A DNA stretch of 64,000 nucleotides from Monosiga brevicollis MX1. Its lineage: Eukaryota > Opisthokonta > Choanoflagellata > Craspedida > Salpingoecidae. Position 1 is the first letter of the stretch; the number at the start of each line of letters is the position of its first letter. Below the pieces are notes generated by a model. That model worked only from the letters and a program-made list of their open reading frames with translations. It ran no database searches and had not been told where the DNA came from. The stretch covers positions 189,573-253,572 of the forward strand of contig NW_001865045.1 in NCBI RefSeq assembly GCF_000002865.3. The letters are read 5' to 3'. Position numbers and translations under genes: made by a program. Positions 1 to 64,000 of the stretch are shown piece by piece.

Positions 1-163
1 CAAGTCTTGCAGCTCCCCGGGCACTCGAAACAAAACGGTCAAAGGAGGGGAAGCTTTTGTTTCGAAAAAGAAAAAAAAGTCAAGAAAAATCAAATCCTGA
101 AAAGCCCAGGCAGATGCGATGAGCGTAGCGTCAAACGGAGCATATAAGCTCGGCTCATCGGCT

Positions 164-3100
164 TTACGCAAAAGTATCTTGTCGCGAACGAAAGGGTGCC
201 TGTGCCTCAGCATACAGATCCGGCTCCTCAGCTCCAGATGCCGTTTCATACGCAGCAAACTCGCCTGCGTCAAAAGAGCGTGTCAACGATTGCAAATGCG
301 CATGAGGCCTTAACAGCCACAGGCATGTGTGCGGGTGCAAGACCGAGCACTCGTGCCATTCAGTCACGGGCTTATCTAGGACTTACGACGGCGTTGTGTT
401 TCGCGGCGACTGGGCTCATAGGCCACTCGATCTGAGGTCAATGACGCGTAGTCTGCTTTGCCAGGCTGAGCCGTGTCGTAGGCTGCGTGATCAGGTGATA
501 GCGCCGCATATCCAGCCGGAGCTTGCGCACCGGGCGCCGTATCATAAGGTGTGCGATCAGGCGTCAACGACGCATAACCTATCAAGCCGCAGACACCCCT
601 GTGAATCGGTGTCTTCTTTGGGCAAGAAAACACATGCAGGCACACAAAAATTGCACGCGCACCTGTAGAGGGCAAAAGATAGTCGTTGTCGTGGGAACTT
701 GTAGCCCCCGCTGCCGCGTACGTATCGGAAACGTGTGCTGAGGGTGGAGCTGCGTATGCGTATTGATCAAGATCACGGGCTGTAGGAGCTTCATCCGGTG
801 GCACTACAAGGCAGCGAGAAAAGCACGAGGGGTAGACCCCAGTTCCTCCGGCATGAGGTGCGCATGGTAACGATTATGGTCAAAAAAAGCAATGAACGGA
901 CGTTTAACATACAGAAAGGGTTGCCTAGATTGTTTCGGCGAGGTGCTGCGGGTGCTGGCGTGGGAGTGGACACGGCTGTGGGTGGCATGGTACCGTTTTG
1001 AGCAGCAACCCCAGACATCTGAGCGCCTGGTGGTGATCTACACACAGCAGCAAGCATAGATAGAGGTGAGCCCCGTGTAAGAGAGATGGTTCTTCCAGAA
1101 ATCAAACTGAACAAAACCCCGAATCGCCATTCGTCAAATGAACATGATGAACTGAGATGAAAAAAAAAAAAATAAAATAAAATAAAAAAGGAAAAGAAAG
1201 GAAGGGCTTACCGCAGCTGATGGAGGTTGGAATTGAGGGAGTGAACCTCATCGGCCTGCTCGGCATACATGTTGTTCATGAACAAAAGCTGACTCGTGCC
1301 TCCAATGGCACTGGGCCCGGGACCAGGCTTGCCAGCACGACGGCGCGCGCGCCACAACAGTACCACCACAACCACCGCGACAATCAAAAGCACAGCAAGG
1401 ACGGCAATGACGATGAGCACGGTGGAGTCAGAACTCGAATTTGAAGAAGCAACGGTGCTAGCAGCGCCGGGTGCGGTCGTGGGTGGTTGTGCTGCCCGCG
1501 TGGTGGCGGGACGGTTGGAGGACGCGGCCAGAGTCGGAGCGGCCGTGGTTGTCACTGTTTCATTGTAAACCACCACCAGGGTGTAGTCGGGATGGGATAC
1601 GACCGTGTTGCCGATTTCATCGGAACAGGCAAGGGATGTGAGATTGTATACACCGCGCTGTGTAACTTTGTTGACGGTGATGGTGCCCTCGGCCGAGGTC
1701 TCGTAAAAGTTGGGTAGCAGCTGAATCTGGAAGGATGCTGGCTCCGCCGAATTGATCCTGTCAAACTTGGCAATGCATTTGGCCAACGGAGCAGGCCCAA
1801 CCGGCGAGGTTTCCACAAGCAAGATCACAGCCTCACCAGAGCCGTCAAGATCAAGCACCCAGCCGCTTGCTTGAAAGTTGACGAAAGCGGGCGGTGAGCT
1901 GTCTCCATGATCAACCTGCTCCAGCACTGTAAAGCCGAGGTTGTCAATGTCGTTGAGTAGATAGCGATCGGAATAGACGCTATAGTTGAGGGCTAGACCG
2001 TACTGGTCGTAGCAGGCCAGCTCCCACAAGTAATAGCGAAAGGGTGTGGAGTAGCGGGGGATGACAATACTGGCACGCATCAGCTCCTTGTTGGATTGCG
2101 CTGGTAGCAGTTCAACGTTGACAATCGGTGGGTCGCTCCAAGTGTATGGATCAACCAGTTGCATTGAGCAGGTATCCAGGTCGTAGCGGGCCTCTGCTGA
2201 AGGCACGGCCGTGATGGTCACAGTCACGTCACTTTGGCTCGTATTGACCGTGCTCTCAGAGAAGACGATTCGGCTAAACTGGATGGGATCGAAACGAGTC
2301 ACCTCGGCTTGAAAATACTCAATGCCCGGCGGCACCTCATAGACTGCCAGGTTGAAGAGGTGGTCAAAGCACTGAACATAGTCAAGGCGTAAAGGTCCTC
2401 GAGGAAGGCTAACCGTACTCTGCTCCACATAGCCTGACTCGGTCCATTCTTCGAATGCATTGCGCACGGCTTCATTTCGGGAAGTGTTGTTGAAGCCCAA
2501 GCGGCAGGACAGGATGCCGCTCTCATTGTCGGCAGCATCAATGTAAAAAGCGATGGTATCGTTGGCATCGAGAAGGAAAGGTGGTTGCCCGACCTCTCGG
2601 ATTCCAGCAATGGCGGGGGCCGTCGTGTCGCCCGGTGAAATTTTGGAGAAGCGTAGCCGGACGGTGGGCCCAACTGACCCGACGTCAGGTTTGATAGACT
2701 TGCTGTTGCCTGAACGGTCGACGCACCTCAGGCTATGGAGTGAGTACGTGCCCGCGTATAACCACCTGCGATTGCCAAAACAGAATGTCAAACAGTACGT
2801 CAATAGAAGGGAGGAGAAAGAAAGAAAGAAAGAAGTGCAGCTAGAAAGAAGACGTAGAGCGTTCGAGAGGCCGCGAGAGGACACTCTGACATAAACGGGA
2901 CTTGGCACGAACCGACTAATGTTGATGGTCACCGTCTGCACGCTGCTCGTTTGTGGCTGTGGAACAAAGGAGTAGGGGCGGACTACAGAACTGGCAGGAC
3001 CAGAGGCAGCCTGGATTGATGCAGTGCATCTTTCGAGCTCTGTGAGCAATCAAGTTCAGGGGATTGTGAGAAAAACCCACGTGTGCATACTCACGCAGAC

Positions 3101-5644
3101 AAGGGATTTCAGTCAAGCGAGCCAGGCAGCATCGACGGCATCGAATACACTCACGATCACCATCGAGAGCCACAAAGGCCAAGCCAAGCTCAGTATCAAC
3201 GAGCGGCGTCGTCACATTAACAAAGGGAATTTGAGGTGGAGTCTGGTCCACACGTAAAGGTTCAAAGTACATGCCCCGTAGAGGGCTGGGCGGCTTGTAG
3301 ATGAATTCCATAACACTATTCACCAAGCAGCTAATGCGTGCGGGATAGTAGTAGCCTGGCACTTGGTTCCACATGATGCTCAGCATGGGGCTAACGTATG
3401 TAGTCAGGCCCGAGGATGACCTGTTTGGTGTAGCTAAGTTCATGTGCATTGTACGACCAATGCTGCTCGTCATCTCCAGAGCACAAGTTTGATTGGAGAA
3501 CATGGAACTAAAGACAAGCTGTGATTGCAGTTGACCAGATGAGCAAAAAGGATCAAGAGAATAAATGTAAGAAATGTGAGCGGGCTGTGAGGAAAATGTT
3601 GGGTCGCCTCCTGCATAGAAAGATGGCCCAGCCGGGCTTACCTCGATAAAACCATGAGGACCATTTCGCAGCACTGAGCTGGGATAGGACAGGGCCGACA
3701 CGGACACATCAAACGTGGAAAATGTGAGGTTCTCGGGATTCGCGTCCCAGGTGAAATTCCGCCAGACCTATTCAAAGCAGTGTCGTCGCATTATTATGTT
3801 GTTGTTTGATCGAAGTACAACAAATTACAAAAAAATGTCGGAGGGGGGAAGGCGGGAGAGAAGGGAAAGTGGAAGCGCATGAGCCCAGAATGAGCTCCGT
3901 TTTCCCTGAGTGCAATGAAGGTTGCTGGCACTGCCAAACGCGCAACACGTACATAATTTGAGGCTATATCATAGCAATAGATGCTGACGTTGAACCGGGA
4001 AGTCCACAGGAGAGGGAGTCGCCTTGTGAAGGACATCTCGGCATAAAATGAGCGGTTCGAAGAAGCGCGCAATGGTTGATGAAAAACTATGGGCCGCTGT
4101 TTCAAATGGTTGGGAAGAATGGCATCCTGCCACAGTTCAGCCCCGCAAGCAGCGAGACCGACACCCTCCTCCGTCGCGTTGAAATTCAAATGGACGGTGC
4201 CATTGCGCTGATAAATGTAATGGTCCTCGATGACGGGTGGCACATCGTCAAAGTTGGTGTAGTTCAAGGGCTCCGACACGTTCATGTGGCCAACGTTTCC
4301 GGCCTGATCCGTGCACTGGAGTGTCGATAAGATCAAGGAGCTACCTGGAGGTGCAGCAATGGCGGCAGGAAGCTCGGCAGCCGTGTTGCCGTAGATGCCA
4401 CCGCGGCTAGACCCGGTAATCGGTAGAAAATGTGCATAGTAGACATAGGGAGCGACCTCCTGACCGTTCAACGCGAGCGAGATCAGGCCGAGGCATGCGT
4501 TGATCATCCCAGACTCAGAGTCAAAAGCGCGCAACTCAAGGCTAAATGCAACACCTGTCATGACGGAAGCGTTGACGGCGGGGCCAAAGATGACGTCGGA
4601 GATTTCAGGACCAGTGATGTCCAGTTGGTCCAGGGTGGCAAAATCGAGGTGGTTGAGGACTGGGCCGGAAAGAACGCTCACTGTCGTGCCCAGCAGGCCA
4701 AGGACCGGCAAAAGCGGAACGATGGTGCGTGAGAGGGCGGGAGAGGGAAAAAAAAAAAAAAAAGCATCAAGCAGAATTGAAAAAGCAAGAAAAAGCAAGT
4801 CACGCGCACCAGAATTGGGCATGCCGTCCCAGCAGAGGAGGGTGGGGTCGGTGAAGGAGATGTTGCCCTTCCAACGAGGCAGGATGGCCGTCACAACAAG
4901 CTCGTGGCGCCAGAGGCCGGTACCCACGCTCACAGCTGATTCGGACATTGTGGTCAAGGTTAAGTTGAAGCTGGCAGGGCTGGAGTAGGTGAGGTTGCAG
5001 ATCATGAGGCGATCAGCATCGTCAAGTACAACGATGCGAGCGCTGGCCAAGGCAGGGCTTTCTCCAAGATCCAGCAAGTCTGGTGAGAGACGAGTCGCTG
5101 ACACGATGCTTGGCACGTAGTTATCGCCGGTGTAATTAACGACCACGGCCAATGCGGGCGTATCGCCGCAGCTGATGGCTTCGCCCAAACTACCGGGCAT
5201 GCGCTCGGGAGCAATAGTCAGGGGCACCTCGCTTGTGAAAGCGGGGATGTACAAGTGGGCGGTCCAGCTGATTTGTGGGTCGCTGGTATCCAGGACGGCA
5301 GCATCAAGGATGCGCAGGCGCATCTGTGAGGCACCGTGGGCCGGGAGGATGTAGGTCGAGCCATTGTATTGCACTTCCTTGTTCCCCAAAGGGGGCCCAA
5401 ATCTGGTTGCGAGCTGCAGGTCTGCGGCCGAGACCTCAGCAGTGCTCATCGTGAATTGTACGGAAAGCGTGGTGGCCTCCGTGGCAGAACTGCGGATGAG
5501 GATGGCAGAGCCCGAGCTCGAGGCCGACGACCATGTCTCGGAGGTGCCGAGGCGCTCAACGGCCCAAGTACAAGTGGCTTCACCGGCAGCCTGGTGCAAG
5601 ACCAGGGCCAGGACCAGGAGCAGGCGAACCGTGTGGGTCATCAT
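164..5644 (-). CDS. Single-pass transmembrane protein with Ig-like repeats and tandem tyrosine-rich cytoplasmic tail
   Basis: The start is the ATG at 5644 (MMTHTVRLLLVLALVLHQAAG), a clear signal peptide. The ectodomain has about seven related repeats of roughly 100-130 residues. Each runs through a D-x-x-SG-x-x-x-C strand and ends in a C-x-D-x-x-G-N signature (CTDQAGN, CVDRSGN, CFDHLFN, CYDQYGL, CSDEIGN), which suggests an Ig-like fold held by one disulfide; N-x-S/T sites are frequent. The membrane segment (about 1355-1425, IVIAVLAVLLIVAVVVVVLL) is followed by RARRR. Introns I can place: around 4807-4640; about 3950-3767 (ends gaatag); 3153-3052 (donor GTGAGT, ends cacag); one ending at cgcag near 2762; 1211-1152 or 1211-1037; a GTATGT donor near 930 to an acceptor near 800; and a GTAAGT donor near 380. 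Phases agree across them. The tail holds NMYAEQ, DQYAYA, DTYAAA, DNDYLLP, then three YA(S/A)L(T/S)xD..Y(D/E) units and PDLYAEA. No kinase domain lies between membrane and tail. The 3' end is uncertain: a stop occurs at 164-166, but another LYAP-type stretch follows out of frame. The ligand is unknown; a receptor or adhesion role is inferred. Confidence 0.72.
415..576 (-). repeat. Three tandem tyrosine-motif units in the coding tail
   Basis: Within the tail of the transmembrane protein, three units of about 20-22 residues repeat: YASLTPDRTPYDTAPG, YAALSPDHAAYDTAQPG and YASLTSDRVAYEP. Each has a YxxL motif followed 9-10 residues later by Y(D/E). The copies are close enough at the DNA level to suggest recent internal duplication. 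YxxL-type sites commonly bind SH2 domains when phosphorylated; binding here is inferred. Confidence 0.7.
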
Positions 5645-7255
5645 GGTGCCCAATGTCAATTCCAGCTCGTCTTGCTGTAACTTGAAGTCAAAGCCTCAAA
5701 CAAAAGCGTGTCTGCGCTGCCCAAAGTTGCGCTCACCCCCGCTGTCCGAATGGAACGTAGACAAGCGAGGAGGGGGGAGAGAGAGAGAGAGAGAGACAGA
5801 GAGACAGAGACAGAGACAGAGAGACAGAGAGAAAGAGAACGCGTGCGCGTTTGCGCGACCGAGCGAGCGACCGACCGAGCGACCGACCGAGCGACCGAGG
5901 AGCGGGAATAGCATTCAAAATGCAAAGCCCGACCCGACGGTGCAGAGGCAGAGAGAGACAAAGAGAGTGCGTGACGCATGTGGTTTGGTGTTCATGTCGT
6001 TCTTTTGTTTGCTCTCTCTTTCTCGCTCTCTCTCTGTTCTTCATCATCATGATGATGAAGTGTGCACTCTGACACACGCTCTCTTTGGCTCGTCAAGCAG
6101 AGCCTCCTTTTGTCCAGAACGAACCGCAAAACGAAAAGACCAGCAACGCAAAAAGCCCAAAAAGCCCCACCGCCTTCCTCCAAAGTGGCTGGTGTTACAT
6201 CATTCAGGTCATAGGGACAGGACCTAACCCAGTCGCGGGGATACGTAGCGTTTGTCCTGATAAATGATACAAGTGCTGCGGTTTGGCTTGTAAGTGTGGT
6301 TACATCACACACCAGAGTGGTCCAGCATGGATCCAGCCCATACCCCGTCCACTATGGGAAAACACCCTATGAAGTGTAAAGTGTGATGATTTGCTTCACT
6401 TGTGACAGCGGCGTCTGATTTTTGAGGACAGATGCGCCTCACGCTGGGGTGATGATATAAGGTTCCGACCTCCAGTTTCATCGCCCACGCCCGCAGGAAC
6501 CAATGGGGACAGGCTTCAGGGACAGAATGCCAGTATGCTTGCATTGTTGGTACACGCGTAACTTGTCGCAACATCACCCACGTGAGCAAGTGTCCCTCAG
6601 CCCGCCCGCGACAAGAGATTGTATGGATCAAAATCGATGGATCGATTGCAGGCTAGTGGGCCACAATAAGGGGCAGGCCCAGGTCAAAACAGGGAGAAAA
6701 ATTCTAAAAAGAGAGTGCAAGAAGCCACGATTGGCTGGACTCCCGGGAAAAATAACGAATTCATGTCACAGACACAACCAGCACACCACAGGCAGCAAAG
6801 CAGAAAACGAACAACACACATGTCATGCACACTGCGCGACATGTTGACATTGAGCGGAGCAAAGCAACAATCAAACGCCACGGACGATAAAACGTCATGA
6901 CAGAACCACTCGACATGACCAGCGCAGCGCCACTAACTGGGCTCGTTGCGCGCGACAAACAACTCATACGACGGCACCAACTCACGACAACAAACTCGAA
7001 GAAAAAAAAATCAAGAAAAACCGTTCCTGCCAGACACGGCAAGAGAAAGGGACGACTCGTCACATGGATCATACTATTCACATGGTGTCACGCTCGACGA
7101 GCATGACGACCCTCGATCAAGGGAAGGAAAAAAAAAAAAAAAAACATTGAGGAGAAGAAAAAAAGAAAGATGACACGGCCTCGCCAAAGACCGCCCCGAC
7201 AGCCAAGACACCATTGGAGCAATCACAAAGTGCGCAAACACTGGGGCCGCAAAGC
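5645..7255. other. Intergenic region with purine repeats, no supported gene
   Basis: This is the upstream region of the transmembrane gene and the downstream region of the MAP3K gene. It holds a GA/GACA tract (about 5768-5840), a GAGCGACC/GACCGACC tract (about 5855-5902), scattered A-runs and a short ATCATCATGATGATG palindrome near 6040. Open frames here are repeat-driven (RERERE, SLSLSL) or lack any domain. I see no RNA gene. Confidence 0.6.
5768..5840 (+). repeat. (GA)n/(GACA)n simple repeat
   Basis: A purine dinucleotide/tetranucleotide repeat lies about 125 bp upstream of the transmembrane gene's start codon. In that gene's sense direction it reads as a CT tract. Confidence 0.9.
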
Positions 7256-9741
7256 TCAAGCCTCGAGCATGTCCTCGTCGACTGTCTCCATTTGCCGCTT
7301 GACGTCCTCCAGACTCTGCTCGAGCTCAATTTGGATGCGTTCCACGTCCTTGCTAGCACGGCGCAGGATGGTGGCCTCGCGGTTGGACAGGCGCCGCGAT
7401 CGATTGGAGGTGCCATGATCAAGATCGCCGTTGCCATGACCATTGTTGTTGCTGCGCCTGCGGCGACGATGGCCACGACGCTTGCCGTTGCTGTGAGCAT
7501 TGGCGCTCAAGGCATCCTTTGCCACGCGCGACTCATACTCGCCAGAGAGCGCCACCTCTTGCTCCGTCACGCGGTTCAAGGCGGCCTGCAGCTCGGTATG
7601 CAGTTGCAAAACCTCAGCCAAGCGCGTCTCGTAGAGGGCGCGCACATCCTCGACGTGTTTCATCTCCTCGTTGCGACGGCGCAAAAGCTCTTCCTGCTCT
7701 TGTCGCGCATTGTCCTCGGCGCGGCTCATCTCCTCAAACCGCTCGCGAATCTCCCGCTTCCAACGCAACTGGGTCTGAAAATACGACTCGTCTGGCGTCG
7801 CTGCAAAGTCCGTGTCGTCGCGAAGAATGCCCAAATGCAGCTGGATTTGGCGAAAGGAGGGACGGTGCTTGCCTTCCTTGTTCCAGCATTGCTTCAGCAA
7901 GAGCGAGAACCCGTCGGGCGTGCCCTCGGGCACGGGCAGCTGCAAGCGTCCACTGCCCACTCCCCAGATGATGGCACCCACGTCGACGCCCTTGTACGGC
8001 ACCTCGCCGCTCAGGAGCTCCCAAAGAACCACGGCAAAGGAATACACGTCCACCTTGCCCGACGATTTCTCGCCTCGCAGCAATTCTATGTCCAAGAGCC
8101 GACATCCACATCATCAGTCACCCGTGTCTGCGCACAAGGAGCAAGCCAAGCAATTGGAAAACAACGCAAAACAATGCAAGTTGGTTGTAAGAGCCAGCAG
8201 CATACCGGGTGCCATCCATGCGCAAGTGCCGGTGAAGGACATTTTGGTGCTCTTGGCCGGCATGTCCGTTGACGTGCCAAAATCGGATATCTTGAGCGTG
8301 CGCTTGTCCTGGGCTACCAAAATGTTGGGTGACTAAACATCACATAGTCCAAGTGAGGCCAAAGGGAGACACGACAGCCCAATAACCCGCAAAAGTCACA
8401 CGACACAAAGGCGCTTGTTTCAACCTCACCTTGAGGTCTCGATGGACAATGCCTTGCTCGTGCAGGTAGAGCATGCCATTGGCAATCTGGTGCGACCACT
8501 CGACGACCAAGGGCGCAGGGATCTTGGAGGACTGGATCACATCATAAAGGGAGCGCGGGCAGTACTCCATGACCAGGCAAAAGACGGGCGCAGCCTTGCA
8601 CACGCCCTTGAGGCCGATAATGTTCTCGTGCTTGAGCTCACGTAGGGTTCGCTCCTCCTGCAATTCATGGAACCACACGCGCATTCAGTCAAGATGAGAT
8701 GAGAATGAAGATGGGGAGCCTCGTCAAACATCATCATCATCATCATCATCAGTATAAGATGACACGAGAATCGGCGATGATATGTTGGTTCCCCGTCGTT
8801 GCGCGACGTACATTGAAAATAAACTTTTCCTCGCGAAACTTTTTGACCGCAACCTCCTCTTGATTGTAGTGGCCAAGAAAAACGCAGCCATGCGCACCCG
8901 CCCCAATCCATTTGAGTTGTTGGATGTCCTCGAAATTGATGAGAAAGGGGTCACGGGGTGCCTGCTTCTTGGCGACGGCCTGTTGGCTCGAGCCGAAGAG
9001 GCAACCAAAGAACGAGCCCACAAAGGAAACGCTGTGTTCAACGGCATTTTGGCGCATGCGACCAAGATCGCGTCCGATGGCCTCTCTGATGCTGGAACCA
9101 GACGGTTGAAAGTCAAGCAGGCGGCGAAAATTGGGCGAAGGCGACCGATGCCGGCGCCGTGCCAAGGGCGTCGAGGCCGCTGCGGGCAAAGGCAAAGCAG
9201 AGCGTGATTGCTCCAATTCTTCAGCCTCGGCCGGGTCGATCACATCAAACGTCTGCATCATTGTCCATCGCCAAGCAAACAAAATCAAGTGAGACCGAGG
9301 TTGCAAGCAGATGCGTGGCGTTCAGGCGTTATGGATTGGAAGTGAAGGGAAAAAAAAAAAGAAAAAAAAAAGGCATACAAAAGAGGAAGGTTCGCTTGGG
9401 CAAGCGCAAGGTCGCACCTCAAGATCTGACTCATCTCCCTCAAGGGCGGTGTCGTCGGCATCAAGATCGAGTTCGGTCTCATCTTCAGCCATGCCCGAGG
9501 TCGAGGAGCGGTTGGTCACCTTGCGAGAGCGCAAGGTGTGACCAATGTTGAGGATGGGAACGGTTGAGGCCTCGCTGGCGGCCGCAGCAACATCGACAAC
9601 TGAGTTGGCCGAGTTGGAGCCAAAGGAGGTGGGGCCGGCTTGAACGGACAGTTCAAAGCCGTGACTGTCGTCCTCGGTGTCAGACGAGCGAGAGCGAGCT
9701 TTGAGACTAAGCGGGCGGAACTCGGCAAAGAGTTCCTCCAT
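7256..9741 (-). CDS. MAP3K12/13 (DLK/LZK)-like protein kinase
   Basis: A MAP kinase kinase kinase of the dual-leucine-zipper type. In animals this family activates the JNK/p38 arms under stress. Five exons join in phase: 9741-9418, 9252-8812, 8657-8430, 8332-8206 and 8085-7256, giving 649 residues. Visible motifs: glycine loop [11 protein letters not shown] (about residue 228), catalytic Lys in VAVKK (245), HRDLKSPN (327-334), DFGTS (348) and WMAPELL. The C-lobe has the family's [20 protein letters not shown] stretch. Just after the kinase come [20 protein letters not shown] and [20 protein letters not shown], which match the region ahead of the DLK/LZK zippers and predict a coiled coil. The far C-terminus is basic ([13 protein letters not shown]) followed by another helix. 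The first 210 residues are acidic and disordered with no known domain. An extra 5' exon is possible, since an acceptor-like cgcgcag lies just above the chosen ATG. Confidence 0.9.
8726..8751 (+). repeat. (CAT)n triplet repeat in an intron
   Basis: About eight catcatcat units lie in the second-to-third exon intron of the MAP3K12/13-like gene, so the repeat is not translated in my exon model. Confidence 0.85.
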
Positions 9742-10808
9742 GACGTCGGTGCGGGGCTCGTCGGATGCGGGAGCGCGCCGGAGCTCCGGCTGCGCGCATG
9801 AAAGAATCGGGACAATGTGATTATGGTTCACCAGCAGCGCCAGGCAGCAACCTGTGCGGTTGGAGCCTCAGAAAGCCGTAGGGAGCCCTCAAAAAAAAAC
9901 CCCCCGGAGCGAAAGGCAACAAGCACAAGAATGAAGAGAGGCCCCAGCCAAATCAACACGCGCCGGAGGCAGGCGCCAAGCACAACCAGCGCCGAACACA
10001 AGGGAGCACGGTTGAACGCAAAGTCACGCGAAAGAGAGCCAACGCCGGGGAGGGGCGCCAGTGTGCAACTGAGCGCAGAGGGAGAGAGGGAGAGATGGAG
10101 AGAGAGAGAGAGGGAGAGCAGCTTGCACGCCCCTTGCCGTGCAAAGCACAGGGTGGTGGTAAGATGGAAGAAACGGATGAGTGCCGTCTACGACGTCTAC
10201 GTGCAAGGCAAGGCAAGGCAGCGACAGGACAGTGTAAGGCCATACACACACACGTACATACACACATTCACACATGTTTCAAAGGGGGGCGGGTTACACT
10301 GTAATGCCAACACGACAACGTGAAGAAACGTTACATCGTGAAGGAATGCGGGTACGCTTGAAGCTTCTCCCAAGCTTTCTCCCCATTGTTTGGCGGAAAA
10401 CAATAATTTGGAGTACAGGCCGTGTCGCTACACACACGTCTAAATATAGAATGCTGGTAACTGACGTGTGGCGTGCAAGCACACACGTAGCTGCTGCACA
10501 CCTGTGGAGCTGCACACGCAACTTGTCCCGGAACTATAAATAGGCGGCAAAGAATACAGTATACGAATTCAGTGAGTGGTTTGATTTGATCTGCGGGGGA
10601 GATGTCAGATTGTCATCATTTCATGTCGTTTGCAGCGCCCGAGTCACGACACGGCGACGAGCTTTTGGATCGAATGAGCCGAAGCCGAGCCGAGCCGAGC
10701 CAGAGTCGAAAGCGCCAATGCGCACTCGCTGATGGTGCCGCGGCCCTGCCAGGCGGCATTTCACCCTGATTCACTCCCATACATGCTTTGAGGATTTGCA
10801 TAGGCTGT
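9742..10808. other. Divergent promoter region between the MAP3K and POLG genes
   Basis: About 1.07 kb separates the two divergently transcribed genes. It contains an A9 run near 9891, a GA-rich tract (about 10078-10118), CA-rich stretches (about 10240-10275 and 10425-10500) and a TATA-like site. No protein or RNA gene is supported here. Confidence 0.6.
10535..10542 (+). promoter_or_regulatory. TATA-box-like element upstream of POLG
   Basis: TATAAATA in the context ggaactataaataggcgg lies about 270 bp before the first POLG ATG and is the best TATA-type match in this intergenic region. Assignment to POLG rests on position and strand only; a short 5' intron or long leader would be needed. Confidence 0.4.
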
Positions 10809-13800
10809 ATGGGGATGGTTCGGGCCATGGCGGCCCTGCATGGGCCGCCGCTGGTGCGACACGCGGGGGGCTCACCACGCGCCCTGACTCACCAAGCCGC
10901 GACGGCCTCTGCCCGTCACTTTGGCAGCCGTCGCGGCCAAGCCGCGCAAGCCGACGCTGAACCCGTGGCTCGGAAGAACGTGCGTCGCAACATTGCTAAC
11001 ATTCAAATGCTCTCCCCGGGCCCCTGGTTCCACCTCTTTGCACACAACAACCAGCGCATCCCCCCTGCCCCAGCCCATGATCTCCTGGAGCGATATGAGC
11101 ACCACTGTACCGCTAGCTACACGGCCGCCAGCCCCACCAACACGACCAAAGCTACAAATTTGGAAAAGGACGCTGGGACCCCGACCCCGGCCCCGCGGGA
11201 CTGGACTGACGCCCCTCCGAGCCTCAGTGAGCTGCCTCGGGCTGAAGCCCTCTTTGAGATCAAGAAGCATTTGACCAAGTTCAAGCTCTGGGATCGCGTG
11301 GCTGATCCCGTCTACGAGATTCCTAGCCACGCCCAACTGCCACCTCTGGCAACACCACCCGCCAGGACCAACACCACCCCGTCTCAAGCGCATGCCCAAA
11401 CCCCCATTGAAGCCCACTTTGATGCCGCTGCTCACACCGCCGGCACCCCGTACCTCAACCTCATGCGCCAGCTGGCTCAAGCTAAATTTCCCCCCATGCC
11501 CAAGACCTGGGCTTGGCGCACGGGTTGGACGCGTTATGCCCCTGGCGTGCCCCCAGAGGCTGTGGCTGCACCAAGCGGTGATGCCCTCGTTTTTGATGTT
11601 GAAACGTGTGTGCCCGATGGCGAGTTTCCAACTTTGGCCGTTGCCGCAACCTCTGATGCTTGGTACAGTTGGTGCTCCCCGCGCCTGATCGAGGGCAATG
11701 ACCAACCCCATACCCTGATCCCCCTCACCGTGCGTTATCAACCTGCTCACACCGGGCACCTTGCCCTCCCCTTCCAAAGGACCATGAGCCCCCAACGTTC
11801 GTTTCCTGATCCTGATTTGCGCCCTGTGTCCCCTGCGTCCCTCTGCCACCTTCCATAGCCGCCGGATCAAGACCCCGGCTGTCCCCGTGTCGTGGTCGGA
11901 CACTACGTTAGCTACGACCGTGCGCGCGTGCTCGAGGAATATCAACTGGACAACGATGGCACACGTGCGTTTCGCCAACTGGCCAGCCAGACCCTTGGAC
12001 CTGTACCCGACCCATTCCATCCCTTGCACGACCATAGCCACTCAATGTCCACCCTGCGTCTAGGCTGGGTCGATACGGCCTCCCTCCACGTTGCGACCGG
12101 AGGATTCAGCTCTCAACAAGCCATCGAGTGGCAGAAATACCGTAAGCCAAGCGTATCCTTCCAACATAACCTCGCTGCTTGTGCCTGCAGGTTGGGTCTG
12201 ATCATGTTTGCTCCGTTTCTGCCCGTTAGATCGACGTGCTGCTCCACAGGCCGCAGAGGAGGATGACGAACTAGACCTGGATGACGACAACCTCTCTCAC
12301 GCACCTCGCTGGGTGCATGAATCCAGCCCACTCTCACTCGTCGATGTCTATCGGCACACGGTTGACCCCAAGGGCCACGTCGATGCAAAAGGTCCCGACC
12401 CCACACACCTCCCGCCCCTTCTTGCCTTTTTTATTTATCCAGTCTTTTGCGATGCCTCACGGCTTGGCTGCCCGTCTTTGCTGTTACAAAGAGCTCTCCA
12501 AGGAAACGCGAAACATTTTTGTTCAGGTTTGCGCCAGCTACAGGCCCTCCCTCGGCTTGCGTTTGCAATGGCCACCTGATTTTTGTTTCTTGTTTCTTTG
12601 TCGTCTTACTCGACACAGGGCTCACTTGATGATGTTCGAGACGCGTTCCAAGAAGTCACGACATATTGCGCGCGTGATGTACTTGCAACTCTGGCCATCT
12701 ACCAAAAGGTCAATGCCCTGCATCGGTGCCGCTGTAAACGTTGGTCGACTCCAGAGCACGAGGCGCGCGTAAGGATCTGTTCACTCGTGTTACTTATCAA
12801 TTCGACATCTACCCCACGTCTTTACATGAATCCAGATTTTGCCCAAGTTTTTGGCGCACACCGGACACCTAGCCACTTTGGTGGGCATGCTGGAGATGAG
12901 CAAGGTGCGATTTCGCGCACAGGGCCTTTCTTGGCACCCAACCCCGGGCCCTTTGATGCCTCCCAAACTCGCTGCTCATCTTCACCTCGATGTAGATGTA
13001 CCTACCCGTCAATGCCAGCTGGCAGCACTATCTCGACGAATCCGAGCGGGTTTACATTGAGAAGATGCGCCTCGTTAGTTTTTTAGTTCTAATAACAAAC
13101 CGATGACCACATCACCGGTAGCTCAGCAATCTCAATGGATGCACAATCATAGACGCGGCAACATCTGGTGGAGCTGGCCGAGCAAGCAAGCCAACTGGTA
13201 AAGTCTGTCGTTTGGTCACGACGTGGAGCACTAGCCACCTCTGATCCTTGGTACCTTCTGGCCGCATAGACGGAGTCGGGCAAGTGGCTGGAGGATCCCT
13301 GGCTGCGGCACCTGGACTGGACGTTTCAGCCCCAGAAATACACCAAGCAGGTGTGTGACTTGTACTTCGGCTTTCTTTTCGATTCCACGTTTGCCCCGAG
13401 TGATTTTGCCTGCCCCTGGTTCAGCCCTGTGACTCACAGCCGTTTGGCAAATGACTCTTGGACAGGGCCTTCCATACAAGCGCCAGAAGCTGCCGGGGAA
13501 GCCCCAATGGTACAAAGCGTGTTGGGAGGGCAGTACGTGCATGCTCCTTGCCTGGCAAGCTGCCCCATGTCCGTGCCCACACTTCGCCTGACTTACAGCA
13601 ACTTTGAACCCGTGCAGGCAATGACAAAGGGGGCTTGGAAATTGCCCCTGGCAAACGCATTGCACCCCTCCTGCTTCGCTTACAATGGCGAGATCAGGTG
13701 AGGCACACCACGGCCGTGCATGCCCTGCGCGCAGGGGGGAAAAAGTCCGCTTCGCAGTCTCGATCTCCTAACCCGGTCATCACTTGGCCCAGGCTCTCAA

Positions 13801-16399
13801 TGAATCCTATCCGCTTTATTTCCACCCCGTTCATAAATGGGGCTACCTCGTTCCCAAGGGGTCGCACCATGCCCCCTCTGATAAGCGCTATGGCCCGTAT
13901 GAGTGGGAAGCACCCAACGATGCGACACACCTGACGCACAACTACTTTAAGCTACCCAATTCGGTACGATCAAGGTCTCCTCAACGAGCGCCCTGTAGGC
14001 ATCTGCTAACGCTTGGCCAATTTGAGCACACTGTAGCGAGGCCCGGATAGCACATGCGGCAACCCTTTTGGCAAGGACTACCTCAAGTTTATGAAGAATG
14101 GCTTGCTGGTATCAGATGACCCGCAGGTTTGTGGTGCCAACAGCTGATGTTGGCCTTGTCCGTTTCTCCATACCGATTCTTGCCATTGCTGCCTTTTAAA
14201 AAAGAGGGGAAGAGTCACGGCATGCACGGTGATCATTGGTCTGGCATAGGCGCGAGAAGCTTTGGACAACACCTTAGCATGCTCATATTGGGTCTCTGTG
14301 CGAGTCCGTGCCAACAAGCAACTTGTCGTTATGGATGATCGGAGAGAACGGGAGCGCTTTCTGACTCTGAATGGCCGGAGCACACCAAAGCAACTCGACA
14401 GGTACGCTTGGCCTGTATGAACACTGGCTTTTTTGTTTTGTTTTTCGGAGGTCTGACCATAAAAAAAGAAAAGAAAGCGAGAAGAGGAGAAAAGCATGAA
14501 AATGGCAATGAGTGGAAGAACAGACTGCATAAACGCAACCTCATCCCATACCCCTCACTCGGTGAATCACATGCTGCCGCTAGCGATGAACCCATTGGTG
14601 CCATCATACCCATGGTCTTACCTTTTGGGACTGTGACCCGGCGCGCCGTCGAGAAGACGTGGATGACCGGTCTGTTTGTAATTGTCTGTTCTGCTCTGCT
14701 CTGGGCCATCCCTCGCATGCCGCCGCATCCTCACTCCTTTGACTGGTGCCGTTCTTCGTGGTTGGCATGCATGCACTGTCTAGCCTCAAACCCAAAGCCT
14801 CAGCGCATCGGCAGTGAGCTCAAAGCGATGATCCAAGCCCCCCCAGGCTACAAGCTGGTACGACATCTGTGCTTTGCCTCTTGCGTCCTCTGCTTCAGTC
14901 TTGCATTCGGCTTCTCAAGTGTTCATGCCCTCCGTATGCAGGTTGGCGCAGATGTGGATAGTCAGGAGCTTTGGATCGCTTCAGTTATCGGCGACCAGCG
15001 CTTGGGCCGCGAACATGGCGCCACTGCCATGGGATGGATGACTCTGCAAGGGTAGGCTTGACGTAACCTGCCACCCTCACATTTCTTCTTCGCTCAAAGC
15101 TCCTGCCTTTCATTGCATGCCTTTCAACCCGGCGTCTCCTTACAGAACCAAGAATGACGGCACGGACATGCACAGCATGACAGCCAAGATTCTCGGCATC
15201 AATCGTGATGAGGCCAAAATATTCAACTATGGCCGCATCTACGGTGCTGGCAAGGCCTTTGCAGCATCGCTGGTAAATAACCTGACACCCCTGGCCCTGT
15301 TCCGACTGTGGGCGGTGTCGTGAACGTATTCACGCCACTCTGAACTGCGCGTTTTATAGCTTCAAAAGTTTAATCCAACAATCACCGAGCGCGAAGCGCA
15401 AGCCAAGGCCGAGGAACTCTATTTGGAGACCAAGGGCAAGCGTATCGCGGGTGCTCGAGGTGGCTACTTTGATGGCTCTGAAAGTCACATGTTTACCAGT
15501 CTTGAGGACATTGCTACTGCGGTATGACAGCCATAAATGCCCATCCAGATACCTTCTAAAAGCTTCCTCTGACCGCGTTCTTCCCAAACAACCTTACTCT
15601 ATCTTCTGTCTCTGCTTCTTCGTGCCGAGTGCAGGCAACACCACGAACCCCGGTCCTGGGTTTTCAAATCACGGACGGGCTACTCCCTCGCAACGTCGCG
15701 GGTCCCTACGGGCAGAATTCGGTTTGTGACACATGTGCTGCCCAAAGCGCAAGTAGCGTTTGTCGGCCAGAGTTCATGCACCGTTTTCTTTGTGTCTCAA
15801 TGTCACAGTATATGACATCGCGCGTCAACTGGGTGGTCCAATCTTCGGCCGTGGACTTTTTGCACCTGATGATCACTTCCATGGATCACTTTATTCGAAC
15901 CTACGGGCTGCGCGTGCGTACTTGTTTGTCAGCACCATGACTCTCGAACAGCTAGCTGATACTTGATTTCCTGTCACGTGTGATTGCTTGCCGGCCAATG
16001 ACGATGTTCAATGCAGGCGCGACTATGCATCACTATTCACGACGAAATTCGCTACATTGTAGCTGATGAGGACATTGCCCGGTACGTGACAAGCCCCCGA
16101 CTTTGCAGCGGCAGGACCTCACCATGTCACCAGCTCACATGTGATCGCACCTGCGGGTGGGTGCGTGCATCTTTATGAGTAGTGTGGCCTATGCGCTCCA
16201 CTTGACCAACTTGTACGTGCGGAGCATGTTTGCAGCACGCTTGGGCATGTATGATTTGCCTCAGAGCGTCGCCTTTTTCTCGGCCGTGGATGTGGACACG
16301 GTCATGCGCAAGGAGGTCGACCTAACCTGCGTCACGCCCTCTCATCCCGACGTTATCCCGCCAGGCTATCGCTTGGACATACATAAGGTGGGCCTTTGA
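10809..16399 (+). CDS. POLG: Mitochondrial DNA polymerase gamma catalytic subunit
   Basis: Family A polymerase that copies mitochondrial DNA. The N-terminus [20 protein letters not shown] is arginine-rich and lacks acids, like a mitochondrial presequence; ATGs at 10815 and 10827 are alternatives. Landmarks in order: [10 protein letters not shown]; exonuclease motif I FDVETC (about 11598) with [36 protein letters not shown] (about 11892, exo II region); YCARDVLAT (exo III region, about 12665); GMLEMSK and [47 protein letters not shown] (motif A, 14941); [10 protein letters not shown] and [13 protein letters not shown] (motif B, 15200-15250); [19 protein letters not shown] (15813); [11 protein letters not shown] (motif C, 16038); [14 protein letters not shown] (16256). 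The gene has at least 15 short introns; the first joins IPLT to [15 protein letters not shown] in phase 0. The end is uncertain: either the stop at 16397-16399, or splicing at AAG/GTGGGC into a short exon beginning near 16508. Confidence 0.95.
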
Positions 16400-16678
16400 C
16401 CAATGGCTTTCTCGTCTCTCGCATCGGGCTTGTTGACATGCTCGCGACAATAAGGGCATAGCTGCGATGCACCTTGCTCACACAATTTGCACAACTGCGA
16501 CTTGTAGGCGGGGGAAGCGTGCGGCTGGACGCTGCAGAAGCAAACATAATTGTGTGCTTTTTTTTATCTTTTTTTTTTAAAAAAAAAAAAAAAAACTTTC
16601 CATGCAAGGGGAGTGGTAGGACTGAAACGGTCGTTGATTTGAAACAGGAGGGGTGTTGCGAGTTGACTCTGATCCTGA
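16400..16678. other. Convergent 3' ends of POLG and the MPDU1-like gene
   Basis: A 280-bp gap between two converging genes. It holds a T-run followed by an A-run (16558-16596). That sequence could form a weak A/T hairpin and might serve both 3' ends, but no canonical AATAAA is visible. Confidence 0.4.
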
Positions 16679-18226
16679 TTACTTGGTCTTCTTGGTCTTT
16701 GCTTCGGCCTTGCGTGCACCACTGGGGTAGCAGAGAAACTGCGGCGCGACGGTGCGGTTAGCATGAGGCAACATAAATGCGTTTTCTGATCGGCCAGAGC
16801 AAAAAGTCACCAAGGGGGTAAGCTGCACGAGCAATGCTACATACCAAAGCTGCAAGAATGCCATTGAGAGTGACGGCGGTCAGGAAGCTGGTCAACATGA
16901 TCAGATCGTCCACCTGATGCATGACAAGCGAGACGTGAGGCAGACGCAGCATGTATCAGATGTGAGGGGTGACTCGCTCAGGGCGGGCTAGCTGCCCCAT
17001 GCCCAATGACATGGTGCGCACCTCTTGCAGCGTCGTGAAGACGCGAGCAGCCGAGCCGGCAAAATTGAGAAAGCAAGTGATAAAGGACAGTTGACCTGCA
17101 TGCAGGACGAGGTGCCGGAAATCACGTGCCGAATGCCCCAGGTGAATGCAGGAATCAAAGCGTCGAGGCCGCAAGCAAACTACCAAACTACCAAACAATT
17201 TTGAACGTGCTTACCAGTGGTACCGAGACGCAGGATATCCACAATCTGAATGAGACGACCCAGAGAGCTTAGGGGCGTGGCCACAAACTGTTGAAGGTTG
17301 CTGTGCAACTCGCGGGGCACATAGACTACGGAACCGTGGCAAAGCGTAATTTGAGCCAAGTGAGCTTCCAAAAGGGGTCAGGCATGAGGGGCAACGGGGC
17401 GGGCCCTTTAACCGAGCGTGAGATGGCAAGGACCGTACGTGCGGGGTCGATCATCTGGAGGTGGCCCAGGAGACCAGCGACGGCAGTAGCGAAGATGATC
17501 AGAATGGGCGCCATCAAGAGGTGCTGCTTGTTGTAGTGCAGAATCAGAACGACCAGAATCACGAGCTGGATCAAGATAAAAAGGCCCTCGCCCCAAGTGC
17601 TGGTGGTGCATGGAAAATTTGAAAGCAGCAGGGGATGAGAGAACGACCTGGAGCTGGCTGTAGGCTGATTCGCAGACAGCAGCGGTTTTCCATCCAGGCC
17701 GCCAAGACATGGGTTCCAACCTGAAGGGGAGCTCCTCCTTGTAGTTGCGAGTGACGGAGATGGCGTAGACGGTGAGCTCGAGAAGGTGCGAGACAAGGCT
17801 CACGCCCTGTGCAGACTTGGCGCGCAGGATTTTGATAATCTGCGGCACTTTCACTGAGCAGTCACATGTGTGCAGAGGGGTGGAATAAGTCAATGAGCCG
17901 CCGCATCCCACTCGACCCCCAAGTCCCGTCTGGATGATGAGCAGCCGCCTCCCACTCGACTTCCAACCCCTGACTAGATCCTTCACAGCATTGCATTCGG
18001 GGACTGCGAGCGCCGAGCGCCAAAGAGCAAGGGAATGTGGAGCCCAAAGACAAGACTGACCAATGGTGGCACCAACGACAACTCCATAGCCGAGGGCCTT
18101 GCTAAGGGTCAAACGAAGGCATTGCTCATGGAAGATGTCCCCCTGGTTCACGAGGATATCCGCACAGTCGTGGGACACAATCAAAGCCACCACCTTGAAG
18201 ATCAAGCCCAATACAGCCCCCAACAT
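16679..18226 (-). CDS. MPDU1: MPDU1-like PQ-loop membrane protein
   Basis: Homologue of mannose-P-dolichol utilization defect 1, an ER multi-span protein needed for use of dolichol-P-mannose and -glucose in glycan building. I choose the ATG at 18226 because MLGAVLGLIFKVVALIVSHD followed by CADILVNQGDIFHEQCLRLT lines up with the family's N-terminus. Next come LSKALGYGVVVGATI and the first PQ-loop KVPQIIKILRAKSAQGVSLV (about 17850-17790), then STWGEGLFILIQLVILVVLI, HLGHSARDFRHLV, FLNFAGSAARVFTTLQEV (second PQ-loop region, about 17080-17025), VDDLIMLTSFLTAVTLNGIL and a lysine-rich end (KAEAKTKKTK). Several introns interrupt it. The lysine-rich C-terminus fits ER retention. It diverges from THOC7 with about 416 bp between start codons. 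Confidence 0.9.
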
Positions 18227-18282
18227 CTTGACGAGTGTCGCACCGACGCGACTGCCGTTTCCTCTCGCGCACAAACAAAAAA

Positions 18283-18285
<3 letters not shown>

Positions 18286-18318
<33 letters not shown>
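18286..18318 (+). repeat. (GA)n repeat in the MPDU1/THOC7 divergent promoter
   Basis: About 16 GA units lie 60 bp upstream of the MPDU1-like start codon, reading as CT in that gene's direction. The rest of 18227-18642 shows no gene. Confidence 0.9.
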
Positions 18319-18320
<2 letters not shown>

Positions 18321-18642
18321 ACATGCAACGCATGCAACAAAAACTTTATGAAGCAAAACCAGTGGTAATTGTAGTTTTGTTAATGTCTCTTACTATATTA
18401 ATCGATTCTATTATCAAGTTTTACGTAGACGTTGAAGGGATCCTACCAATATGTCGCTGAAAGTGAAGTAAATGAAGTTTCCATCGGATCTAAAGAACAA
18501 GTTATTGCAGTGATTATTCGAGTTGTTGTCGGTGTAGTTTTTCGGGTTTTGCGGTTTCAGACTCAACGTCAAAGTTCGATCGTTCCGAGGCGGCGGAGAG
18601 CGGCAGCTGGGGCGCTTTCTGGCGTGCAAGAAACCAAGGAGC

Positions 18643-20053
18643 ATGAGTGGTGAGAGTCTTATCAACCTCAATCGTTTGTGCGCTTCTTTGATGCTGGCTG
18701 TGATGTCCCTCGCGCCCCGTGCTCACGCACTGTACTCGTAGCAAACGCACATGTTGAGCGCCGGCTCGACTACAACGAGAATGACACGCGCCGCATCAAT
18801 CGCCTCATCCTGCTCTCCATGAAGCTGCAAGGAGAGGATTTGCCGGCCGAGGACCGGTACGACAATGCCTCTTGTTGGCCAAGTCTCGCACAAGCCCAAC
18901 TTCCTGGGTTTGATTGTTTTCCACGTCCCAACTCACGTTATGCTGCCCTTTTTCGCCTCGGGTGGCTCTTGATCTGCAACCCGTCATCTCAGAGCCACCA
19001 CAGTTGCGGAAATGACCGAAGTGCTAGAGGTGCTGCACCACAACTTGAGCAAAGCTGATGCCATGGCGGGCATGTATGATGAGGAAGCCGAGTCCTTTCA
19101 GCAGTTGCGGCAATCTCTCGGTTTGTTGGCCTATGCCCCATGCCTGACTTCCTATCCGTATCGTGGGCGCTGTGGCCATGACCCCAATGCATTACAATAC
19201 TGCTGAACAGAGGCGCGCATTAAGCAAGTGGCTGCCGACACTGAACAAGCACGCGTGGATCTAGCCGGAGCACAACAACTCTTGCGCTACAAACAGGGTC
19301 TGTCAGAACATGCCTTGCCACAAAAACGTTCCAGCGCCCCTGCTCACCGAGTTGCGGCGGCCTTTGCAGAGTATGATCTGCGCGCGCGCGCCGTGGATGA
19401 GCTGCCCTCCCGCGCCAGCACCGAAGAGTATGTCACCATTCTGCTGCCACCAGATCAGATGATTTGACCTATATTTCGCCTCAAACTTATGATGGCTCTC
19501 CTCAGACAAATACAGCGCGTCGAGGCCGAACTGGTCAACCTGTCAACAATCAAGAGCAAGTATGAAACCAAAGTGAGTCAGATCATCATTCTTCCCTGCC
19601 TTGCCCTTCCCATCGTCTCGCTCCCCACCTTCTCTCGATGAATGGCAACTGCTGTTCGTGGACATTGATTTCTGCCACGCTTGTCGCTGACGCTCTTTTT
19701 CCGTAGCTGGCTGAACGCCAGCGGCAGTTTGCCCTCCTTCTGCGCACCGTTCAAGACCTCAAGACTGGTCTTCAAGGTACGCCCTTGTACACCCCACCCA
19801 TGTGGAGCCCAACGCACTACGCGATGCAGTCGACTCATTCTGGCTGTTTGCAGACGATGATCCCGTGGAACCTAGCCCTCCGAGTGGTCCCACCGTGTTT
19901 GGTACGTTGGTGCCCGCCCCAACTAGCGCGCTCATCAAAAACCCCTTGATGCATCTCATGGACATTGACTGGTCCTCATATGCCATCTCGCCTCAATGCT
20001 GCGCAGAGGAGACAACCAACGATGACGTGGGCACCAACGTCGACATGGGCTGA
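18643..20053 (+). CDS. THOC7: THO complex subunit 7
   Basis: Coiled-coil subunit of the THO/TREX complex, which couples transcription to mRNA export in the nucleus. The key signature is RRLDYNENDTRRINRLILL followed by long coiled coil (LEVLHHNLSKADAMAGMYDE, AAFAEYDLRARAVDELPSR) and the family block EAELVNLSTIKSKYETKLAE with RQRQFALLLRTVQDL. The first coding exon is only 7 nt (ATG AGT G, 18643-18649) before a GTGAGA donor; the next exon begins at 18742 and restores the frame as M-S-A-N-A-H-V-E-R-R-L. Further exons join at CGA (18858/18989 area), 19210, 19505, 19707, 19853 and about 20009, where a short acidic tail EETTNDDVGTNVDMG ends at the TGA at 20051. I infer the start from phase, not from transcript data; an upstream start is possible. 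Confidence 0.87.
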
Positions 20054-20245
20054 GCCCGTTGTTGGTCGTGTTGTAGCAAGGCGGATGAACCGAAACCCCC
20101 TCCCACCCTCAAAAATATTCAAGCTGCTGGCATCTTATGTTAGGCGCCGCTAGCACAATCCAATTGTCACGAGGACCCGTTTGACTGAAGATGACACGTT
20201 TCAATTGCTGTGAGGCCATGCTATGGACTGATTGTGTAAGGCACA

Positions 20246-20280
<35 letters not shown>

Positions 20281-20298
20281 GATACACATGCCAGAGCC
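20054..20298. other. Convergent 3' region of THOC7 and P450, with (CA)n
   Basis: A short convergent intergenic stretch. It contains a clean (CA)n tract at about 20246-20278, just past the P450 stop codon. I see no other signal. Confidence 0.6.
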
Positions 20299-23104
20299 TC
20301 AAGCACGCTTCGTAGGGGTGACAAGTAGACCATTCTTGAGGGGCATGGTGAGAGTGACAGTGTAAGTAAACTCCTGGTTGGGCTTGACCTCAAAGTCAAA
20401 GCGTTGCACAAGCATGGCAACCAACAGCTTGGCTTCAATGTAAGCCATGTGCATGCCCAGGCATAGACGTGGACCAGCGTTGAAGGCCGTGTACTGAAAG
20501 TGCGATGGTTCCGTCGTCTGGTTCAGCCAGCGCTCAGGATTGAAGCGTGTCGCATCTTCCCACAAACTGCACGATGGAAGCCATGAACCAAGCAGTAAGT
20601 CTGGCGCATGTTGGAGCAGAAGCATCGACAGTGCGACTCTGACAAACGTACCTTTCCATGCGACCCATAACCCAGGGCAAATAAATGACAATGGTGCCTG
20701 CCTTGATCACCGTCCCGTCCGGCAAAACATCATCCTTAACTGCAACCTTCCCATCCTGAAACACAATACATCATCATTGAGGGAGAGTGAGAGGGAGAGG
20801 AAGGGACAGCAAGACAAAGCAAGGTGGACGGGGATGGCACTACGCCAGCCTTGCTGTCGTAGGTCAGCTTACCTTGGGCACTGATGGATGCAGCCGCAAC
20901 GTCTCCTTTACCACAGCATGGAGGTATGGCATGCCTGGGAGTCGTTTAGGTGTGCAGCATGAATAAAAGAAAACACCTGACGCGCATCGGTGCTGTTTCG
21001 CAGTGGAACAGGCTGGGCATACCCGAATGCACTAGGTCATGCGTCGGCTCGGCCCCGTCAAGCACGGTATCAACCTCCTTCTTCAATCTAGTTGTGATGG
21101 GGTCCAAATGAGCACGTCAGACACGTGTTGTTCCTGCCAGCCGAGTGCACTACCTACTTGGCAAAAACCTCGGGGTGCTGGTGAAGTTCGTAAAACACCC
21201 AAGACAGACAGTTGGCGGTAGTGTCGCGGCCAGCAATGACAAAGCTCATGACAACGTCGCGAAGCCGCTCGTCATCCAAGGGCTTGCCCTGCTCATCCTT
21301 GACGGCCATGAATCGAGAGAGCAAATCCTCGCGATCCGACAAGTCGCCGATTTTCCGACGATCTTGGATGATGCCCTGGGTGTCCATACCAACGGTTCAT
21401 CAGAAAGAGTAACATTCGAGTGGCAAAATACGATAATGCATCGTGCGGCGCGGCGGTGTGAGATGAAGCTCATACGTGCGCAATGCCGTCCAGTTTTTTG
21501 ACGCAACGCCTCAGTTCAATCTCATCCGGGTGGATGAAGTTAAACCAACGCCGAATCTCCCTGTCGACAAAAAAATCATAATAAATACGAGGAACCACGT
21601 TACCACGTTAGATGATAGATGGTTTTTTTTTCTCTGCTCCATCAAGAACATGAAGCAATCGCACTTTTACCCGTGGTGTTGAGAGGAGACAGGTACCTAC
21701 CAGGCGGGATCCAAAACACGTTCCATGATGATGCGCTGGGCAGTATCAAAGTTGACGGCAAATTCGACGCGATCGTTCTCGAAGCAACCAAGATTGACAC
21801 CAAACGCGATTTTGCCAATGCTTTCAAGAGTGTAACGATAAAACAGTTCCTAAGGACATGGACAAAACACCATCATGCCGGGCGGGTGTGCCATCGCCAG
21901 GCGCTTGACATTGCACATGGCCATTCCCTCAAAAATCCCAGACTCGGACTCAAGTGGTACCTGAAGATCAACTACGGTACCAGTGCGGCTGGCTTCGTCC
22001 AGCTTTTGGCACACTAGACGACCATGATCGGAAAATACTCTAAGAATGCGCTCCCAGGGCACGTTCAGCCGCGTGAGGTAGGTGGTGTTCGGCCGGCAAA
22101 CCAGAACATGGGGATCAGGGGCCTCGAAACTGGCATGGGTTTGCATGCAAGGGCAGCGTGTGAAGGATGCATTCGGACGCACTCGGTCATGAACCCACTG
22201 AGCTCGCGGCGCTTGAAGAGGTGCGCCGCGGTTTTGCGCTGGTAAGACCATTCGGGGCCGTCCGCGTTGAAAATGCCCCGGCCCAATAGCTCGGTGAATC
22301 TGTCCCGAAAGAGTCGACCCTGTGGACACATGATCCGTTTGTCGAGGGTGGTTTGAGACGGGCCTTGGCCTCGAAGGACAGGCTTGAGATTGAACAATTG
22401 GACAGAATGAGCCGACCTTGATGTAATTATCAAAGTTGTCCTGAAGGACGTGCTTCACCACCACGGGGTCCAGCACGCAAACGTAAGGCGCTTGACCAAT
22501 GATCTGTGCGCGCACCGTCCAGGCGGAACCATGAGCAGTCATCAGCACCCAGCTAACCAAGGACATGGGGAAGACCTGATGTATTGGGACGGCCCTTGTG
22601 ATTTCCCATTCAACGTGGTGCCTTTGTATTTACAGTATTTACATACCTTGAGCTGCCATGTTTTAAAGTTTGCCGCCTTGGAATTGGCCCAGAACTGCAA
22701 GGGCGAGGGAGAGCATTGCAAGGCAGCGAATGAGCACCAGTGCGCTGATGATCGCACGTTGGGGGCACCTGGTGCGGGCAAGACCATACCCATTCCAGAA
22801 TCTTGGATAAATGCTTCTGAACGAGCAAAGAGTGTCCCAGCAAGGGCACGCAACCAGCAGCCATGCTGCGAATCATGGACGAGGTGAGGATCTGGTGGGG
22901 ATCAAGAGCACCACACATAATCTCCGAGGGAGCATTCGGGACTGACTGAGCATTTGGCGACTCCAGACGCTTCTGCCAGATGTGCAACAGGCCCGCGATG
23001 GCCGCGATCAGCAAGAGGGGAATCAGCATGATCCTGATGGGCGTGTGAGCTTCAAAACCACTAGGATGGACCAGCCCAGCATGCACCACCATTAGCCACA
23101 CCAT
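20299..23104 (-). CDS. Cytochrome P450, CYP86/CYP704-like fatty-acid hydroxylase type
   Basis: A complete microsomal-type P450. The N-terminal anchor is MLIPLLLIAAIAGLLHIWQK, so the start may be 23104 (MVWLMVVHAGL) or the ATG at 23029 directly before the anchor. Motifs in order: VPLLGHSLLVQKHLSKILEW; WSYQRKTAAHLFKRRELSGF (helix C W-x-x-x-R); HPPGMMVFCPCP spans an intron; I-helix FVIAGRDTTANCLSWVFYEL (about 21260-21200); ExxR in KETLRLHPSVPK (about 20910); YLPWVMGRME; and FNPERWL. The heme loop is FNAGPRLCLGMHMAYIEAK (about 20490-20440), with the Cys ligand present. The spacing MGRME-x-WED-A-x-x-FNPERW is typical of the plant/algal CYP86/704/94 group that omega-hydroxylates fatty acids. Substrate assignment is an inference. 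At least eight introns interrupt it. The gene diverges from the DOT1-like gene. Confidence 0.9.
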
Positions 23105-23995
23105 TGCATCAAAGGATCCAATACCCGATCCTCAAGGACAGCCAGTGCTCGCGCCCACACCATCCTAGCCAGGATGCATTTCTTCTCGGTCGACCCAGGC
23201 CAGTGACGTCCCCTGTACGCCCTCTCACCTCTCCCGAAAGAAAAGTCCGATGGGTGTATCCCTCAATTCTCTCTCTCACTCTCTCTCTCTCTCTCTCCAG
23301 AAAACAAATTGATGACATTATAAACCAGCTGACATGCTGACAATTGGCCTCGTATCTGCAGAGAATGCTATGATTTACAAAGGATTAACCACTACAAAAC
23401 AGTTCAGAGTTCTTCAAAAGTCGGTACTGGAATCATCATCTCCGCTCTTGTCCGCATTACCAAGTGTACCTGGTTCAGGCTTCGCATGTTTGTCGGCTTT
23501 GCAAACTTTGCCCCTTGTTAGGTGTTAGGTGTGTGTGTGTTCCTGTGACCGTGCCCTCATACCAGCCAGCCCGTCGCCGTCGCCGTCGCCGTGGGACCTC
23601 ATTGGAGGGCAGTGAGAAGGGCGCATTACGCCCGAGGGATTGGAGCTGGAGCAGTGTTGCACGCAGAGCTGGCGGAGTGTGTGAGAAGACCTAGAGGTCT
23701 CGCCGATAGCTGCCCTCCGCCTGACACAAACCCCTGCCCTCGTTGAACTGCTCGTCGAGCTCGCAAGATTGATCGATTGTCCACTACGGAACGGTTGCCA
23801 GCTCTAAGACACGCATCACCGCACGCCACTGACCCGCTCCGAGTGTGATTCAAGGACAAATTCGACAAAACACGACGCACACTCTCTGCTCAAAGCACAC
23901 CCAACTGACCCTGGCGGTTCTTCATGCATGCACATCAAAACTCGGATCGAAAGTGCAACCCTTGACTTATTCAGGTATAACCCACTACCAAGGCC
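23105..23995. other. Divergent promoter region between P450 and DOT1-like genes
   Basis: 890 bp holding a CT-rich tract (about 23265-23301), a run of GT (near 23531) and CCGTCG triplets (about 23574-23592). No gene is supported here. Confidence 0.6.
23265..23301 (+). repeat. (CT)n simple repeat
   Basis: A pyrimidine dinucleotide tract about 165 bp upstream of the P450 start and about 700 bp upstream of the DOT1-like start. Confidence 0.85.
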
Positions 23996-26900
23996 ATGGC
24001 AGACTCTGCCAGTGACGCTGGCGATGCAACACAGCCTACAGCCTACCAGGCTGAGCACCGGACAGCCACTCGCGATGCCAATGACCTTCCATATCTTCAA
24101 AAGCTGGTGGGCCGTTTCCTGCAACGCTACTTTGGGGCCTACGGCCTCTACACAGCCCGTATCATGCAGGTCTTGCGCGACGACTGCGCCGCCCTGATCA
24201 CCTACGAGGACGGTGATACGGATCGCCTCTACCTGGATCAGCTGCAGCGGCACCTCATGCCTCGAGGCTGGATCCCTCCTGCTGTGCAAAACGCCGCTGA
24301 ACTGACCAGCAAGTTCAACTGCACGTGGCCTCCCCCCTCACTGAGTAGCAAGATGGTCATTGACGAGCCTCGTCGGCGTCGAAAGTCCCAACAAGCTGTC
24401 GAGCGCGAACTCTATGCCGCGACCTTGCGCTTTGAAAAGGAAATGCGTGCTCGCGAGAAGCAAGAGGCTCGTCTCATGCGAGAACAGAAACGTGCCGAAG
24501 CTGCTCAGCGAGCTGCGGCTGCAGAAGCACTCACTCACATGGGCATGACAGACAAGCAAGCCGCCCCTCAACCTGCAACCCAACAACAAGAAGCCACTGA
24601 CATCAAACTAAATCGGTCAACCGTCACCACCTCCAAAGCCTCGAAACCCACAAGGACGTCCAAGACGTCCAAACCAACTCAACCAACAAGCTCCGACATC
24701 GCCTCCGTTGCCAAGCGTCCAAAGCGAAATTCAGGTGGCGCTCGTGCATCAGCCCACACCCCTGTGGTGGAGAACGATCCTGGTTGGTCCCAAACACTGG
24801 ATTGCCTGGGCACACCACAGCATAGCACGGCAGTCAACCCCCATCAGCGGTTACCTTCCACTCACGCATCGCGTAGCTAGCTACACGGCCAACGGTCGAA
24901 CCTCTTAGCCATCCTCTTACCCACTTTGCACTTGTCATGTTTTTTGCAGATGCCATTCGAACCGTGCAAGTCGGTTCCGGCCGCGTCCTGGTTTCAGGCT
25001 TGTCTTTCCCGGTACGCTTTTGACCTGTCTGCACATCACAGGCCAGGTCGTCATTCACTCACATGCGGTCGCCACCCCGCTTGTTTCCGCTGTTGGCCTC
25101 TCGCTTTGAAACCCTATTGCTCTTTGGACCCAACCCGGTTCTGCGTCTGCAAAGATCCGCATCAACGGCATTCATCGGCGAATCATGATTGAACATGATG
25201 CAGACACGCCTCACGGCAAGCGATCCACGACTGGAATGAGAAAGCGAATCATTGCCTATTTTGCTGCCAACCAACCCTATCGGTACCGCATTCCCTTGTC
25301 AGATCTGACCACGTATCACCACAAGGCCGTGTGCAAGCGCACCATCATTGAAGATTACGTACCCAATTCTCAGAATCACGACAGCGTTCATGCTGACAAT
25401 GCCAGTGATGCGGGTCTCGTCATTACCGAGAGTAGCGACCATGAAGATTCCATGTCCGCCAGTAGAGATGCCAGAGCATCGCAAGGTCTTGAATCGAGAA
25501 AACGACGCAGCGATGGGGGTACAAGCAATGGGCGTCAGTGGACGCGCTGCCCAACCTGCACCCGCAAGCACTGGAACGACCAAGACTGCGGTGACGTCAT
25601 ATTGCCCCCCTGTGGGGATGATCCTGAAACCCACCTTGAACAAGACAGGCCCAGATCCCGCTTTCTGACTGGGCAAAAGCGCTGGGGTGGCGCCACCACC
25701 ACCAAGTTGTATGAAACATTGCAGGCTCGCTGCAACAGCCAGCCTTCGGAAGGCTCCGAGTCAACACCGGCCACGCCAGGCGTTGCTACGCCTCTCGAAG
25801 CAGACACCCCACCTCAACGCTCAGACTCACCCTCTTCAGATGCCAAGACTGAAGATCCGAATGAAGCTCTCAACCCGGACACGGCCAAACCCGAAAGCGG
25901 ACCCCTCAACGAAGCGCGGATCATCAAGACCATGTACAAAATTGTCAACTCCAAGGCACGCAAAGTTTGACGAGAGATACTTGCCATCTCTGCAAATTCT
26001 CCTCTCTCCTTTGCCTTGCTGACTTTGCTGACCGCCAGCTGTTCTGTGTCGATTCTGTTTGCTTACTCCTGTAGCTGGACGTCACATGCGGAGCCGATGG
26101 GCGTTATGGCATCACCGGCAACGTGACTCGAGTCAGTTTTCCTGATTGCACAATGTCGCAGTTCCCTGCCTCGCCAGCTTCGCTGCTCACAGAATCTGTG
26201 AACTTTTGCTACGGGGCTGCCGATGACAGGGAAGCATGCATCACATGCTCGCATATCTGCGCCAGGAAGTCAGTTGGGTGCTTGCAGGACTTGAATTACC
26301 TTTGATGGCCAGTTGTCGCTTCCCGTGTGGCCCCTGATCGATAGCCTATCCCGTATGCAAACGTAGTGTGAACTGGATGAGAATGCAACCATGATTGATC
26401 TGGGCCACGGCATGGGACGGCCCAATCTGCATGCTGCTGGCCTTGTGCCGCCCATCCGTGCCAGGTAGCCTGGGCAGCACGCCCGTCTGCCTTGACCGTC
26501 GAGGTGCTCTGATTCGAATCTCTACTGGTCATCACTCACGCGGCTCAACTTTGGGAAATCATAGCGTCGGTACGGAGTTTAACCCACAGCTCTACAAACA
26601 ATCCATGCTGGCTCTCTCCGAAGTTGTGGCCCAGTTTGAGCACCTGCAGGTATGATTTGTTGCAGCTAAGCTAGTTGTTGAGGTAGTTTGTCAATCCAAG
26701 CTGCATTTGCTCTCTCTCCCTCTCTCTCCCTCTGCGCGCCTCACACTCACTTCATACGTGACAACGACGCCGACCCAGAGCAAACCATGTCTCTTCTTTA
26801 TGGACCACAACATCAAGGACATTCGCTCCTTCAACGGTTTCTCTCATGTCTATGCCTTTAACATTGGTGTGTCTGTTGGCGCTGGCAAGCAAGCAGCAGA

Positions 26901-28084
26901 CCACAATCCACACTCTTTGTTTTTCTGTACCATTGACCAAAGCCCTTTGACCCTTTTTCTGACTCGCGCCTAGGCATGCCCGATGACGTGATTTCGCATA
27001 TACTGGCGATTGTCAAACGTTCCCGCGACGTCAAGTGAGCACACTTGCCTTGCATCAAGGCCACAGCCATGTGCAAAAAGCCCACTCATGTGCATCCGGT
27101 TTTGTGTCCGGGTTTTTTTTAAATCCTTGTCGCGCGGCAGATACCTCATCATCTATCCCCATCGCAAGTGCAATCAGCGCAGTCTGGCCAAGATCGGCAA
27201 GGTCAGAAAAGTTGCAAGGCTCTCCCCCCTCTCTCTTCTTGTCCTCTTCCCTTTTTCTCCGGTCGCCAGAGTACTGCTCTGATCCGGTGGTTGCTTTGTC
27301 AGGTGATCCATCGAATGTCCATGCAAATGCCGGGCCAGCGGCGCTACGAGGCCAACATTGTCAAGGTTCAACACGATGACTCGGCCCGTGACGAACTGGA
27401 CAGCGATGTCAAGCACGCCTTTGACATCTTGTCTTCAACCGACATGTACTCTGCCTACGTGCAGCAACTGGGTATCGTCACGGTATGGTCACTTGCCTTG
27501 CTCTGTACAGATGGGCGACAATTCAATGCTGTCCACTCGCATTCGTTCGTACATGCACTCACGAGCCCCCTTGGTGGCACTGGAGCAGGTCCTGGATGAC
27601 GAGCAGCAGCAAGTCAGGCTGTCTCGCTCATCGCGACACCAAGCCATCTGCCGTTACTTTTTGGAACAGAGCCCTTGTCTACCCGATATCAGCCTCGGCT
27701 TGCTGCGACGTGTTTGCTTGGCCCTTGGCGTGAGCACAACGGGTCATAAGGTCGACCTCTTGGCCAACATTCAGGTGAGTTACAAAACGATGATGCAAAA
27801 GGCTGACGGCCGAGTAGAAACTTTATTCACCTTTGATCCGTCCGATATGGCAGGCCTATTGTCCTCATACCTTTAGCATCTCCATCTTTGCCATTGGCGA
27901 AGACTATTCGAATAGCACGATTGAATTCTTGGTGCAGAAGGTACGATACCTCTGATGGCCCGTGCAATCGCAGTTGTGCCAGATAGGGCCTCAGCCGTAG
28001 CTCACTCAATCTCGCCCCTTGCACTGAATGTCTCAGCTTCTAAAGCAACCGCCTAGCCGTCGCCAACCAGAATTGAGCATGTAG
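23996..28084 (+). CDS. DOT1-like SAM-dependent methyltransferase with Tudor/chromo-like and SAP-like regions
   Basis: The start is ATG 23996 in a good Kozak context (gccATGG). The first exon encodes FGAYGLYTARIMQVLRDDCA-ALITYEDGDTDRLYLDQL, which looks like a Tudor/chromo barrel, then a charged coiled coil (RFEKEMRAREKQEARLMREQ) and a Lys/Ser/Thr-rich linker. A middle exon (about 25150-25968) is mostly disordered, with CPTCTRKHWNDQDC as a possible metal site. The catalytic part starts near 26074: LDVTCGADGRYGITGNVTR, then ATMIDLGHGMGRPNLHAAG (about 26387-26445; DLGxGxG SAM loop as in DOT1), GTEFNPQLYKQSM (acidic loop), CLFFMDHNIKDIRSFNGFSH, VYAFNIGMPDDVISHIL and KYLIIYPHRKCNQ. The C-terminus has LGLLRRVCLALGVSTTGHKV-DLLANI, close to a SAP DNA-binding motif. 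The last exons join in phase to YSNSTIEFLVQK-LLKQPPSRRQPELSM and a TAG at 28082. By family, a histone lysine methyltransferase is likely, but the substrate is inferred. Exon joints near 24780-25160 are uncertain. Confidence 0.62.
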
Positions 28085-29638
28085 AACAAGTGGCCTGGAC
28101 AAAAGGGTGCTTGCATCAATTCTTTTTACGGACTCGGCAGTTTTGCTGTTCCGTGTTTGCCTTTGTTTGTTCTTACTGAAGCCAAATGAATTAATTGACT
28201 CGACCAGCCCATTTCTTTGCTTGAAATTGGATCATCCAAACGAGAGCGACATCTGTACAACATTCCCTTCTGCCCCGTTGCACCACCAATAGCCCGCTGC
28301 ACCACCCAACGTACACCACCCACCAAAAATTGTCTGCCCGCCTTTTTCTGACATGTGTTTTGTTTGTGTTTTGTTTTTTTCATGTGAGCACTCACACACA
28401 CGAATTGATGATTATGGTTTTGATGCAAAACCAGACGCTGGCGCTGGTTGCGACTCCTCTTGCCAGCCCTGGGCAGCGCAGGCCAGCGATGGCATCGAAA
28501 CACGTGTTCTGGTTTGTCAATGCTCTTGGTGCATACATGGCTGATTGTGCTGATTGTGAACGCTCTACCCTCACTCCGATCTCTCTACTAGGTCGAGATC
28601 ATGCACAGCACGTCGGACCCTGGAGGTCAGTGGCTCAAGTTTGTAGTAATAGGCGCCAGCACTGCAGGAGCAAGGTCAGCTTTTGTTGTGCATATACACA
28701 AACCCACGAGTGCCGCTTGTCCTCCCATCATGAGAATGACACGGCTCCGTGGCTATAGGCCTATACGCCATGGTGGGCGTATTGGGACTATGCTTTCCTG
28801 AATCGTTCGTACTTGGAGAGTTGTGTGGCACTGCAGTGCAATGTAATGAGCGTTGTGTAGCGGCAATAGTGGGAAATTCGTGTGCACATAGTAACCCTGC
28901 AGCCTCGTCATGGCGATGGCGTGACAAGTAACGCAAGCAGAGGTGTTTGGGATGGTGCCTTCAAGATTTGAGCGACGCAATGGTGTGTCAGCTGTAACGG
29001 TTTCTTCAGTTCGTCAATCACGGTTGGCGATTTCCAACCAAGGTTGATTTCAGCATAAAAAGCAAGCAAGCGGCTCTCGTCTTATCGGCCCACTACCACG
29101 GAAACCGAAGTGCTTTTGTTTGTTTGATGTCCTCACTTCAAATGGGTCAGAAAAAAAAATGTTGAAAAATAGGAGGAAAATTAGCCAAAAAAAAAAAAAG
29201 TTCGTGCAAGCGTGGGAATTCAATTCCTTGCGAGCACAACCATGCGGGTGTATGAGTTCTTCCAAATGGGATGAGGCACAGGCTCTGACAGCCGTTTTCG
29301 TGTTTCTTTGTCTTTCTAATTGTGCATTGACATTGACAAACATGACCTCGCTCAAACAGGTGTGCAAGGCCAGGTGTCTAAACTTGTCCACTGATTCACC
29401 AAGCGTAGTAAATTCAATCAAGAGACCTTGGCACGTCAAGTCCAAGCACAGTCACACACACACACACACACTCATATTCCCTCGTGCTCGTAGACCTAGG
29501 CATCAACGACCACCAACCGCACCATCTCGCAGGTCTCGCTGCAAAGTCAATCCATATATAGCCTCCTCCACTTTAACAACATGCTGCTCGCCAAGCCACC
29601 ACTGCTTGGCTGACGAGAGGCAGCACGCAGTGATCACC
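28085..29638. other. Convergent intergenic region, no supported gene
   Basis: About 1.55 kb between two converging genes. I found A-runs near 29151 and 29187, a (CA)n tract at about 29453-29471 and no frame with a recognisable domain or matching exon phases. A 232-residue open frame (29120-29818) overlaps the tyrosine-kinase gene antisense and has no domain. Either both 3' UTRs are long or a non-coding transcript lies here; the sequence does not decide. Confidence 0.5.
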
Positions 29639-32600
29639 TCAAATATCAATCTCCCCGTCATCGGCCACCGGGGGCACAGCACTGTGGTTCAACTCAAAGG
29701 CCCGGGCCAATTCGGTCACACTCTTGCGCTTGCTCAGGACACCAGGGTCCATGAAAAGTCGGTTGGAGGAGGACCGCCGCGAGGCCTCCTGGGAGGTGGA
29801 AGCCTGAGACATGCTTGAGGACAAGGTCGGCTCGGGCTCGACGCCCATCAAGAGTGCTAGCTTGTCCATGTCATCCAAATCATCGTGGTGGTTGCGGGTC
29901 AACATTGTCGTTGAGGGCACGCGTGACGGGTCGGCCTGATTGCTATTCAGACTCAATGCAGAGGAAAGCCGGCGCGAGAGCTCTGAAGCACCGCTGGGAG
30001 AGCGGCTTGACAGGCTGGATGTTCGAGTCTCCACAACCCGGGGCGGGGTCGTTGTGGTGAGATTTGTGACTCGTGAGACGTTGGTCAAGGCCGGCTGCAC
30101 GGGCCGGGCCGAACGGACATCATGATACTGGCCTTGTTGATCCCCTGCGGGTTGCGTAGACGCCAAAGAGCGTTGCGAGTCGGATTCTGCGACAAGCATG
30201 TCTGTCGTCGTTTCGCGCACATCGTCTTCGCCTGCGTTGATTAATCGCACCGCGCGGAAATCACGGGGATTGGGGCCGCGATGCACTCCAGCGGCTGGTT
30301 GTGGTCGTGGTTTTACCGGTGGGGGGGCCTTTTTGGTTTGCGCAGAGGAATCGGGCATCCTGGGTTGTTGAGATGGGGCTGCACACGCGTTGGCCTTGGC
30401 GTCTGCTCTGCCCTCGTCGCGTGCTGCCTCTTCGACCTCCGACAACACGGTCATGGCGTCAGTCTCATGGGCTTTGACAAGATTGTTTGCCAGAGACAAC
30501 GCGGTGGTGGCGCCCTCACCCTCAACAAAGCTGTTCCGGCCATCTGGGGTTGAGTCGTCACTGGCCTGGGAAGATCGCGAGTGACGGGACACGCGCCGTC
30601 GGCGACCTCCACTGGTTAGGCCTCCCGATGAGAGACGGCGATGCGTGCGCTGAGTCGTGCGGGGTGAGGCACCAGCTGACTGGGTGGGCAAGCGGTCCTG
30701 AGTGGTCTCACCATCCAGAGCTGCCTCGGCAAAACGTGCTTCGTGAGCAGCACGCTCAGCCTCCTCCTCATCCAGGTCATGATCACTTTCGTACAGCGTC
30801 TCGGAGAGCTTGGGACCTTGATCGCAGCCCCGCTCATCATCTGACAAGGCCTCGTAGACCATGGAGCGCATAGACTTGAGCTTGCGGCGGCGATAGGAAC
30901 GTGAGAAGCCCGAGTAGATGGAGCGCGAAGCTGATGTGAGGCTCTCCTCCTCGGCATCCATGAGCCACTGGTCTTCGTCCAAGTCATCATCCCCGCTGGC
31001 CTCGAGAAGTGTGCCATCCTCAGTCTCGTCATCGGGGTCGAGCGCCAGTGCTGGTGCACCGCTTTCAGCCACGTCGTCATCCAAGGATGAGACGGCAGCA
31101 TCGGCCTCGCGCCCAGCCATGCCAGATTGATGGGCCTCCAAAAGTCGCTTGTAGTCGGCGACTTCCTCCTCTTGCAGCTCCATTAGGCACTCGTGCACTG
31201 TACAGCCGTCGGAAAAATTGGGATTGAAAAGAAAGCGCCCAGAGAAATGGGTTGTGAGAAAGCAAAGAATGCTCAGAACCGCTTCATCATTGTCCACCGC
31301 CATGGCTGTGCGTGGGGAAGCACAACTTGACCTACCGTATTCTGCCTGCTGCGCAGGGCACAGGTACACCTCTTGCATATGGTTGTAGAAAGGCGATGCA
31401 ATGAGACTGAGGGGGTACTCGTCGTCGACCATGATGCGGCTGTGAACGCCATTGGCGCCCACCTCGACCAGCTCATACTCGGCGAGCTCAGTCAGGTCTA
31501 TCGACATCAGCCACCATGTAAAAGCAAGTGAATGGGAGATGCCGGACCTATATGCTTTGTTTTCGTCGGGTACAACGTTCCGGCCCAGTCTGTCTACACG
31601 TACCGATGCCAAGCTTTTTGAGGATGATGGACTTGACGCGTGCGGCGCGGTCAGCGTAGTTGATACGAACAGTCACGTGACGCTGCATGCAAAATGCGAA
31701 GCAAGGGGTGCAGACCCGTGGGTGAGATTCACGCTTCGGCTCGAGGTCAAGAAGCAAGCAGGGGATAACCATCGCACACCCACCTTCTCCTTGCACACTA
31801 GCAGGGTGTGAACACGGAAAATGGAGGGCATGTTGGTGGGTTGGGGCCCACCCGACATGGGCAGTAGGTCACGGGAGCGCCGGCGCCCAAAGAACCAGGA
31901 TTTGGCAGGTGCTTTGTGAACAGCCTTGCGCTTGCGCGGAAGGTGGCTACCCACGTTAACCTCCTTGATATTGGCAGCATCCAACTCTTTATGGGCCAAA
32001 TTGATTTTCAAGCTGATCAGCTCATGAACTAGATCGTCAAAGTGTGGCCGTTGTTCTGCGGGGGTGCGCCAGCACTGCTGCATGATGTTATACAGCGAGT
32101 TGGGACAGTTTGAGGGACGTCCTGGCGTGTTGCCTTCTTTGACCGTTCGCTTTGCTTCCTGGAGTTGTGATCATCACCAGACAGGTTAGAGTGAGTGTCA
32201 GTGACGTATGTATGGCACCAAGCGGGCAAGCAACGGCATGCAAAGCCTGGCATTCTATGCGTCTACGCCCAAGCCTTCCATCCTACTCGGGCCACTCTGC
32301 TTCAATGCCCGCACGTCTTGAACACACCTTATTGGTCAAGCCTTCGTAGGGCACACCACCCTGAGTGACAACCTCCCATAAGGTGATGCCAAAGCTCCAG
32401 ATATCTGAATATCGAGTGAGCATTTGCTGTTGAAAAACTTCGGGGCTGGTCCAGCGGATGGGGAACTTGGCCTTGCTGCCCTTCAAATTGCACTCGGGTG
32501 AGTCCATCTTGCGAGCTAGACCTAGGTCGCCTAGGACCAGGCGGCCCGAGTTGGCCACGAGCACGTTGCGGCAGGCGATATCGCAATGGAGATAGCCCGA

Positions 32601-33502
32601 GTGATGCACATATTCTAGACCAGCCGCAATCTGCAAGGCACAATCCAGGATATCTTTCTCCGACAGAGTGCAGCGCTTCAACAGGTCCAGGAAGCAGGCA
32701 CCCATGAGCTCCATGATCAGGAGCGGAGGATGCTGATTGAGCACGACACCGAGCAGTTGGATGACGTTTTGATGCTGCAGCTGACTCATGACGGCAGCTT
32801 CGCGGCGAAACTCGGCCAGAGCGGCGGGATCGCTCTTCTTGCGCATGGTTTTGATGGCCACCTTCTGGTCGTTGAGCAGACCCTCATAGACTTTGCCAAA
32901 CTTGCCTCCCCCAATGGTTTGACCAAGTTCGAGGTCCTGGGGAAAGAGTTCCCAAGCTTCCATGACACCCAGACGCTTGCGGCTGGCCACCATGGCGTCC
33001 ATCGTGTGTTCCAGCTGCTCCAGCGACATGGGCAGATCTTGCAAGTAGGCGTTCTCGCCCTGTGGAAGATGGTCGATTGACAGGCACATGAGAAAGGGAT
33101 GCGGCGACCGTACAATCCCTGTGCGGATACCATATTAGCGGAACCCACCCGGTGTCGACGAAAGCCCAAGGTTTCAAGACATTCATTGACCGTGGGGCTG
33201 GCCACAAGCTTCGCAATTGTCTGTACAAGGGAGATACGGCATATTGAATGGGACGTAGAGCGAAAACATGAAGTTCCTGCGAGGGAGCGTGAAGTCTAGG
33301 TTAAGAATGGGGGCAAAACATGAAGCAGGGGTCGCACCTCATTTTTGGTTTTGAGTTTTCGGTATTTGCTCTTGTCTGGGTGCTTGTAGAGGTTGTGCAT
33401 GACGGTGAGGAGGAGGCGCGTGGCCTTCAAAAAGACGGGCTCTGCCAGCGTGGCCTCCATGGCCGCGAGCGCCCGCTCATAGTGCTCAAGGTCGGCTGGC
33501 AT
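29639..33502 (-). CDS. Cytoplasmic tyrosine kinase with N-terminal PUB and C-terminal RA-like domains
   Basis: The first exon (ATG 33502) encodes LLLTVMHNLYKHPDKSKYRK, joined in phase to TIAKLVASPTVNECLETLGF: a PUB domain, usually a p97/VCP or HOIP-type docking module. The kinase follows (about 32960-32000): GGGKFGKVYEG loop, VAIK lysine, EFRREAAVMSQLQHQN helix C, YLHCDIACRNVLV loop, LGDLGLARKM, KFPIRWTSPEVF activation segment, SDIWSFGITLWEVVTQGG-VPYEGLTN and CWRTPAEQRPHFDDL. The tyrosine-kinase group is clear from IACRN and FPIRWTSPE. Two departures: HRD is HCD, and DFG is DLG; the catalytic Asp and Asn remain. Next, PSIFRVHTLLVCKE, RHVTVRINYADRAARVKSII and ELAEYELVEVGANGVHSRIM form an RA/ubiquitin-like fold. 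The last 500-600 residues are acidic and Ser-rich, ending KRKSVTELARAFELNHS...GEIDI. No signal peptide or membrane segment is present. Introns interrupt every domain. Confidence 0.82.
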
Positions 33503-34246
33503 GGTGGTCGGTGCTTTGAGCGGGTCGTCAGGGGCGCCAGCAAAACCACTCTACCAACCACTCCAACTGAGTGGCTGAGTGGCAGGCAGCAGGCGGGCGT
33601 CGGCCCGAGTAGTTTAGTGCAGCCGGCTAGTGCACCGGGGCAGAGGCAACGGCCTGCAGGATGAATGATCGGGCGTGAGCGCGAGGCACCAACCCCGCAA
33701 GCGTGCTGGTCTGACTTTGTGTGTCAATGTGAATGCGTGCAAAGTCGAGGAACACTTTGGGCGATGAGGGAGGCGTGCCAGGGCCAATGTTACTCCTGGT
33801 TGCCAGCGTACCAAGCGATGCCGATTGTAGGCAGTCCAGAACAACAGTGTGCTCCTACTTGAAAGTGGCGGGTTTTGCACGACGAGGCCCAAACCGACTT
33901 GTGTGTCGTGTGGTGGCGGTGGCGGGAACTTTTCAACCAGCGCTGGCGGATCTTTGTTGTGGTTGGTCTTGCTCGTCTACCAGCCTGCTTGGCATTCCAG
34001 CGTTCCATCGTTCCAAGCTCCAAGATAGCGAGAGAACCATGTCCGCCAGTTGGCCAACACGAATTCGTGTCCGCCGCCATTCTTTCGTTTGTATGTGTGT
34101 GTGCACTCCGACGCTGACAAATAGACGAAAGACAACATCTTGTCTTTATGGCATTAAGGGTGTTGGTTGGGTGGACGGCACTTTGATCGATCGAGGTGCC
34201 GAGGCGAGATTTAAATTCGATTACAATCAGGCGAGGGCGGTTTTAT
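33503..34246. other. Intergenic region between tyrosine kinase and SmgGDS genes
   Basis: About 740 bp upstream of the tyrosine kinase and downstream of SmgGDS, both on the minus strand. I see no CT/GA repeat, TATA box or coding signal. Confidence 0.5.
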
Positions 34247-34247
34247 T
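34242..34247 (-). terminator. AATAAA poly(A) signal overlapping the SmgGDS stop codon
   Basis: On the minus strand the end reads AAG TGA ATAAAAC, so the last A of the TGA is the first A of AATAAA. If used, the 3' UTR would be only about 15-25 nt. Confidence 0.35.
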
Positions 34248-36118
34248 CACTTGCCAACCAGGGCGGGACTGGCCGCCTCGAGGGCAGCCAAGGCAACTTG
34301 CGTCTGTTGGCGTACCACCTCGTGCTCATGGTCCTGGTGGGAAGTAACTGCGGCCCGCAGCGTGGCTACGGCATCTGCTGTCAGGGCCGAGTCGGCATGG
34401 GAGGCTAGTTGACTAATTACAGCCAAGCCATTGCAGAGCAGGTTGGGCATAGTGGCGCGCTTGAGGAAGGCTGCTATGCGAGGCACGACGTTATCTTCCA
34501 TGAGCTGTTGCAGACAGGCCGCGCTACCGGCCGTGGCCAGTGCCAGGCCCACTACCGATTCTTGTTGCAGCAAGGGGTGTTCCTCTTCGAGCATACGCAG
34601 CAGTGCATCGAAAGCACCGGCAGCTCCGAGAGGCTCGGTCACCTGTGACGAGCCGGCTGCCTTGATGAGGGCGGCCAAGAGGCGCGTGGCCTCGGCACGT
34701 ACGGCCAGCGTTTCGCTCTTGGAGAGGTGAACCAAGCGACTCGGTAGAGCTGGGATCTCCGAGTGGACCAGGTGTTCGAGGCGGTTACCATCAGCGCTTT
34801 GAACGAGGAAGCGCAGCACGCTGCATCCGAGGTATTGAAGCGGGGCCTGCGGGTCATCGATACACTTGTACACGGCAGCATAGCCCGTCGCATCCTGCAG
34901 CTGTGCGCGGTTGGCAGGAAGCTTGAGCAGGTTCTTCAGCGAGCTCAGGCCAGCGTGTTGCACAAAGCTGAGGTGCGAGGTGGCCAGTTGGGCCAGCTGG
35001 GTTATCAGCCCGGGCTGAGCGCCCAAGAGGGCGGCGTTGACATCGCTGCGGCATACATTGCCGACGGCAATGGCACCGGCGACCTTGAGCTCATCGTTGT
35101 CATGACGCATCCAGCGCACAAACTGCGTGAGAAGAGCATCTCGTGAGTCTTCCGTCCACAAGAGAGCCAGGCAGTCATCATCGCCCAGGACGACAGAGAG
35201 GCAGAGGGCAGCCACCTCCCCAGCTCGGTCAGTTCGGCTAGCGGCCACCAAGAGCTGGTTTAGCACGGTAGCATCAGCAAAAGCCTTGACAGCACGGTCT
35301 GATTTGCAGGTGGTGCGAAAGATTTGACCCAAGCACTGAAAATACTCCTCATCGGGGTCAGTCTCTGCCTCCTCTCCTTGGTTGACGGCTGCAGGGTCCA
35401 AGGGCGGTAGCTCCGGCAAGGCGAGCAACTGTTCCACCAGGCGCAGGGCCACAGCGGGTCGCAGTGCCTTTTCCATGGCCTCTTCCAGATCCGTGAACTG
35501 AGCCAGGGCTCGGACAGCCAGCTGCTGCTCCTGTTCGGTGCGGGCGGCAGTAAGCAGCCAGGCAAGCGAGTCCATCACCCCATGGGCCACCATGTCCTTG
35601 CGCAAGTCTGTTTCATCCGCTACTGTGTTGAGGAGAACGCCGGCGCTGATGGCACGGCTATTGTTGGAATCAGGCTCATCGGGGTTGCTCGCAGTCAATG
35701 CAGCCATGGCCGAGGCCAGCGCATCCACGCCATGTGCCTGGCGCAGAGCCTCCCGATTCGCACTATGGTCAAAGCACATGTTCCCCACCGCACGCAGGAC
35801 TTGCACGCGGGCCGCCGTGTCCTCCTGTGTCACGCTGTAGTTGAGAGCGCGCAGCATGGCCTCCAACAGGCTGGTGGCCGTGGTCACGACATCGCGGGCC
35901 GCCTCATCCGCAAAGATTCGCGCACAAAGACGACCGGCGGCCTCGATGGCACGGGGCTCTCCTAGAAGTGCCTCGGTAATGGGTGCCAGACTGCTGCGCA
36001 ACAGCAGAGCTGCATCGGCGTCCAGCTGTTCGTCAACCACGGAATCCCATGCCGTAGCGCCCTGCTGCAGATATGTCGCGACTGCCTCAGCAGCCAGTGC
36101 TCCTGTGTCCTCGCCCAT
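34247..36118 (-). CDS. RAP1GDS1: SmgGDS (RAP1GDS1)-like armadillo-repeat protein
   Basis: An intron-free frame of 623 residues (MGEDTGALAAEAVATYLQQG start, ALVGK end). The whole length is armadillo-type helical repeats. Diagnostic blocks: ELKVAGAIAVGNVCRSDVNA, FVQHAGLSSLKNLLKLPANR, LQYLGCSVLRFLVQSADGN, LAVRAEATRLLAALIKAAGS and LLQQESVVGLALATAGSAA, which line up with RAP1GDS1. In animals this cytosolic protein binds prenylated small GTPases (Rap1, Rho, Ras kin) through polybasic tails, promoting exchange or chaperoning them. Length matches the family. It is the only large multi-domain gene here with no visible intron, which may reflect intron loss. The stop codon overlaps a minus-strand AATAAA. 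Divergent with the AP-4 beta gene. Confidence 0.88.
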   Translation of the reverse strand: MGEDTGALAAEAVATYLQQGATAWDSVVDEQLDADAALLLRSSLAPITEALLGEPRAIEAAGRLCARIFADEAARDVVTTATSLLEAMLRALNYSVTQEDTAARVQVLRAVGNMCFDHSANREALRQAHGVDALASAMAALTASNPDEPDSNNSRAISAGVLLNTVADETDLRKDMVAHGVMDSLAWLLTAARTEQEQQLAVRALAQFTDLEEAMEKALRPAVALRLVEQLLALPELPPLDPAAVNQGEEAETDPDEEYFQCLGQIFRTTCKSDRAVKAFADATVLNQLLVAASRTDRAGEVAALCLSVVLGDDDCLALLWTEDSRDALLTQFVRWMRHDNDELKVAGAIAVGNVCRSDVNAALLGAQPGLITQLAQLATSHLSFVQHAGLSSLKNLLKLPANRAQLQDATGYAAVYKCIDDPQAPLQYLGCSVLRFLVQSADGNRLEHLVHSEIPALPSRLVHLSKSETLAVRAEATRLLAALIKAAGSSQVTEPLGAAGAFDALLRMLEEEHPLLQQESVVGLALATAGSAACLQQLMEDNVVPRIAAFLKRATMPNLLCNGLAVISQLASHADSALTADAVATLRAAVTSHQDHEHEVVRQQTQVALAALEAASPALVGK

Positions 36119-36318
36119 GTCACAGGCGCCTCGGATCGTTTAAGTCAGATCTGGTCCGTCAGAACCGACTTGATGAAGGAAAAAAGGAAAAAAAACAAGA
36201 CGAAGATAGCAGCCGCAATTCAATCTCCGTTGCCCTCCTCGCTTGCGCAGAGACAACCAACAGCGTCGCCGGCGTCGTTTCCGCCCTCCGTCTCAAACAG
36301 AAAAATGAATCGAGAGAG

Positions 36319-36433
<115 letters not shown>

Positions 36434-36483
36434 NNNNNNNNNNNNNNNNNNNNNNNNNNNNNNNNNNNNNNNNNNNNNNNNNN
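36434..36483. other. Assembly gap of exactly 50 Ns
   Basis: Fifty Ns join (GA)n on the left to ctctcgctcgctc on the right. The round number suggests a placeholder rather than a measured length. Confidence 0.98.
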
Positions 36484-36927
36484 CTCTCGCTCGCTCAAGG
36501 AGAGGTGCTACCAAATGAAAGAGCTCTCTTTTGTCGACTTACTCCTTTTGACGTCTTTCTCTCTCTCTCTCTCTCTCTCTCGTGGCGCTGCGACTGGTTT
36601 TCTGGCGGTATGTGCTGCTGACCTTCTGCCCCCGCCGGGTCTCTGCCTCCGCTGGGTCTTCTGCCTCCGGTGGCCTTCTGCCACCTCTTCTTGCTGTGTG
36701 GATTCAGTCCAGTCCAGCTGGTATCTGTTGAACCAGGTCCAGTGGGGTTTGGGCATTTGAATGGCCAGAGGCAGAGTCGGGGTGGGATCGAGGATGAGGA
36801 TTGGATGGGCCGATCGAGCAGCTAGTGGACATCTGAGACGTGCTCAGCATGGTGCCTTATGCGTGATGCCTGGCTGTTCTGTGATCTAGGAGTGAGGCGG
36901 TGTAACGGCCCCGCAACACCATCCGTC

Positions 36928-39900
36928 ATGGCGACCAAGGGCTACGAAAACAAGCGCTCAGAGGTCAACGAGCTGCGCACCCTCTTGCGCAACCCGGAGG
37001 TCCAGCGCGACCCCCAGCGCTATTGCGAGGTGGTGGAAAAGGTCACGCTGTACCAAACCCTGGGCCTCGATGTCTCCTCCCTCTTCAGTGACATGGTTTT
37101 GGTGCGTTCTTGGCGCCTGATGATAAACCACCTCCCTGTAACCTTGTGCCTCGCGCACCATGAGGAGCGAAGGAACACATTGCGCCTTTTCAAGCTCATC
37201 GTTCTGGCACGGCACACCCATATTGGCTCTGCACTTGCTAGGCGTGCGCTACGCGCAGTCTGGTCCAAAAAAAGCTCGTGTACCTATATCTCTGCAACTA
37301 TGCCCAATCCAATTCGGATCTGACCCTCCTCACAATCAACACGCTGCAAAAGGATTGCCGTGACACCAACCCCATGATTCGGGGCCTCGCTCTGCGCTCC
37401 ATGTGTGGTCTGCGGTGCGTTGTCGCCATTCATTTGCTCCGTACTTTGGTGGATCCTGGTGTTTCCCATGGCCACGACAGCGCCTTTTGCGATTGCTTTT
37501 GCTCGCGCCCGCCCATGGGCTATCACACCATCATTTTGGCATTTGAGCCCAGCGCCATGATTTGCGTCTTTGCCAATCGCAGCCGACTCATTTGCACTGC
37601 CTTGCTTGCCCCGCATTGCTCGCCCGCATTGCTCGTAGTGTGCCCAATCTGGTCGAGTACGTGTTGGTGCCTCTGAAAGACGGTTTGGCCGACAAAAGCC
37701 CCTACGTGCGCCAAACAGCCGTCATGGGTTGCGTCAAACTCTTTTACCTCGATCAGTCTTATGTCACGGACAACAATCTGGCCGAGAGCCTCCACGCCAT
37801 GATCCATGACCGCGACGCACAAGTCGTCGCCAACGCCGTCATTGCCCTCGAGGAGGTGCGGCGGCGTCTTGGGCGGCGTTGATTCCTGATCCCTACTTTG
37901 AACCAGCTCTCAGCGCTGCCAAACAAACATAATACTGCCATCGACCTTTCTTGCCTCATCGTCTCTGTTTTGGCTTCGGTCACTGCATCTCTTCTGCCGT
38001 GCTTTCTTCAGGTCTTGGCTGCGCGTGGTGGCATCATGCTCACGCAGGAGGTTGCCTACATGCTGTTCAACCGACTGCGCGAGTTTACGGAATGGAAGCA
38101 ATGTGCCGTCATGAACGTTCTTCTCCGCTACAAGCCCGCTTCGGACGATGAGGTCTTTAGCATCCTGGTGCGTTACCGGCACGCCATCCGTTTGCCAATG
38201 TGCCTGTCAATGCATGCGGCACTCACCATCTCGGCACACCCACGGGTCTTCATGGCATCGATGTGCCTTACCCGTGTCTGGATCCTCCTGGCAGAACATT
38301 GTCGATGAACGACTTAAGCACAGCAACACGGGTGTTGTACTTGGGGCTGCTCGCCTATTTCTGCACTTTACCGCAGAAATGGAGGACATTCAGGAAGACA
38401 TTTACGAGCGTCTCAAGGTCTGTTCATAGCCCTACTGTCGTGCCCCATCCGCGTGCTTTCCATTCTCGAGACGTCTTGAGCAAAGGCTACCGCCAACTCC
38501 CCATTGCTCTGCTCTACCACAGCACTTGTCAATTTGCTCAGGCTGACCAGCGTTTTGACTGTGCTTGCTCTGTGCGCCACCGACTAGACACCCCTCATCA
38601 CGCTCATGTCATCAGCCCCTGCGGAAGTATCTTTCAGTGTTCTTCACCACCTGCACACGCTGGTCAAGAAGCGCCCCGATGTGCTCGGTTAGATTGGATA
38701 CGTTTGTAACGTATGGGATTGTGGGGTGTGTCACCCTATTGTTTGCTGCAGTTAAAGCCTGGGCTGGCCCTCACGGTCGCGGATGTGTGCGCGGCTTTGT
38801 ATTTTTGCAGCCAAGGATTTCAAAGCCTTTTTCTGTCGTTTCTCCGACCCAGCCTATGTCAAGACCAAAAAGCTGGATGTGCTCGTGGATGTGGCCATGG
38901 AAAGCAACTTTGAGCCTATTGTTGAGGAGATGACCGCCTATGTGACAGACATTGATGTGGAGCGCGCCCGCCACGCCGTGCGTTGCGTGGGGCGCATTGC
39001 TGTTAAAGTGCCCGCGGCCGCCGAACACTGCACCACCGTGGTATGCCCTTACAAGTCAAGTGTGGCGCTTGCGCACCGACTGGATGCACCCTTATTGCAC
39101 CTCTCTGCTTCAGAATGCTCACGTTTTCTTTTTTTGTTGTGGGTGTGGGTGTAGCTGCTCGCGTTCCTCGAACTGAACAGCGAATACGTCACGGCCGAGA
39201 CCGTGATTGTGATGCGTGACTACTTGCGCCACTCGCCGTCCGACGCCGTGGACCTGCTGCCCCAGCTCTTTGAGCTCATTTCACCCGATCTCTTCGATGA
39301 TGAGTCGGATGCTCGTGCAGCTTTTGCATGGCTTCTGGGGGAATTTGGCGAACTTATTGAAGACGCCCCATATCTTCTTGAGGCTATGGTCGATGACGTC
39401 GAGGCTGAAGAGACCGCTGCTGTTCGCCTGCAATTGCTCAACTCAACGCTTAAACTCTTCTTCAAACGGCCTCCCGAGTGCCAGAAAATGCTCGGCCGTC
39501 TCTTGGAGACGCTGACCTCGGATGAGATTCAGCAAGACGTCCACGATCGCGCGCTTCTGTACTATCGACTCTTGCGTAGTAATCCTGACGAGGCTCGGCG
39601 CGTCATCAACGCCACCTTGCCGCCCATCCTTGATCATGACCGCTCAGCCATGACCGATATGGAACTGCGCGAGTTTAACACGCTAAGCGTTATCTATGGC
39701 CAACCCAGCATCAACTTCACCGTTCAACAGCCGCCCTACTGTACTTTTGGTACCATTGACCCCACCGCCGCTCTCAAGCAGGCTCAGCAAGCCAATGATG
39801 AGGATGAGGACGAGGAAGAGGAAGCCGATGACACGCCTTCCTTCACGCAAAGGTGATCCCTCCCTCCACTGCCTTGTGTCCACGTGCGAATTCTCGCTTC

Positions 39901-40530
39901 CGCACCGGTGCCCTCACTGCTTTTCGCGTGCCTGCCCCTGTCACTCATTTATAGCTCGCTCCTGGCTTTGCTGCCTTCTCCCAAGATCACGCCAGCTCAA
40001 TTTGAACAAATTTGGATGCAGAGTGAGATCAGGTACTTTTGAGTCACCCGCTGCCAGACCTGCTCACCCTTTGGTCCCCGGCTGAGCCTGGAAAGCATTT
40101 GGTTGCTGTTCCTGACCCGTCTGCCCCCCTCCCTCGCTAACTTGTGCATAGCGCGGTGGCCAAGGACATCATTGCGACAGTACCAACACCTTCGACGGCC
40201 TCAGAAATCGAAGCGGCCATGAGCAAGAGTGGTGTTGCCATGATGGCTTCCAGTCCACCTCAAAATAATGTCATCAAGTTTTATTTTTACGCCCAAGAGG
40301 TGCGTGCCGGGCTTCCATATGTCTTGTGGATCACCCTTACCGTGTTCCCTCACACCGCCGCTTCTTGTCTTTAGGCGGCTAGTGGTGCTTACCACTTGGT
40401 TGAAGCCACCCTCGAGCTTGACAGTCGCACCTTCTCAGCTAACATCAAGAGTACCGCACCTGAGAATGCACCCGTATTTGCGGCCGTCATTCGCGAAGCC
40501 CTCGCTGTCGGGCATTTGATTGAAATGTGA
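36928..40530 (+). CDS. AP4B1: AP-4 complex subunit beta
   Basis: Large beta subunit of the AP-4 adaptor, which sorts cargo at the trans-Golgi without clathrin. The start is ATG 36928. N-terminal trunk: [172 protein letters not shown] and [16 protein letters not shown]. These helical repeats match AP4B1 more closely than AP-1/2 beta; the PVYG-like motif [12 protein letters not shown] (about 39680) marks the trunk end. An acidic hinge ([12 protein letters not shown]) follows, then a short appendage-like domain ending GHLIEM at TGA 40528. At least eight introns interrupt the trunk. No clathrin box is visible in the hinge, which fits AP-4. Confidence 0.92.
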
Positions 40531-40799
40531 AGCACGGCGATGCATCGCAGTGCGAATTGATGCCGTTCATCCCCAAATCGGTTTTCTTAGTCCTGCAAAA
40601 CGTGATCAAGGCGAATCTTCATTCAGACTGAGAGTTTGGCTAGTCTTTTGCCAAAGAGAAAAGCGCGACGATCAAAGGTCATTTCACTAAATTCGACTCT
40701 TGTTTCGAACAGCTCATTTGTTCAGCGCAAGAGCACACTCGTACACACTCCGATGCTGTCAATCAAAAACAAGAAAACAAACACCGCCTCATGTCCAGT

Positions 40800-41531
40800 T
40801 TAATCCGAAGCACAAGCCGAGCAGCGCATCAAACCATTTTCATTACAGGCGGTGCAACGAAGGGCCACCATATCGCCAAAGTGCGCCGTCATCGAGCGCT
40901 TGTCGCCGCCGCACCAGGTGCACGGCACAAAGCGGCGATCGCCACATTCCCCACAAACGCCATGCTGCCCCAATTCTGTGCGCGGAACCGGTGCTAGCAA
41001 GGCAGCTAGCTTGCCCGTTTCATGCATACGCTCAACCGTCGAAGCATCACCGAGCAAATCACCATTGAAGAAGACAACCGGTGGTTGCACGCCTGGCGCC
41101 CGCTCCGAAAGTTCTTCCTGTATGTCTTTGCTCAGCGCCATGTCTCGCTCTTCAAAGGGCACGCGATAGCCTTGAAATAGACTGCGCATTTGACGACATG
41201 CTTGGCCTACGGCGCGCACTACTGAGAAAGAGGACGTATACAAGACGATTTTGCCGCCGAGCTCCTCTCCCACACGGGCTTCAAGATCGCGCAGAAGGTC
41301 TGCTTTGGAGATTGTCGTCTTGAGGGAGCGCTCAGCTCTCTGCAGGAGATTGCTCTTGGTCTTGCGCACCAGTCCAGCAGTGGCTGGGATTGATGATCGC
41401 CGTCGCCGCTCTGATCGTGATAAAGGGCGCTCCAACTCCGATGGGGTCGTGGCTGGAGGCGCTGCGTATGAGAGAGCTAGTTGCTGTACTCGTCCCACCA
41501 AAGGTAAAGAGTCACGCCGGCTGGAACGGCG
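40800..41531 (-). CDS. GRXCR1-like glutaredoxin-domain cysteine-rich protein (5' end incomplete)
   Basis: The glutaredoxin fold begins at KIVLYTSSFSVVRAVGQACR (about 41255) and continues through RSLFQGYRVPFEERDMALSK, PPVVFFNGDLLGDASTVERM (cis-Pro and GG-like loop) and ETGKLAALLAPV. It ends with four Cys pairs, CGEC, CTWC, CTAC and CSAC, inside FVPCTWCGGDKRSM and VALRCTACNENGLMRCSAC. This is the animal GRXCR1/plant GRXC-like cysteine-rich arrangement; in vertebrates GRXCR1 acts in stereocilia. The usual CxxC redox site is absent (TSSF), so thiol exchange is unlikely. The exon begins after an acceptor at 41531 (gtgacag); no in-frame ATG lies before the domain, so a first exon upstream is missing. 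The first 80 residues (RSERRRRSSIPATAG) are basic and disordered. Confidence 0.8.
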   Translation of the reverse strand, partial: RRSSRRDSLPLVGRVQQLALSYAAPPATTPSELERPLSRSERRRRSSIPATAGLVRKTKSNLLQRAERSLKTTISKADLLRDLEARVGEELGGKIVLYTSSFSVVRAVGQACRQMRSLFQGYRVPFEERDMALSKDIQEELSERAPGVQPPVVFFNGDLLGDASTVERMHETGKLAALLAPVPRTELGQHGVCGECGDRRFVPCTWCGGDKRSMTAHFGDMVALRCTACNENGLMRCSACASD

Positions 41532-41756
41532 CTGTCACATAGGTGCGAATACATGGAGTATGAGGGTCAAGAAGCTGGGGTTGAGCAGATCCGTTGGGCA
41601 AAGAGAAACCGACAGTGCTCCTATGCCAATTCTTTCACATTTAACTTTTTTTTTTTTTTTTTTTTTTTTTTGTGGAGGGGCTGTAATTATTTATTTTTGA
41701 CCCTGACTGTCTGATCTCATTTGTTTTAGGCACAACCACATCGCTTCCCGAGTCGT
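41532..41756. other. Short intergenic stretch with poly(T) and a minus-strand AATAAA
   Basis: The gap between the two minus-strand genes contains 26 Ts (41646-41671) and, on the minus strand, AATAAATAAT at 41686-41695. The GRXCR1-like first exon is expected here or beyond. Confidence 0.5.
41690..41695 (-). terminator. AATAAA poly(A) signal for the minus-strand NACHT gene
   Basis: AATAAA lies about 62 nt past the stop codon at 41757. A 26-nt A tract (minus strand, 41671-41646) begins 18 nt further on, at the distance where cleavage would be expected. Confidence 0.5.
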
Positions 41757-44700
41757 TCAACATACCCGAGTGGGACTGTCCAAGCGTGCTGCAGGCGTTT
41801 GTGCTGGCTCTTGAAATGCCTCAAGGCCCGCTGCCGCATTGTACACGGCGAGGAGGACGGCTTCTTCAAAACGCCGGAATGGCCGGTCCGGCAAGAAGCT
41901 GAACGTTTCGGCACATGCCAGAATAGGCTTGCCAAGGTCGGCAGCATCTACCAACTCTGCTACCTCCTATGGGCAATTGAATCACAAGTGCGGTACCCAG
42001 TCCGTATCAACGTAAACGTGAGATGAGACTGTGCTCAACAAATAAAAGCCTTTCCAGCAGAAAGGCCTGGCAAAGGTGGAGAAGACAACAACACAATGTC
42101 GCGAAAGTCGGCCCAACCTTGTAAATCAAGTCCCAAACCACCCAGCGTTGATCACCGTCGTCAAAGATGACATGACCCTCGTTTCCATTGGTCTGCCCAG
42201 AGAGACTGGCGTCCCATGCTGACTCAAACAGCGGATGGCGAGCCACAACGCGCGTCCCTTCAGCGCTTGCCTGGCCCTCGGCGGGTGTCAAGGGGTGGGA
42301 GGTGCGCAGTACATCTTTGCTTGGCAACCAGGCTAGCTTTCCCTGATCTTTGCCATGTGTATAGCGAACAAAAGCCAGAGGTCCGTCGGCCAGGCCCGCA
42401 TGTTGCGGGGCCAGCTGGCCTCGAAATTGTTCCAGCATGTCGCGTGCAATGTCTTCCACCGTCATCGTACCCGGGACCAAAGCGATGATCGGCAACAACG
42501 AGAAAGCCGGTTGCTCCGGCGCCAGCGGTGAGGCCATGTCCTGCATACGAGCCGTACCTTGGCTAAAGTCTGCAATCATTGGCGCCGGCAACGGGATGGG
42601 CTGACGCGTCCACGGACATACCACTGTGGCCTCGTAGTGGCCGGCAAGCTCGTTCCAGCGCTGTGCAGCCGTGCACACCAGCTTCTCATGCGGTGGCAGC
42701 AGACGGTGGATGGCTCCGGCATCATCCCCAGCCACCAGCTCTCCACCAGGACCGCGTAGCAATGCACCAATTGAGGCACCGATAAACAGACGGGCAACCG
42801 GCTCCTGCCGATGAAAATGCCAAATTGTGACCGTTTGATCGTCACCAGCGCAAGCCAGATGACGACCGTCGCCGCAAAACACGGCGGCATATACGCGATC
42901 CGTATGCTGCAAAGTACCACGAAGCGAGAACGTGTGCAAATCCCACAACACCACGAGTCCGTCGTGAAAAGCAACGGCCAGGGTTGTATCATCAAGGCTG
43001 ATGTCTATGCCGTAAATGGTCGAGTTGGGAACGCCTGCGGGTGCGCTGACCTCCCCCAGCAGTTGAAGAGGCTCGCATTGATAAATTTCCACCTTGCCTT
43101 TTGTGGAGATGGCCAGGCGCCGAGCGCTCTGGCTCACTCGCATTTGCTGACCGTTGACGTTGCCGGCCGTGGCGACCTGTTCATCGTCAAAGGCATCCAC
43201 AATATGCAGGCCATTGCCGCTGAACGCCAGGTGACGGCCATCCGGAAAGGCAGCCAAGCTACTCGTCACAACTCGCGATGATACTGCCGCCTGAGCCAGC
43301 CCCTCTGCGAGCCGCGTATAAACATCTGTGGCACGGTCGTGGGTGAAAACGGCCAATTGTCCTCTGGCGTCGGCAATGACCAGGCGTCCGTCGGCCAGCT
43401 CGACGGGGTTATAGCCCAAGGCCACAAAGGGCGAGCCGTCGGCATTGCATAATCGACTGTGCAGCGAGAGTGCGGGGTAGTGCCAGAGGTAAACGCCGCG
43501 GGGGCCGAATTGGCCCGTGGTGAGGAGTAAGCGGGTTCCTTGCAGCCAGCAGGTACCCATGATGCCTTGGCCAAAGCCCTCTGGACCAGATCGGCCCTGA
43601 GTCGGGTGAGTTTTGGCCGCAGCTAGATCCCAAACGAGGGCACGTTTATCCCAAATGCCGCCGCCAGTCACCAGCCACTCGGCACTGAGATCCAGCCCAA
43701 AAATGGTCCAAGAGTGGCCATAGAGCTGCGCTTGGACTTCGCCAGAGCCAATGTCCAAGACGGAAATGCGCTTGTCGGCACCTACGGTAACGACAGTTGT
43801 CTCTCGCACAGCCAAATTAGTGATGGCACCTGTATGGGGCGTGGTCAAGTTGGGAGCGACCGGTAAGAGCTGGGTCCGGCTCTTCAAAGACATTCGACGC
43901 AAATCGCAGCCATCCACGACATATAACACTTGAGACGACGCATGCCAGGCCAGCAGACGCAAGCCCAGGAGACGTTCACGCGCATCAAGACGATCCGGGG
44001 GTAGATGAGCCAGATCCGCATGGGCAATCTGCGTCAAAGCCTGGCCATCCCATTGAAGGGCTCGCACAGCTGTTGGTTGTTCCAGCAAATGACCATAGGA
44101 ATATACAAAGACCACGTTGGATGTGTGATCCACTGCCAAACCCAGCGGCGTGCCAACCTGAGGTACAGCCATACGCACGTACACATCTTGATGAAGACTG
44201 GGCGTTGTGTTGAAACAAAGCCGAACAGGCCAAATCAATGCCATTTAAACATGGCGTTGAGTCGAACTTACATCCGTAAAACGGGCAAGCTCACGCCGAG
44301 CCTGCAGGTCCCAGACCTGCACACAACCCGGCGTGACACGCGGGGTTGTATTGGCAAGAGCAGCCTGTGTCTCTGAGCAGGACACTACGGCAAGATTGTC
44401 ACCTAGGAGGGCTACATCCTGACACGCGCTAAGTATCACAGCACCAAATACCACAAGCAGGCACATGTGAGCAGGAAGCCTTGCATTGCGCCATTACAAC
44501 GACACTGGGAAAAAAAAAAAAAAAAGATGGCTGCCCTCTAATTGGATGGCATCGGCATACCCAGCAGCACAATCCAGGCGGTGAAGGATGGATAAATCTG
44601 CTGCTGCGACGAGGAGAACTTGACCATCATCAGAGGCAGCGAGCAAACGCGGAGCTGCTCCGGCTGGCTCGGACGGGGCAGGGGGAAGCACGGTCATGTT

Positions 44701-47700
44701 GTTGATAGCAGCACTGGCAGCATCGCGTACGGCCTCCACACGACCCGTGGCCATGTTCCATCGTCGAAGCTGACCATCACGTGCACCCGTAATGAGTGCA
44801 CCATGAGCAAGCACGCACGCGTAAATAGGGGCTTTGTGGCCCGCCAGCTGCATGGAGCAGGCTGGCAATGCTTGAGGCTTATTCAACCATTGCAGCTGAG
44901 GGCCATCCTCACGTGCTAAAAGCTGTGCTGCTTGCGGCTGTAGGTGGCACGAGTCTGGGGCATTGAACGCAGCACAGAGAAGGGCGCTTGGCTATCAACA
45001 AGCCGGAGAGAAAAGCGGCAGCGTGGGGACACAACGGTGCAAGCCGATACGGCCAAGAATGAAGTGAGCACAGCGCTTTGTCAGAGGAAAGCTTCCACAG
45101 GGCTGTGAAGATGATCAAGCAAACAAACGCAGCCCGTGCATGCAAATCCGCATATATACGTACGTCGAAGCGCAGGAGGGGCAAAGTGTTGAGCAAGAGT
45201 TGCCAAGTTTCTTGAAGAGCAGCACGTTGTTGGTGCTGCAGGCATGCATGGATGTCGTCCAAAAGCTCATGCACCATGCCGTGCACGCACTTGGCGTCGA
45301 GAAACTCAAGCTGACAAAGAAGTGCAGCACAGTCATCATGTCGGCCTGCACGGGTCAGGTGGTACGGAAGTTGTGCGAGCTTTCGCACGTTGACCAGTGC
45401 ATCGTGCTCTGCCTTGCCAGCGGGAAAAAAGAGTGGCTGCTCGCGTAACCCGTCAGCCAGCAGGTCATGAACCCGTGCCAATACAAGCGCATCGATTTGT
45501 GTCACATAGCGCTGCTGTACAGCCTGGCGAATGTAGTCATGAAGAAAGTTGAGGCGCCCTGCAAGAGGGCGCAGGGATGAGGATACGGTGGCACAATTGG
45601 AAGCATTGCACCAAGCCGGTGGGACGATGGGTACAGAGAAAACGGGAGGTTGACAAGGAAAAGAGATTGAAAATTGGCCCACTCACCGCCACGATCGATG
45701 AGCAGGTGACGATTGACTTGCAGGGCCGCTGTGATCAGGAGCGGTGCTGGCTTGTGCGGAGAGCTGCGATGCCAAGCTTGCAGCAGATGATACACTTCAA
45801 TTTCCGGCACACCTTCCCGACTGACAAAAATGGCGCGCATGAGGGTTGGCACCAGCTCACGGTGCTCAGCAAAGGAATCATCGATTCGAGCCAACACCAT
45901 ATCCAGCAGCTCCGGCACAGCTGGCGCTGAAAGCAGTTGATCCAGCTTGTCATCAAGGCGGTAAAAATGACCAAAGGCAATCAGCTCTTCCAAAAGCAGT
46001 AGAAGATGAAGGGGATTACCACAAGCGGGGCTGGCCACAAGGCGCGCCAGTTGGTGTGGCGAGAGCTTTTTGCCGACGCGACCCAAAATTGTCTCTGCGA
46101 TCGCAGTCTTATTCGGCGCATCGAGTGGTTGGGTTTGAAGGGCCACGTAGTGTCGATGTTTGAGCTCGTCTTCGCAAGGGCCCGGCAGTGTGGACACGAT
46201 GAGTTGCATGTTTGGGGGAAGGTCCACAGGCAGCCACGCAAGGCTGTGCACTGTGGCGCCTCCCAGCCAGGGCAACTCGTCATTATCCAACTGGTTGAGG
46301 GCATCAATGACCACAAGTAGGCGGCCTTGGCCTTGGTCCTGGCAAGACTTGGCGGCCGAGCGCAAGAGTTCAGGCAACTGTTCAACCAGCGCTTCGGTGC
46401 TGGCACTGACGAGAAGCTGCGCGCGTTCAGGAGATGCGCATGCAGTGCACAGCCGCATCAACAGGTTGTGCAGGGCGGTGCTCTTGCCATCACAGCCACA
46501 AAAGTGGACAAAGACGCGGTCGCGGGGGTGGCGGGTTTCATGTGCCACGAGCCAGTTGGCTAGGAGTGCTGATTTACCACTGCCCGAGGGTCCGAGGACT
46601 GCCACGGGATTCTTGGCTGCTTTCACGAGATCTTGAAGATTCTGCCGCAAGGTATCGGCACCCAGAAAGAGAGAGCGTCGGGTGTTGGCAAAGTTAATGT
46701 GACTATTGGCTTCGTAGGCATCTACTGCGTGCGCGTCCGCGGCGGGGACGGGTAGGACGTCCGTGAGGAGGGCCTCAAGGAGGTGATACATCTGCTCGGC
46801 GGCTGCTTCGGGGACTGTATAGCTTTGCGTGTGGATCTGCAAGCTTGGTTGGGCGAGAGCGAGGTGCTTGACGTCCGTCTCAAGCTGTTCTCTAAGACGA
46901 GCGGACTCGGGATCTGGGTTGACATAAGCATGTGCATCGTCGTGGCCAACCCGTTCGGTGGCGAGCCGGGCATCATAGGCTGGGTCGCGGAAGAAGAACA
47001 TGGCGGGACGACGGTCTGGGGCATTGAGGCAGCCATGACGAAACTCCAACTCGGTGATGGAGCGGGACGCCCATTGCATGACAAAAGGGTAATTGATGGC
47101 TGCGAGTTTGAGATTGCCATCAAGCCACTCCGTGGCGGGGTTGCCTTCGATGCGATGAGAGCCGTAGCGTCGACCATAGAGACCGACAAAGACATCGGCA
47201 CGATCAATTTCGCGGAGACAAATGTCGAGGGTGCGCTGCTGGCTTGCGTCCTCAGCCGTAATGCCCCAACGCAAGTCGGTGCAGGCCAGAGCCACGCCCG
47301 CAGCCTGGCATTGATGCTGAAGGAGTGGGAGGTAGCGCTCAACAAAGGCGCGGCGCTCGGTTTCCAGGCCGGCAAAGGGCGAAGAAAGAAAGACGTTGAG
47401 CGTGCGTTCACGCCGCAGCTTGCCAGCTAGGTGGCTGCGCATGGCTTTGGATCCAAGCTGGGTCATGACATGATCACCAGGTGAGCTCGTGGGAGCCGTG
47501 GCATGGGGCGTGTTCTGGGACTGGGACTGAGCAAGGGGGCCCGCCTGGTTGATGGGCGCAAAGTGGCTGACTGAAGTCTGCGCGGGGTCGGAGCTGGACC
47601 GAAGAACCTGCTCCGTGGCTCGGGTGGTAGCGGCTTCATATTCAGTTTGGACGCTTTGTGGGATCATGAGTCCAATGGTGGCATACAAGGGCAAGCGCTC

Positions 47701-47973
47701 GGGCCTATTCAAAACCTGAGCCAGCTCTCCTACAAACTGAGACACGTTGCGGCTTTGTACAAACACCTGAATGCACCGACTGATCACGAACACGCCGACA
47801 GGTGATGTGCACAAATGCGGGTAGTGAGGGAGAGCGGTGAGCCGAGCGCGGTGTGCACAGTTGCTGGGTGACACGCAAGACGGGGTGCCGCACTTAATTT
47901 CAGCTGCCTCCAACGGCGCAAGCAGCGTGCTCGTCTGTGCACGGAACAGCGCAAACTTGTCTCCCTGCTCCAT
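41757..47973 (-). CDS. STAND NTPase: DUF4062-like, NACHT and WD40 repeats (TEP1/NWD/NPHP3-like)
   Basis: The start is ATG 47973 (MEQGDKFALFRAQTSTLL); the first intron ends at gcattcag near 47765. A DUF4062-like domain follows (about 47400-46970): NVFLSSPFAGLETERRAF, CTDLRWGITAEDASQQRT and CLREIDRADVFVGLYGRRYG, as in TEP1, NPHP3 and NWD1. The NACHT ATPase has Walker A LGPSGSGKSALL (about 46600-46567) and Walker B LLVVIDALNQLD (about 46322-46290), then VDLPPNMQLIVSTLPG and a winged-helix-like region (GNPLHLLLLLEELIAF). After an intron, RLNFLHDYIRQAVQQRYV leads to helical linker repeats and QLQWLNKPQ. From about 44860 down come about a dozen WD40-type blades, for example LAGHKAPIYACVLAHGALIT and LQHTDRVYAAVFCGDGRHLA with TIWHF. 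The final exon adds EVAELVDAADLGKPILACAE and ends at 41757. STAND proteins act as nucleotide-gated switches that oligomerise on ligand; the ligand here is unknown. It is head to head with its paralogue at 48517. Confidence 0.85.
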
Positions 47974-48516
47974 GCCGTCGTTGTACAGCGCTGTCACTTG
48001 TTGTGGTCGCCCAGGCAGCCACCACCACCACCATCAGTACCATCAGCATCAGCACCAATGTGAACCGGCACCATCAGCACCATCAGCACCAGCACCAGCA
48101 CCTTCAGCACCAGCATCTTCAGTAGCAAATGAGGCAACCATGTTTTTGTCAGCTTTTTAACAACAACAACAACAACGATGACCGCTCGATGTCAGATAAA
48201 GCTGGATCTTGACAGCATGTGTGTGCGTGTGTGTGTGCGTGTGTGTGTGTGTGTGTGTGTTTGATCGCGAATTTCTGATCAGTGGGTTTGTTGAAAGTGG
48301 CCGAGAGGGGGGCGGGAGGGGGGCAGGAGGAGGGGATCTTGGGCAGAGGGGGGATCGGGGGCAAGTGGCATGATCGGATCGGATCTGTTCCCAAGGCTAT
48401 TTGGCAAAGGTGGATTGGGTTCCTATAGGTGTATCTTATCACCGTGCGTGTTGCTCGCTCTTTGGCAGGCATTACCCCGCCCCACCCTCCAGCAACAACA
48501 ACAACAAAAAAAGGAC
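47974..48516. promoter_or_regulatory. 543-bp shared divergent promoter of the two STAND genes
   Basis: Start codons at 47973 (minus) and 48517 (plus) flank this region. It holds a CACCAT/CAGCAC repeat (about 48020-48120), ACAACA units on both sides (48160-48176 and 48491-48506), a (TG)n tract (about 48217-48262) and G-rich runs (48303-48360). No third gene fits here. Confidence 0.6.
48217..48262 (+). repeat. (TG)n tract in the STAND gene-pair promoter
   Basis: An alternating TG/CG tract near the midpoint between the two divergent start codons. Alternating purine-pyrimidine sequence of this kind can adopt Z-DNA. Confidence 0.85.
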
Positions 48517-51500
48517 ATGAGTGGGGCAACTAGCGCTGAGGCGCTGGGAGCCAACGGGCTAGAGGCTGCGCCTTACAGCGGCTGGCTCATGGTGAAGTTC
48601 AAGGGCCGCTTTTCTAAAAAACAAAAGTTTTTTCTCAAGTCATCGGCCCGAAGCATCGAGGCCTTTGTGCGCGATAGTGCTCAAGGCGGCGAGCTGGTTC
48701 TTGTTAGCGCGCTGGTGGCCCCGACAGCTGGCTTTCGGGCGCAACGCAAGGGGCGCAGCGCCGACGGGCCGTCGCGGCTCGTGGTCCGGGGCCGGAATGC
48801 TCAATGGCGCATTACAGGCGATCATGCTGAGCTTGATGCCCTTCATGCCAGCCTTCGCGCTACCGATGCCCCGCTGGAGGCCGAGATGAATGCCACAGAT
48901 GGAGATTCCCCGATCGCTATTGCCGGTTTGTCACAACCCATACCGATTATGTGATTATGTGTCTGCATCTTGGCTTGGTTGGCTTTTGATGCACGCCTTG
49001 TGCCTGCGCTTGCAAACGAATCGGCTCGACCCTTGCTCTTGCCCTCACCGCTACGTTTTGTTGGCAACCCCGCCTTGGTCTCTTGGTCTCGGCATGAACG
49101 CTACACGTGCAGGAGAGGTGAACACGTCGCCACAAGAAGCTTTGATAGTGCCGCTTCCTTCCGCCGGCCCTGGTACAGGTACTGAAGCCGAAGAAGTGAC
49201 GCCAGAGCAAATTACTACTTTGCTGCATGGTGGCCTTGATCATGGCCTGCGTGCACCACAAACCGCACTCGCCCTATTCATCTCCTCCACCTTCACTGGT
49301 GCGTTGCCGCCTTGCGCAGCGGCCGTGCAACAGTGGTGATCCTGTGCTAGGTTAAGCCAGCTTTATGTGTGTCAGTTGCTTTTGTTGATTCATTTTTGAT
49401 GGACGCCCGGTGGATAGATACCGAGCATGAGCGGAATGGCATGATCGGCCAGCTCCCGGCGCTCAAGGCGCTAGCCCGCAGTCTGAGCCTGGACCTTGAA
49501 TTCTCCGAGATGCGATGGGGCGTTACCCCCATCCTTTCTGCCCATCACCAGACTACCGCACTCTGTCTTCAGGAGCTGCGTCGCTGTCAAGCTAAATCTC
49601 CCTCACTCAATTTTGTGGTGCGTATGAGTGTGCGGGCGTGTGTTCAGGAGCGCACACGGGGTCTGCTCAAATAGGGTCACGCATTCACGCCTCACACTCA
49701 ACTCACACTGCTGTGTAGAGCTTGTTGGGAGATAAGTACGGCTTTCGCCCCTTTCCCAATCTCATTGCTGCCTCCGACTTTGAGCGGCTGGTTCCTCTTG
49801 TGCGCTCGAGTACAACCCAGGAATTGCTGCGCGCATGGTTTCGAGAAGATGCCAACGCAGTCCCTGCCATGATGGTGCTATTGCCCATTCATGAGCGCCT
49901 GCCTGAGTATCTTGGCAGTCAAGACGCCGCAGCCCGACGCGCTGCGTCCAACGCCTGGTGGGCTCAGTTTGAAGAGATGCAGGGTGCACTGCGTCAGGCT
50001 GCCCTTGATCTTCAAACTCAGGATGAAACTTTCAACGCCCGCCCCTTTCTCATCTCCGGTATTCATGTCGCCCGCGCGGGGCGTGTTTTTGGGTTGCTTA
50101 TTCAGTCAAGCTTTATGCTGTTGCCTGTGCATTCCTGGCTTGACTCACCCTGGTTATCCGGGTACCATCCTCCGTGTGTTTACCTCCCCCCTCGCAGTCA
50201 CGGAAGATGAGGTGCAGACGCAGCTTGAGGAAACAGCCGATGCTGGGCAATGCAGCGTCTGGTATCGCCGTTGCTTCTCTGATCTGGCGCAGGTGCCTCC
50301 TTCAGATCGCTGCCTCAAGCGCTATGTTGACATGACTGCCGATGGTCGCGACCACGATGCCCAGACCTTGTTGGCTGGGTTGCACCAGCGCATGATGGCA
50401 GCGCTGCCCCATATTCATACTTATCCGCTCACTTACCACCCGGATGAAGGTGTGCATCCTGCTCAGCCAGCCCACCAGCAATACCTGGAGCAGCTCTGCA
50501 CCGACTTTGAACAGCTTGTCACCGGTGCTCTGCACCAACTCAACAAGTCCATTGCCCCACACCAGCGAGACCCTCTCTTGTTAGAAGTGGCAGCCCATTT
50601 GCAATTTGCCGCACGTCGTGGCGTCAACCTGGTGGGCCGTGACACTGAACTTCAGAGTATCAAGGCCTTCCTGACTGCGCCCAGTCACGGACCCCTCGTG
50701 GTGGTCGGTGACTCTGGTTCGGGGAAAACTTCAGTCATGGCCAATGCTGTAGCCTCGGCAGCCGTGGAGCGGGAGAGCGGTACAATGGTCATTGCTCGGT
50801 TCGTGGGCGTAACACCTGCGTCGCGCACCGCACAGAGCCTCATGCACTCGATCTGCGAACAAATTATGAGGACGGGCCGATGGGCACCCAAGGGTGAAGG
50901 CAACGCCCCCGGTGAGCTGCCAACCCGATACTCTGACCTGGTGCCGCTCTTTTCAGAGGCCTTGGAAAGTTCCTCAGCCGAAACCCCTCTCATTGTGGCT
51001 ATTGATTCTCTCGACCAGCTCTCAGAGAGCTCAAACGGTCGCAGCCTGGCCTGGCTACCCATTGTCTTGCCTCCCCACACCCACTTGATTGTGTCTACGC
51101 TCCCACAGGCGCAGTACAAGTGTCTCCCCAGCCTGGAAAGTGCAGCAGCACGGGCACGTGCCTCCAACACAGAATTTGAGCTGCAGAAGCTCACCGTCCT
51201 ACCACTCAACGCCACGCAATGTCTGGAGGCCTGCATCATCTGGCTTCGCATGGAGCAACGATGCATCTCCGAGGCTCAGCGAGCTCGCTTGCAAGCTGCT
51301 TTTGAACAACTCTCTACGCCCTTGTATATGCGGGTGGCATTGCAGCTGGCACGCCATTGGTTCAGTTACACCGAGGTGGCCGCCTTGCCCGCGACAGCAC
51401 GCGATGCCATCAACGTACTCTTTGAGGAGTTTGAAAAGGAGCAGGGTGAAATTGTTGTTCGGCGGTTGGTGGGTTACTTTACTGCCACTGTGGGTGGTGT

Positions 51501-54500
51501 GAGCAGTGGTGAAATGCTGGATGTCTTGAGTTGCGATGATGAAGTGCTCAACCATGTCTTTGAGTGGTGGCTCCCACCCCGCCGCCTGTTTCCTCCATTG
51601 ATTTGGACTCGCTTCCGCACACTTTTTGCTCCGTTTTTGGTACGTGCTTGCGCCCACCTCATACATCAGTCCTAATACACCGAGACCTTTCTTGCAATCC
51701 CCTTTTCATGCCATCCGGGACTATCTTCCTAAGCTGTTGCCGTTTTTTTTTCTTTTCCTTTACTTCTCGCCCCCTTGCTACCCTGGACAATACGCAGACC
51801 AGCAGCACGGTTGATGGTGCGGAAATGATCTCGTGGCATCATCGCCAATTTTGGGAGGCAGCCGAGGCACGATACCTTGCCACAGCTGAAGATCGCCGAC
51901 TGTGCCATGCTGCGTGGGCCGACTACTTTTGTGGTCACTGGCATGGTCGTCCCAAGCCTTTTCATTATACCCAAGCACAGCTCAGTCGTTTTGAAGAGAC
52001 CATCGTGGAGACCGAGGGCTCGGATCGGTTCGATGCGTATAAGCAAGGCGTAGCTGCCGAACAGTTTCGTGATGTCCTTGATCAACCCATCTTCTGGCCT
52101 CAAAATGGCACACCTAATCGTCGTCGAGCTACTCAACAGGCCCATCATCTGCTGGCCGCTGGTCGATTCGAGGAAGTTGCTCGTGACATTCTGCTCAATT
52201 TTGAAGCCCTACAGGCCAAAGTCCAGGCTCAGTCCGTCTGGGACGTCTTGCGCGAGGCTGAACTGGTACTGGCCGAGTCACTTGACGCTGGACTGAAACG
52301 CAGCGTGCAGCTCTTGCTCGAGTTCTTGACGCTCAAGTCCGTGGACCTCAATTCGTCGCCACGCACATTGCCCGGGTTGCTTCACAATCACATTGGTTTG
52401 AAGCAGTTGCAAGAGCGCGGCGAAACGGTCATGGAGATGGCTCGCTTGCTGCAAGCGGCTGCCACCTATGCTCGCGAGCATCAGCTGCTACTGCCCAATT
52501 ATGCGGCGGGAACACTTGTGGGCGGACCGCTGCATCAGGTCTTCCCACTTCCCTTCTCCAAACGCCAGTCCGTCCCTGTTACTTCAATCCGCCTATCCAG
52601 CTCGCGCGACACACTGTACGCAAGTTACAACAACAAGTTTTCCACCTTCGATCTAGCTTCTGGAGCACTTGTGGGCGAACTTGAGCTCTTCCGGCATGCT
52701 CGATGCCAATTGTGCGAGCCACAGCAGCGAGTCATCATGTCACACCACAACATTCATGTTGAGGGGCAGGGTTACCAGCGACTTGAATCTGGGCGCATCG
52801 TTTGCCTCGAGCTAGCCACTGGGCGCGAGTGCTGGGCCCGTGAGTTGGCACAGTTTCACGAACTCGTTGGTGTCAACGAGCAGGCTGGGCAAGTCATCTT
52901 TCAGGACGGCCAGCGCATCGTGTTTGTGCAGATTGAAGATGCCCAGGAAATAGTCTCCCAAGATCTGGATGAGGAGCAAAAGCTGACTGCTGTGGCTTGC
53001 AACGATGACGGCACGTTCTTGAGCATGGCTCTTGAAACTCCGGTGGCTGATGGCGATGACGCCCTTCCCTCGACCGCCGTGTCGGTACTGCAGCTGCAGC
53101 AGCACAGCGTAATTCTTAACCTCGTACTGACAGACTCAGTCAAGTCATTGGCCTTTGCAGACCAGGATCGAATTTTGTGCATAGCTACCTCTGCCGGCTG
53201 GCGTGCGGTGGAGGTAGCGAGCGGAGCTACTGTGTCGTCATCTTCGACGGGCGCGCTCAAGGCGCTTGTGGGCTCGCAGTCTCATTTGTGTGGTCTGCTA
53301 CGCAATAACAAGGCCTGCTTAGCCGACGTTCGCACTGGTCAGGAAGTGCGTCAATTTCAGTGCGGTATGATGCCAGTGACAGCCATGAACCTTTTGAGTG
53401 ACCCTTTCCTTTGTACGACCGCGGGGTATGATGGCCAGGTGCGCTTTTGGCTGAATCGCGACGAGCTTGCGCTTGATCCTACACTACACCACAACGAGAT
53501 GCCACGCAAACTGTTCCACACGCAACACCATCTCATTTCATGGGCCAGTGAGCCATGCATCAAAGCGTGGTCCCGCCCTGGGCTGGCACACTATACTGAT
53601 CTCAAGCTCGCAGAAGCCCCCGCCGATGCATGCGCATTGCCCAACGATCAAGTCTTGGTTGCGATTCGGGACAATTTGTTAATTTGGGATTTGCCAACTA
53701 AGAACTGTGTCTACCAGCGCGCGATGCCCCGCCAAGTGGCGTCACTGTCCGCGCAGATCAGGCCAGCTGAAGCTGCCGGGGCCGAGGGTCCCGAAGGACA
53801 AGTTATTGTCATTGTGTCTTTTCGCCAGGGCGAAGGCGGAGCGCAAGTCTGGGACCTAGCTGCCGAAATGGCTGTGCAAGAGCATTTGCAAAAGGTAAAC
53901 CCCTTACAGCTGAAGCAAGCCAACGCCGACGAAGTGGCTGCACTGCCATTGCCCGAAACAGAAAACGGACGGCCTGCTTTGGCGCCTGCCTTGGTGGAGC
54001 GAGCGACACAAGATCCATGGTTGCGACATGCGTGCTTTGCCAAGGATCGTTTGAACATCAGTCAGTGGTGCACGGCACACTTTCCGCATCTTCTGGCCGA
54101 CCTTGACACAAGCCGAGCGGAGGTAGCCGTCAACAATCGGCATGCTGTCATGGCCGACAGAAGCGGCCACATCGTGGTACATGGCTGGGACCTCGAGGCT
54201 CCTGTGACTGGAACCCACCCCTTCACAAATGCCCATGAAACTTACAATTCACTTCGGGTGCAGGTGAACGATCGCGTCGTTGTGCTGACGTACATCAATG
54301 CAGTGCTGATCTACGACCTGTATTCGTTAGCCCTCTTGCGGGAGACAAAAACCGAAGGCCCCTACATCGTGGGCGTCGACGCCTGTGGTCCCGATCTATT
54401 TGTCTTGCAATTCCTGGGAGGTATCGTCTCTGTGATGAATGAGGAGGGCGAAATCCTCCTGACCGAGGCATCTCCATCGGGCCTTCCCTTTGATTTTCAG

Positions 54501-54770
54501 ATAGCCGGACCCTTCCTGGTGGGCCGCCAGCTTCGTCGGGCGGCAGTTTTTGAGCGCTCATCGACAGGACAATTTCGCGAGGTGGCTGATTTCTTGGCAG
54601 GGGGCTGGTTGCCTGTCTTTGAGGCCATGTGGGTGGAGGCGGAGGCTGAGAAGAACGACGAGCAAGTCGCTAAATTGGAGGTGTTCACAATTACGGTGGA
54701 GGGTCAAGTTATCCCGCTGACGCTATTGGCGCCCGCCAATGAGAATGCGACCGCTGTTTCGATGGCTTGA
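48517..54770 (+). CDS. STAND NTPase: PH, DUF4062-like, NACHT and C-terminal beta-propeller (NWD1/2-like)
   Basis: The start is ATG 48517. The N-terminus is a PH domain: YSGWLMVKFKGRFSKKQKFF, then RLVVRGRNAQWRITGDHAEL-DALHASLR. After introns in consistent phase come ALALFISSTFT, WIDTEHERNGMIGQLPALK, FSEMRWGVTPILSAHHQTT, CLQELRRCQ and SLLGDKYGFRPFP, which match the NWD1/NWD2 N-terminal module (about 49240-49780). The NACHT ATPase: NLVGRDTELQSIKAFL, Walker A VVGDSGSGKTSVMANA (about 50699-50740), Walker B PLIVAIDSLDQLSE (about 50985-51025) and LPPHTHLIVSTLPQ. A helical arm follows (QFWEAAEARYLATAEDRRL, HAAWADYFCG; RRATQQAHHLLAAGRFEEVA). From about 52550 to 54700 lies a divergent WD/PQQ-like propeller: VTSIRLSSSRDTLYASYNNK, VTAMNLLSDPFLCTTAGYDG-QVRFW, LLIWDLPTKNCVY. 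It ends at 54770. The ATPase and linker closely resemble the minus-strand neighbour, so they are likely ancient paralogues. A PH domain at the N-terminus suggests membrane phosphoinositide sensing, which is inferred. Confidence 0.85.
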
Positions 54771-55182
54771 GGCATTTTTTTGTTTTTGTTTCTTCCTTTG
54801 GCTAATGATTCTTGCCTGTAATCGTGGGTTGTGCCGTTGTGGTAGTCGTGTGCTTTTGTGTCTCCTGTATGTCTGTTTCCCTATGTTGCTCTCTGCCACC
54901 ACCATGCAATTGATTTTCCCACTCTTGTTATTTTGCTGGTTTCGGGCCCGTTACAAGTGGTAGGTTGCAAGTTGCAGGCAGCTCTTTTGCCACGAGCAGT
55001 CACAATCGCATTTGAAGTTGTCGTCGCAGCCGCAGTCCATCCGACATCCTGAATGGACTCTTTTTTTTTTTTTTTTTTTTGGTGTGTTGTGTTGAAAAAG
55101 AAACAGAACAACAAAATCACTGCAATTTATTTCGTCGTTTGTTCAGTTCAACGAGATCAAGACCCGACTCAGACTCGGCACG
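54771..55182. other. Intergenic region between NWD-like and PGGHG-like genes
   Basis: 412 bp containing T-rich stretches and a T20 run (55061-55080). The promoter of the next gene must lie here; no TATA box or canonical poly(A) signal is visible. Confidence 0.5.
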
Positions 55183-56398
55183 ATGGGACGGTGGACGGTG
55201 ATCCTCCTGTTCGCAGCACTGAGTCAGGCACAGGGTGGCGGCGTAAGTGGCACGAGGGCGCGTTTGCATTTGATTTGTGGTGTGTTTGACCCTCATGTGT
55301 GGCGCTTGAACCTTTGGGATGGGAGTGCAGATTCCACTGGCCTGGCAAGCTCGAGTGGCTGGGGCACATGGTCTCTACAGCAGTGACGGTGAGCGGTGAT
55401 GCTAGAATCTCGGGGCACGCAGGATCATGCTAGTCAGGCTGCAATCATCTCACTGCCACTCTTGGGGGCGAAATGGCAACATTTCCTGGAACTTGGTAGT
55501 GGCTGACGTTTCCGACGCGCACGTGGGCAACGGATATGTGGCGTACTTCCCTGGCGCCGGTCAGGAGACAGTGGCTGGCGTCTTCAACGGGCAACAGGAC
55601 CTGTCTATCCGAGCCATGTTGCCCTCTGCATTGACCACCGTCACACTCACGGGCAGCCCAGCAATGGCGCGGCTGGGTGCCTTGTTGGATTTGGAGCGTA
55701 TGTCCTTCTCCACCATGTACACCTTTAGCGACCTGGTCAGTGCAGCGAGTTGGCACGCTCGATGGTGACACGATCGATGATGAGCTCTTTTATGTGCCAA
55801 TTGCATGGTATGGCAAGGCAAGTGTTGCCATTCACATTTTACCATGCTCAATTTTTTAACCGTGACATAGGTTGACGAGGGCAGCGTGGTTCCCGCGGGA
55901 GCCTGTGTTGTGGTAAGCTGACTGAGGGGGTAGAGTCTCAGATCTAGGCTTGATAAGAGAGAGAGAGTGTGTGTGTGTGTGCGCGTGCGTGCGTGCGTGC
56001 AATCCCCGCGTTCTCACACGAGACCCCACGTGCGATGGCTTGCCTGACGCATTAGCGGAGCTTGGCCCACCGAGCCTCGTATCACGTCACTAGCGTCGAT
56101 CTGATGTGCAACAATACCCTGGGCCAGGCCAGCATCTCGGTTCCTTGGAGTACCGCTGCCCAAAATTCATCCGACGTTAATGTGACGGTTGGTCATCTCC
56201 CTGCTTTGCTTCCACGGTCTCCTATGTTAAGACCCTGGAATACATCCAAGGTGCCATTCCATTCACAACATCCTGTGCAAACGCCTCGCCACGCCACAGA
56301 CGTCAACAAATTCTGGTTATGCGTGCGTGCACATGACCACGCTGTTGGTGGAAGAGGTTGGGGTGCCGCATACCGAGGTGGGTTCAGGGTGCGGTTCG

Positions 56399-56436
<38 letters not shown>

Positions 56437-58305
56437 GCTCTTTTTGCGATTCGTCAATCTCCAACTCACGTTTCCATGTTGGTGGAGGATAGGTAGTGCA
56501 ATGCGTGAATGACAAGAATAGCACGGCACCTCAGGGTGTGCTGACCGTACCCGCGGGCCAGATGGGCAGCGTGCGGTTGCTCGCATCACGTGCCACCAGC
56601 GTTGATGACGATCGCGCCGCGGCCAACGATAACGTACTGCAGCGCGCAGCGACAGCACTGCAAGCGGCCGAGCAGCAAGACCAAGACGCCTTCTATGCTG
56701 CTCATGTGGCAGCTTGTGCATCGCTGTACAGCAGTCGTATCGAGGTGGATGGCAACACGACGCTGGCTGCCATCGTCAACGCGTCCCTGTATGGCTTGAT
56801 GACGGCCCTTCGTGGGGAAGTGACGTATAGCACCAGTCCTGGCGGGCTGGCCACCAACACATACCATGGGTGGGTGATATCGAGGTCTTGGATGTATTGC
56901 GTCCAAGCCGAATCGCGTGCAGTGGCGCTGGGTTCCTAATCAATCGCCTTCTCGGGCGCTGTTTGTGTGTCATAGGCACACCTTCTGGGACGTTGAGACG
57001 TGGATGTGGCCAACGCTGAATCTTTTCTATCCAGACATTGCGCTGAGCGTGTTGACCTATCGCAGCAACCGCTTGGGCGCCGCGGAGTCTATTGCTCGCT
57101 CACATCACATGGATGGGGCCATGTTTCCGTGGGAATCGGCTTTTACGGGACAGGAGACGGATCCTGCACCAGGTACGCTGAATGAGGAGCACATTCAAGG
57201 AGACATTGCCTTTGCATTCCGACAATACTTTCAAGCCACGGGCGATGGCGCGTGGCTCAATTCCACGGGGTATGACGTGCTCGCCAAGGTGGCCGCCTTT
57301 TGGGCATCCAAGGCGCAGCGCAACTCTGATGGCTCGTACAGCATCCCCGATATCATGGGTCCGGTAAGCAGAGGATGTGGATGGGTGCAGGTGCAAGAAA
57401 AAAAAGAGGTGAAGATGGAGGGCGCGGCGCACGATCTCAAGCCACCTCATCCTCTTTCTGCGGGTTGTGTGCCCTCTCCACGGCAGGATGAGTATCATGG
57501 TGGTGTGACGGACAGTGTCTACTGCAACGTCATTGCCCAATTGAGCTTGCAGACGGCCCATGACTGGGCGGCCCGAGTGGGTCGTGCGCCCAACGCGACC
57601 TTGCAGACAATTGCGCAAAACCTCCGCGTCTTGTTCAACGCGAGCACCGGCATCCACCCTGAATATCTGGGCTACGATGGCTCCACGGTGAAACAGGCGG
57701 ATACCATCTTGATTGGCTATCCGCTGGGCTATAACATGACCGCGGCTGTACGGGCAGCAGACCTGAACTATTACCGCGAGCGGACCGATCCCCATGGGCC
57801 GGCCATGACCTGGGGCATGTTTTCAATCGGCTACCGGGATGTGGGGCTGGCAGCAGAGGCGGACGATTTCTTCCAACAATCGTTCGAGGGGAATCTGGTG
57901 GGGCCCTTTCTTCGATGGGCCGAGGTTAAGGGAGGTGGGGGTGCCTTCAACTTTATCACGGGTGCGGGCGGGTTTCTGCAGACAGTGTGGGCTGGCTACG
58001 GTGGTGCCCGTTTGACCGACGATGTACTGGAGCTACGGGCGCCAAGCCCGCTGCCCGGCAGCACGGGCTTGCTGTTGCGCGGCCTTGCCTATCAGGGCGG
58101 CCGTTTCACAGTCGAGGCCCGGCAAAGCCCGGCGGGTTGGACCCTGACGCTAGCACACGGTGGAGATGCCTCGTCGTTTGAGTTGGCCGTGGTTGCCGCC
58201 GCTGGCGTGATTCCAACGCCCGACCAATGGCAGCCCCTACCCGCTGGCCAGCCTCAAGCCTTTCAGATTGGCAGTGTAGTGCTTGTTCGCTCCAAGTCAG
58301 CGTGA
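55183..58305 (+). CDS. PGGHG: GH65-type protein-glucosylgalactosylhydroxylysine glucosidase-like enzyme
   Basis: The start is ATG 55183 with a signal peptide (MGRWTVILLFAALSQAQG). The best-preserved part is the (alpha/alpha)6 barrel from about 56980: FWDVETWMWPTLNLFYPDIA, HMDGAMFPWESAFTGQE, EEHIQGDIAFAFRQYFQATG, SIPDIMGPDEYHGGVTDSVY-CNV, YDGSTVKQADTILIGYPLGY, PHGPAMTWGMFSIGYRDVGL and GAFNFITGAGGFLQTVWAGY. The order and spacing follow ATHL1/PGGHG and acid trehalase. DEYH carries the likely general-acid Glu. In animals PGGHG removes glucose from the disaccharide on collagen hydroxylysine; acid trehalase activity is the main alternative. The N-terminal sandwich domain (exons at about 55331-56130) is weaker but readable (RLGALLDLERMSFSTMYTF). 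Introns contain (GA)n(TG)n at 55960-56001 and a T31 run at 56402-56432. The signal peptide points to lysosome or outside the cell. Confidence 0.85.
55960..56001 (+). repeat. (GA)n(TG)n(CG/TG)n compound repeat in a PGGHG-like intron
   Basis: A GA tract passes directly into GT and then GCGT units inside an intron. Confidence 0.85.
56402..56432 (+). repeat. Poly(T), 31 nt, in a PGGHG-like intron
   Basis: A pure T run about 60 nt before the acceptor gatag/GTAGTGCAATGCG; it may act as an extended polypyrimidine tract. Confidence 0.9.
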
Positions 58306-58909
58306 GGCAGTGAAGCGTTTCGTGCGCCCATCTGTTCGTTTCTGGCCAAAGCAGAATTGTTGTGATAACATGGGTCAATTGCATCATCTCATCAAGGCAG
58401 AAGCCCCGACGCGAGAGCCTCCATCCACCGCTGTCACACACCACAGGAGGAGGAGATGAGATGCGGATGTCAGAAATTCTTCTACCGTTCCAAGACGAAC
58501 ACCATCAGCAAAAAACCGTTTTGATGGGTATCACACCGAGCCCTATACACGTTGTGACGGGTGACGATATGTCCATCTTCAAGCAGGGCATTGCCCGTGC
58601 CCGTACCCGTGCCCGTTCAAATACGGCGGTCTTGGGCTCATTCCATCGACACAGTCGTGCCACCCATGCCTGAGTACCTTCGCATGCCCGCCAACACCCC
58701 TCAGCCACCTGTCAAATACAGAATTTAAAAGGCCCCCTACGCCAAGTGTGTGTGTAGCATGTGTGACTGATGCACGATCATCAAAAGCCCCCTACCCACC
58801 AATTGTGTGATGTCACCCTTGCCCCTTCGCCTCCAACCACGAAACGTTTGCGTACACACTGTTGTTGGTTGTTGGTGTTGTTCAAAATTTCTCTCTCTCT
58901 GTCTCACTC

Positions 58910-58913
<4 letters not shown>

Positions 58914-58952
<39 letters not shown>
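58914..58952 (+). repeat. (TG)n simple repeat
   Basis: About 18 TG units in the intergenic region, preceded by a short CT tract. Confidence 0.9.
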
Positions 58953-58953
<1 letters not shown>

Positions 58954-59062
58954 GTCGATCTGTCAGTCTGTCTGTCGGTCTCCCCAAACGCGAATCACAG
59001 CGTCTTGCGGCGGGGCTTGCCCACTGCAAACTACGCGGCGGGCGCGCCTGTCATTGGTCAAC

Positions 59063-59138
59063 GCTGCTGCTGCTGTTGCTGCTGCTGTTGTTGCTGCTGT
59101 TGCTGCTGTTGCTGCTGTTGCTGCTGTTGCTGCTGTAG
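59063..59138 (+). repeat. (CTG)n/(TTG) triplet repeat
   Basis: About 25 CTG/TTG units. Read on the minus strand this gives an uninterrupted polyglutamine frame; read in plus frames it gives poly-Leu, Cys or Ala. No gene evidence supports translation. Confidence 0.9.
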
Positions 59139-59842
59139 GGGTTTGTTTTGTGTGTTTGGCAGCACGCTGGCTATACCCATTGCCGTCTGGCTGGAGCTGT
59201 GTCCACACGTTGGGTGAGAAGAAGCGGGCGTGTGCGCAGCAGGAAGTTTCTGACTCAGTGGAAGAGTCAAGGGGGTTGGCCCCCAAAAGCCCCAACACCA
59301 ACACCAGGTCAGACCTCATCCCAGAACGAACCGTTCGCTCGTTTCGTTCCACAACTTGCACACGCAGACCCCCCTTCGCTCGACCCACCATTCGCTCGTC
59401 CATCCCGGTTAGCCCACGCATTGTCGTCGGTCCCGGCATCTCCGACATCATTGCTCAGCCCCGCCCCATCGTATACCCATCTTGTTTGCTAATCTCGCGA
59501 ACGAATGCAGGTGGAAATTCAGACTTCTCCTCCTTCCCCTTGATTCAGCGCTTATAACACACCTGGCGCTCGCTCAGATACTCGCCTGGCCAAGGTTAAG
59601 GCACGGTCACTCTGGCGGCCGTGTCTGCCTTGCATGGCCCGCGACCGACGACACACCAACCTGCATCAGCCCATCATGTACGTGAACTGAAGCCACTATC
59701 ACCACAGCCCCGTCTCTTCATCAACGCTCCCAGCGAGTCCTTCCAGTTCTCCCACCACAACTCGCCGCTACGCGACGCCTTTCCCCCCGATGCCCGCGAA
59801 AAGCCAGGGTGTCGCCACTCACAAATCAACCCAGAATCTACC

Positions 59843-62673
59843 ATGGACGTCAGCGGTGATGGCCTGGAGATTCCTCTCCGACCAAAGGATGTCCAACTCG
59901 ACAATGTGGTTATAGACAGCGCCAACGACGACGGCGTCGGCCGCCACCTGCATGGCGGTGGCGATGGGCCCGACAATGAGGACAACGTCAGTGAAGCTGG
60001 GGACGACAGCCCCACACATCGCCTCCGCCAAGGCCTCGCTCGCTTCGGCGCCTTGCTTGCCAAGCACTCTTTCTTCGTGCTCCTCCTGGCCATTGCCCTT
60101 GGCTTGACCTTATACTACGGGCAAGGAAATGAGCGTGATGTCACCTTTGAAGGGGCTGGTGCTGGTACCTGGTCTGGCTTTGCCCTCATTGTCATTGTTC
60201 TGTGGCCTGTCTGCCGTCTCCTGGTCTGGCTCTCCGTGCTTCTCGCCGGCAAATGCCTCCTCAAGTACTCCATCCACTTTGTCCTGGAACGTTCCCAAAA
60301 GGCTCTTGCCTACTTTCTCTGGGCCCTTCTGGCCACAGTGGCCTGGCACGTCGTGTTCTACGAAATCAACCTCTTGGCTGGAACCCAAAGTGATGGCAGC
60401 TCAACGCACCGGAATCGCATGTCCTACATTCTTCGTGCCCTCATTATCAACGTCGCTATTGCTATTCTCCTCGTGCTCAAGCGTCTCACCGTTGTGCGCC
60501 TCAAGCTGCAGCGTCGTGTCGCCGACTACCTTAAGCGTGTCAATCGCGCCATCTCTGCCCAGGTCATCCTCGACCTTCTCACAGCCAACATCCGAGCCAA
60601 GGATTTTCGCAAGGCACACTTGGACCGCGTTCACCGCCGCGTTGTCAATTTGCTTCAGGCCAACTCGACCACCCGCTTGCCCCGCCGTGGTGCTGTAAAT
60701 TCTGAACATGCTGCAGCGCGCCTCCAGTCCAAATTGCGTGAAATTATGGATGCCCGTCGCGCAATCCAAATAAGCCAATCCAAGCATTCCCGCGCCAACT
60801 CGCGCACGGTGGCCTTTTCAGAAGTGGAGGGCCCAGACAACGCCATCATATCTCCAACTCAAGAGTCAAATACTTCTGGTACCGGTGGCATTCTGCGCCG
60901 CCGCCGCATGCAGCCCCTCTCTACCATTAGCACGGATGGCTCCCGCACTCCGGACCGGTCTGGCCTGCAGACGCCCAAGGATTCCGACTCACCAACCAGC
61001 GTCACTCCACAACCCAACCCCAGCATCGCCACATCCAAGGCGCCCACCCGTCGTTTTGCCTGTGCGTGACACCTTGCTGCCCTGCCCCCCCCCCCCCCCC
61101 CCTCATGGAACCCTTGCCCCTTTTCTGCCCGCGCGCCCTTGCCCGGTATGCGCATGGTGTGCGCATGGTATGCGCTTGAGCTGACGCGCCACATGTATGG
61201 GTTTTACTTTTTTGTAATTTTTCTTTTTCTTTTTCTCTTTTTAACAGATGCCATGCTGCCGACCACCAACGAGGTGTATGACCACACAAATCAAACAGAG
61301 AATGCATTTGAAGCACTCTTTGAGGAGCCCGAGGTCGATGACCTGCGGCAATTTCTAAAGGACACGGATACCATACAAAAAGATCCCATCATCGTGTGCC
61401 GAGGAGATGTCAAACTCGTCAAGAAGGACGATGCCGTGCAGCTGGGTCACTGCATCTTCAACCATTACTGCCAACTTAACCAGAAGCGTGAACTTCACGT
61501 GCCTATTACGCGCCTCGCTCGTGCCTTCAAGGGTCAAAAGGAGACACTTCAACACGAGATGTTTCAGATTGTGCGTCGTATCTTTGATCCCAATGACGTG
61601 GGTAGTTTGGATCGTCAGTGGGTCATCAATCGCTGTCTGCGCCTCTTCACGGAGCGACGACATCTAGCCCAATCCCTGTCCGACCTGGACTCACTGATTC
61701 GCTCCCTTAACACATTCCTCAACGCTGGCGTGTGTCTGCTGACGTTGATCCTCATTCTCATCATCTACTCGCAAGGCGTGCTGGCCGATTTCGTCGTTTC
61801 TGTCTCGGCTGTTCTGCTTGCTTTCAGTTTTCTCTTCTCCGACATAAGCCGTGTGACCATCAACTCGTTTCTCTTCACCTTCTTGCGGTATGTTGGCTCG
61901 AGCGGCGCAGAACTGACAATATCAACAGCCCGGTCCGCATTACCTCACCTGAATCCCTACCATTTTCATGCAAAGCCATCCTTATGATGTGGGAGATCGC
62001 GTTGTCGTTCGACCCGATCCAAATGAGCTGCTGGTCATGCGCATTAACTTGCTGACGACAACCTTTTACCACTGGAACGGCAAGCACGTGACATGGCCAA
62101 ACCACCAGCTTTTTGACTCGGTCATTGAGAACATGCGCCGACCTAAATGGCACATTGGACTTCACGTCTTTTACGTCCCCATCTCAACCCCAGTCAAGCA
62201 CATGGACGAGCTGGAGAAGGCTTTTTTCGCTCACATCCGCACCAAACCCAATGAGTTTGATTCCCAGCTATCACATGTCCAGATTTATGGTATCGAGGAT
62301 ATGTTTCGCATCAAGCTCGTGTTCCACACGGTTCAACGCACGAGCTGGCAGAATGCTGGTTGGTTATATCGTACTTCTGAGTGCGAGTCCCGTCATCCTC
62401 GCTGATTTCGAACACGAGACTGCCGTTGTCTGCACCAAGGCTTTTGTATGTTCATCGATATCACGTTGTCTCTCGTTTGGCATGATAGAGTATTTGTGGC
62501 GGGCGACTGCTGTATTCAAGGTCATCAAGGCCCGAGCCGAGGAGCTCGGCATTCGCTTTAGCGCTCTGGAGCAGCCCGTATCTGTGCGCTACGAAAACAT
62601 GGCCACGCCGCCAACCGATACCTCAAACCACGGAGCAAAGTCCGAACCAAGGGGTTCCACCACACATCTTTAG
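59843..62673 (+). CDS. MscS-like mechanosensitive ion channel
   Basis: The start is ATG 59843 (ccATGG context). The N-terminus is acidic and soluble, then membrane helices follow: HSFFVLLLAIALGLTLYYG, SGFALIVIVLWPVCRLLVWL, ALAYFLWALLATVAWHVVFY and ILRALIINVAIAILLVLKRL. A long cytosolic loop carries a degenerate EF-hand-like stretch (FDPNDVGSLDRQWVINRCL), the place where fungal Msy-type channels have an EF hand. The pore helices are LNAGVCLLTLILILIIYSQG and SVSAVLLAFSFLFSDISRVT, followed after an intron by HPYDVGDRVVVRPDPNELLV, LLTTTFYHWNGKHVTWPNHQ and LFDSVIENMRRP, the MscS beta domain as in plant MSL and fungal channels. The C-terminus, VFKVIKARAEELGIRFSALE, ends at 62673. Introns occur near 61068-61247 (with an 18-C run at 61085-61102), 61888-61975, 62357-62440 and 62440-62515. 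It would release ions on membrane tension or osmotic shock. Confidence 0.87.
61085..61102 (+). repeat. Poly(C), 18 nt, in an MscS-like intron
   Basis: A pure C run inside the intron separating the cytosolic loop from DAMLPTTNEVYDH. It may be a sequencing weak point. Confidence 0.9.
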
Positions 62674-63588
62674 GCCATGTGCCATCCCTGGAGTCCAATG
62701 TTGTCTTGCCAGGTCGCTCAGAGGGCCGATTTCCTTGAAGGATCTTGAGTTTTCTTTCCGTTTCTGATATATTTCGATCGTTTCCCCGCCCTCCGTTTCT
62801 CTTTCCATAATAATCAGACTTGTGAGTGAGAAACAACATTCTATCGTTTTTCTGGCGCTGGATGTGGTGTCACATTCATTCTTACACAAGTTTGGAGTCC
62901 TAGACAAAGCGAAGGCAAGCATGGATTGGTTGGGGGCAAGCTTTGTTCACAAGTTGCCAAAACCAAAACCGACTAAATATGTCAACGACATGTGTAAAAG
63001 AGCACGGCAGAGTGATACAACTCCATAAGAGCCAGGCTGTGGGCTCTTGCTCGAGCACGGCCGTAATAATCAAGAAGGAGATTGGAAATGAGAGGTAGCT
63101 AACAACGCACACACATACACACAATGTATACACACGCACACAAACACACGCACACAGGTGCACGCAGACACTGGCAGTCCGTCAGGACCGTATATGTAGC
63201 AGAGCCATCAGGATCAGGGTTAAAGCTAGGTCGCAAAGTATAAGAACAAGCGGGTTGGCCTGGTGCTCCCAGGCCACACCGGCGTCAACGCCGATCGCTT
63301 TATTGCACGTGTCCATAGACGTGGTTATCCACAACCACAGGCCCTGGGTTCGACACTGTTCCATAAATGCTGGCAACATTGCCGTTTCCGTTTCCGTTGC
63401 CGTTTGTCTATCAAGCGAGTGGTGGACAAACAAGACGCCGACGTGTGAGTCAAACTGAGGGATTCCATCTGTTTGCTCATTGTGTCAAAATTTGATAACA
63501 ACAGTCTCAGACCTGAGCGGGACCACCGTTACTCTGCAATGAGTCGAGCACCAAGCAGTCACGGCACACAATTTGATGAGTTCCTGTT
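62674..63588. other. Convergent intergenic region with CA-rich repeat
   Basis: About 900 bp. It holds a degenerate (CA)n stretch (about 63100-63170) and GTTTCC/GTTGCC units (about 63384-63405). A plus-strand frame at 63263-63448 (GHTGVNADRFIARVHRRGYP) matches nothing I recognise. No gene is supported here. Confidence 0.45.
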
Positions 63589-64000
63589 TTACAACGCAAC
63601 CCCCATTTTTCCTTTACAAGACCAAAAAGAAGAAGATGAAGAACGGACCTTGTTTGGGATGGGCATGGGCGTGCCATAAACACCAAGCGCTGCCTCAGAT
63701 TGAACGGGACGGTTCATGGGCACGGCTTGGCCTCGGCCACGACCGCCTCGCATCGCCATGCCCTGACCCGGTCCAACCTGGCCTCGGCCACGACCTGTAG
63801 GCACGCCTCGGCCTCGTCCTTGAGGAGCCCCGCGACCACGGCCTGCGGAAGCAGGGCCCGCCGCAAGCTGGGGCCGAGCAATGTTGGGCTGGCCGCGGTT
63901 AGCGAGCTGCTGCTTAAAACGTTGGTAATGCTGCGGCACGGGAAGAGCAGGGCAAATGACTTCCAGCTGCTTCTCCTTGTTTTTCATAAACATGGTCTCC
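63589..64000 (-). CDS. C-terminal part of an unrecognised RGG-box protein, cut by the window edge
   Basis: On the minus strand, ETMFMKNKEKQLEVICPALP leads to VPQHYQRFKQQLANRGQPNI and then a low-complexity region of repeated GRGRG units (GRGRGAPQGRGRGVPTGRGR; MAMRGGRGRGQAVPMNRP). It ends in ALGVYGTPMPIPNK before a serine-rich stretch and a stop at 63589; the last 30 residues may instead be intronic. RGG tails of this kind usually bind RNA and are arginine-methylated. The upstream domain lies beyond position 64000, so I do not name the family. Confidence 0.5.
   Translation of the reverse strand, partial: ETMFMKNKEKQLEVICPALPVPQHYQRFKQQLANRGQPNIARPQLAAGPASAGRGRGAPQGRGRGVPTGRGRGQVGPGQGMAMRGGRGRGQAVPMNRPVQSEAALGVYGTPMPIPNKVRSSSSSFWSCKGKMGVAL

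Follow-up and report, generated by a model that had tools for sequence, protein, structure and literature searches.

Two related STAND genes stand head to head in a stretch of 64,000 nucleotides of the Monosiga brevicollis MX1 genome (hereafter the window). Although the parts of both genes are known in kind, the joining of a harmonin homology domain (HHD), a DUF4062 domain and a NACHT ATPase in gene A, on the reverse strand, appears to be new, as does the neighbour with which A shares the locus. The reading favoured here, in which we place about as much belief as doubt, is that A is a signal-gated TEP1-type TIR-like NADase that would dock through its HHD, and that gene B, on the forward strand, belongs to the NWD1-type relatives and has a TIR-like domain that is worn and may be dead. 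In homology-guided gene models the start codons of A and B lie 543 bp apart (Table 1). All 11 introns are GT-AG, their borders having been picked by the analyst, and G+C is maximal at codon position 1 in 12 of the 13 exons, with a tie in the remaining one. The divergent pair described in the first-pass annotation, with its coordinates, its 543-bp spacing and its core motifs, is borne out by these models, as is the view of A and B as two related STAND genes with unlike ends; the sister origin that it put up for testing is rejected, the PH domain is probably no odd integrated part and the promoter is weak evidence for pairing.

Table 1. Coordinates of the features of the A/B locus, counted from the first nucleotide of the window, with the evidence for each.
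Feature	Position	Strand	Evidence
Gene A coding region	41757..47973	-	7 exons, 1,801 aa; homology-guided gene model
Gene A exons	47973-47894, 47779-45687, 45558-45164, 44991-44561, 44428-44272, 44157-42118, 41966-41757	-	Homology-guided gene model
Harmonin homology domain of A, ~aa 1-75	47635..47973	-	Harmonin PDB 2kbq, E 2.5e-6; Pfam USH1C_N
DUF4062 / TIR-like domain of A	46735..47412	-	Pfam 2.6e-13; TEP1 TIR 11gz, E 5.4e-16
SITELE motif of A, last Glu (aa 272) aligned to TEP1 catalytic E1008	47044..47061	-	Alignments
NACHT ATPase of A (motifs GPSGSGKS, VVIDALNQLD)	46138..46608	-	Pfam 1.1e-9
APAF1-type helical domain of A, across intron	44911..45370	-	Pfam APAF1_C 1.2e-4, 22.5 bits, just below 22.8
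WD40 propellers of A, borders approximate	42690..44880	-	Pfam WD40 2.7e-15; TEP1_C
C-terminal region of A, including candidate last exon 41966-41757	41757..42690	-	No Pfam family
Divergent intergenic region between A and B, 543 bp	47974..48516	.	Gene models
Gene B coding region	48517..54770	+	6 exons, 1,849 aa; homology-guided gene model
Gene B exons	48517-48925, 49113-49298, 49418-49617, 49719-50058, 50198-51639, 51798-54770	+	Homology-guided gene model
N-terminal PH-like region of B	48574..48861	+	Low-confidence structure model; PH among nearest structures; PH in paralogues
DUF4062 core of B, across introns	49277..49748	+	Pfam 1.6e-6; TEP1 TIR, E 4.7e-9
NACHT/AAA ATPase of B (motifs GDSGSGKT, VAIDSLDQL)	50695..51144	+	Pfam AAA_16 5.5e-14
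NWD1-type winged helix of B, split by intron	51400..51893	+	Pfam HTH_NWD1 (PF25469) 2.8e-12, 47.1 bits against 27
WD-propeller-like region of B, weak	52551..54767	+	WDR36-type propeller 2.3e-7 and WD40 0.0043, both below Pfam cut-offs

By its likeness to harmonin, the N-terminus of A is a harmonin homology domain, which represents the most unusual part of the gene and had gone unrecognised in the first-pass annotation. HHDs have been described chiefly in scaffolding proteins that serve hair cells and microvilli. Residues 28-80 of A align with residues 28-80 of harmonin, without any shift in register counted from the start methionine, and three of the four matches obtained with the A N-terminus in a sequence search of the structure database are harmonin sequences, which we take to be human. 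The intron at 47893-47780 splits the domain, and its first helix lies outside the harmonin match. The Pfam family USH1C_N scores 8.5e-6 on a joined piece of 89 residues (26.1 bits, just below the cut-off of 27), 2.4e-4 on a joined piece of 904 residues and 4.6e-4 on the unjoined frame. Among the 1,022 ORF fragments of the window, the harmonin segment matches a single one at E<=10, that of A, where it scores 30.8 bits as compared with at most 4.8 bits in 2,000 shuffles; the segment used in this control came from the original harmonin match, and the control is therefore a check of specificity and no independent proof. A single open frame of 843 codons contains the C-terminal half of the HHD, DUF4062 and NACHT, so that A can be regarded as one protein. 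A USH1C_N profile search of the genome (39.5 Mb in 57 contigs; E<=1) has revealed only A and a weak match (0.76) to one frame that carries PDZ domains and a WH2 motif, and found no HHD in the paralogue of A on C47. A shares a harmonin-type HHD with harmonin, whirlin, PDZD7, delphilin, RTEL and CCM2, but it has no PDZ, helicase or other part that accompanies the HHD in those proteins, the domain being joined instead to a STAND protein of TIR-like type.

The available part of a preprint on human TEP1 establishes that DUF4062 has the fold of a TIR-like NADase and that TEP1 hydrolyses NAD+ via E1008, while human NWD1, NWD2 and NPHP3, which likewise carry DUF4062, were inactive in vitro (PMC13174449). 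The DUF4062 domain of A matches the deposited TEP1 TIR sequence 11gz (Table 1). Among the offsets tried, a single one places Arg, Arg, Arg and Glu at TEP1 positions 908, 954, 976 and 1008, so that E1008 corresponds to the second Glu of SVTEME; this fit of the residue numbering is the reason for taking 11gz to be the domain of human TEP1 that the preprint describes. A Glu stands opposite E1008 in all three alignments in A (SITELE), in its C47 paralogue (AVTEIE) and in the bacterial protein L027 (SITEIE). In addition, A keeps Arg at the positions of R954 and R976 and has Ala at that of R908, an exchange described as reducing the activity of TEP1 (PMC13174449). From this set of residues, it is predicted that the TIR-like domain of A is probably competent for NAD+ cleavage.

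A has further parts in common with TEP1, the telomerase protein component 1 of the RNA vault. Like TEP1, A places a DUF4062 TIR-like domain with an SxTExE motif next to NACHT, followed by an APAF1-like helical part and WD40 propellers, and it passes the Pfam TEP1_C propeller family (33.9 bits against a cut-off of 32), a criterion that is not specific, since the paralogue on C48, otherwise NWD1-like, passes it too. TEP1_2nd reaches 36.2 bits in A, below the cut-off of 89, and NPHP3_N is passed by both A and B (25.3 and 28.3 bits, respectively, against 24.8). On the other hand, A differs from TEP1 in its N-terminal HHD, in the Ala at R908 and in TROVE, which a Pfam search of the joined protein did not find. 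Because no TROVE precedes DUF4062 in A, the gene has been named TEP1-type and not TEP1. Five TROVE matches are present genome-wide, none of them at A, and one of the TROVE loci adjoins a stretch of N. As for an association with the vault, the genome does encode an MVP shoulder domain. The search of the C-terminal region of A gave no Pfam family, Tudor_5 being the best at 0.14, below cut-off. Among bacteria, Swarozyc and other DUF4062 proteins have the TIR-like NADase fold in common with A and B, and a scan of bacterial genomes has yielded one relative among 49 pattern matches. In L027 from a Bacteroidales bacterium, DUF4062 is joined to an ATPase-like core. KpSwz differs from A and B in its auxiliary (sensor) part, and A and B have WD-type ends.

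In B, DUF4062 (28.7 bits against a cut-off of 24.7) is located before NACHT, a family that Pfam scores at 3.9e-5, below cut-off. The domain can be aligned to TEP1 TIR 11gz (Table 1), with Thr, Gln and Lys at R908, R954 and R976, respectively. A Glu falls opposite E1008 in two alignments (the pairwise one with TEP1 and one of six rows) and not in three others, and the paralogues C26, C55 and C56 have no Glu at this position. It seems, then, that the TIR-like domain of B is worn and probably not NADase-competent, a weaker statement than the one made on the competence of A. The winged helix of HTH_NWD1 type exceeds the cut-off in B as well as in C56 (7.1e-13) and C35 (3.7e-7), and falls below it in C26, C55 and C48. 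B shares with NWD1 and NWD2 this winged helix, DUF4062, the AAA/NACHT core and a WD-like half, and departs from them in its PH-like N-terminus and in a very divergent WD part; the name NWD1-type is based on the Pfam winged helix, the likeness having been drawn via Pfam families and the named animal protein in the final tree being TEP1 alone.

A PH domain is likely, though putative, at the N-terminus of B, on the grounds of a structure model of low confidence, of PH domains among the nearest structures and of PH in paralogues. A Pfam search for PH in residues 20-115 of B returned no family at E<=10, a PH profile built from two paralogue sequences gave P 0.59 on the B N-terminus, and a search of the genome with this N-terminus matched itself alone. 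The first-pass annotation regarded the PH domain as an odd part integrated in one partner of the pair. Nevertheless, joining two frames of C26 over an inferred intron brings out a Pfam PH match (3.7e-10) at this place, where the unjoined frames give none, and a PH also occurs ~3.5 kb upstream of the DUF4062 domain of C56, its membership in the same gene being putative. The PH end is therefore probably common to the B paralogues, it is thought unlikely to be peculiar to the pair, and the odder domain of the two genes is the one on A.

A and B belong to a family of about eight members in this genome (A, B, C26, C35, C47, C48, C55 and C56), including two, C26 and C48, in which Pfam misses DUF4062 and which were judged by alignment and by eye, respectively. 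The Pfam searches of the genome score exon by exon, and PF13271 thus found only A and C47, and not B. The best genomic relative of A is C47 (47% identity in DUF4062, E 6.6e-24), while that of B is C56 (34% over 650 residues, E 7.7e-94), followed by C26, C55 and C35. In a tree of DUF4062 plus NACHT, {A, C47, TEP1, L027} are separated from {B, C26, C55, C56} with support 99/98, TEP1 and L027 being placed by DUF4062 alone (23% and 26% of the columns). An earlier set of trees gave the same split with support 100/99 without L018 and 59/83 with it, and rejected a grouping of A with B (p 1.4e-4). The rows L013, L014 and L017 were excluded from the later trees as long and L018 from the final one, whereas L045 was left out of all trees as its exons were not joined. 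A NACHT tree of nine rows resolved only A with C47 (92/99). It could be postulated that a local inverted duplication, followed by divergence, gave rise to A and B, as suggested by their adjacency, by the same order of core parts, by a NACHT region that is 29% identical (E 2e-15) and by NACHT-only BLAST scores of A that are close for C47 and B (73.6 and 68.9 bits). However, the trees reject A+B both with the concatenated domains (p-AU 3.6e-5) and with NACHT alone (p-AU 0.0085), and the best matches of both genes lie elsewhere, which makes this origin highly improbable; the idea of sister paralogues, for which a NACHT-domain tree had been called for, has accordingly been rejected. By sequence, A and B would instead represent a TEP1-type and an NWD1-type branch of one old family, both branch names being soft.

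The short promoter shared by A and B had also been put forward as a sign of pairing, for which it is weak evidence. As described in the available part of a study on a compact sponge genome, neighbouring genes lie a median of 587 bp apart and nearly one gene in three has a bidirectional promoter, at a gene density like that of M. brevicollis, which has 11 genes per 50 kb (PMC4773876). By analogy, a divergent spacing of 543 bp is short but ordinary for compact genomes, the comparison being with a sponge and not with a choanoflagellate. The density of 11 genes per 50 kb amounts arithmetically to ~8,700 genes (the chance figure was computed for 8,500 and 9,200), among which eight family members would form ~0.006 adjacent pairs by chance, and ~0.0015 divergent ones, in a calculation made post hoc. 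No second such pair was found in the 9.9-kb stretches around the paralogues, where the other members stand alone. Altogether, it is only a little short of an even call that A and B are chance neighbours, two STAND genes of a dense genome each acting alone: the two branches are distinct in the tree, the other members are solitary in the stretches fetched and the spacing is ordinary, facts against which stands the low number of adjacencies expected among eight members.

A and B may act jointly. According to the accessible text of a work on plant NLRs, head-to-head placement and membership in different clades are usual in NLR pairs, most of which join different clades (PMC9528088). Like RRS1/RPS4, RGA4/RGA5 and Pik-1/Pik-2, A and B are STAND genes from different clades that stand head to head and bear additional domains at their ends; unlike them, they have WD-type ends, and the PH-like end is seemingly common to the B paralogues. 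Distant NACHT domains had been proposed as an argument against a pair. The distance is indeed found in the trees, but the test is not valid, given that plant pairs mostly join different clades (PMC9528088), and the tree distance of A and B neither supports nor refutes joint action. The plant arrangement has its counterpart in a scheme in which B would sense or restrain, A would execute the loss of NAD+, and both would be co-expressed from the 543-bp region as one receptor. Although this scheme agrees with the two usual signs of plant pairs and with the low chance expectation, and although an enzyme beside a possible pseudo-enzyme would be a sensible division of labour, the frequency of short divergent spacings in compact genomes and the lack of a second pair around the paralogues render it rather unlikely.

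Returning to A as a signal-gated NADase, the domains, the motif of A, the branch placement and the spacing have been computed, and from them we infer activity, docking role and gating. A would be held closed by its propellers until opened by a ligand; its NACHT parts would then assemble into a ring, and the TIR-like domains brought together in this way would cut NAD+, a model of gating drawn from the domain anatomy and from the APAF1/TEP1 model of the preprint (PMC13174449). HHDs engage their partners directly and modulate the domains next to them, as stated in the consulted sections of an HHD survey (PMC8048344), and the HHD of A would therefore most likely set place or partner: by docking A on a scaffold or on the peptide of a partner, it would determine the site of NAD+ cleavage. 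The PH-like end of B may serve in membrane or protein docking, and B, in which a worn DUF4062 site is combined with an ATPase whose P-loop is intact, with a winged helix and with a WD-like half, would more likely regulate or sense than cut NAD+.

The next gene downstream of A, on the same strand, is GRXCR1/2-like. GRXCR1/2 is a stereocilium protein in vertebrates. In sponges, collar cells express homologues of the Usher complex, as reported in the part at hand of a study on these cells (PMC4942974), and from the harmonin link, this neighbour and the Usher-type proteins taken together the microvillar collar may reasonably be guessed, though no more than guessed, as the location of A. The same observations, together with the genomic frame that combines weak HHD, PDZ and WH2 parts, could also be explained if A were a component of microvilli or collar and not an immune-type switch, its HHD docking on Usher-type scaffolds and its STAND core regulating assembly. 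This possibility seems a minor one, in view of the catalytic Glu retained in A and of the HHDs of RTEL and CCM2 (PMC8048344), from which it follows that an HHD does not fix cellular location.

Regarding the novelty of A, the literature matches listed (titles and abstract openings) contain no description of an HHD joined to NACHT or DUF4062. The excerpted HHD survey of UniProt assigns 2,939 hits to RTEL, CCM2, whirlin, delphilin, harmonin, PDZD7 and PAH proteins (146), with 79 unidentified, among which gene A could be included (PMC8048344). In the accessible part of a choanoflagellate survey, NACHT plus LRR proteins are reported, and no CARD or Death domain (PMC6040629). With A, the few kinds of HHD protein on record gain a further setting of the domain, and the locus sets side by side two branches of the family, one in which the catalytic motif is kept and one in which it is worn. 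The role and the trigger of the TEP1 NADase have been proposed rather than demonstrated, as far as the available preprint text goes (PMC13174449). Having a catalytic motif together with a docking domain of known kind, A offers, in a close relative of animals, a way to test at which place and with which partners such a STAND NADase acts. If A and B work together, they would constitute a paired receptor outside plants. At its furthest, and as a decidedly long shot, the locus may hold a paired STAND receptor that pre-dates animals, in which B, with PH-like and WD-like ends and a dead TIR-like domain, would act as sensor or restrainer and A as the NAD+-hydrolysing executor, placed by its HHD at the microvillar collar where the cells catch bacteria; if true, the logic of NLR pairs would have arisen independently of plants, made from TEP1-type and NWD1-type parts.

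In the DUF4062 and NACHT tree, the Bacteroidales protein (in L027, a bacterial stretch), which carries SITEIE as the counterpart of the TEP1 catalytic motif SVTEME, is placed on the side of TEP1; its ATPase-like core falls under the Pfam cut-offs. Among the STAND relatives from outside the window, the large open frame in L015 has a strong WD40 array (Pfam WD40, 1.5e-51), whereas the corresponding WD part of gene B, the NWD1-type gene, is worn. The other (first) half of the L015 PH domain lies just upstream of this frame, at 7489-7355.

Features in the window and in other stretches
Stretch	Position	Strand	Feature	Content or E-value
L027	3908-7573		Bacteroidales protein, 1,221 aa	DUF4062 (SITEIE), ATPase-like core, WG repeat
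L015	1823-7489	minus	1,843-codon open frame	half PH domain, degenerate DUF4062, NACHT, strong WD40 array
L013	4478-6840		NACHT frame, then pentapeptide-repeat frame	
L020	1990-5523	minus	whirlin- or harmonin-like frame	weak HHD, PDZ domains, WH2 motif
window	40803-41534	minus	GRXCR1/2-like gene	GRXCR C-terminal domain 6.8e-13, glutaredoxin 5e-7
window	7259-8110		tyrosine-kinase-like domain	3e-16
window	32286-33134	minus	tyrosine-kinase-like domain	6.5e-61
window	56878-58302		glycosyl hydrolase family 65-like frame	1.1e-44

The GRXCR1/2-like gene adjoins gene A, the TEP1-type gene with an N-terminal HHD, on its downstream side and on the same strand. Elsewhere in this genome, the L020 frame is whirlin- or harmonin-like, with the weak HHD at approximately aa 69-117 and a WH2 motif that scores under the cut-off. 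The same genome also encodes a Major vault protein shoulder domain (in L021, 1.7e-51), and therefore vaults may be present in M. brevicollis.
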